From: Deltaproteobacteria bacterium | GTDB lineage: Bacteria > Desulfobacterota > Binatia > Binatales > Binataceae | DNA length: 34,885 bases | Direction: 5' to 3' | Assembly: GCA_021801125.1 (NCBI GenBank) | Contig: JAJYYI010000022.1 | Location: forward strand, 1-34,885 | Shown here: in pieces, positions 1 to 34,885 of the stretch | How positions within the stretch are numbered: position 1 is the first letter of the stretch | How the letters are laid out: each line of letters starts with the position of its first letter | Notes under the pieces: generated by a model | The model's database searches: none | The model's input: only the letters and a program-made list of their open reading frames with translations | Told to the model about the DNA's origin: nothing | Program-made: the position numbers and the translations under genes

Positions 1-2
1 AT

Positions 3-1400
3 TACGCCACAAGGGGATTACTCGCTGAAACGCGCCGGCTGCATTTCGTAGGCGTCGGCGGTGCGGGCATGAGCGCGATCGCCGAACTCTGCGTTAGGCT
101 CGGCTTTACGGTCAGCGGGTGCGACCTGCGCCGCAACTCCACCGTCGAGCGCCTGGCAGGACTTGGCGTCAACGTGTCCGTGGGGCACGACCCGAACCAT
201 ATCAGCCGCGACCTCAGCGCGGTCATCTTCTCCTCGGCGGTTAATCGCCTCAATCCGGAATTGGCGACGGCGCGCCAAGTGGGCGTACCCGTGATTCCGC
301 GCGCCGAGATGCTCGGAGAACTGTTGCGTCTCGCCGACTTCGGCGTCGCGATTGCCGGCGCTCACGGCAAAACCACGACGACCTCTTTCGTCGCTTCGAT
401 CCTGGAGACGGCCGGCTACGATCCCACGGTAGCTATCGGCGGCAACCTGCGCAGCAGCGGCACCAACGTGCGCTTGGGCGGCGGCGAGGTGATGGTCGCC
501 GAGGCCGACGAAAGCGACGCCTCCTTTCTTTTGCTGCTCCCCACCGTCGCACTGGTGACAAATATCGACGCCGAACATCTGGACCATTACGGAACCACCG
601 AGCGGTTGCGCGAAGCGTTTTTGAAGTTCGTCGACCGCGTGCCGTTTTACGGCTTCGCCGTCCTTGGCATCGACAGTCCCCACGTCCGCACGCTGCTCGG
701 AACGATGCGCAAGCGCGCGGTGACGTTCGGCGTGGCTGAAGACGCGGACTTTCGCGCGATCGATATCGAGGTGCACGGCCTGCGCACCGAGTGCACGGTG
801 CTCGAGCGTGGCCGGCGGCTGGGCACTTTAAGCGTGCCGTTGCCCGGAGCCCACGTCGCGCTTAACGCGCTCGGCGCGATCGCCCTGGCGCGCGAGATGG
901 GGATAGAGTTCGACTTGGCAGCCCGCGCGTTGAGCGAATTTCCAGGGATCAGTCGTCGTTTTGAACTTAAAGGCGAAGCTCAAGGGCGTCTTGTGCTGGA
1001 CGACTACGCCCATCACCCGGCGGAGATTCGAGCCACGCTGGCCGCCGCGCGCTCGGCCTTTGGGCGCCGCTTGGTTGTCGTTTTTCAGCCGCATCGCTAT
1101 ACCCGGCTGCGCGATCTTTTCGAAGAGTTCGTCAGCGCCCTCGCGCAGGCCGATCAGCTCTATCTGCTCGACGTTTACAGCGCCGGCGAGGAGCCGATTA
1201 TGGGAATCACTTCGCGCGCTCTGTACGACGCACTCATGCAACGCGGCCAAACGCCGGCGCGCTATCTGGGTCACGGACTCGACGGAGCGGCCGAGGTGGC
1301 CTCCGAGTCATCCGCCGGCGACCTGATCGTCACGCTCGGCGCGGGCGACGTTTATACGTTCGGCGAGGCCGTTCTCGAGGCACTACGCGCGAAGGCTTAG
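3..1400 (+). CDS. murC: UDP-N-acetylmuramate--L-alanine ligase MurC (5' end outside window)
   Basis: Cytoplasmic ATP-dependent ligase that adds L-alanine to UDP-N-acetylmuramate, the first step of peptidoglycan stem-peptide synthesis. The reading frame is open from the window edge. The N-terminal Rossmann glycine motif HFVGVGGAGMSAIAEL lies before the first in-frame ATG (69), and no ATG, GTG or TTG precedes it in frame, so the true start is upstream of the window. The Mur-ligase ATP-binding loop GAHGKTTTT is encoded near 358-384, followed by the central-domain run EADESDASFL and the C-terminal DDYAHHPAEI segment. The visible protein is about 465 residues, close to full length for the family. 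The next gene, murB, starts 5 bp after the stop, so the two are probably one transcript in a dcw-type cluster. Confidence 0.96.
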   Translation, partial: YATRGLLAETRRLHFVGVGGAGMSAIAELCVRLGFTVSGCDLRRNSTVERLAGLGVNVSVGHDPNHISRDLSAVIFSSAVNRLNPELATARQVGVPVIPRAEMLGELLRLADFGVAIAGAHGKTTTTSFVASILETAGYDPTVAIGGNLRSSGTNVRLGGGEVMVAEADESDASFLLLLPTVALVTNIDAEHLDHYGTTERLREAFLKFVDRVPFYGFAVLGIDSPHVRTLLGTMRKRAVTFGVAEDADFRAIDIEVHGLRTECTVLERGRRLGTLSVPLPGAHVALNALGAIALAREMGIEFDLAARALSEFPGISRRFELKGEAQGRLVLDDYAHHPAEIRATLAAARSAFGRRLVVVFQPHRYTRLRDLFEEFVSALAQADQLYLLDVYSAGEEPIMGITSRALYDALMQRGQTPARYLGHGLDGAAEVASESSAGDLIVTLGAGDVYTFGEAVLEALRAKA

Positions 1401-1404
1401 GCTT

Positions 1405-2307
1405 ATGGACGCTCTGGAACGAGACCTCTATCACCGTTTCGGTTCGCGCCTGGAGCGAAACCAGCCTCTGGCGCCGTACACCTCGTTTCAGATCGGCGGA
1501 CCAGCCGATCTGATGCTGACGGTGGAGAGCGAAGACGAGCTGTGCGACGCGCTCGCTGCGGCCCATCGCTATCTGACGCCCGTCTTCTGCTTGGGCAGCG
1601 GGACCAACCTGCTGGTGAGCGATCGCGGCGTGCGAGGGTTGGTTATCAGGCTTGGGCGCGCTTTCGCGCTAATCGAGATCGAAGGCACGCGAGTGTACGC
1701 GGGCGGCGCGGCGAAGTGCCGCGCGTTGGTGGAGGCGTCGGTCGAGGCGGGCTTGGCCGGCCTTGAATTTGGAGAAGGGATTCCCGGCACGGTCGGCGGC
1801 GGACTGTTGATGAACGCGGGCGCTTTCGGTGGTGAAATGTCCGCGGCTGTCGCCGCCGTGCACGGGGTTACCCGCGAGGGTCTATCGAAAACGCTGACCA
1901 AGGACCGGCTTCAATTCCACTACCGCAAAGCCGTGCTACCGGAAGCGCTGTTTATCACCGCGGTCGAATTCCTTCTCGCGCCCGGCGACAAAGAAAGACT
2001 GCGCGCGCGCATCGCGGAGGTCAGAGCCAAGCGTGCAGCGCGCCAGCCGGCCGGAATTCCCAACGCCGGTTCTATCTTCAAGAACCCGCCCGGGATGTTC
2101 GCCGCGCGGCTGCTTGAAGCGTGCGGGCTTAAGGACCAGCGGATCGGAAAGGCGGCGTTCTCTGAGCGCCACGCCAACTTTATCGTCAACCTAGGCGGCG
2201 CCAAGGCTGACGACGTCCGGGCGTTGATCGAGGCGGCGCAAACGAAAGTACATCAGCAGACCGGTGTGCACCTCGAGCCCGAGATCAAACTCATCGGGGA
2301 ATGGTAG
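1405..2307 (+). CDS. murB: UDP-N-acetylenolpyruvoylglucosamine reductase MurB
   Basis: FAD- and NADPH-dependent reductase that converts UDP-GlcNAc-enolpyruvate to UDP-MurNAc in the cytoplasm. The 300-residue product has the FAD-binding core GSGTNLLVSDRGVRG, the segment GEGIPGTVGGGLLMNAGAFG, and the motif NAGSIFKNP that carries the family's active-site serine. The C-terminus ends in the usual EPEIKLIGEW. The length fits the shorter (type II) MurB proteins. ATG start 4 nt after the murC stop; the stop overlaps the next start by 7 bp, which suggests translational coupling. Confidence 0.96.
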   Translation: MDALERDLYHRFGSRLERNQPLAPYTSFQIGGPADLMLTVESEDELCDALAAAHRYLTPVFCLGSGTNLLVSDRGVRGLVIRLGRAFALIEIEGTRVYAGGAAKCRALVEASVEAGLAGLEFGEGIPGTVGGGLLMNAGAFGGEMSAAVAAVHGVTREGLSKTLTKDRLQFHYRKAVLPEALFITAVEFLLAPGDKERLRARIAEVRAKRAARQPAGIPNAGSIFKNPPGMFAARLLEACGLKDQRIGKAAFSERHANFIVNLGGAKADDVRALIEAAQTKVHQQTGVHLEPEIKLIGEW

Positions 2308-3056
2308 GCGGACTACGAGCGATGGCGGCAAAGCGCGGTCAGCGCAGGGACTTGAGCGAATGGAGCAAGCGGCTCTTGGGCCTGGTGTTGTGCGCCTTTT
2401 TCGGCCTCGGCGTGTTGGTCGGAGCCAGAATGGGAGTGTGGCGAATGCCCAACTGGTTGGCCGGTGGGATGCATGTGATGCGGGAGATGGTCGGCGGGTT
2501 CGGAGGTCAGCGATTTGAACAGCGTCCGGGCCCTGCCACTGGGGCAACAATCGCCTTGGTTCGGCGCGCAAAGGGATTTTATACCCTTAGCGCCGACGGC
2601 TCGATTGCGGGACCGACTTCGCCCGGTAAGGAGGCCGATTTGCCGATCCTAAGCGGGGCGGGAATCGAACAAGCCTCCGGGTCTGCGCTGCTTGATTACG
2701 CCGCTCTGGCCGTGCGCGCCGAAGCAGCTCTCTCACAAACCGTGTCAGAGTTGCGGGTGGGAGCGGACGGCACGGTGAGGGTTTATCTGGGCGCTTCGCC
2801 CACCGAAATCATCCTCGAGCCAAGCAAGGCCGAAGACGAACTGGAGCGGGCTGCCTGGGTGATGCGTCGCTGGCACGGACACGAGAGGCTCATTGCGGCG
2901 CTCGATGTTACACCCGCTGACGCCGCCGCGGTGCGCTTTCATTCACAAGGTCGTGCTTGGCCGGCGCCGAGCGCTCTGATGCATACGGCAATGACAAATA
3001 CGAACGCATTGATCGGCCGTCGACCGGCGGCCGCAACAGGGAGAGCGGCGCGCTGA
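2301..3056 (+). CDS. ftsQ: FtsQ/DivIB-like division protein (divergent, apparently no POTRA domain)
   Basis: Called mainly from position: it lies between murB and ftsA, overlapping both. The product has a short basic cytoplasmic N-terminus, one membrane helix at about residues 24-45 (LLGLVLCAFFGLGVLVGARM), then an external domain. The stretch ALVRRAKGFYTLSADGSIAG resembles the start of the FtsQ beta-domain. Only about 40 residues separate the helix from it, too few for the usual POTRA domain of about 70 residues. FtsQ normally bridges FtsB/FtsL to the divisome. ATG 2301 overlaps murB; a second in-frame ATG at 2322 is also possible. Alternative: an unrelated single-pass membrane protein that has replaced FtsQ. 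Confidence 0.65.
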   Translation: MVGGLRAMAAKRGQRRDLSEWSKRLLGLVLCAFFGLGVLVGARMGVWRMPNWLAGGMHVMREMVGGFGGQRFEQRPGPATGATIALVRRAKGFYTLSADGSIAGPTSPGKEADLPILSGAGIEQASGSALLDYAALAVRAEAALSQTVSELRVGADGTVRVYLGASPTEIILEPSKAEDELERAAWVMRRWHGHERLIAALDVTPADAAAVRFHSQGRAWPAPSALMHTAMTNTNALIGRRPAAATGRAAR

Positions 3057-4273
3057 TGAAGGGCTTGCGCGTCGGATTAGACGTAGGGACCAGCAAGGTG
3101 TGCGCCTTGGTGGCGGAGGCCTCGCGCGAGAGCGAGCCGACCGTAATCGGGTACGGCGTCGCTCCATGCACGGGGCTGCGCAAGGGAGTCGTGGTCAACA
3201 TCGACGCCGCCGTCGAGGCGATCCGCGCCGCCGTGGGAGAAGCCGAGAAGAGCGCGGGCATCAAGATCACCTCCGCCGTGGTGGGCATCGCTGGGTCCCA
3301 TATCGAAGGCCTCAACAGCCACGGAATCGTCGCGGTGCGCGGCGGAGAAGTGGGCGTTCGCGACGTCCAACGCGTGATCGAGGCGGCGCGCGCCATCGCA
3401 ATCCCTCTCGATCGGCAGATCATACACATTCTGCCCCAGCGCTTTACCGTCGATGACCAGGCCGACGTGCGCGATCCCATCGGGATGGCCGGCGTGCGCA
3501 TCGAGGCGCATATCCACGTCGTCACCGCGGCGCAGACCTACGCGCAGAACCTGATTAAATGCAGCGAGCGCGCGGGCGTCTCCGTGCAACAACTGGTGCT
3601 CGAGCCGCTGAGCGCGGCGACAGCCGCCCTGTTGGCCGACGAACAGGAACTCGGGGTGGCGCTGGTCGATATCGGCGGCGGTGCGACCGGCGTGGTTGTG
3701 ATGCTGCGAGGCGCCGTGATGCACACCGCGGTGCTGCCGATCGGCGGCAATCATCTGACCGCCGACCTGGCTGCCGGCCTGAGAACGCCTACCGCCGAGG
3801 CTGAACGCCTGAAGATTGCATACGGCGTAGCGACGAACCACGTGGTCAAAAGCGACGAGGTCGTTCAGGTGCCGGGAGTCGGCGGGCGAGAGCCGCGAGC
3901 GATCCCACGCCGCCTTCTGGGCGAGATTCTCGGGCCCCGAATGGAAGAGATTTTCGCCCTGGTGCAGCGCCACCTGATCCGTTCGGGCGTCACCGACAGC
4001 CTCGCCTCGGGATTGGTGCTGGTAGGCGGAAGCTCTCTCTTACAGGGCACCCAGGAACTGGCCGAGCGTGTGTTCAACGTCCCAATTCGGCACGGACTGC
4101 CGGTTAACCTTAAGGGGATGCCGGAGGAGCTGATGAAGCCGATGTACGCGACCGCGGCGGGCCTGGTCCTTCATTCAAATGCAGAGAACGCCGGCGCGAA
4201 CGGCGCTGACCGTCGGCGAAGATGGGAGAAGATGCGCTCACGTGTGAGCGGATGGGTCAGAGATTTTTTCTGA
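3056..4273 (+). CDS. ftsA: Cell division protein FtsA
   Basis: Actin-like ATPase that anchors FtsZ filaments to the membrane. The 405-residue product opens with GLDVGTSKVCALVAEA (phosphate-1 loop) and carries the second nucleotide-binding segment VALVDIGGGATGVVVML and the adenosine motif GLVLVGGSSLLQGTQEL. It ends in a probable amphipathic membrane-targeting helix (WEKMRSRVSGWVRDFF). The start is ATG 3056, one base overlapping the ftsQ-like stop (TGATG) and preceded by GGGAGAG. The open frame extends upstream to 2957, but that part overlaps ftsQ and resembles no FtsA sequence. A 78-bp gap separates it from ftsZ. Confidence 0.96.
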   Translation: MKGLRVGLDVGTSKVCALVAEASRESEPTVIGYGVAPCTGLRKGVVVNIDAAVEAIRAAVGEAEKSAGIKITSAVVGIAGSHIEGLNSHGIVAVRGGEVGVRDVQRVIEAARAIAIPLDRQIIHILPQRFTVDDQADVRDPIGMAGVRIEAHIHVVTAAQTYAQNLIKCSERAGVSVQQLVLEPLSAATAALLADEQELGVALVDIGGGATGVVVMLRGAVMHTAVLPIGGNHLTADLAAGLRTPTAEAERLKIAYGVATNHVVKSDEVVQVPGVGGREPRAIPRRLLGEILGPRMEEIFALVQRHLIRSGVTDSLASGLVLVGGSSLLQGTQELAERVFNVPIRHGLPVNLKGMPEELMKPMYATAAGLVLHSNAENAGANGADRRRRWEKMRSRVSGWVRDFF

Positions 4274-4351
4274 CGTTTTTGCTAGCTCGCGGCGTTCGCA
4301 ACCAGCGAGCCGCGATTTAAAGCCAACGCGGAGTGGCGGGGAGAGTGAGCA

Positions 4352-5701
4352 ATGATCGAGTTGATTGATAATCCCGACCCGGGAGCGCGAATCAAGGTGG
4401 TCGGCACGGGCGGCTGCGGCGGCAATGCGGTAAATCACATGATTGCCGCGGGGCTCAAGAATGTAGAGTTTATCGCGGTCAATACGGACCTTCAGGCCCT
4501 GCAGCAAAGTCGAGCGCCGATGAAAATGCAGATCGGCACCGCCGTGACGCGCGGACGGGGAACCGGGGGTAATCCGGAGATCGGTCGCAAGTCGGCGCTC
4601 GAAGACGAAGAGCGGCTGCGCGAATGCCTGGCCGACGCCGAGATGGTGTTCGTTACCGCCGGTATGGGAGGCGGCACCGGCACCGGCTCCGCCCCAGTCA
4701 TAGCGCGCCTGGCTCGAGAGTCCGGCGCGTTGACGGTCGGCGTGGTCACCAAGCCCTTCCAGTTCGAAGGACGCCGTCGGATGGCGCAAGCGGATGAAGG
4801 ACTGCGCGAGCTCAAGAACACGGTCGACACGTTGATCACGATACCTAATCAACGCCTCTTGTCGATCGCTAGCCGCACTACCCCGCTCGGCGAGGCCTTT
4901 CAGCGCGCCGATGAAGTGCTGCTGCAGGCAGTGCGTGGCATCTCCGAACTGGTAACAGTTCCGGGACTAATCAACCTCGACTTCGCCGACGTGCGCTCGA
5001 TTATGGCCGAAATGGGGATGGCCCTGATGGGAGCGGCAGTGGCAACCGGCGAGAACCGCGCAATCGAGGCCGCACAGCGCGCGATCTCAAGCCCGCTGCT
5101 CGAAGAGGTTTCGATCAAGGGCGCGCGCGGCCTCTTGATAAACATCACCGGCGGCACGGATTTGTCGCTGTACGAAGTGAACGAAGCGGCCAGCTTGATT
5201 CAGGAAGAAGCCCATGAGGACGCCAATATAATTTTTGGCGCCGTCATCGACGAGCAGGTCACGCAGGAGATTCGTGTGACCGTCATCGCTACAGGCTTCG
5301 GCGACTTGGGCACGACGCATGCCTCGTCATCGTTGCCATTTAGCTCGGCGGCGCGTGTTTCAGCACCACCGCGCATCTCGGAGACCTTCCCGGTCGAGCC
5401 TCCGACACCGGTGACGGAACCCGCTCCGATACCGTCGCCAATCCCCACGCCCGCCCCAACGATGCAATACAAGACGCCGACCGCACAACTGAGGACGCCG
5501 GCACCTCAGATAAAGATGCCGCAGGCGCCGCTCAACCGGCCCATAAGGCGTTTGGGGCTCATAGTGGACGACGACCTCGACATACCAACGTTCAAGCGCC
5601 GCAGTGAAGAACCGGTCTACTCGATGGTGCATCTGGAACCGAGCCATCTGGTTGAGAGCGAGGAAAATCTGGACATTCCCACGTTTCTGCGAAAGCAGTG
5701 A
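4352..5701 (+). CDS. ftsZ: Cell division GTPase FtsZ with two C-terminal DIPTF peptides
   Basis: Tubulin-like GTPase that forms the Z-ring. The 449-residue protein has the G-box loop [11 protein letters not shown] (about 18-28), the tubulin signature [12 protein letters not shown] (about 104-115), and the catalytic T7-loop region [12 protein letters not shown] proline-rich linker runs from roughly 335 to 400. Unusually, the C-terminal conserved peptide that docks FtsA, ZipA and other partners appears twice: [10 protein letters not shown] near residues 409-417 and [11 protein letters not shown] at 439-449. ATG start with GGGGAGAG 6 nt upstream. Convergent with the JAMM gene downstream. Confidence 0.97.
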
Positions 5702-5721
5702 CGGCCGGCGTGGGTGCCATA

Positions 5722-5761
5722 CATGCGCCGCTGTTCCGCGACCGCGGGCCGGCGGCGCATG
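5722..5761. terminator. Strong hairpin downstream of ftsZ (possible terminator)
   Basis: A 10-bp perfect inverted repeat (CATGCGCCGC at 5722-5731, GCGGCGCATG at 5752-5761) with a 20-nt loop begins 21 bp after the ftsZ stop, between convergent genes. A second GC-rich hairpin (GGCGCGG/CCGCGCC) follows at 5779-5795. Neither has a run of T on the exit side, so intrinsic termination is only inferred. They could instead stabilise the mRNA 3' end. Confidence 0.4.
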
Positions 5762-5940
5762 ATCAAACATGAAAGTCGGGCGCGGCCGCCGCGCCGAAAA
5801 ATGCCCAACGAGGCATAAGCGATATCGCCTACCCTAGCGACGCGCCGGGGCACCTCCAACACGACTAGCCAATCGCCGTCTCCCAGATTCCTTGGGCGCC
5901 TTAAGGTCGCGCTCAAGCGCCCCAACGCAATCGAGCTTCC

Positions 5941-6420
5941 TCAGCTTAGGACTAACTCAGTGCGTACGAAGTCCTTGCAGTCGGAATCCCATACGAACGC
6001 CGCCACGTCGGCAAAGCGACCACCTCTGACCGAAATGACCACCTGGGCGGTGTCCGGATAGTCGGGCTCATTTGGATCAAACAGGCACGCCGCGGCGCGG
6101 TCGGTCGCGGAAAAATAAGCGTCGTGCTCAGGGTGGGAATGGTAGATTACGGAGATGGGCAGCCTTTGCTGCTCCGCTTCTTCGAGCACGGCGCGATGCT
6201 CCTCGGGATCCATCAGATACGCCGTGCGCGCGTCACGCGGAAATAGCGTTGGATTTTCGCGATGTTTTTCGTCTTGGACATTACGCACCGCACGCACGCG
6301 CTCGTCCGATCCGCAACCGAGGACGAAACCGCAACACTCGTGCGGATAGGAATGCTCTGCATTCTTGACTAAGAGCGCAAAATTGGAGGCGCGCAGACTT
6401 ACAGTTGCCTTTCGTGCCAT
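5941..6420 (-). CDS. JAMM/Mov34-type metalloprotease-like protein
   Basis: A 159-residue single-domain protein of the JAB1/MPN/Mov34 metalloenzyme fold. The zinc-binding JAMM motif is complete: HSHPEHDAYFSATD fits HxH-x7-SxxD. An upstream glutamate in HECCGFVLG is placed to serve as the catalytic acid. Bacterial relatives act as isopeptidases or process sulfur-carrier proteins, often with ThiS/MoaD or ThiF partners, but no such partner lies nearby, so the substrate is unknown. The frame opens at a TTG at 6426; ATG 6420 is the more likely start. It is convergent with ftsZ and is the last ordinary chromosomal protein gene before the tRNA and the accessory DNA. Confidence 0.85.
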   Translation of the reverse strand: MARKATVSLRASNFALLVKNAEHSYPHECCGFVLGCGSDERVRAVRNVQDEKHRENPTLFPRDARTAYLMDPEEHRAVLEEAEQQRLPISVIYHSHPEHDAYFSATDRAAACLFDPNEPDYPDTAQVVISVRGGRFADVAAFVWDSDCKDFVRTELVLS

Positions 6421-6536
6421 ACTCAAGTAACCAGGCGAATCATGATGTGGAATCCGAGAGCCGGGTGCTTGCCTTGCCGTAGCTCCGTTTGCTACTTTGC
6501 GAACCCGGTCCCTCCGTCGTGATTTTTGCGCAGAAC

Positions 6537-6614
6537 GTCCCCGTCGTCTAGCTCGGCCTAGGACACCGGCCTTTCACGCCGGTAACACGGGTTCAAATCC
6601 CGTCGGGGACGCCA
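6537..6614 (+). tRNA. tRNA-Glu (anticodon TTC), integration target
   Basis: Complete cloverleaf: acceptor GTCCCCG/CGGGGAC, anticodon arm CCGGC-CTTTCAC-GCCGG with anticodon TTC, T-arm ACGGG-TTCAAAT-CCCGT, discriminator G and an encoded CCA (6612-6614). The integrase gene ends 100 bp downstream and points toward it, the usual layout for an element integrated at a tRNA 3' end. The element carries on directly after the CCA. No second copy of the tRNA-Glu 3' end was found elsewhere in the window, so the distal attachment site lies beyond it or has been lost. Confidence 0.97.
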
Positions 6615-6684
6615 GCGCGTAAATGCCTGATTTTATTGGCTTTTTGGCGCTCCGGCCGACCTTCGGCAAGCCCGCGCCTAGACC

Positions 6685-6708
6685 GTTTGACAGCCAGTTT
6701 GACAGCCA
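6685..6708. repeat. Two tandem 12-bp repeats, probable integrase arm sites
   Basis: GTTTGACAGCCA occurs twice back to back at 6685-6696 and 6697-6708, between the tRNA 3' end and the integrase stop codon. Tyrosine integrases use short direct repeats flanking the crossover site as arm-type binding sites, and the position fits. Function inferred from position only. Confidence 0.55.
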
Positions 6709-6714
6709 CGAGGT

Positions 6715-7866
6715 CTAAAAACCCCCCGTTTTCGCCCCGGTTGCGCCAGTCAGGAGCGCGTCCATTGCGGCCGCAGCTTCGCGCTTAAGCGCATCGCCGA
6801 CGTGCGCGTAAAAGCCGGCGGTTACAGCAAGCGAGGAATGGCCGAGAATCTCTTGGATCACCTTCAGCGCTACACCTTGGCTGAGCATAAAAGCCGCTGC
6901 GCTATGTCGAAGGTCATGAAAGCGCATAGGCGGTAGGCCCGCCTTGGTAAGCATGCGGCGGAAGTCACGATATAGCGTCATCGGATCGAGCAGCGAGCCG
7001 CTGCGGTTGCAGAAGACAAGGCCAAGGTCGCGCCATCTACGACCGGCGAATAGGCGTTCTTCAGCCTGACGGCGCCGATGCTCGCGCAGCGCTTGGACCG
7101 CGAACTGCGGAAGCGGCACGGTTCGGTTGCCCTTGGCGGTTTTGGTTTCGACCATTTTGACGCCATCGGGAAGCCGCTGGACGGCGCGGCGCACAGTTAG
7201 ACGGCCCGCGTCGAGGTCGAGGTCATCCCATTTAAGCCCAAGTGCTTCGCCGCGCCTAAGTCCAAGGCATAGCGCCACGACGTAGAGCGCTTCGAGGCGT
7301 TCGCCCTTGGCCGCATCGAGCAGCCTTTGTGCTTCGTCCAACGAAAGATAACGGACCGGCGCGCGCCGGATCGACGGCACGTCAACCAAAAGCGCCGGGT
7401 TGCGCGGAATCATGTTCCAGCGCACGGCGCGGTTGAACGCAAGCCGCAAGAGATTGCGGACATGGACGACGGACTGCGCAGATAAGCCTTCCGCAATTTT
7501 GGCGTCAAGCAAGCGCTGGATATGCTGCGGCGAAAGCTTGTCGAGGCGAATCGAGCCCAAGGCCGGCGCGATATGGAGCCTAACTAGGCCTTCGAAACGT
7601 TCAAGCGTTCGTGGCCGCACCTTGTCGCGGATCGAATCGAGATACGCGGCGAGAAATTGGCTAACGGTTTGGCGTTCGGGCGCAATCGGAAGGCCGGCGG
7701 CTGCATCGGCGCGCGCCTTGAGAAGTTTGTCCTGAACTTCTTGCGCCGTGGCGCCGTAAAAATACTTGCGTACCCGCCGGCCTTGCCAGCCCAAGCTGAG
7801 GACGCCAGCCCAACGCCCGTCTTTGCGCTCGAAGATTGAGCCCTCATTACGATTCCGACGTGCCAT
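6715..7866 (-). CDS. Tyrosine recombinase (integrase) of element 1
   Basis: Phage-type site-specific recombinase of 383 residues. Order: an N-terminal arm-binding region (EGSIFERKDGRWAG), a SAM-like core-binding domain at about 65-155, and a catalytic domain at about 170-360. The catalytic residues are visible: Arg in LGLRRGEALGL (204/205), HDLRH (317-321), LGHSS (341-345), and the tyrosine nucleophile in GFYAH (353). The start is the ATG at 7866, where family-like sequence begins; the open frame extends to 8172 but that part runs antiparallel-free only through low-similarity sequence overlapping the CGNR gene. Its first 20 bp overlap the end of the CGNR gene, so the two are probably co-transcribed. 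Likely integrates at the adjacent tRNA-Glu. Confidence 0.94.
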   Translation of the reverse strand: MARRNRNEGSIFERKDGRWAGVLSLGWQGRRVRKYFYGATAQEVQDKLLKARADAAAGLPIAPERQTVSQFLAAYLDSIRDKVRPRTLERFEGLVRLHIAPALGSIRLDKLSPQHIQRLLDAKIAEGLSAQSVVHVRNLLRLAFNRAVRWNMIPRNPALLVDVPSIRRAPVRYLSLDEAQRLLDAAKGERLEALYVVALCLGLRRGEALGLKWDDLDLDAGRLTVRRAVQRLPDGVKMVETKTAKGNRTVPLPQFAVQALREHRRRQAEERLFAGRRWRDLGLVFCNRSGSLLDPMTLYRDFRRMLTKAGLPPMRFHDLRHSAAAFMLSQGVALKVIQEILGHSSLAVTAGFYAHVGDALKREAAAAMDALLTGATGAKTGGF

Positions 7867-8710
7867 AGCCGTTTGCGCTCCTTTTTTGAGTTCGCTTTCT
7901 TTCTCGATAACGCTGCGAAGCGAGCCGCTGAGCAACTTTTCTTCCGCACTTTTGGCAGTAGCACGCGCGGTCTCGGCGAGGCTGTCTTTTGACTTCAAAG
8001 AACCGACTGCATCCGGCACAGAGCGCAACGACACGGCGCCCGGCAACGGTTGCGGCAAGCTGGAAGCCGATCTGCGCAAAGCCCGTGGGAAGTGGCAACA
8101 ACCTAAGACGCGGTGGCGTGTTAATGAGCATAAGATGCATACGGCACTCGCCCAGCCATCGATTGACCGCAACTATCGGATCTGACGTAGGGCGACGGTA
8201 GGCGCGCTGAAGCCACGCCAAGTCAGCATGGCGCTCGGACGCTTGAGGATTAGCCAGGAGGTTGAGGATGGCGCGCGCGAGCCGCGAATAGGCATACCAG
8301 ACGCTAAGTTTTTCGCGGACCCAAGTTAAGCCGTCCAAGCGTTTGGTCCATTGCGAACATGGCGGCACTTTGTGCCAGCACGAGCGACCGTGTTCCGCGC
8401 AAAGGCCAAGTGAGCCGAAACACCGCGCGAAAGCCAGCGCTTTGGTCGCATCCCCTCTGAGCCGTCCTGGTTCGCCCCGTGCTAGCTCGATGAACTGGAG
8501 CAACATCTTACGCGGCGGCGGAGCCAAACAAGAACTCGAAAGAAGGTCCGGACCAGACTGCTGGTAGCCGAATTCCAGCCACACCCCATCTGAAGAGACT
8601 TGCGCCCGTTCGGGCTTGAAGAAAGGCTCGAACAGAAAACCCGCGCCCAAATCATCGCCAAAAAGCTCGACGAAATCGAAATCGGCTACCGGAGAATTCT
8701 TCAGCGTCAT
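7847..8710 (-). CDS. CGNR-type zinc-finger protein upstream of integrase
   Basis: A 287-residue protein whose C-terminal part resembles the CGNR/ABATE zinc finger: CAGC at 231-234, then CYCQKCG around 250-256, followed by a basic helix (QRLASQRYRERKR). The N-terminal 200 residues are not recognised. CGNR proteins are generally regarded as DNA-binding regulators. It shares a promoter region with the divergent HTH gene at 8797 and overlaps the integrase start by 20 bp, so a role in controlling integrase expression is plausible but inferred. AGCGTCAT occurs twice at its start region (8703-8721). Confidence 0.7.
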   Translation of the reverse strand: MTLKNSPVADFDFVELFGDDLGAGFLFEPFFKPERAQVSSDGVWLEFGYQQSGPDLLSSSCLAPPPRKMLLQFIELARGEPGRLRGDATKALAFARCFGSLGLCAEHGRSCWHKVPPCSQWTKRLDGLTWVREKLSVWYAYSRLARAILNLLANPQASERHADLAWLQRAYRRPTSDPIVAVNRWLGECRMHLMLINTPPRLRLLPLPTGFAQIGFQLAATVAGRRVVALCAGCSRFFEVKRQPRRDRACYCQKCGRKVAQRLASQRYRERKRTQKRSANGYGTSES

Positions 8711-8796
8711 CTTAGCGTCATTGTACAGGATTTCACCGGGTGGTCAATCGTGGACCAAAATTGCCGTGTCGAACCCTTCACGTGAGGTGATTTGTA

Positions 8797-9033
8797 ATGG
8801 GTGAAAAAATGTACTTGCGAATTACTGAACTTGCAGAGGCGCTCGGAGTTTCGCGCGCGACCGCTTACAACTTAGTCCAGTGCGGCCAAATACCGAGCAT
8901 TCGCCTAAAGGGCCACGGCGACCGTCATATTGTGCGAGTTCCCGCTGAGGCTTTACGTGCTCTTGCCGCGCGCACCTGTCCCCCCGCTAAGCCTGCGGCT
9001 GGCGGCGCGGCTGCGCCCGAGGACGCGGAATGA
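8797..9033 (+). CDS. Excisionase/MerR-like helix-turn-helix protein
   Basis: A 78-residue protein with a clear winged HTH of the excisionase type: YLRITELAEALGVSRATAYN followed by the wing IPSIRLKGHGDRHIVRV. The C-terminal 20 residues are alanine/proline rich. Such proteins direct excision or repress integrase and replication genes. It is divergent from the CGNR-integrase pair across an 86-bp gap. GAGGTGA lies 7-8 nt before the ATG at 8797, so that start is preferred over the ATG at 8809. Its last bases overlap the next gene's ATG. Confidence 0.85.
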   Translation: MGEKMYLRITELAEALGVSRATAYNLVQCGQIPSIRLKGHGDRHIVRVPAEALRALAARTCPPAKPAAGGAAAPEDAE

Positions 9034-9323
9034 GCCGCGACCCGTGCCCGCCGGGCTGCCGCTGCCCGCGATGCCTCGACTTCGAGGCGCGGTATTTACT
9101 CGCGCACGCGCGCGGCATCTTATCGCGGCGCGCGACCGTCGAGGCCTGCAAATTGACCCGCGCCGGCGTGCCCGTTACGGCTGCATCGGTAGGCCACGCG
9201 CTGGCGTTGTGGCTGCTCCACTCGCGCCCATACCCCATCCCCGCACGCAAGGAGATCGGCGATGCCGCAATCGGCCGGTTGGTCGAGCTTTGCGCCGCTG
9301 AGGCCGCTGGAGAGCACGCATGA
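9030..9323 (+). CDS. Small cysteine-rich protein of element 1, function unknown
   Basis: A 97-residue protein not assigned to a family. It begins with a cysteine cluster (CPPGCRCPRC, residues 6-15) that could bind zinc, followed by a mainly helical, alanine-rich body. The ATG overlaps the preceding stop (ATGA) and its own stop overlaps the next ATG in the same way, so it sits inside a coupled HTH > small protein > primase operon. A role in replication or its control is inferred from position alone. Confidence 0.75.
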   Translation: MSRDPCPPGCRCPRCLDFEARYLLAHARGILSRRATVEACKLTRAGVPVTAASVGHALALWLLHSRPYPIPARKEIGDAAIGRLVELCAAEAAGEHA

Positions 9324-10912
9324 CCATTGATCCCGCATTCGTCGAAGCCGAGTTCGCGCGGCAGAACAACGAGCCGTCGGCGCGCGAGCATCTAAGAGAG
9401 GCGCGAGCGGCGCGGTTCGCCGACGTGGCAGCGGCGATTCGCGAAACCGTCCTGGACGGCGAGTTGTCCGCCTTCGACCGGCGCCGGCGCGTCCTGGAGA
9501 TCGTGCGCAAGGCGCTGACCGCGCACGGCCATTTTTGCCGGACGGCTGATAACCGATCCTTTTATTTCGCGCGCTTCGACCGGCAGCTTTATGACATCGA
9601 GCAGCAAGCGTTCGCTCATCTGCTCGCCTGGATGAGCGGCTTATCGCCCACAGAAAACGAGTTCCGGTTCGTCCACGCTATGTTGGCGGCGGAAGCTGCG
9701 CGCGGCGATGTGGTCGAGGTCCATAATCTCGCGTTTTTTGACCCTGCTAGCGGCCTACTTGCCATCAGCGACGGCGGCCCTGGCGTCTGGGTTCGCGAGC
9801 GCGGCGGCGACTGGCGGCGTCAATTGAACGGCGAGCGCGGCCTGCTGTTTTTTGCTGAGCCTGACGCGGCGCCGTGGGAGCCCGATTTCGACGCGGCGCC
9901 GGGCGCCCTAGATTGGTTTCTGCAACAAATTCCGTTCGCCGATGACGGTGCGCTAAGCGCTGAGGACCAACGCGCGGCGTTTTTGATCTGTGTCCTAGGT
10001 CTTTTCTTCCCCTGCTTTTCGCGCACGGTCATGATTCCGGCTTTTGTCGGCCCGCAAGGTTCGGGCAAGACTACTGCGATGCGGCTGACCGGACGCTTGC
10101 TGGTCGGCCCCCAGTTTGACGTTATGCAGCTTCGCCGCGACAAAGAGGATGCGTTTGTAGCGGCCGTCACAAACCGCCTGGTTTGCGGGCTGGATAATGT
10201 AGACGCGCGCATCGCTTGGCTCGAGGATAGCTTAGCTACCCTCGCGACCCGCCAGCGCTACCAATTGCGTCGGCTCTACTCCACCAACGATTTGGTCTCC
10301 TACGCGCCCCGAGCGTTCGTAATGGTATCGAGCCGCGACCCGCGTTTCCGACGCCCGGACGTGGCCCAACGTCTGCTCATCTTTCGATTCCGCATGCTCA
10401 ACACCTTCCGCGATGAGCCGGCAATTTTTGCCGATCTGGAAAAGCATCGGCCAGCGATCTGGGCGGCGATGTTGGCGATGTTGGCGATGACTGCCGACAA
10501 AATCTTAGATTTTGAGCCCCCGCCGATGAAGTTTAGGATGGCTGACTTCACGGCCTTTGGTTGGAGAATTTTCCGTGCGAGCGGCAATCAAGACGCCTGG
10601 ACCGCCTTACTGGCGCGGCTTGAGAGCGCGCAAAATGAATTTGCCGCTGAGGGTGACGCGGTGATTGACGTTTTGCGGACGCTGCTAGAGCGCGACGGGC
10701 AAATCGGCCCTATCGAAACTGGCGAGCTTTTCCGTCTGTGCCGGCCCCTAGCCGAGGACATCGGAGCCCTTACCTTCCCACGTACGGCAACGGGCTTTGG
10801 CCGTAAGCTAACAGGCATGGCACGGATCATCGAAGGGGAGCTAGGCGCCAAGTTTACGGAGCAGCGCGGACACCAAGGACGGCGGACGATCGGCATTACC
10901 CGGCGAGGTTGA
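9320..10912 (+). CDS. D5-like primase/helicase-type ATPase of element 1
   Basis: A 530-residue protein with a central P-loop ATPase: Walker A GPQGSGKTT at about 244-252, Walker B-like LVCGLDNVD at about 287-295, a sensor stretch VMVSSRDPRF at 334-343, and a probable arginine finger in DVAQRLLIF at 347-355. This layout matches SF3/AAA+ replicative helicases joined to phage or plasmid primases. The N-terminal part (FYFARFDRQLYDIEQQAF) fits the usual accessory region. It is the likely replication initiator of E1. A run of three GGCGAT repeats lies inside the gene (10465-10488) and the main iteron array begins 58 bp after its stop. Confidence 0.82.
   Translation: MTIDPAFVEAEFARQNNEPSAREHLREARAARFADVAAAIRETVLDGELSAFDRRRRVLEIVRKALTAHGHFCRTADNRSFYFARFDRQLYDIEQQAFAHLLAWMSGLSPTENEFRFVHAMLAAEAARGDVVEVHNLAFFDPASGLLAISDGGPGVWVRERGGDWRRQLNGERGLLFFAEPDAAPWEPDFDAAPGALDWFLQQIPFADDGALSAEDQRAAFLICVLGLFFPCFSRTVMIPAFVGPQGSGKTTAMRLTGRLLVGPQFDVMQLRRDKEDAFVAAVTNRLVCGLDNVDARIAWLEDSLATLATRQRYQLRRLYSTNDLVSYAPRAFVMVSSRDPRFRRPDVAQRLLIFRFRMLNTFRDEPAIFADLEKHRPAIWAAMLAMLAMTADKILDFEPPPMKFRMADFTAFGWRIFRASGNQDAWTALLARLESAQNEFAAEGDAVIDVLRTLLERDGQIGPIETGELFRLCRPLAEDIGALTFPRTATGFGRKLTGMARIIEGELGAKFTEQRGHQGRRTIGITRRG
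10465..10488. repeat. Intragenic GGCGAT iterons, 9-bp period
   Basis: GGCGAT begins at 10465, 10474 and 10483, with GTT between copies (unit GGCGATGTT). It encodes an AMLAMLAM run in the primase. The same unit and period occur in the array at 10970-11033, so this is probably not a coding coincidence. Confidence 0.6.
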
Positions 10913-10913
10913 G

Positions 10914-11588
10914 ATGAGCCTGTTAGACGCGCTGCTAGGCGAGAATTTCGGGACTTTTTCCGAAACATCATCGCCATCATCGCCACCATCGCCCAAACCG
11001 GCCCGCGCGGGCGATGTTGGCGACGTTGGCGATGATATTTGGGAAAAAGATCAGAAATCCGCGCGGCCCGCGCCTGAGCCGACCGCTGCCGAGCGCGCGC
11101 TTGTTGATAACCGCCCTGCTCCGGTCGAACCCGCGCCGGTCGAGAACCCCCGCCTAATCCCGGTCATCGACGAGGCGCGCCTGATGATCCGCTACCTGCG
11201 CGAGTACGTCCTGCCCAAGCCCGAACCGCCGGTGCTACGCCAGCGCATCGAGGCCCTGGATAGCCTTGAAGACCCCGAGCGCATCCTTGCCGAGCTGCGC
11301 GAGGTCGAGGCTGAGGTCATTGCGGCCGGCGGCGAACTTCCCCCGCGCTTCGGCCCGCTTAAGGCTAACCTCGCGCGCTTGGTCGAGGCGGTTAGCACGG
11401 CCCAAGTCCTGCTCGGCCCGCTTGACCCGAAACTGGTTAAGGTTGAACGCCCGAGCTGGCCTGAACCCTGCCCGGCTTGCGGCGAATCGATCTGGTGGAA
11501 CGCCCCGGCTGGCCGGCTATGCCTTAGTTGCAACCCCCACGTGTTTCAAGCGATAGGCGAACCCCACGGCGAGGCTGCCCATGGCTAA
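10914..11588 (+). CDS. Zinc-ribbon protein with repeat-encoded N-terminus
   Basis: A 224-residue protein. Residues 18-42 are low complexity (serine/proline, then GDVGDVGDD) because the iteron array runs through this part of the gene. The middle is proline rich, then helical. The C-terminus has a zinc ribbon (CPACGESIWW at 186-195 with CLSC at 203-206). The E2 gene at 31690 has a very similar ribbon and also follows a primase and iterons, so the two are positional counterparts. Starts 1 bp after the primase stop. Function unknown; a replication accessory factor is a reasonable guess. Confidence 0.78.
   Translation: MSLLDALLGENFGTFSETSSPSSPPSPKPARAGDVGDVGDDIWEKDQKSARPAPEPTAAERALVDNRPAPVEPAPVENPRLIPVIDEARLMIRYLREYVLPKPEPPVLRQRIEALDSLEDPERILAELREVEAEVIAAGGELPPRFGPLKANLARLVEAVSTAQVLLGPLDPKLVKVERPSWPEPCPACGESIWWNAPAGRLCLSCNPHVFQAIGEPHGEAAHG
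10970..11033. repeat. Convergent iteron array, candidate replication origin of element 1
   Basis: Three ATCGCC copies (10970, 10979, 10988) are followed by their inverse, GGCGAT/GGCGAC/GGCGAT (11010, 11019, 11028). Both halves have a 9-bp period and a 16-bp spacer lies between them. It sits just downstream of the primase/helicase gene. Initiators commonly bind such iterons; origin function is inferred. Confidence 0.55.
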
Positions 11589-11859
11589 GGAATCATCGCC
11601 CGAACAGCGCGCCTTAGTTCTGCTTGAGCAGCTACGGCGCCAACACGCCAGCTTCGAGGGCATGGCGCGCCTGGCGAAGGCCTTACGCCCGGCGTTGTCT
11701 GGCGACCATCTTGTCATTCTCGACGCGGCCGAGCGCTACGCAGCAAGCCTGCCCAACCGACGGCTTGGCGACGACCCGGCTATCGCCGACGCGCTGGAGC
11801 AGTTAGACGCCCGCTTGGCGCAACGCACACACCCTAGGAAGCCAACCCATGGGACTTGA
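11581..11859 (+). CDS. Small helical protein of element 1, function unknown
   Basis: A 92-residue, mostly helical protein (EQRALVLLEQLRRQ, VILDAAERYAAS) without cysteines or a recognised motif. ATG 11581 overlaps the end of the preceding gene by 8 bp and its own end overlaps the next gene by 11 bp, consistent with one transcript. No counterpart was recognised in E2, so it may be specific to E1. Confidence 0.7.
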   Translation: MAKESSPEQRALVLLEQLRRQHASFEGMARLAKALRPALSGDHLVILDAAERYAASLPNRRLGDDPAIADALEQLDARLAQRTHPRKPTHGT

Positions 11860-12097
11860 ATCTGCCATCTTCACCCTCGCCCGCCTAGCCGAGGTGGAAG
11901 ACGCCCTGCTCGCCATCGCCGAAGTAATGCGCACCGGCGCCCGCAAGCTGCACGAACACTGGCGCACGTTCTCGACTGAACATCACCTCGAGCACGCCCG
12001 TGCGCACCTTCAGGCGTTCGACGCCGGCGACAGAAGCGAGGACCACCTGGCGCACGCGCCAACGCGCCTTTTGATGGCGCTGGCCACTAAAGCGTAA
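11849..12097 (+). CDS. Small phage-type protein, near-identical to element 2 copy
   Basis: An 82-residue helical protein with the pattern HEHWRTFSTEHHLEHARAHL followed by GDRSEDHLAHAPTRLLMAL. This resembles small phage/plasmid proteins of the DUF5664 kind (sometimes annotated as dATP/dGTP diphosphohydrolase-like), but that link is tentative. The gene at 32538 encodes an almost identical protein, and the first 100 or so bases differ at only a handful of positions. The two elements have therefore exchanged DNA recently or share a recent ancestor. Confidence 0.8.
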   Translation: MGLESAIFTLARLAEVEDALLAIAEVMRTGARKLHEHWRTFSTEHHLEHARAHLQAFDAGDRSEDHLAHAPTRLLMALATKA

Positions 12098-12098
12098 C

Positions 12099-12587
12099 AT
12101 GCCGCCGACGTGCCTTGCCTGTCGCCATGTTCGGCGCCGCGAGATTGACGAAGCGCTGCTCGCTGGCGAACCCCTGCGAAGCATCGCGAAAGGTGTTTCG
12201 TTATCGCCGGCGGCGATTTTCCGCCACAAAAGCCACCTTGGCGAGCGCTTGGTAGCCGTGCACAAGCAACAGGAAGCGCGCGAGGCCCGGACCTTAGCCG
12301 AGCGGCTGGACGAACTGGCCCGTTTTGCGAATACACTTGCCCGAGAGGCCGTGGATGGCGGCGACAAGCGAACCGCGCTGTTAGGCGTTCGCGAGCTGGC
12401 GCGGTTGTTGGAGCTGGAAGCGAGGGCGAGCTGCGAGCTTGCCCCAACCCCGCACGTGCAAGTTAACATCGCGAACCTGATGGCTTCGGACTTGGGCGCG
12501 CTCGATTTGGAGCAGCGCGAGTTGCTGTTGGACAAGCTTCTGGCGACCGGCGCGCGACCGCCAGTCTCCGCGCTGCGGGCGATCTAG
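12099..12587 (+). CDS. HTH protein, terminase-small-subunit-like
   Basis: A 162-residue protein with an N-terminal zinc-knuckle-like CLACRHVRRREIDEALL (residues 5-21) and a helix-turn-helix (GEPLRSIAKGVSLSPAAIFR, about 28-47), then long helices. This arrangement is common in small phage DNA-binding proteins placed where a small terminase subunit would be. No large terminase, portal or capsid gene is present, so E1 is not a complete prophage and may be a satellite or plasmid-like element. It starts 1 bp after the previous stop. Confidence 0.7.
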   Translation: MPPTCLACRHVRRREIDEALLAGEPLRSIAKGVSLSPAAIFRHKSHLGERLVAVHKQQEAREARTLAERLDELARFANTLAREAVDGGDKRTALLGVRELARLLELEARASCELAPTPHVQVNIANLMASDLGALDLEQRELLLDKLLATGARPPVSALRAI

Positions 12588-12605
12588 GACGCTGACAGCG
12601 GCGAC

Positions 12606-12760
12606 GACGCGGACTGAGCCCCATTAGGACCGCCAACGGGCTTTTCAATCGATGCTCGCCCCAAAAATTGGCACGCAAACGGGCTTCAGAGGTATCCTGA
12701 GGGTAAGACCTAGGTCACTATGCGCCCGGTTTTCGAGCTTCCGCGTAGGCCAAACCGGTC
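12606..12760. other. Conserved non-coding block shared with element 2 (copy 1)
   Basis: Lies between convergent genes. Positions 12671-12760 align without gaps to 33841-33930, at roughly two thirds identity by eye. Shared anchors include GGCACG-AAACGG, TCCTGA, CCTAGGTC, TGCG-CCGGTTT, GCTTCCGC-TAGGC and AAAC-GG. Further upstream, GACGC-GACTGAG-CC recurs at 12606 and 33787. No good reading frame is conserved, so a structured RNA or a cis-acting DNA site is likely. Confidence 0.6.
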
Positions 12761-12777
12761 CTGGTGCATTATTAGCA

Positions 12778-12795
12778 GGCGATTCCTAGCGCCCG
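12778..12795. repeat. 18-bp direct repeat, left copy
   Basis: GGCGATTCCTAGCGCCCG, identical to 13215-13232. The pair brackets the 107-aa cargo gene at 12843-13166 (437 bp between the starts of the copies). Confidence 0.85.
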
Positions 12796-12842
12796 GCTGG
12801 CTCACCTACCCCTCGGGAATGAGCGTGCTTGCCGAGATGGGC

Positions 12843-13166
12843 TCAGTGGAATCGTATGATTTCGGGCTTGGTCGGGGCTTCCGAATCGGGAACGAGCTCT
12901 CTTGCCGAGACGGGCTCAGTGTGATCGCAGTGGACCTCGTCGGACTCCCCGATACACTTTGCGCCAGGGCCAGCTATCCAATCGACGACGAGCGCCGCCA
13001 TCCTGAGCAGATCGTTACCCGTATCAGCGGTCTGATACGGGGTCGGATGCCACCACTTACCGCCATCGGAGCTGATGAAGATAGTCGCCGGCGGGTCTAG
13101 GAGGTCTGCGCCGACGAGGATGACCTGATCCCCATCATACTCTACTAGATACATCTTTCGTGGCAT
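12843..13166 (-). CDS. Unknown 107-aa cargo protein in repeat-bracketed slot
   Basis: A small acidic protein with no recognised family (it begins MPRKMYLVEYDGDQVILVGA; a middle part reads FISSDGGKWWHPTPY). The chosen ATG at 13166 has an excellent ribosome-binding site (AGGAGAAGGGAA directly upstream); the open frame reaches 13283 but that extension overlaps the neighbour and has no such site. It is flanked by 18-bp direct repeats and occupies the place where E2 carries an 87-aa gene and an AcrIII-1-type gene. That position makes it a candidate accessory or counter-defence protein; this is inference from position only. Confidence 0.72.
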   Translation of the reverse strand: MPRKMYLVEYDGDQVILVGADLLDPPATIFISSDGGKWWHPTPYQTADTGNDLLRMAALVVDWIAGPGAKCIGESDEVHCDHTEPVSARELVPDSEAPTKPEIIRFH

Positions 13167-13214
13167 TTCCCTTCTCCTTGCCCGGCCTTGCCACCGGGGC
13201 TGCGGTTTACGCCG

Positions 13215-13232
13215 GGCGATTCCTAGCGCCCG
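13215..13232. repeat. 18-bp direct repeat, right copy
   Basis: Identical to 12778-12795. This copy spans the TAG stop codon of the minus-strand gene ending at 13223, so it also encodes that protein's last residues. Confidence 0.85.
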
Positions 13233-13492
13233 ACCCGTGAGCCGGCAGCGCTGCCGCGCCACAAGCGGCGGTAGCCCTGCCACCTACCAACGTCCTTGCT
13301 GTACATGCGCGCCAAGCTGGCCATCGTGTCGAGGTGAAACGACGTGAGCGCCCCTAATTCTTCGCCGCGATAATTGACTGCGAGCTGAGCGACTTCGGCG
13401 GCCGCGCCGCGGATGGCGCAATTTGGGATGAAATCGCCGACCGTTCCGAATAACCGCTGCTCCTGCACTGCGCATAGCTCTTTCCTAGTCAT
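13223..13492 (-). CDS. Conserved small protein paralogous to 34547-34798
   Basis: An 89-residue protein. It shares with the E2 protein at 34547 a core VGDFIPNCAIRGAAAEVAQL / VADFIPAYAIVGAAQEVVGL and RGEELGALTSFHLDTMASLA / RGEELGPLASFHIDTLTALA. Family and function are not recognised. The C-terminal ten residues (GSAAGSRVGR) do not match the paralogue and run into the 18-bp repeat, so the end has been replaced. It is the promoter-proximal gene of the minus-strand cargo operon. AAGGGG lies upstream of the ATG. Confidence 0.78.
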   Translation of the reverse strand: MTRKELCAVQEQRLFGTVGDFIPNCAIRGAAAEVAQLAVNYRGEELGALTSFHLDTMASLARMYSKDVGRWQGYRRLWRGSAAGSRVGR

Positions 13493-13609
13493 AGTACACC
13501 CCTTTGCCGCGCCGGAACGTCTACACTACGTCTACACGGTCGGTTTAGCGAACCGTGCGGCATTCCATCGGGAGCGGGAAAAAGCCTTGAATTTCGCGGT
13601 TTTTTGGGT

Positions 13610-13651
13610 AGCCACCCGTCGGATTCGAACCGACGACCTGCTGATTACGAA
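13610..13651 (-). other. tRNA-Thr(CGT) 3' fragment, attachment-site scar
   Basis: On the minus strand the sequence reads anticodon loop TTCGTAA, stem half TCAGC, variable loop AGGTC, T-arm GTCGG-TTCGAAT-CCGAC, acceptor half GGGTGGC and discriminator T. The match stops exactly at the 5' edge of the anticodon loop; the next bases cannot form the other stem half. Tyrosine recombinases often cross over in the anticodon loop and leave this kind of 3' copy. It does not match the tRNA-Glu at 6537, so it belongs to a different integration event. Confidence 0.8.
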
Positions 13652-13921
13652 AAGCCTACGGCCCATACTACCGTCAACGACCCTGCGAAAAGCCCGACAA
13701 AATCAAGGCAAACCGGGGGCTAGCTCCTCACGGTAGTTCGGCGTTTTTCATCGGGTTACGACACCTCATAGGCACCCGCGCATCACAGCACTAGCCGACG
13801 CGGAAACCGCGAGTTCATCTCTCATCTGCGGTTCGGCTGTTTCCTTATCTACCGGTTCAAAGCCATCGGGTACTGTCGCAGCTTTACCCGCGAAGCCCGC
13901 TTATTTTCAACCATCGTTCTA

Positions 13922-13950
13922 TTGAGGTGCCTTTCGCGCGTTGCTAGAAT
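13922..13950 (+). promoter_or_regulatory. Sigma70-type promoter with extended -10
   Basis: TTGAGG (13922-13927), 17-bp spacer, TAGAAT (13945-13950) with an upstream TGC (extended -10, TGCTAGAAT). A GTG follows 7 nt downstream, which would make a leaderless start. The same TGCTAGAAT-7 nt-GTG arrangement occurs in E2 at 33403-33421. Confidence 0.6.
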
Positions 13951-13957
13951 ACATTCA

Positions 13958-14029
13958 GTGAAACGTGCTCTCTCGCCGAGCACCCGACTGCTGGGAAAGG
14001 GCTCACAACGGCGATACAATCAATGTTAG
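13958..14029 (+). pseudogene. Possible 23-codon remnant of a zinc-finger gene
   Basis: A GTG start placed 7 nt after the -10 box opens a frame ending at TAG 14027-14029. Its last residues (RLLGKGSQRRYNQC) loosely resemble the zinc-finger region of the E2 gene at 33419 (RVLARASRRYCSRAC), which has the same promoter layout. It may be a decayed copy truncated by the defence-island junction. It could also be chance. Confidence 0.3.
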
Positions 14030-14221
14030 TGAAGCTACAAGCTGACATCGACGGTCCACTGGAGGGTCGGCTGCTTAGTGGAAAGGAGGCGGTACTCTCC
14101 TACTCTCCATATTTTCTTTCAACCTCGGCGATTCGCGCTGGCCTCTCTAGGTTTAATCGCCAGCTTGACTAGCCTTCCCGGAGCCGGTTTGAAATTGCCG
14201 CAGATGACACGTAGAGGCTGA

Positions 14222-14983
14222 ATGCGCCGAAAATATCGAAAGCCGCCGATCGTCGAGGCGATTTGCGAGTTTAGTTTCGAGCCTGGGCAGCCTTGGGACG
14301 GCACCTTACCCGGTCTCGTTTATAGCGAGGTCAAGGAGAGCTTCCCCAAGAAGCGGCAGCAGGCCGTCTTCCAGCTTGGAATTCAAATCGCAGGGCAAAA
14401 TCCTGCCGCAGCTCCGCTGTTTGGACCCCCTGCCGCAACGCAAGAAGCGTTTTCGAGGCCGCTTTTTCTGTCAGAAGATGAACGTACGCTGATTCAGATC
14501 GCACCGGATGTTCTGACGATAAACAAACTGCGACCTTATTCGTCGTGGAGCGACCTTAAGCCGTTGGTCTTGGACGTGTTGGCAAAGTACCAGAAAGCGG
14601 CCCAACCAAAGGCGATTCGTCGGCTAGGGGTGCGCTACATAAATCGCATACAGATACCATTGGCTGAGGTTCAGATTCAGGACTACCTTGTCGCTTTTCC
14701 GAACCTTCCTGAAGCGCTGCCCCAGCGCATAAGCGTTTGGATGCAACGATCTGAAATTCCGTTCGATGAGCTAGGAACGCTGATCCTCCAAACGGGTTCA
14801 GTGCGAGAGCCGGGCCATGAGGGGGTAGTTTTCCTGCTGGATCTGGACTTCGTAACTTCAGGACAACCGTTCGGAGTTGAACTGGCTGCCGATAGAATCG
14901 AAACAGCCCACGAGAAAGTTGAATTGGCCTTTGAGACCTGCATCACTCAGAAATCGCGCAAGCTTTTCGAGGAAATACATTGA
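14222..14983 (+). CDS. TIGR04255-family protein, first gene of candidate trio
   Basis: A 253-residue protein with the TIGR04255 signature. It has an N-terminal KPPIVEAICEFSF, a middle LRPYSSWSDLKPLVLDVLAKY followed by IRRLGVRYINRI, and a late FLLDLDFVTSG stretch. The family is widespread in bacteria and archaea and has no known activity. ATG 14222 has AGAGG 6-7 nt upstream; its stop overlaps the next ATG by one base (TGATG). It is co-directional and coupled with the next two genes and faces the BREX-like operon. Defence function is inferred from location. Confidence 0.85.
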   Translation: MRRKYRKPPIVEAICEFSFEPGQPWDGTLPGLVYSEVKESFPKKRQQAVFQLGIQIAGQNPAAAPLFGPPAATQEAFSRPLFLSEDERTLIQIAPDVLTINKLRPYSSWSDLKPLVLDVLAKYQKAAQPKAIRRLGVRYINRIQIPLAEVQIQDYLVAFPNLPEALPQRISVWMQRSEIPFDELGTLILQTGSVREPGHEGVVFLLDLDFVTSGQPFGVELAADRIETAHEKVELAFETCITQKSRKLFEEIH

Positions 14984-15354
14984 TGGCCCTCGCGACAACG
15001 AAATATCGATCAAACCTCAAGGGTGACGTAGAAGCCTATGTCCCTTGCCTCGGCTCGTCAGGTGAAGGCTTGGGAGCTGAGTTTGGCGCGTATTTACAAT
15101 ATGCGCTTGGCTCGTATTGCTCGTTGCCGCAGCTTGGGCACGTCTCACCTGTATTCATCACACAAGATAAATCGGCTTGGCTTCTAGAGGAGTTGGCCTT
15201 GCAGCTGGGAGCGCTCCTCCGGAAGGTGGCTGCGGACGTTACCGATTATACGGGGCTGCCGGAGATGCTGGAAATGCCATCACTCCCTGCAAAAAAAGCA
15301 ACATTGCGATTGGTTCGATCAGAGCGGTCTCAGTTTCGCTTCTTTGAAGATTGA
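14983..15354 (+). CDS. Unknown 123-aa protein, second gene of candidate trio
   Basis: No family recognised. The product has a glycine-rich stretch (CLGSSGEGLGAEFGAYLQYA) and two helices rich in leucine (WLLEELALQLGALLRKVAAD). No signal peptide or membrane helix. ATG 14983 overlaps the previous stop by one base and has AGGAAA upstream; the open frame begins with a TTG at 14980 that would also be in frame. Its stop overlaps the next start. Tight coupling to both neighbours suggests that the three products act together. Confidence 0.75.
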   Translation: MALATTKYRSNLKGDVEAYVPCLGSSGEGLGAEFGAYLQYALGSYCSLPQLGHVSPVFITQDKSAWLLEELALQLGALLRKVAADVTDYTGLPEMLEMPSLPAKKATLRLVRSERSQFRFFED

Positions 15355-15902
15355 GGGGCGGTGGCCTCGCCGAAACCAGAGTGCCGTTCGATGATGACTG
15401 GTACGAAGTCGTCCAAGATGGGAGCAAATTGCTTCAGGGAGATCTGCTTTCTGCATGTCCCATATTACGGTTAGATCGCGACGTACCCTATCCTCTGCCA
15501 GACGAGATCCCCACAATAGTACAGCCGGCTGACATTGTAGTTCTTACGCAGAGCTGTGATTCCGATCAAAACAAGGTGACGGGTGTCGTGTGTTGCACCC
15601 ACTTTGATCTGGAAGAAGCAAAGGAAAAGAACCAACAGCTCTCGAGAAAAAACGTTCTCGAGGAAATAAAGAAGGGTCGCCACGTCCGTTATACGCTGCT
15701 GGCGGCGAGGGACGCGCACCCAAGTATCAGGCTTCGGATCGTCGACCTCGGTGATATTTTTGTGCTGCCGAAGACGTTTCTAGAAAAGGTTGCCGCATCA
15801 CAGAATCCGCGCCTGCGCTTGCGCACACCATATAGGGAACACCTCGCGCAAGCCTTCGGACGATTCTACATGCGGGTTGCTCTTCCTCGCGAGCCGTTTT
15901 GA
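15351..15902 (+). CDS. Unknown 'QSCD' family protein, third gene of candidate trio
   Basis: A 183-residue protein of an uncharacterised but recurrent family. It has an early QGDLLSACPILRL, then ADIVVLTQSCDSDQNK, then VDLGDIFVLPKTFL, and a C-terminal LRLRTPYREHLAQAFGRFYM. From memory, proteins with this QSCD and PYREHLxQAFxRF pattern are common in bacteria and sometimes sit beside TIGR04255 genes. The conserved cysteine and the charged C-terminal segment could be functional but nothing is proven. Starts at TTG 15351 (overlapping the previous stop) or GTG 15381. It converges on the BrxC-like gene 79 bp away. Confidence 0.78.
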   Translation: MRGGGLAETRVPFDDDWYEVVQDGSKLLQGDLLSACPILRLDRDVPYPLPDEIPTIVQPADIVVLTQSCDSDQNKVTGVVCCTHFDLEEAKEKNQQLSRKNVLEEIKKGRHVRYTLLAARDAHPSIRLRIVDLGDIFVLPKTFLEKVAASQNPRLRLRTPYREHLAQAFGRFYMRVALPREPF

Positions 15903-15981
15903 CCAACACAGCTTTGCTGAATAAGGGTTGCCGGGAAAGTTTCTGGAATTTCATGGCTAGACTACTATCTCCTCGGCTGCT

Positions 15982-18900
15982 CTATGACTTCCGTTCGTTC
16001 AGGATGTTAAGGTAATGCCCGTCGTCCCATTCGTGTTCCAGGTACTGCCGGAAATCCTCAACCACAGAATTGATATCGCTCTTGTCCCAGAGGACCGAAG
16101 TCCGAGGTTGAAACGCGGAAAGCGAGACTGCCTTCGGAGTCTTTTCTCCAACCGCGGCGGCCAGTAGCTTGGCGAGCACCTCTAGATCCGCCGTCGGCAT
16201 CGTCCGCAGACACTCAGCCATCGTTTCCGCCGTGCGGGCAGCGAGGAGTTCCTGCGCGGGTTTCAGGTCGTGCGCGGACTCCAGTTTCTCGTGTATCCGT
16301 CGCGTCATCAGGAATCCCGCGAAGCGGAGCAGCGCGTCTTGTCCAGCGGCTTGTAATTGAGCAGCGGCCTCACGCCGACGTTCGACCTCTTCCGCCAAGC
16401 GCCGGAAACTCAGCTCGCGATTTTCAACTTCGTCGAGTACGGTCCCGCGTTCGCGAACCTCGCGCTCAGCGAGATCGCGATCCTCTGGCGAGCGGCGCAG
16501 CCGCGGCGGCCGCGTCGATGCGCTTTCACGAAGCGTTCGAGCCGCCGACTTTGCTTCGGTTACCGTCGAGAGCTGCTGCAAGACTCGAAGGGGATCGCCG
16601 CCTAGGATGCCGTTGGCGGCGGATTCCACGTCGGCCTGTGACGCCTGTAGCGCCATCAAATTGTCGAGATAGGCAGGTACGTACGACTTTTCCAGCTTTT
16701 CGAGTCGCGGCAGAAGCCGTGTCTGAACAGTGTCGGGGTTGATAATCAAGTCCGGAGCATTCTGAAGCTCTTTCTGTACTTCTTGCTGAGCACGCCCGAT
16801 CTCCACGGTCGCCGCATTATCGGGCGGAAGCGGAGCATTGGCCAATCGCGCGGCACGCAAGAGAAGGGTACGCGTGTCGGTGAACCGTTCGCGTAGCTCT
16901 TTGAGCCGTCGCACATTCTCACGAAACGTCGTTAGATGCGACGACGTCAGCTCTTCTACACTGGCTACGCCAGCCGCACAGACCACCGCCCTCGCGAATG
17001 CTTCAAAGACCTCATCATGAGAAAATGTCTCAGGCTTTTTCTCCTTGGCAAATTGCAGCCAAAAGAGCAGCAAGTCATCGAACGGGTTGTCGCGCTGGCG
17101 CTTCAGGATGCGAAACAGTTCCTTGAGATCGTCATCGATCCGCTGAAGATCGCCGGTTTCCAGCCAACGATCGGTCCACAACTCGCGGAGAGCTTCCTCG
17201 GCTCTTGGCTGGTCGTATTTCGTACCCAGGGAGCCGGGAGTCTGTTCGAGTACCGCTTCCAGATAGGGCGCAAGAAGAGGCCATGCTTCAGGCGCCTTGG
17301 CCAGCTCGATTCGTTGAAGTCCGCGAAGCGTCTCCGGTTTGAAGTCGATGTTGGCGATCGTGGACCTGTCGATCCACGCGCCCTTTCGATCGCTGATTCT
17401 GATCTGCCCCTGCTGCGCAAGGCAGAGCAGATAGACATCCACCATGCGACGGGTCAGCCCCGGCGACTCGTTCCCATCCTTTGGGTCATAGCCCGTGAAC
17501 CAATTGTAAACCGTTCGAATATCGAGGCCGGCGCCACCGCGTTCTTCAACACGTTCCCGGATCTGCTGGTAGAACTGGGAGCGCGACGGATTAAGCCGCC
17601 TCGGGTCGTTTTCATCAACAAGACCGAGCGGACCGGCAAAGTTCTCAACTGCGCTCCAGAGCTGATCGCCTTCGCTCACCGCTTTGCCCAGTTTGACGAG
17701 ACCGTTGATCAGCTTGACGGCGCCTTGCACGTCGAACTTGCGATTACCGAAGTCGATCGATTTCGAGGCATAGCAGGTATCCATCGCTTTGCGCGCCATC
17801 GATTCGATTGCGCCGCGAACGCCCCCGACCGTCTCAATTTCAAGCGAGGTTCTGCAGGTTTTTGCGACGCCCCGAGCGTAGATCGACTGGATGATCGCAA
17901 AAGCCCGTGACGCTTCACGGCGAAAAGTGATCCGCGCCTCTTTCGCGATTTTCGTGTCGTTGTCGCCAGCAACGTAAAGATGCGCCATAACCGCGGCCAG
18001 CGTCGCGCGTTCCTGTTCCGTTGGTTCTGCTGGCGCCCAGACGCACAGGCGCGGGTCCGCCGGCTGCCGGCGCTTGAGAAATGCCTCAACGTCCTTTTCC
18101 GTCGCGGGGCGGGTGGCGACAAAAATGGTGAAATCGTCTTCGTTGCCGTGAGTGTCAATCTCGGGCGGCTGGACGTTTGGCAGCGTGAGGTCGGCGCCGG
18201 TCACGCGGCCTGAGCGCTCCTGTCCATGCCAGGTGACCTTGATTTGAACCTGACGGCCTTCTTCAGCAGTAAGGAAATCCGCAAGCGGCGAGGATTCCTC
18301 GGCGTCGGAAAAGCGAAGAATCTGGTCGAGATATCGCAAGAACAGGGGCCGGTCGGTTTTGAGCTTTTCGGTCGCTTGGAAGACCAGATCGTCGTACTGG
18401 CCGCTCTCTTTGGGCACGAACTCGTAGCGGCCTTCGCGCTGCCGTATCTGGTTGCGCAGCTTGGTTCGCATTTCATCGAGCAGGGTCTCGTAATGGTCGA
18501 GCTGCGCCTGAAGTTGATCCTCACCCGGCTTCAGGTCGCACACCGCGTCGAGAATCTGCTCTTTGGTCAATCCCGCCACGCCGGCGATATGGTAGAGGAA
18601 CAACGTATTTAGGATGCGCTCGGCCCGCGTGCGATTCTGCGGACGGGCAAGCATTCCGTCATTGATTCGCTTCAGGGTTGCCTGAGCCGCTTCCAGTGCG
18701 GCCACTGCCTCCCTGAATCGGCTACGGATGCTGATGGCGCCTGATGCCGACGTGGAAGGCGTTTCGGCGTACGACATGAGATCGTCGAATACGTTCCAAA
18801 GCGGCACGAGATCTTTGTCCTGCTTCTGGATCGCACGCTTGAGCGCCGTATGCAGGAACGCGATCGTCGAGCGCGTGCCGGTAAGCCTGGTCGAAATCGC

Positions 18901-20124
18901 CCGGATGATCTCGATCGACTCCGGCGGGAAAGGGAACGAGGCCTCGAAATCCTCGGCGCTGGTGTTTTTCACCCACGGGATGAGGCTCTTGTATCCCGAG
19001 TAGTAAACCGAAACGGCTCTACGATCTATGATGGTCCGGGTCCTTTGGACGACGATATCGCGGAAGCGTTCGGCCTTATGCTCCAACAGCTCCTCGCGCA
19101 GACGATCGGGCCCGATTATTTTGCGAGGATTGGTATGTTCCGACTGCGCCGCGACGATCGTCCAGATCGGAAGCCCGTCCGACTTGGCAAGTTTGCTCGA
19201 TAGCGTGAGCAGGCAATCCTCGTCTTCGGCGGTGAACTGCGAGCGGCGCAGATACTCGGACATCTCGTCGATCGCGATTAGAACTCCCTTGTAGCCCGCC
19301 TCAAGGATGTCGCGCACCGCCCGCGACAGGCGCTCACCGCGCTCCGTCGCGACCTTGGGCGCCAGGTTCTTGTACCGATAGAAAGCCGCCAGTACCCGGC
19401 CTGCGTCGCGCTGAGAGGCTGGCTCTTTCAGCGCCCGGATCAGCTCGTCGTACTCATACTTCGGCAGGCCTCGCGTCAGCCTCTGGTCGGCCAGGAACGT
19501 GCGCAAATCGTTTCGGAAGAGCCGTTCGTGTTCCTGGAGGAACAACCGGGCTAGATGTTCTTCGGGATATACCGCAAGTGGTTTGCCCTGCAGAAGGTCG
19601 AAAGTGGTTTGGGCCTCCTCCAGGACGAAGTCTTCGAGTTTGCGATCGTGGCCGCCGCCGCTACCTTCGAGCGAGAAGACGATCGGGAAAATCTTCTTGT
19701 TCTCGATTTTCTTCCGCCAGACGGAATCCAGCCGGGCCCCTGGTCCGGCCTTTTTCTCTTCGTCCTCGCGCTGCTTTACGCGATCCCATGCGCGCGGCCC
19801 GCCGAGCGCGATAACCGCGCTCGCCGCCAACAGATGCGACTTGCCGACGCCGAACTCCGCCTGAATCCAGAAACCCTGCCCCTCGTCTTCAGCGATCCGC
19901 TGCAGGATATCGTTCAGGTAGCGGCGCACCGGGTCGATGAAGAATTCGTCGAGCGTCTCAAGCCGTACGCGCCCTTTCTTTTTGGACTCCCGGCGTTCCG
20001 CGTCGCTCTTGCCTTCCCAGACGTGCTGAGTCAGCGAGTAGACGCTGTGGACTTCCTTTGGGACCTTGAGGATGTCCTTGAGCGGCGGGCGCGCCGCAAA
20101 ATTCGAGAGACTCGACTGACTCAT
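15982..20124 (-). CDS. brxC: BrxC-like giant P-loop ATPase (DUF6079 type), last gene of BREX-like operon
   Basis: A 1380-residue protein. The AAA-type ATPase is N-terminal: Walker A in IQAEFGVGKSHLLAAS (residues about 87-102), a long insert, then Walker B VLIAIDEMSEYL (281-292). The large remainder is helical, and its last 300 residues are arginine/glutamate rich with likely coiled coil (EEVERRREAAAQLQAAGQ). This matches BrxC/PglY proteins, which power BREX complexes and are needed for both methylation and phage blocking. Best resemblance is to the DUF6079-type BrxC, not to the E. coli type 1 protein. The ATG overlaps the methyltransferase stop by 4 bp. Confidence 0.82.
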   Translation of the reverse strand: MSQSSLSNFAARPPLKDILKVPKEVHSVYSLTQHVWEGKSDAERRESKKKGRVRLETLDEFFIDPVRRYLNDILQRIAEDEGQGFWIQAEFGVGKSHLLAASAVIALGGPRAWDRVKQREDEEKKAGPGARLDSVWRKKIENKKIFPIVFSLEGSGGGHDRKLEDFVLEEAQTTFDLLQGKPLAVYPEEHLARLFLQEHERLFRNDLRTFLADQRLTRGLPKYEYDELIRALKEPASQRDAGRVLAAFYRYKNLAPKVATERGERLSRAVRDILEAGYKGVLIAIDEMSEYLRRSQFTAEDEDCLLTLSSKLAKSDGLPIWTIVAAQSEHTNPRKIIGPDRLREELLEHKAERFRDIVVQRTRTIIDRRAVSVYYSGYKSLIPWVKNTSAEDFEASFPFPPESIEIIRAISTRLTGTRSTIAFLHTALKRAIQKQDKDLVPLWNVFDDLMSYAETPSTSASGAISIRSRFREAVAALEAAQATLKRINDGMLARPQNRTRAERILNTLFLYHIAGVAGLTKEQILDAVCDLKPGEDQLQAQLDHYETLLDEMRTKLRNQIRQREGRYEFVPKESGQYDDLVFQATEKLKTDRPLFLRYLDQILRFSDAEESSPLADFLTAEEGRQVQIKVTWHGQERSGRVTGADLTLPNVQPPEIDTHGNEDDFTIFVATRPATEKDVEAFLKRRQPADPRLCVWAPAEPTEQERATLAAVMAHLYVAGDNDTKIAKEARITFRREASRAFAIIQSIYARGVAKTCRTSLEIETVGGVRGAIESMARKAMDTCYASKSIDFGNRKFDVQGAVKLINGLVKLGKAVSEGDQLWSAVENFAGPLGLVDENDPRRLNPSRSQFYQQIRERVEERGGAGLDIRTVYNWFTGYDPKDGNESPGLTRRMVDVYLLCLAQQGQIRISDRKGAWIDRSTIANIDFKPETLRGLQRIELAKAPEAWPLLAPYLEAVLEQTPGSLGTKYDQPRAEEALRELWTDRWLETGDLQRIDDDLKELFRILKRQRDNPFDDLLLFWLQFAKEKKPETFSHDEVFEAFARAVVCAAGVASVEELTSSHLTTFRENVRRLKELRERFTDTRTLLLRAARLANAPLPPDNAATVEIGRAQQEVQKELQNAPDLIINPDTVQTRLLPRLEKLEKSYVPAYLDNLMALQASQADVESAANGILGGDPLRVLQQLSTVTEAKSAARTLRESASTRPPRLRRSPEDRDLAEREVRERGTVLDEVENRELSFRRLAEEVERRREAAAQLQAAGQDALLRFAGFLMTRRIHEKLESAHDLKPAQELLAARTAETMAECLRTMPTADLEVLAKLLAAAVGEKTPKAVSLSAFQPRTSVLWDKSDINSVVEDFRQYLEHEWDDGHYLNILNERKS

Positions 20125-22988
20125 TCGTCCGAGGCCTCCTCGGCTTCCTCCGATTCCTCTTCAGCTTCCGGCTGCCCCGCTGCGCGGCGGGCGGCGCGCC
20201 GGCAGCGCTGATACCATTCTTCGGCGTCGTACCGATCATCCTCGCCAAGCTGCGCGAGCTGGGCGGCGAGGCCGCCCTGTTCAAAAAGCACGACGCCCTC
20301 CTCGGCAAGACCGAACATAGCGCAATGCTTCATCCAGGCGTGCAGCGTCTTCAGGTCGGGGCGGCGCTCGGGCGGAAAGTCGCCTTCGCCTCTTATAAAG
20401 GCTACGAACTGGCGGATGCGCCGGCCGATGCCGGTCTGACGGGCGGCGCATAGCGAGGCGGCTTCGTTGTGGTCGGGCGCCCGGTAAAGCCACTTTTCGC
20501 CGTCGCGGAAACGCACAAGGTATTCATCGAGAAACTCCGCCAGGTTGCGCCGTGGCGTCGCTCCGGCCCCGCGGCCTTTGAGCCATCGCGTCAGGTAAAA
20601 GAACAGGCAATCGTAGAACTCGACGCCCCTGAGCCGTCCAGCAAGCTTGAAGGCTGCGGCTTGCTTCGCGTCCTTTATGAGCGACCGTTTGATGAAGGAC
20701 TCGATATCGTTGATGAAGGACTCGATATCGTTTTCGGCGGTGTCTTCATCGGCCAGATGCGGCGTCTTTAACACGATCTCCGCCCCGAAGGTCGCCGGCA
20801 CGCCCGCACAGCGCAGCCGGGCGAAACGCACCAGCGCATCGCCGGCCCGCTCTTCGTTTTGGATATCGCCTTCCGAAAGGCTTTCGAACTCCTCTTTTAG
20901 GAACCAGCGCCCGGACTCGGAACGGAACGCCACTTCGGAAAGGATGTCGTCAAAGCGATGCTCCGCCATCTGGCCGCGTGTCAGCAGGCGTTTGAGCACC
21001 GTATCCCACAGCTTGTCGCGGGTCTGCCCGGCGGTTGCGGAGAGCGTCTCGATGAGGATTTCGCGGACGCGCGCGGACACGAACCGCAGCTCGCCCTGCC
21101 CGTTCTCGCCCCGTTCGCCGGGGCGCGCCTTGCGGCAGTTCAGGACGAGATCGGACTTTACCACCTTCTCCGCGAAAAGCTGATTGAGACTCTTTTGCCT
21201 TGGATCGAGGACGGTGACCGTGTGAATTTCAAACCCGGTGTCCAGCAGCATGTTCTGGACGCGAGTCCACGTGCCAGGATCGGTGTCGTGGTAGCAGAGC
21301 GAAAGCCACCGGCCAGGCTTAAGCGCTTCATAGCAGCGCGCCAGCACCGCTCGAAGATCGCTTTCCCAGTCGTCAACTGACTTGTTCCGGAAGGGATTTA
21401 CGATAATTTCGTCGTTTAGCCACGAACCGTCGAAGCCTAGCCATGACTCCCACACGAAATTGAGCTCACCATATTGAACGCTGTCGACATAAGACGGGTC
21501 GGTAAAGATGTAGTCTATTGAAGCGGCTTGCAAGCATTGTGCGGTTCCAGCGCTTTCTGCTGTCACGACCGCGTCGCCATTCAGATAATCGAGCAATGTG
21601 TGCTCCGCTTGCTCGATCTTCTTTACCTTGTTAATGAGGTGCCGCGTTGGGGTTTCGATGCTCGAGATCTGAGGAATGTAGTAGGTTCCTGTGAGTAGAT
21701 AGAACGGAAAGGTGGCGTACGGAACGTACCTGTTCATTCGACTCAGGCCCATGCAGACGCCGGTGAATGCAAGCTGTAGCGCTTCAACTGACTGCTCTGG
21801 CTGACGTGTACGTCGCAGTGCGGAGAGCCATGCTGCGAGCGCCCAGAGGTTGCGCTTGGTGTAAAGGTCTTTAAGTTCCCGCGCATCCTCGGGCCGGAAG
21901 TCTTTTTTATAGCCAAACCTGTACGGGAGCGCTTTCCAAAGGTCACCCTTCGGGTACCAATGCGGGCTCTCGGCTCTTTCGATCGTCTCGATCTTCCCGA
22001 GGTCGTACTTCTCAAAATACCGGCCCTTGCGCGAGCGCCGGTCTTCATCGTGCCGGCGCTCATCGGATTTAGGCTTGCATCTGTCAAGGCAACCGTAGCG
22101 AACAAGCACCGGAACCGCGCCGAACTTCTTCGTGCGCGTCGAGATAACGAACTCGCGATGCGGATGGCCGTGGCTTGCGGCCAGGCAATGCGGGCAGACC
22201 CGTTTTTTCTTCAGTTCCGTCCGCCCGGCTTTCCTGCCGCCGACCGGATAGGGCACCTGCTTTTCCGGACAGTCGAACAGCGCCACCACCTGCGCGCAAT
22301 TCGGGCATTGAAAGCGCTCCGAATAAACCACATACTCCGTGGTCGCCTCTCCCTCGCATCGGTCGCATCGCGTCTCGTAAAGCCAATCCAGTTCCTGCTC
22401 AAGGTTCGCGATATCCTTGCCAGTTATTTCCTTGAGCTTGCGCCGGAGATCGGCCGGATATGGTTCAGTCATCGTCCGCTCGTAGGCGGCGCGCAGCTCG
22501 TCCGGATCTACCGGATGGGTGTAGCAATGCGAAATGAAGGCGGCGGCGGGCGAGGCGTCGATCAGCACGCACGGCCGATCCTCCATCATCGCGGCCACGC
22601 CCGTCATCCCGGAACCGGAGAAGCAATCGAGAACCAGGCCGGTTCCACGCGGATAATATTTCTCCGGCACGTAATGGCGGATGTATTCCCGGATTGCGGC
22701 CCAATGCTTCTTCGACCAGTAGCTGTGCATGTCGTAGATCGCCTTGGGCGGCGCAGCCTTATCGACGATCAAGTCGCGGTCGAAGGCGGGAACGTCGTAT
22801 TTGTCCGTGGCCGGATCGTAAGGCGTGGCGTGCGCCTTGATGAATTCCTCAAGCCGCGGATTCGGCCCCGGCACAAACGGCTCGTAGGGGCGCGGCGCGG
22901 ATTTGGCCGACGCCTTGAGCTTGAGAGTTTCCTGTGATGGAGCTTTCGCGGATACGGACCTGATCGCCACCTGGTTTATCCCCCTCAA
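20121..22988 (-). CDS. Zinc-ribbon DNA methyltransferase of the BREX-like operon
   Basis: A 955-residue amino-methyltransferase. The SAM-binding motif LVLDCFSGSGMTGVAA is at 118-133. The catalytic motif IV is DPSY (497-500, context YIFTDPSYVDSVQYG), with the motif order of alpha-class enzymes. Between them are cysteine pairs at 208/211, 228/231 and 265/268 plus C300/C304, which look like zinc ribbons in the region expected to read DNA. The C-terminal 400 residues are unrecognised and end acidic. It occupies the PglX place, but PglX is larger, usually has NPPY and lacks such ribbons. It probably marks host DNA at the system's recognition site. Both ends overlap neighbours by 4 bp. Confidence 0.82.
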   Translation of the reverse strand: MRGINQVAIRSVSAKAPSQETLKLKASAKSAPRPYEPFVPGPNPRLEEFIKAHATPYDPATDKYDVPAFDRDLIVDKAAPPKAIYDMHSYWSKKHWAAIREYIRHYVPEKYYPRGTGLVLDCFSGSGMTGVAAMMEDRPCVLIDASPAAAFISHCYTHPVDPDELRAAYERTMTEPYPADLRRKLKEITGKDIANLEQELDWLYETRCDRCEGEATTEYVVYSERFQCPNCAQVVALFDCPEKQVPYPVGGRKAGRTELKKKRVCPHCLAASHGHPHREFVISTRTKKFGAVPVLVRYGCLDRCKPKSDERRHDEDRRSRKGRYFEKYDLGKIETIERAESPHWYPKGDLWKALPYRFGYKKDFRPEDARELKDLYTKRNLWALAAWLSALRRTRQPEQSVEALQLAFTGVCMGLSRMNRYVPYATFPFYLLTGTYYIPQISSIETPTRHLINKVKKIEQAEHTLLDYLNGDAVVTAESAGTAQCLQAASIDYIFTDPSYVDSVQYGELNFVWESWLGFDGSWLNDEIIVNPFRNKSVDDWESDLRAVLARCYEALKPGRWLSLCYHDTDPGTWTRVQNMLLDTGFEIHTVTVLDPRQKSLNQLFAEKVVKSDLVLNCRKARPGERGENGQGELRFVSARVREILIETLSATAGQTRDKLWDTVLKRLLTRGQMAEHRFDDILSEVAFRSESGRWFLKEEFESLSEGDIQNEERAGDALVRFARLRCAGVPATFGAEIVLKTPHLADEDTAENDIESFINDIESFIKRSLIKDAKQAAAFKLAGRLRGVEFYDCLFFYLTRWLKGRGAGATPRRNLAEFLDEYLVRFRDGEKWLYRAPDHNEAASLCAARQTGIGRRIRQFVAFIRGEGDFPPERRPDLKTLHAWMKHCAMFGLAEEGVVLFEQGGLAAQLAQLGEDDRYDAEEWYQRCRRAARRAAGQPEAEEESEEAEEASDE
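20691..20732. repeat. Perfect 21-bp tandem duplication inside methyltransferase
   Basis: GATGAAGGACTCGATATCGTT occurs at 20691-20711 and again at 20712-20732. It adds seven in-frame residues (the ESFIND-type segment appears twice). The absence of any mismatch implies a recent event or active length variation. Confidence 0.9.
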
Positions 22989-23569
22989 TCGGCGAGCTCA
23001 AAGACCCATCCCGAGTGCCGGAAAATCAGGGGATCGGGAAACTCGCGGCGGGCCTGCGGGTCTTCGTCGAAAATCCAGAGCCGGCCGTCGCGCATCGCGC
23101 CCGGCACAAGCAGGCATACCCGTTTGCCGTTGATCGCAACCTGGCGAACCAGCGAAATGTCGTTATTGCCGATGTCGTAGGCATAGAGCAACTCGAAGTC
23201 CGCCAACACCAGGCCCACGATGTCGGGCTTTTCAATCCTGCTCGTGATTAGGTCGCGAAAGGTTTCGGAAAGGAGCCGGCGCAACTGCTCGTCATGATGA
23301 TTGTCGGCCAAAGCCCCGGCGCGCTCGTATTGCCCTTTTTGCTTCAGTTGGTGGTAGATCGCACGATTGATTGACAGGTATTCGACCGTGCCGAGCCGGT
23401 TGAAACTGCCGGCCTGCACCTGCTCGCGCAACCGCGCCTGAAAGGGCGCGAGCCGGGAGTAAGGACCGAAAACGCAGTAGACATGCCGGTCGTGCGCGGG
23501 AATTTCGAACAGCGTGGCGAGACGCTGGAGAATCTCGTTCGCCGGCAATCTTTTAATCTCCCCCTCCAC
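22985..23569 (-). CDS. Small BREX-like operon protein in the BrxB position
   Basis: A 194-residue soluble protein. It begins with a helical part (ANEILQRLATLFEIP), has a strand-rich centre (VGLVLADFELLYAYDIGN), and ends FRHSGWVFELAD. The size and place between the BrxA-like gene and the methyltransferase fit BrxB (DUF1788) of other BREX systems, but similarity by eye is weak. BrxF or BrxE analogues are alternatives. No P-loop is visible. The start overlaps nothing upstream (6-bp gap); the end overlaps the methyltransferase ATG by 4 bp. Confidence 0.6.
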   Translation of the reverse strand: MEGEIKRLPANEILQRLATLFEIPAHDRHVYCVFGPYSRLAPFQARLREQVQAGSFNRLGTVEYLSINRAIYHQLKQKGQYERAGALADNHHDEQLRRLLSETFRDLITSRIEKPDIVGLVLADFELLYAYDIGNNDISLVRQVAINGKRVCLLVPGAMRDGRLWIFDEDPQARREFPDPLIFRHSGWVFELAD

Positions 23570-23575
23570 GCGCCG

Positions 23576-24460
23576 TTACTCTCCTCCCTTTGGAAACAGG
23601 GAACCTTGCGGAGGCGGAAACAGAGAACGCTGCTCGGCTTGTTGCTCACGCCGAGGACGGCGATCGGCCGGTCTTATTGGAGACGTGCTTACGCGGCCGT
23701 TCGACGCGGTCTCGGCCAACAAAAGCTCCATTCGCGCGGCGCCGGAGTCAGCCAGCGTGAACTGATGGTACTGGTCGAGTTCCGAGACCTTCGAGACATG
23801 GCCGGCGTTCATCGCCGCCTGCAGCAGACCGGGAAGCGCCGCGCGCGGCCAGAGCATCGCGCGGACTTCCGGCGTCGCGGCGAACAGATCGACTCGCGTC
23901 ATGGTGCGCTCCGGAAACATCCGAGCCAGCACGTATAGAAAAGCTTCAATTGGCGGCTCTGCTCGAAGCGGTATCAGGATCGCGGGTTTGGACGGCGCAA
24001 GCTTCCGGCATCTTCGCAGTGCCGTCACGATCGCCTGGGCCACACGTTCGACCTGCTTACCTTCAAGCCGCGGGCCAAGGAACGAAAGCAACGCGGACCG
24101 CGGTGCTCCGGCTTCGTCCTGCTCCGCGAGCCAGAGCGAGGCCGTGTCCTTGAGAATTGGCACGGCTTCGATCAGCTCAAAATAGAAGATCTCACGGCCA
24201 GTGCGAGAATCACCGAACCTCGCAAGCGCGCGCGCGAGGTCAAGATTCATGCGACCGTCATGGGAGAAGCGCTGGGCGATGTATTCGGCGTAACGAAATC
24301 GCGTGATGGCGCTGCTATGGTGAAGCTTGGCGGTCAGATAAGCGCGAAATTCAACCGAGGTCGGATGAGAGAGCGCCGCGGGGAGATGCTGAAGGCTCTC
24401 CTCGATCAACGGATTATTGAAATAGGTGCGGCGCCAGCGCTGCGATATCGCCCTGGTCAC
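23576..24460 (-). CDS. BrxA-like small helical protein of the BREX-like operon
   Basis: A 294-residue protein beginning RAISQRWRRTYFNNPLIEES and largely helical, with a basic, low-complexity C-terminus (REQQAEQRSLFPPPQGSLF). BrxA (DUF1819) proteins are about 200 residues and DNA-binding; this one is longer and only loosely similar, so the BrxA label rests mostly on size and operon place. The ATG overlaps the brxL stop by 4 bp, and a 6-bp gap follows to the next gene. Confidence 0.6.
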   Translation of the reverse strand: MTRAISQRWRRTYFNNPLIEESLQHLPAALSHPTSVEFRAYLTAKLHHSSAITRFRYAEYIAQRFSHDGRMNLDLARALARFGDSRTGREIFYFELIEAVPILKDTASLWLAEQDEAGAPRSALLSFLGPRLEGKQVERVAQAIVTALRRCRKLAPSKPAILIPLRAEPPIEAFLYVLARMFPERTMTRVDLFAATPEVRAMLWPRAALPGLLQAAMNAGHVSKVSELDQYHQFTLADSGAARMELLLAETASNGRVSTSPIRPADRRPRREQQAEQRSLFPPPQGSLFPKGGE

Positions 24461-26466
24461 AACAAAACCTCCGCCAGCGCCTGCTCGGCCTTCTCGACAA
24501 AGCTGAGACGAACTCCCTCGACAAGTTGCGGCGGCAGCTCGCGCGTCTCAGGTTCGTTCTCCTTGGGAACGATCACTACGCGCGCGCCGGCATGGCGCGC
24601 GGCGGCGATCTTCTGGGCGATGCCGCCTACGGCCAGGATGTTTCCGTGAAGCGTTATCTCGCCGGTGATCGCAACGTCGTTTCGAACTTTTCGCTGTGTG
24701 AGTGCTGAGACGATACCGACGGCGAACGCCAGGCCCGCTGAAGGCCCTTCCTTCGGCACGCCGCCCTGTAAAGCCAAAATCGACAGGTTGTATCCGTCCT
24801 TGAACTCGGAGACAATCTGGAAGGCTTTTCGGCGGTGCGAGACGAAATCGTAAGCGGCTTTGACCGACTCCTTCATCGCCTTGCCCATTGAGCCGAGGCG
24901 GTGCAGCGCGCCGTGGCCCTTCTGCGCCACCACTTCGATCAACTGAAGGGTGCCGGCTCCGTCGTCAGCCACCGCAAGGCCCACTACCACTCCGACCTCG
25001 GGCTCGCTCGGCAGGCGAAGCGCCCGGCGGCGGGCTCGTTCGGGCGGCGCGCCGGAGCCTGCCTTGCCCTCGATCTCGTATTCGATTGTGTAGGCGGGAT
25101 ATTCTCCCGGCGCCAGAACGCCCAACTGATCCTTGATCCGCTGTCGGCATTCGACGGCCAGCTGGACATATTGTGCAAGCTCCTCGTCGGTCGCCTTGCC
25201 GTCCGGATGCAGAAGCTTCATCAGGCCGCGGACGATTCGCTGAATCGCCTCGATATCCCGGCCCTTGGCGTTGCGCAGGCGAAACCGCTGAGCGGGATCG
25301 CTCGGCAGCAGAGTGCCGCGAAACAGATGAAGCAGCTCGGCGAAATAATCGAGGGTGAAGCCCCACTTTTCGGCGAAGCTACGATCCGTGAGCTTCGGCA
25401 TTTCCCAGCCGGGCAGAAAAGCGTGAATGCGCTCGAATAGCGCAGTATCGATCATCTCTTCCGGAAGCGGCTCAAAGAGATGCTCGTACTTTTCATGGGG
25501 AAGGCTCCCGAGCACATCCAGGTTACCTACGAAGGCGACCGATGCCTCGCCCTTGACATTGAATCGGCCGAGGCTGAAGTTGCCGTATTCGAGGTAGTCC
25601 TTGAATATCGAGATCGTCGCCAGAGGGTCCTTGAATTCGGTGTTGGCGATTTCATCGAACACGAGGGTGTCGAACTGAGCGACCAGGCCCGGCTTGCCGT
25701 TTCCGGCGTGCACGAAGAGCGCGGCGGGCGTCGCCCGTCCGCCCGATAGCATGTAGGTGTAATAGGAAAGATTCTTGTAGACGTAGCTCTTTCCGGTCTC
25801 GCGCGGCCCCAGCTCGATCATGTTGACCATCCGCTCCGCCATCGGCACCAGGCGCAGCACCGCAAGCAGCTTCTGCCGGGTGGTCAGAACCTCGGGATTG
25901 AGGCCGATGGTGTTAACGATCAGATCGAGCCATTCATCACGCGAGAACGCGCTGCGCTTCTGGAGATATTCGTTGAGGTCGATTTTGCCGTGCTGGAACG
26001 GTGTGAAATCCGCGAGAGTGAGCGGGGTTATTTTCTTCTTCCAGACCTGCGCCTCGTCATAAGCGAGTTCCGCGATACCCCACATGCCGCCCATCAGACG
26101 GGGGTATTTGTTGACCAGGTTCTCATCGATGTGGATATGACGCTCATTCAGGGCAGCGAGAGAAGCCCAGTATTTGTCCTCAGTAACCTCCAGGCGCACC
26201 TCGACGCGCGCGATCAGATCGAGACGGCGGCGCTGCTTCAGTTGATGGAGGATACGGGGCGCATCAGCGGGCGACGCGTAGTTTTCAGCAAGCTTGCGCC
26301 GCACCCGGCCAATCTCGGCGTCGAAATCGTTGCCGGGACAAAACTGGTTGATCAGGTATTCGATGACGTAGCGCGGAAACTCCTTGAGATCGCTTAGACG
26401 AGTGCGGCGTTTCTCGACCACCAGGCTGCCAAAAATTTCGCGTGGCTTTTCTTCCCCGCCCATCAC
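24457..26466 (-). CDS. brxL: BREX Lon-like ATPase/protease BrxL
   Basis: A 669-residue two-domain protein. The AAA+ domain has Walker A LGPRETGKSYVYKN (219-232) and Walker B LVFDEIAN (268-275), with a probable arginine finger in ALFERIHAFLPGWEMP. The C-terminal Lon-type domain keeps the catalytic dyad: serine in KEGPSAGLA (Ser576) and lysine in AVGGIAQKI (Lys619). Together they match BrxL, which forms ring-shaped DNA-binding assemblies in BREX systems. Both domains look intact. Its ATG overlaps the pglZ stop by 4 bp and its stop overlaps the BrxA-like gene by 4 bp. Confidence 0.93.
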   Translation of the reverse strand: MMGGEEKPREIFGSLVVEKRRTRLSDLKEFPRYVIEYLINQFCPGNDFDAEIGRVRRKLAENYASPADAPRILHQLKQRRRLDLIARVEVRLEVTEDKYWASLAALNERHIHIDENLVNKYPRLMGGMWGIAELAYDEAQVWKKKITPLTLADFTPFQHGKIDLNEYLQKRSAFSRDEWLDLIVNTIGLNPEVLTTRQKLLAVLRLVPMAERMVNMIELGPRETGKSYVYKNLSYYTYMLSGGRATPAALFVHAGNGKPGLVAQFDTLVFDEIANTEFKDPLATISIFKDYLEYGNFSLGRFNVKGEASVAFVGNLDVLGSLPHEKYEHLFEPLPEEMIDTALFERIHAFLPGWEMPKLTDRSFAEKWGFTLDYFAELLHLFRGTLLPSDPAQRFRLRNAKGRDIEAIQRIVRGLMKLLHPDGKATDEELAQYVQLAVECRQRIKDQLGVLAPGEYPAYTIEYEIEGKAGSGAPPERARRRALRLPSEPEVGVVVGLAVADDGAGTLQLIEVVAQKGHGALHRLGSMGKAMKESVKAAYDFVSHRRKAFQIVSEFKDGYNLSILALQGGVPKEGPSAGLAFAVGIVSALTQRKVRNDVAITGEITLHGNILAVGGIAQKIAAARHAGARVVIVPKENEPETRELPPQLVEGVRLSFVEKAEQALAEVLL

Positions 26467-29111
26467 TCGTCTCCAAACAACTTAAGCAGCTTCGCTTTGG
26501 CAGCCGTCTCGCTGTCCGCCGGCCGCGCGGCAGGGAGAACCTCCACCTCGCCCTGGCACTGGCCAACCTTAGCGCCGCCAAGCCACGCCGTCACAGTGAT
26601 CCGCTGCCTACCCGGCGCCGTGGGCGCGAATCTGAGATGAACGATCTTAGGAATTGAACTGACTTCAGCGATTGTGGCGCTCTCGATGGCGTCGTTGTCG
26701 CTCGTCAGCAACAAGGGGGACGCCAGCAGACCGTCGGCCGAGACGCTGACCTCGATGAAAGCGGGTTCACCAACGCGCACGCCCTCGCGAGCGGCAAACG
26801 AGAGCCTGACGCTCACTCTGGCCTTCCGATGACGGAGGCACGCCAGCGGCACGACCACTTCAAACATGCTGAGGCCGCCGTGTCGGTAGGTTGCCGTTGG
26901 ATGAAAGCGTCCGCCAGAACGTGAGGCGTCGTAGAGAGCGTAGCCAGGACGCGGAAAGAGCCACCAGCCGGGCCGATTATGACGCAGAACCTGGGCCGGA
27001 ATCTGAAACAGAGCGCTCGCCCATTTGCCCTCGACACGCCTCGCAGAATAGGCGGAGCGATAACCAACGTCCTGCGCGCCCTCGAGATTTACGCGCGCTC
27101 CCTGAGACTGCAGTATGTGCCCGTGATCTGCGGTTATGAAGACCAGGCAGTCAGGCCCGACCTCCGCCAACAGCGCTTGCACTTCTCTGATGAGAGGTCG
27201 TTGGGCTTCCTGCAGGGTATGAGGATCCCAATCGACTTCGTGCGAAAGCGCATCGGGAAAATCGAAGACCGCAGCCCAGGTTTTGTCTTTCTCGCCACGG
27301 CTTTGGACGCCGAAGACCATGCCCTGTCGCTTGTGTGGAACCTCCTCGAACGTAACCTGATGGCCATGGACGCGCTTCAGTAATTCCGCGAACAGATCAG
27401 ACTCTTTGCCGGAAGGAGGCAGAAGCGCCGGCGGCTGACCCGCAAAGAACGCGCGCCGCGAGTATTCCGTCATCGAGGGCAGGACCGCGAAACCAAGCTG
27501 TTCGTCGCAGACGTATTCGTGCTCCAACGCGGGCCGCAGCAGCTCGCGCCAGATGTCGAACCGCATGCTGTCAACCACGAGCACGAGGGCCTCGCCAAGC
27601 TTTCCGTCGATGCTCCGCCGCCTTGGAGCCATGAAATCCGCATAGAACTTATCCGTCTGGAGTATCTCCGCCGGAACCATCTCGCCGAAACGGGATTCGA
27701 GAAGCCGTCCGAAACGCAGATCAAGGTCGTCTCGGAGCTTCCCAGCGAGCACGATGAGGTCTCGGCACTCCCGGACTTCTTTGTTCCACCGCTCTGCAAA
27801 GCCCGGCACCAAACTCCATTTTCGCCGTGCCGGCCCTTCGATGTCGGCGATCAGTCTCTGAAGGCGACCAACAATGCGGTCTGAGCGATAAAACTGTTGG
27901 TCCGCGAATACTCTCAACAGGTCGCGGCTTGATATTTCCTTGTCGGGCCGGAGCTTCAAGCCCTCAACGGGTCGCTTAGCCTCCTGGATCAGTTTCTGTA
28001 GTTCAGCCTTGAACTGGCGAAATTCCGGCACAAGATGACCGAGCTCAAAGCTCGCTTCAGCAGCCGCGTCGCCGAGGCCCCGCGAGGGCTGAAGTTCAAA
28101 AGGAGCAAGCGAGCGCAACCGTTGCGACATCTGCTCGGCCTGTACAAATTTTCTGGCTTGATCGGGCGCGTCCAGATTCAGGACGGAGCGCAGATGCGCC
28201 AGGAATTCATCGGTGCAAAGCTCCTCGAAGCACGGAATCTCGCCCTCGATGAACCACGAGGGAACTTCCTTCTGAGTGGGTAGGCGAGCCTCGCGGTAAC
28301 GACCAAGGTCTGGTGAAAGAAACTCTAGATGGCGTCCCGCGCCGTCTGGAAAGTGCTGCTGTAATACGAGAAGCGCGACCACGGCCGTCCGGGCAAGACC
28401 AGCGTTCGACCCGAACAGATCGCCCAATGGGATTGGAAGATCGCACAGTTTGGCGCGAAGCACGCCGAGCTCGCGTTCGTTGAAGAACTCAAGCAGGCGC
28501 TCCCAATTTTCGTGAAAAGCGATCCAGAGAGCGTCGTACGGACTCGTCAGGTCGAAGAGATCGATTCCAAACAGGGCGCTCGCTCCGACGACGATCAAGT
28601 CATCGTCAGTGATTGTCCGTCCGCTTCGGCGAAATGTCTCGAAAGCGCGGATAAAGGGCGCCGGCCGGTCGCGGGCGAGCTTCTCATAGGGAAAAACGTT
28701 GACCTGAGAGGGCCAGTTAGCATAACCGCTTACTGCGGTCAGGAAACTTTGCACCGTAAGGCGTAAGCGCGCGTCAGGCACCACTTGGCGCAGCCAGTCG
28801 GGCGCGGTTAAGGGAAGCAAGTCCGTTGGCTTGGCGTCGCGAGGCAGCTCACTGCCATCGCGTACTGTGTAAGAGCGGTCGATTACCACCACACGCGAGC
28901 GATTCATCAGCAGATCAAGCTCATTTAATCGTTCGCGCAGCCGGAACGCGTTGTCTGCGGCGACAATGCGAGTGCCCGCGCTCGCCAAGCGCTTTTCAAG
29001 GTCCAATATCGCATCGTCCGTCAGGAGGCGGTACGGGTCTTCTATCCAAAGGATCGTTTCCCGATCGCTCAGATTCTCAAGTTGGCTTACAGCCCATTCA
29101 GAGGCGTTCAT
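26463..29111 (-). CDS. pglZ: PglZ, alkaline-phosphatase-superfamily BREX protein (first gene)
   Basis: An 882-residue protein. Its C-terminal half has the PglZ metal-binding pattern: VLVVDSMRFDIWREL (about 510-524), LPSMTEYSRRAFFAG (544-558) and VFITADHGHILQS (657-669). The N-terminal 450 residues hold helical and coiled regions typical of the family. PglZ is the hallmark of BREX and PGL systems and is needed for their modification and exclusion activities; its exact chemistry is unsettled. Here it leads the operon, whereas in type 1 it is near the end. The 96 bp upstream, after the brnA stop, should hold the promoter, but no clear -35/-10 pair was identified. Confidence 0.94.
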   Translation of the reverse strand: MNASEWAVSQLENLSDRETILWIEDPYRLLTDDAILDLEKRLASAGTRIVAADNAFRLRERLNELDLLMNRSRVVVIDRSYTVRDGSELPRDAKPTDLLPLTAPDWLRQVVPDARLRLTVQSFLTAVSGYANWPSQVNVFPYEKLARDRPAPFIRAFETFRRSGRTITDDDLIVVGASALFGIDLFDLTSPYDALWIAFHENWERLLEFFNERELGVLRAKLCDLPIPLGDLFGSNAGLARTAVVALLVLQQHFPDGAGRHLEFLSPDLGRYREARLPTQKEVPSWFIEGEIPCFEELCTDEFLAHLRSVLNLDAPDQARKFVQAEQMSQRLRSLAPFELQPSRGLGDAAAEASFELGHLVPEFRQFKAELQKLIQEAKRPVEGLKLRPDKEISSRDLLRVFADQQFYRSDRIVGRLQRLIADIEGPARRKWSLVPGFAERWNKEVRECRDLIVLAGKLRDDLDLRFGRLLESRFGEMVPAEILQTDKFYADFMAPRRRSIDGKLGEALVLVVDSMRFDIWRELLRPALEHEYVCDEQLGFAVLPSMTEYSRRAFFAGQPPALLPPSGKESDLFAELLKRVHGHQVTFEEVPHKRQGMVFGVQSRGEKDKTWAAVFDFPDALSHEVDWDPHTLQEAQRPLIREVQALLAEVGPDCLVFITADHGHILQSQGARVNLEGAQDVGYRSAYSARRVEGKWASALFQIPAQVLRHNRPGWWLFPRPGYALYDASRSGGRFHPTATYRHGGLSMFEVVVPLACLRHRKARVSVRLSFAAREGVRVGEPAFIEVSVSADGLLASPLLLTSDNDAIESATIAEVSSIPKIVHLRFAPTAPGRQRITVTAWLGGAKVGQCQGEVEVLPAARPADSETAAKAKLLKLFGDE

Positions 29112-29207
29112 GGCGCAACCATAACGCGCGACGCGAAATTCATTGAACGCGCACCCGCCATCCAGGACAATCGCTCATAAACGGAACGCAGCCGATGAAA
29201 ACCAGCA

Positions 29208-29498
29208 TCATCGACCTTCAGACTCCTCATTTGGTAGCTCAAGCTCACGCTTCAATCGTTCGGCTACGAACATCTTGAGCAGCGACTGATAGGGAACGTC
29301 GCGCTTGTTGGCCAGCTGCTTCAGTCGAGCAAGCATCGGCTTGGGCAGCCGGAGCGAGATTGTTTGCGACGACGGCTTCAGGTTCGGCAGGGTAGCGCGC
29401 CCGGCCTTGCGCCAGTCGATGAACTCGGTCGAATCGTGACTGGCCCAGAACTCGCGCTCAGCATCCTCGTTCTTGAATCGCGGTATCGGCTTTTTCAT
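29208..29498 (-). CDS. brnA: BrnA-type antitoxin (CopG/RHH)
   Basis: A 96-residue protein with the BrnA layout: an N-terminal ENEDAEREFW-like segment (KNEDAEREFWASHDSTEFID), then SQTISLRLPKPMLARLKQLA, which forms a ribbon-helix-helix DNA-binding domain. BrnA neutralises BrnT and represses its own operon. It starts 4 bp inside the brnT stop (ATGA), the usual toxin-first order of brnTA. It lies 96 bp upstream of pglZ on the same strand, so read-through into the BREX operon is possible. Confidence 0.88.
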   Translation of the reverse strand: MKKPIPRFKNEDAEREFWASHDSTEFIDWRKAGRATLPNLKPSSQTISLRLPKPMLARLKQLANKRDVPYQSLLKMFVAERLKRELELPNEESEGR

Positions 29499-29797
29499 GA
29501 TTCTTTGTAAACCTTCCGCTCCTTTCGGCTCATGTCGCGGGCTGAAATCACGCGAATTCGCCGCGCCCGGAGAGTGAACACCACGAAAAGCTGCCGGCCA
29601 GCGTCGGTCTGGCCAAGCGCATAAAATCGGTCTTCGTGCTCTGAATGCCTTTCGTCCTCACCGACGATCAGCGGCCGGTTAAAAAACAACTCTTCGCACT
29701 CAGTTGGCGTCACTCCATGGCGTTCCCAGATCTTGGCCGAGTTGCCAGCATCCCATTGGAAGCCCTCGCACTCGCCCAGTCTCTCCTCCCAGCCCAT
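29495..29797 (-). CDS. brnT: BrnT-type ribonuclease toxin
   Basis: A 100-residue protein matching BrnT (RelE-like fold ribonuclease): FQWDAGNSAKIWERHGVTP near the start, a middle GEDERHSEHEDRFYALGQTD, and RRIRVISARDMSRKERKVY at the end. BrnT cleaves RNA and halts growth until BrnA binds it. ATG 29797 is preceded by a short region (29798-29830) with an AT-rich CATAATATACAC stretch on the coding strand that may contain the -10 box. Confidence 0.9.
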   Translation of the reverse strand: MGWEERLGECEGFQWDAGNSAKIWERHGVTPTECEELFFNRPLIVGEDERHSEHEDRFYALGQTDAGRQLFVVFTLRARRIRVISARDMSRKERKVYKES

Positions 29798-30113
29798 TCA
29801 AAAGCCTAGTGTATATTATGCGAACATACGCTGGAAGAGCCACCAAATCCGTTTGTTAACAGACGCTGCACCGCTCGACCCAGCCTTGCGCGGCATCCGC
29901 TCAAGGCCGCCGCGCCATCCCTGAGCGGGAGCGCTTACGCTTGGCATGGCGCCCTTGAATTGCTCCGCCGCGCTCCGCACCGGTCCCTTTCCGCCCACTG
30001 CCTCCCAGTCATGGGCGAGGAGGCAGCGGGGGGAAGGAAATGGGCTTTAGCCCAATCCATGCGCGCCCTGCCGCTTGCGCGGAAGCGGGCGCCGGAGAAG
30101 GAGCGGAGCGACC
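29798..30113. other. 316-bp non-coding region between brnT and the ArdC remnant
   Basis: Contains the brnT promoter area, an 8-bp-stem hairpin (CTGCCTCC at 29998-30005, GGAGGCAG at 30019-30026), and a compact palindrome TGGGCTTTAGCCCA (30041-30054). AAGGAG then precedes the ArdC-like ATG. The hairpins mark the left edge of E2 and could be regulatory or transfer sites; no specific function can be assigned. Confidence 0.55.
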
Positions 30114-30242
30114 ATGAACACCTACGAAATCGTAACCGAGCGGATCGTCAAGCTGCTGGAGCAGGGCGTGATTCCCTGGCGACGGCCTTGGAGCGCTGGC
30201 CGAAAAATGGGAAATCACGTGCGAGCGGAAGGCGGCGGATAA
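30114..30242 (+). pseudogene. Truncated ArdC-like antirestriction gene (N-terminal fragment)
   Basis: Forty-two codons beginning MNTYEIVTERIVKLLEQGVI, then PWRRPWSAGRK. This is the characteristic start of ArdC family proteins, ssDNA-binding plasmid antirestriction factors of roughly 300 residues. The match ends after about 30 residues and the frame stops at TAA 30240-30242, where primase-like sequence takes over in another frame. The rest of ardC has been deleted. AAGGAG precedes the ATG, so the fragment could still be translated. Confidence 0.7.
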
Positions 30243-31583
30243 AGACCCCGAAAAGCGCGGCCCTTCGCAAGCGACGCTGTTAGTGGCCTTGGCGCGCCAG
30301 ACGCCCTACGTTGTGCCATCGAGACTCTGGCCGGTTTCGCGCTATTTGATGGCCCGGGGCACAAAGCCTTTCTGCGCGTGGCGGCGCATGAGGCGCGGTT
30401 GTATCTCGACTTGGCCGACGCGGACTGGAGCGCGGTCGAAATCGGCCCCGACGGTTGGCACGTAATCCCCAGCACGGCTTCCCCAGTTCGCTTTCGCCGC
30501 GCCCGCGGCATGTTGCCGTTGCCCACCCCTGAGCCCGGCGGGAACATCGATGAACTACGTCCGTTCGCGAACGTGGCGTCAGAAGATGATTTTCGCTTGG
30601 TTGTAGCTTGGCTGCTGGCATGTTATCGCGAAAGCGGTCCGTATCCCATCCTCGCTCTGAGCGGCGAAGCTGGGAGCGCAAAGACGACGCTCGCTCGAAT
30701 TTTCCGCGATCTGGTTGATCCGAACGCGGCTCTCGTTAGCAGCGAACCACGCGAGGTGCGCGATCTGAAGATTGCTGCGCGTAACGGCTGGATGTGCGTG
30801 TTCGATAATCTGTCCCGCGGCCCAGCGTGGCTGAGCGATGCCCTCTGCCGACTGTCAGCGGGCGGCGGCTTTTCGACGTGAGAACTGTACACCGACGACA
30901 GCGAGGTGATTTTCGACGCTCAAAGACCGGTGATTCTGTGCGGAATCAGCGAGCTAGCTACCCGCGGCGATTTGGCGGACCGCGCAGTCGCTTTGGCCTT
31001 ACCGCGCATCCCGGACGAAAAACGGATGCTCGAACGTGACCTGGACTTGGCGTTTACCGAAGCGCGGCCGCGCATCTTGGGCGCCCTGCTCGGCGCCGTG
31101 GCAGGAGCGCTCGCGGGCGTCGATTTTGTTTGCCTTCGGTCTTTGCCGCGGATGGCCGATTTTGCGCATTGGATAGTTGCGGCTGAACCCGCGTTAGGCT
31201 GGCCCGACGGTGCGTTTATGGCGGCGTATGCCGCAAATAGAGAGAGCGCGAATGAAATTACCCTCGAAGCTAGTCCCGTCGCGATTGCGCTTCGCACGCT
31301 TAAGCAGGATTTCACGGGCACGGCGACAGAGTTGTTGGCTGCGCTCGAGCCTTACGTAAACGAACAGGTTAAGCGAACCAGAGCTTGGCCAAGCAATCCG
31401 CGTTCCCTCGCCAATGCGTTGCGCCGGCTGGCGCCGAACCTAGCGCGCGCCGAGGTTGAGGTTACGTTCTCAGGTCGGCATTATCCACGGACCCTAGAGG
31501 TACGTATTTCATCGCCCTCATCGTCCACATCGCCCAAAACTCAACAAAATCAAGCATTTTTCGCGGGCGATAGAGGGCGATAG
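30238..31583 (+). pseudogene. Broken primase/helicase of element 2 (deletion, frameshift and in-frame TGA)
   Basis: D5-like primase/helicase remains in pieces. An N-terminal scrap GPSQATLLVALA lies in one frame around 30260-30293. The main part starts near 30294 in another frame (ALRCAIETLAGFALFDGPGH), so a segment is missing and the frame has shifted. It continues through Walker A LSGEAGSAKTTLARIF and CVFDNLS to GGGFST. There a TGA (30879-30881) interrupts what relatives read as an arginine codon, and the same frame resumes ELYTDDSEVIFDAQRPVIL and runs to 31583. The two halves could be expressed separately, but an active helicase is unlikely unless the TGA is read through. Confidence 0.85.
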
Positions 31584-31654
31584 CGGGCGATGCGCAAACC
31601 TCAAAAAGTTCAATGAAATCAAGCACTTCGGGCGCAACAGGCGATGTGGGCGAT
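31511..31654. repeat. Iteron array, candidate replication origin of element 2
   Basis: Three ATCGCC-type copies at 9-bp spacing (31511, 31520 with one change, 31529), then inverse GGCGAT at 31566, 31576 and 31586 (10-bp spacing), then 31640 and 31649 (9-bp spacing). AT-rich spacers with a shared AAATCAAGCA core (about 31546 and 31616) separate the groups. It has the same repeat and the same place after the primase as in E1. Confidence 0.55.
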
Positions 31655-31689
31655 GGAAACCCTGCCCCTGCGGGTGATGGGCTAGAGCT

Positions 31690-32268
31690 ATGAGCGCGGA
31701 AATTTTGCTAGCCGAACTGCGAAGCCGCGGCGTTACGGTCGAGCCCTTGCCGAACGGGAATTTGTACCTTACGCCCAAGGAGCGCGTCGATGAGGCGTTG
31801 GCCGAGCGCGTGCGCGCCGCGAAACCCGAGATTCGCCAATTGCTTGGCGGCGCGTGCGACTTTCCCCGCGAACTTTGCCGGACTTGTGGCGAGCCGGTTT
31901 TCTGGCGAACCCGCGATGGCCGATGGATTTGCGCCCGTTGCCATCCGCCGGTCGAGAACGTGGCGGTTGAGCGCTTCGAGCTGGCCCGCGACTACTGCCG
32001 CGCTGACTGGCGAGCGAAGAGCGGCGCGCCCAATAGCCGGCATCCTTTGGTCCCGCAATCGATACGCGAGAAGATCGAGCGCATCGAGTCCGAGGCGCGC
32101 GCGAAAGGCTGGCCGGCTGAACTGCTCTGGAATAGCGATTTCTGGAGCAGCCCGCGAGGTCTTGCGGCTGTTCTGGACGAAGACGATGAGCTAGGCGAGG
32201 TCACGGCTGACTACATCGAGGTTTTGAAGCGCGAGAAGCGCATCCTAAAGTTCCAGAGGTTCCATTAA
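31690..32268 (+). CDS. TubC-like docking domain plus zinc-ribbon protein
   Basis: A 192-residue protein. Residues 1-52 (ILLAELRSRGVTVEPLPNGN, then AAKPEIRQLL) resemble the small TubC-type N-terminal domain often found in mobile-element proteins. A zinc ribbon follows (C63, C66, C81, C84; CRTCGEPVFW and CARCHPP) and then a helical C-terminus. The ribbon closely resembles the one ending the E1 protein at 10914, which holds the same place after primase and iterons. Function unknown; its last base pair overlaps the next ATG. Confidence 0.78.
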   Translation: MSAEILLAELRSRGVTVEPLPNGNLYLTPKERVDEALAERVRAAKPEIRQLLGGACDFPRELCRTCGEPVFWRTRDGRWICARCHPPVENVAVERFELARDYCRADWRAKSGAPNSRHPLVPQSIREKIERIESEARAKGWPAELLWNSDFWSSPRGLAAVLDEDDELGEVTADYIEVLKREKRILKFQRFH

Positions 32269-32531
32269 TGCGGGGTCATAACGACTATCCCAACACGGCG
32301 CTGTTATTCGTCAACGACCGCAAGCGGTCCGGCGACACGCGCGACTACCAAGGCTCGGGCGAGCTAACCTGCCCGCACTGCGGCGAGGCCTTCGGGGTTT
32401 GGCTGAGCGGCTGGCGCAAGCAAGGCAAGCACGGTCCGTTCTTATCACTAAGCTTCAAGGCTAAGGACACTGCACCGGCGCGCAAACCGCAGCCCGCGGC
32501 CAGTCCCGAGCCGGACGACATCCCGTTCTGA
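32268..32531 (+). CDS. Small phage-type protein with SSB-like DDIPF tail
   Basis: An 87-residue protein of a family common in phages (pattern LFxNDRK...DYxGS...WLSGWxKxxKxGxFLSLSFK). It starts NTALLFVNDRKRSGD and ends EPDDIPF. The acidic DDIPF tail is the signature of bacterial single-stranded DNA-binding protein tails, which recruit repair and replication enzymes. An extra CPHCGEAFG segment, not in the phage relatives I recall, adds a CxxC pair. The ATG overlaps the previous stop (TAATG). Confidence 0.75.
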   Translation: MRGHNDYPNTALLFVNDRKRSGDTRDYQGSGELTCPHCGEAFGVWLSGWRKQGKHGPFLSLSFKAKDTAPARKPQPAASPEPDDIPF

Positions 32532-32537
32532 GGCGCG

Positions 32538-32801
32538 ATGGGACTTGAATCTGCCATCTTCACCCTTGCCCGCCTAGCCGAGCTAGAAGACGCCCTGCTC
32601 GCCATCGCCGAGGTAATGCGCACCGGCGCCCGCAAGCCGCACGAACACTGGCGCGCCTACCCCGCTACGCATCATCTGGAGCACGCCCGTGCGCACCTAG
32701 AGCGGCTGGCCGAAGGCGACCGCAGCGAAGAACACCTAGCCCATGCGGCAACGCGGCTATTAATGGCGCTGGCAACCAAGGTGCAGCCCCATGAGCGCTA
32801 A
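32538..32801 (+). CDS. Small phage-type protein, near-identical to element 1 copy
   Basis: An 87-residue counterpart of the gene at 11849, almost identical through residue 39 and similar to the end (HLEHARAHLERLAEGDRSEE). It differs by a few extra C-terminal residues (VQPHER) that overlap the next gene by 11 bp. The same tentative DUF5664-like label applies. Its persistence in the damaged E2 suggests that this module is still maintained or was exchanged recently. Confidence 0.8.
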   Translation: MGLESAIFTLARLAELEDALLAIAEVMRTGARKPHEHWRAYPATHHLEHARAHLERLAEGDRSEEHLAHAATRLLMALATKVQPHER

Positions 32802-33054
32802 GCCCTGCTCCAAATGCCGCGAAGGCCCGCGCGTTGATAGTTCGTCCTGGTGTCGCAAATGCTTGACTGCTCAAGCCCGCATTCGGCACGCACAGCTAAA
32901 GGCCCGGCAAGCCGCGCTGGCCGGCCCCCATGCCGAGCGGATCCGCGACCTATGCGCGGCGGGTTGGGAACTAAGCTTTCGCGCTGGCCGCCTGTGGCTT
33001 TCTCCACCCGCGCCCGAGATGGAACACAAGCTAACGAAGGCCGATCAGCCCTAA
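32791..33054 (+). CDS. Small zinc-ribbon protein
   Basis: An 87-residue protein beginning with two cysteine pairs (CSKC at 6-9 and CRKC at 21-24), a compact zinc ribbon, followed by a basic helix (ARIRHAQLKARQAAL) and a short strand-rich end. Such proteins are frequent in phage and plasmid modules and usually bind nucleic acid. The start lies 11 bp inside the preceding gene. No E1 counterpart was recognised. Confidence 0.7.
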   Translation: MSAKPCSKCREGPRVDSSSWCRKCLTAQARIRHAQLKARQAALAGPHAERIRDLCAAGWELSFRAGRLWLSPPAPEMEHKLTKADQP

Positions 33055-33418
33055 TGAGCACTGGCGCAGTCTAGCCGCAGTTCTGTGAGCGCTAGGCCGC
33101 GTCCCCATGCTGCCAAGGCGTGTGTGCTGATAGCCCGTGTTATGCGTTAATGCTTTATCCCGGCCATCTGTAGTCTGGCCACCCGCGCAGTTTCAACGCC
33201 AAGGTTTGAGGACGTGAGCCCGACGCGCCAACCCCAACGGGGAGAAGGCTTTTAGCGCGGCGCAAGGTCCGCAACGTAACGTAATGCCATGTTGCGAGAG
33301 GGCTTCCCAAAGTTTGCACGGAATGCACCGATTTGTCCCATTTCATCCCCCCTGCTAAACGCCATGCGCGCCTAGCCGAGGCGCGAAAGAGCCTACTTGG
33401 TCTGCTAGAATCCATCCT
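33055..33418. other. 364-bp stretch without a convincing gene
   Basis: A minus-strand open frame (33155-33415) has no family features and is judged spurious. The right end holds an extended -10 box, TGCTAGAAT (33403-33411), placed 7 nt before the GTG of the next gene, and no -35 match is visible. The rest shows nothing recognisable. Confidence 0.6.
33403..33411 (+). promoter_or_regulatory. Extended -10 box for a probably leaderless gene
   Basis: TGCTAGAAT ends 7 nt before GTG 33419, so transcription should begin at or next to the start codon. The sequence 17 bp upstream (GCGAAA) is not a -35 match, consistent with an extended -10 promoter. The same arrangement occurs at 13942-13960. Confidence 0.5.
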
Positions 33419-33661
33419 GTGACGTTACTTTGCGGACATGAGCGGGTACTTGCCCGGGCTTCTCGGCGCTACTGCTCACGTGCCTGCCAACAACGCGCAT
33501 ACCGAGCCCGCAAGGCGCAAACCGAGTACGCCCGGATTAAAGCTCCCTTGCTACGGCTGCGCGCGCAGCTTGAGGCCTACCAGCACGCGAGAACGCCCCA
33601 CCCATTCAACGCAGCGCTAATCGCGGCGGTCAACGAGGCGCTGAACGCAATCCCCAGCTAG
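33419..33661 (+). CDS. Small treble-clef-like zinc-finger protein
   Basis: An 80-residue protein with cysteines and histidine arranged as CGH near the start and YCSRACQQRAYRARKAQ at 18-34, then a helical tail. Short proteins with a CSxxC followed by xRAYRxR occur widely as small DNA-binding or regulatory zinc fingers. The start is GTG 33419 with no ribosome-binding site, because the -10 box is only 7 nt away; a leaderless transcript would explain this. Confidence 0.62.
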   Translation: MTLLCGHERVLARASRRYCSRACQQRAYRARKAQTEYARIKAPLLRLRAQLEAYQHARTPHPFNAALIAAVNEALNAIPS

Positions 33662-33786
33662 CGTAAAACCGGACGCGGGGTTTATAACTTAACCGAGCCC
33701 CCTGCCGCGCCGCTAGAAGGCTGCCGGCCAAAGATGTTCTAGGTTCCACGAGGTAAGGAATCCATTCACGGCCTAAGCCTGCCATC

Positions 33787-33930
33787 GACGCAGACTGAGG
33801 CCTTCGGCCGCCAGCGCATGCGCTCCTACTCGGGAATTTGGCACGGAAACGGCCCGAGGCGCCGTCCTGAGCAGCCAGCCTAGGTCTTGGTGCGTCCGGT
33901 TTCGAGGCTTCCGCATAGGCTAAACTGGCC
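33787..33930. other. Conserved non-coding block shared with element 1 (copy 2)
   Basis: Counterpart of 12606-12760, with 33841-33930 aligning to 12671-12760 without gaps. It again lies between convergent genes, just after the plus-strand small genes and before the cargo slot. The hairpin GAGGCCTTCGGCC near 33797-33809 is a further structured element. Reading frames are not conserved between the two copies. Confidence 0.6.
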
Positions 33931-34263
33931 TTAATTGCGCTTCAGGCATCGCAGCAAGCCTATCTCCCAATCATCATCGGCCACGTCTAACGTTGTGCCC
34001 TTGAGCCCCGCATCGCCTAGCCGGTAGCGCAAGCGCACCACAAGCGCTTCATCGCCCGGCGCAAGCGCTGTCGCCTCGCGCGAGATAGCGACCGCTACGC
34101 CCGTCATGCGCTCAATGAACCGCGCAGTCTCGGGATAGCCGACGCGCGACGTGAACGGCCCAGCCCTAAGCCACGTAGCCATATCATCGAGGCTTAGCGG
34201 CAGATATTCGTAGCGGCCAAACCCCCCGGCGGGAATTACCGCGCTGTTCATGACGAATCTCAT
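33931..34263 (-). CDS. DUF1874 / AcrIII-1-type protein with tyrosine at the catalytic histidine
   Basis: A 110-residue protein matching the STIV B116/DUF1874 family: MNSAVIPAGGFGRYEYLPLS, then SRVGYPETARFIERMTG, ALAPGDEALVVRLRYRL, and WEIGLLRCL. Characterised members (AcrIII-1, Crn2) are ring nucleases that degrade cyclic tetra-adenylate and so shut down type III CRISPR. Their catalytic histidine lies in an IGH motif (His47 in SIRV1 gp29); the aligned residue here is Tyr43 (VGY). The arginine of the RL motif is kept (Arg81). The protein may be inactive, act as a cA4 sponge, or do something else. The gene is bracketed by 26-bp near-identical direct repeats. Confidence 0.82.
   Translation of the reverse strand: MRFVMNSAVIPAGGFGRYEYLPLSLDDMATWLRAGPFTSRVGYPETARFIERMTGVAVAISREATALAPGDEALVVRLRYRLGDAGLKGTTLDVADDDWEIGLLRCLKRN
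33957..33982. repeat. 26-bp imperfect direct repeat, left copy
   Basis: 23 of 26 bases match 34268-34293 (core GCCTATCTCCCA-TCATC). This copy lies inside the AcrIII-1-like gene and encodes its conserved DDDWEIG segment. Confidence 0.8.
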
Positions 34264-34267
34264 CGGA

Positions 34268-34293
34268 AGCCTATCTCCCAGTCATCCTAGGCC
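34268..34293. repeat. 26-bp imperfect direct repeat, right copy
   Basis: Overlaps the TAG stop of the gene at 34287 and lies just before the AcrIII-1-like ATG. Read on the minus strand it encodes DDWEIGF after the stop, so it looks like the leftover 3' end of another DUF1874 gene. Its GGGAG may now act as the ribosome-binding site for the intact copy. Confidence 0.8.
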
Positions 34294-34550
34294 TGCCGGC
34301 GCTGAGCACGCTTGCGGTAAGCGGCCCGGCGCGCAGCGTCCTTCACCCAGTTCGAGATCGTGACGGCATAATCATCGAGCGCGGGTTCGAATATCTCGCC
34401 AAGGTCGCCGTCGGTGTTGTGCCCTAGGCGCGTAGTCGCGGCGACGCCCACGAATTCGCGGATCGCTTCTTCGATCGCCCAGTCCGGCGCATCGGCCGCA
34501 AGCGGCCGGACGCGCAAGGCCAGCGCTACCCTTAGTTGCTGCGTTGTCAT
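34287..34550 (-). CDS. Unknown 87-aa protein, second gene of minus-strand cargo operon
   Basis: An 87-residue protein starting MTTQQLRVALALRVRPLAAD, with a helical middle (WAIEEAIREFVGVAATTRLG) and a basic tail (RRAAYRKRAQRRQA). No family recognised. The start is ATG 34550, which overlaps the preceding stop by one base pair-step (ATGA); the longer frame to 34835 only reads through the upstream gene in the wrong frame. It lies in the cargo slot and has no counterpart in E1. Confidence 0.7.
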   Translation of the reverse strand: MTTQQLRVALALRVRPLAADAPDWAIEEAIREFVGVAATTRLGHNTDGDLGEIFEPALDDYAVTISNWVKDAARRAAYRKRAQRRQA

Positions 34551-34798
34551 TGCCGAACCCCCATCACGGCGCGCCGATAACTCGGCCAGCGCGAAATGTC
34601 TCTGGCATACAATTTCGCCAAGGCCGTTAGCGTGTCGATATGGAACGAGGCCAAAGGCCCTAGTTCTTCGCCACGGCTGGCGACCACAAGCCCGACGACT
34701 TCCTGAGCCGCGCCGACGATAGCGTAAGCCGGGATAAAATCCGCGACCTGCTCGGCCAAGTGTCGCTCCAGTTCTTCGCGTAGCTCCGATGCGGTCAT
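34547..34798 (-). CDS. Conserved small protein paralogous to 13223-13492
   Basis: An 83-residue protein sharing its core (VADFIPAYAIVGAA, RGEELGPLASFHIDT, ARDISRWPSYRR) with the E1 protein. Family unknown. GGGGGG lies just upstream of ATG 34798, and its stop overlaps the next ATG. It marks the promoter-proximal border of the cargo slot in both elements. Confidence 0.78.
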   Translation of the reverse strand: MTASELREELERHLAEQVADFIPAYAIVGAAQEVVGLVVASRGEELGPLASFHIDTLTALAKLYARDISRWPSYRRAVMGVRQ

Positions 34799-34810
34799 AG
34801 CATCCCCCCA

Positions 34811-34885
34811 TTACTCGGACTCGGGTTCGCACCAACGCGGATCGCTGCGTATCGCATCCGCGACGCGCCGGCGCAGCGCGGCCGG
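34811..34885 (-). CDS. C-terminal end of an unknown gene entering from the right edge
   Basis: On the minus strand an open frame enters from the window end and stops at TAA 34811-34813, 12 bp before the next ATG. The visible residues read AALRRRVADAIRSDPRWCEP followed by ESE. Spacing suggests it is the gene upstream of 34547-34798 in the same operon. Too little is visible to name it. Confidence 0.45.
   Translation of the reverse strand, partial: PAALRRRVADAIRSDPRWCEPESE

Follow-up and report, generated by a model that had tools for sequence, protein, structure and literature searches.

A BREX-superfamily operon that pairs a PglXI-like methyltransferase with a BrxL keeping the Lon protease dyad

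Described BREX types and the operon

Among the described BREX systems, Type 1 has the gene order brxA-brxB-brxC-pglX-pglZ-brxL, Type 3 brxF-brxC-pglXI-brxHII-pglZ-brxA and Type 4 brxP-brxC-pglZ-brxL. In Type 1, BrxL is a DNA-binding AAA+ ring (PMC10164562), and its Lon-like part has been described as lacking the protease motif (PMC10164562 and a 2026 survey, PMC12839542). The survey reports BrxL as entirely absent from Type 3, and describes a DUF499-centred Type-3 BR system that includes an inactive STAND protein and in which some of the methyltransferases carry two 4-Cys motifs (PMC12839542). We analyzed a six-gene operon at positions 15982-29111 of the window, a stretch of 34,885 nucleotides from a contig of a Binataceae genome. 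The operon is likely a BREX-superfamily anti-phage system of a separate, so-far-unnamed type. Judged by homology, it is a mix of a Type-3-like BrxXI and BrxB/BrxF, a BrxA-like protein, a BrxC from a clade of its own, a PglZ whose tail resembles that of Type 1, and a BrxL that replaces the Type-3 helicase.

With Type 3 the operon shares a methyltransferase of the PglXI superfamily, a BrxF-like BrxB, a BrxA-like protein, PglZ and BrxC, but it has BrxL in place of BrxHII and contains no helicase gene. The methyltransferases of its group also have eight insert cysteines where Type 3 has four, and mostly DPPY rather than DPPF; the group PglZ carries a C-terminal extension, BrxC belongs to another clade, and the gene order is different. 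The likeness to Type 1 lies in the domain plan of BrxL, in BrxA, BrxB and BrxC, in a PglZ with a C-terminal extension, and in the gene order of most group relatives, which start with brxA-brxB and finish with brxL. Unlike Type 1, however, the operon has a PglXI-like methyltransferase instead of PglX, its BrxL keeps the Lon dyad, and its BrxC and PglZ fall outside the Type-1 clade. Type 4 likewise brings BrxC, PglZ and BrxL together, with a BrxA of SspB/DUF4007-like fold, whereas in the operon a methyltransferase stands in for the phosphorothioation gene, and the Type-4 BrxL has no Lon domain. No BrxP or PAPS reductase gene was detected in the operon with Pfam, and it holds none of the Type-2 genes PglW, BrxD and BrxHI. 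The Type-3 BR system also couples a PglXI-like methyltransferase with PglZ, but the ATPase of the operon is of the DUF6079 and not the DUF499 kind, BrxL stands where a helicase would, and PglZ is not a standalone domain.

Because the survey has no BrxL in Type 3, the combination of a BrxXI-like methyltransferase with BrxL fits none of its types; the operon breaks the published rule that the two are not found together. A search of the open-access literature for a further BREX type, with the supplementary tables of the survey outside its scope, found none. As the survey left out a small fraction that it could not assign, its authors may have met these loci without naming them (PMC12839542). The preliminary description had proposed a distinct or hybrid subtype after comparison with Types 1 and 4. 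The proposal of a distinct subtype with mixed features is supported, as the methyltransferase does not fall within PglX, the gene set matches no named subtype, BrxXI and BrxL are combined in no published type, and the group forms its own clade in trees, but the comparison missed Type 3, home of the closest methyltransferase relatives. One conserved operon thus unites core components otherwise characteristic of Type 1 and of Type 3, and would add a BREX type largely missed by current annotation models, with BrxC, BrxA and BrxB of the window left unnamed by NCBIfam.

Operon layout and recurrence across genomes

The six open reading frames are intact and lie on the minus strand, transcribed in the order pglZ, brxL, brxA-like, brxB-like, methyltransferase, brxC-like (Table 1). 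Their junctions in transcription order measure -4, -4, +6, -4 and -4 bp, in agreement with the tight coupling described earlier. Catalytic residues are present in PglZ, the methyltransferase and BrxL of the window. PglZ and BrxC are encoded together, a pairing that recurs in relatives. A decayed operon, or one without a defence role in this host, is very improbable. Such a reading could draw on its rarity among kin (among 96 relatives searched with the methyltransferase, the only full-length match was in the genome of the window) and on a shortened BrxC remnant in one related locus (L060), but it has to contend with six intact frames, catalytic motifs and overlapping junctions.

Table 1. Genes of the operon in transcription order, with coordinates in the window
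Gene and product	Coordinates	Strand	Length and start	Basis of assignment
pglZ, first gene	26463..29111	-	882 aa	Pfam PglZ, site residues, tail length, trees
brxL: BrxL_N + AAA+ ATPase + C-terminal Lon domain	24457..26466	-	669 aa, full length	Pfam, dyad checks
brxA-like DNA-binding protein, HTH-rich	23576..24460	-	294 aa	relatives' Pfam BrxA matches, predicted fold
brxB/brxF-like	22985..23569	-	194 aa	relatives' NCBIfam BrxF matches, predicted fold
PglXI/BrxXI-like DNA methyltransferase	20121..22988	-	955 aa, TTG start	PADLOC PglXI, tree, motifs
brxC-like large AAA+ ATPase, last gene	15982..20124	-	1380 aa	Pfam DUF6079, alignment, tree

Just upstream of pglZ, at 29208-29797 on the minus strand, lie a BrnT-type toxin gene (Pfam, 6e-25) and, after it, a small gene in the antitoxin position. 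About 9 kb from the operon, at 6537-8172, a tRNA-Glu adjoins a tyrosine integrase gene, which suggests that the window copy may have arrived on an integrated element; no exact repeat of the tRNA-Glu was found elsewhere in the window, and hence no att site is shown.

Within the phylum of the window, a BrxC search recovered the full set of six genes in two more genomes, one of which carries two copies. A BrxC alignment run against 84,980 species genomes picked up 24 loci, spread over around a dozen phyla of bacteria and two genera of archaea, in records named Deltaproteobacteria, Omnitrophota, Synergistaceae, Chloroflexi, Armatimonadetes, Pelotomaculum and other Firmicutes, Spirochaetales, WOR-3, Patescibacteria, Binatia, Verrucomicrobia, Bacteroidales, Methanosaeta and Methanolinea. 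Alignment searches of viral-collection contigs added two loci, L066 and L067, and likewise recovered L192. The methyltransferase used alone as query against genome contigs found nothing, whereas the BrxC alignment did find loci; BrxL alone as query against viral contigs also found nothing. A BrxC search of plasmid and phage records gave no member save a distant locus on a Halorarius plasmid (L022:11863-21685). This locus encodes a PglXI-like methyltransferase, BrxA, a BrxB-like protein, BrxC and PglZ, with no adjoining BrxL or helicase gene.

Each counted once and the window included, 13 loci hold the six genes: the window, L131, L039, L040, L041, L043, L045, L049, L050, L051, L056, L066 and L067. 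Here L131 is on the same contig as L042, L041 is taken as the same locus as L047, and L067 is counted although a contig end cuts its BrxL. The presence of the same six families together in 13 loci means that the grouping is not due to chance, and a chance or assembly-made cluster was rejected on this basis. Neither BrxHII nor PglX was matched in the 13 six-gene loci at the limit used. A further locus, L044, has the methyltransferase, BrxC, PglZ and BrxL with its start missing; many others stop at a contig edge, and metagenome-assembled genomes are the source of most loci. In three exceptions (L052, L053 and L055) PglZ and BrxL are not nearby. The first of these (L052:7428-13207) has a group BrxC next to a reverse transcriptase gene but none of the other core genes, and a similar lone BrxC occurs in L053. 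Within the phylum of the window the operon is rare, BrxL of this group being found in 3 of 395 genomes, that of the window included.

The common gene order is brxA-brxB-MTase-brxC-pglZ-brxL, or one with the methyltransferase between pglZ and brxL. The six-gene set recurs in unrelated microbes, and the exact order of the window, pglZ-brxL-brxA-brxB-MTase-brxC, recurs once, in L131, whose proteins are 45-75% identical. The order earlier called non-classical is confirmed for the window itself and is partly a rotation of the common one. Several loci carry additional genes or rearrangements. In L131, genes for an AAA_21 ATPase and a DUF4276-like protein lie between brxB and the methyltransferase (10663-12628), possibly a second defence pair in the operon. 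Between the methyltransferase and brxC, L041 has a HEPN gene whose neighbour is nucleotidyltransferase-like (10724-11468) and L039 a DUF7662 gene (12829-13650); the extra frames that precede brxC in L048, L051, L066 and L067 likewise match the methyltransferase C-terminus. Two short in-frame remnants, either of which could be a natural deletion or an assembly join, were found: one that joins the N- and C-terminal ends of BrxC (L060:4271-4750), and one that joins a BrxA-like start to late PglZ (L192:8576-9937).

Affinities of the methyltransferase, PglZ, BrxC and the BrxA- and BrxB-like proteins

The best match of the window methyltransferase is PADLOC PglXI (4.1e-82), which is also matched by all 17 aligned relatives. 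A profile of the enzyme compared with solved structures matched N6/N4 methyltransferases around motif I; PglX was not found among these matches, nor was there an NCBIfam PglX match for the window enzyme, and the identification as PglX was rejected. As had been described, the methyltransferase stands apart from PglX: PADLOC gives PglXI, and the tree places it beside the Type-3 enzymes. By its sequence affinities it is a sister group of Type-3 PglXI/BrxXI and not a new kind. The alpha order reported for it is also correct, with motif I (DCFSGSG) followed by an insert, motif IV (DPSY, 497-500) and a long C-terminal part. The insert contains eight cysteines (C208, C211, C228, C231, C265, C268, C300 and C304), which are kept in 14 of 15 group methyltransferases, compared with four of those in the alignment of Type-3 methyltransferases (8/8). 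A different way of recognizing DNA had been proposed for this enzyme. Given its sister position, a DNA-reading insert within the methyltransferase is already known from Type 3, and what sets the group apart is eight insert cysteines against four.

The trees included Type-1 references (annotated plasmids and loci of the same phylum), Type 3 and Type 4, with Types 2, 5 and 6 absent; a search of the phylum for Type-2 references gave none that reached the cut-off. In quick trees the group occupies one side of a branch with SH-aLRT values of 99 for the methyltransferase, 100 for BrxL, 99 for BrxC and 93 for PglZ. A careful PglZ tree gave 82/77, so that support for the group from PglZ is moderate. 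The window and L131 form the first, deep branch inside the group in each tree. The group is thus apart from the Type-1, 3 and 4 references in the PglZ and BrxC phylogenies that the preliminary description had suggested. In the BrxC tree, the nearest neighbour of the group is the Halorarius sequence.

PglZ of the window is matched by Pfam PglZ with 41.2 bits (cut-off 25), and falls short of the Type-2 PglZ model (55.8 bits, cut-off 200). All seven site residues examined are present (D514, T548, D620, H624, D662, H663 and H744). Its C-terminal extension measures 118 aa, within a group range of 116-152 aa; the corresponding tail is 90-134 aa in Type 1 and 0-4 aa in Type 3, where the protein ends after the catalytic domain. 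The earlier assignment of a DUF6079-type BrxC holds narrowly, with DUF6079 as the sole Pfam match of the ATPase at 25.6 bits, just above the cut-off of 23. The NCBIfam BrxC score is far under its cut-off (17 vs 400), and in an alignment with three relatives the window BrxC is 31% identical to the main group.

It is improbable that the operon is an ordinary Type-3 BREX in which BrxL was simply swapped for the BrxHII helicase and the gene order shuffled. The methyltransferase is closest to PglXI, BrxB matches BrxF, and PglZ lies on the Type-3 side of its tree; the survey also presents BrxL and helicases as thought to share one job (PMC12839542). However, Type-3 references form their own clade for the methyltransferase, PglZ and BrxC (SH-aLRT 100 in each), BrxC lies apart from that of Type 3 and in a search did not significantly match the Type-3 BrxC sequences of L024 and L025, and Type 3 lacks the PglZ tail and the four extra insert cysteines. 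The replacement of BrxHII by BrxL is common to the whole group and therefore not local.

Taken alone, the BrxA-like and BrxB-like proteins of the window have no convincing family match in PADLOC, Pfam or NCBIfam. Among their relatives, Pfam BrxA is matched by 5 of 22 members of the BrxA-like family, and NCBIfam BrxF (Type 3) by 18 of 19 in the BrxB-like family. The predicted fold of the BrxB-like protein (mean pLDDT 87) has as first match the solved Acinetobacter BrxB (9zll; E 5e-5, TM 0.62-0.65), and a Walker A motif was not matched in the window protein. It appears to resemble Type-3 BrxF in sequence and the solved Type-1 BrxB in predicted fold. The predicted fold of the BrxA-like protein (pLDDT 84.6) matches SspB (6juf; E 8e-5), whose DUF4007 family is described as BrxA-like in the survey (PMC12839542). 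A RadC-type (UPF0758_N) N-terminal domain is found in 15 of 22 BrxA relatives and is absent from the window copy.

BrxL and its Lon protease site

The most unusual feature of the operon, absent from the preliminary description, is that BrxL keeps the Lon protease dyad. The window protein matches BrxL_N (2e-26), BrxL_ATPase (4e-107) and Lon_C (1e-48) in Pfam, with Walker A GPRETGKS and Walker B FDEI, and the Ser-Lys dyad is found in GPSAG (S576) and GGIAQK (K619). When group BrxLs are aligned with the Lon of the host, 12 of 12 show both residues; the pair is also found in L192 and in L040, the second copy of genome G413, giving 14 of 14 readable proteins, with L067 uninformative where the contig end cuts before the site. 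By comparison, the dyad occurs in 0 of 12 Type-1 BrxL references. In a wider set of 395 phylum genomes the pair was found only in BrxL matches of this group (at least 1123 bits), both residues together occurring in 0 of 27 further phylum BrxL loci (at most 543 bits). Outside this clade, no sampled BrxL keeps the dyad.

The Lon domain of the window BrxL shares 40% identity with host Lon, against 6-27% with the C-termini of Type 1; for the AAA+ part the figures are 35-40% with Type 1 and 17% with Lon. The protein shares with housekeeping Lon the C-terminal Lon_C domain and the same dyad, but its N-terminal and AAA+ parts are those of BrxL. This pattern of identities is compatible both with an active ancestral domain that was retained and with one gained later. 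From these sequence features BrxL of this type is probably an active AAA+ protease, and proteolysis may form part of the anti-phage defence. It is unlikely that the Lon domain is only structural, with the dyad kept for folding or by chance in a system that works like Type 1. Type-1 BrxL does function although it has no Lon active-site motif, and methylation does not require it (PMC10164562, PMC13326643). Yet Ser and Lys are kept in every group BrxL, even though the window protein shares just 44-46% identity with most of these, the domain is 40-45% identical to host Lon, and relatives with a degenerate Lon domain have lost the pair.

A possible, tentative interpretation is that the operon represents a separate BREX type in which BrxL would be a working, DNA-loaded, ATP-dependent protease, restriction would extend to the destruction of proteins on the DNA of the invader, and Type-1 BrxL would be a relative without this once-shared activity. 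On the likelier reading, of a separate BREX type as such, the methyltransferase would mark host sites, reading DNA via its internal zinc-binding insert. BrxC, BrxB and PglZ would form an ATP-dependent core that permits methylation and switches to restriction on unmarked phage DNA, which PglZ would nick; a BrxB:BrxC:PglZ complex and PglZ nuclease activity are supported by work on Type 1 (PMC13326643). BrxL would assemble on DNA as an ATP-driven ring, like its Type-1 relative (PMC10164562), and, as the Lon chamber keeps the Ser-Lys dyad, would probably also degrade proteins drawn into it, such as replication or anti-restriction proteins of the phage on the incoming DNA. We infer methylation, nicking, ring assembly and proteolysis in this operon from sequence and by homology.

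Lon-type proteases are often regulators, and the protease could thus be regulatory and not a direct effector, with BrxL keeping BREX quiet or clearing BREX subunits or a phage inhibitor. This reading, which also draws on the dedicated factors that keep Type-1 BREX in repressed stand-by (PMC13326643), is about as unlikely as a purely structural Lon domain. The Lon-like part of BrxL has been written off as inactive on Type-1 evidence, and a clade with an intact site offers a direct test of its role. A separate unusual set was seen in L120 (2-12593), which combines a PglX-like methyltransferase, a large ATPase, a PglZ closest to Type 4 and a BrxL without the Lon site.
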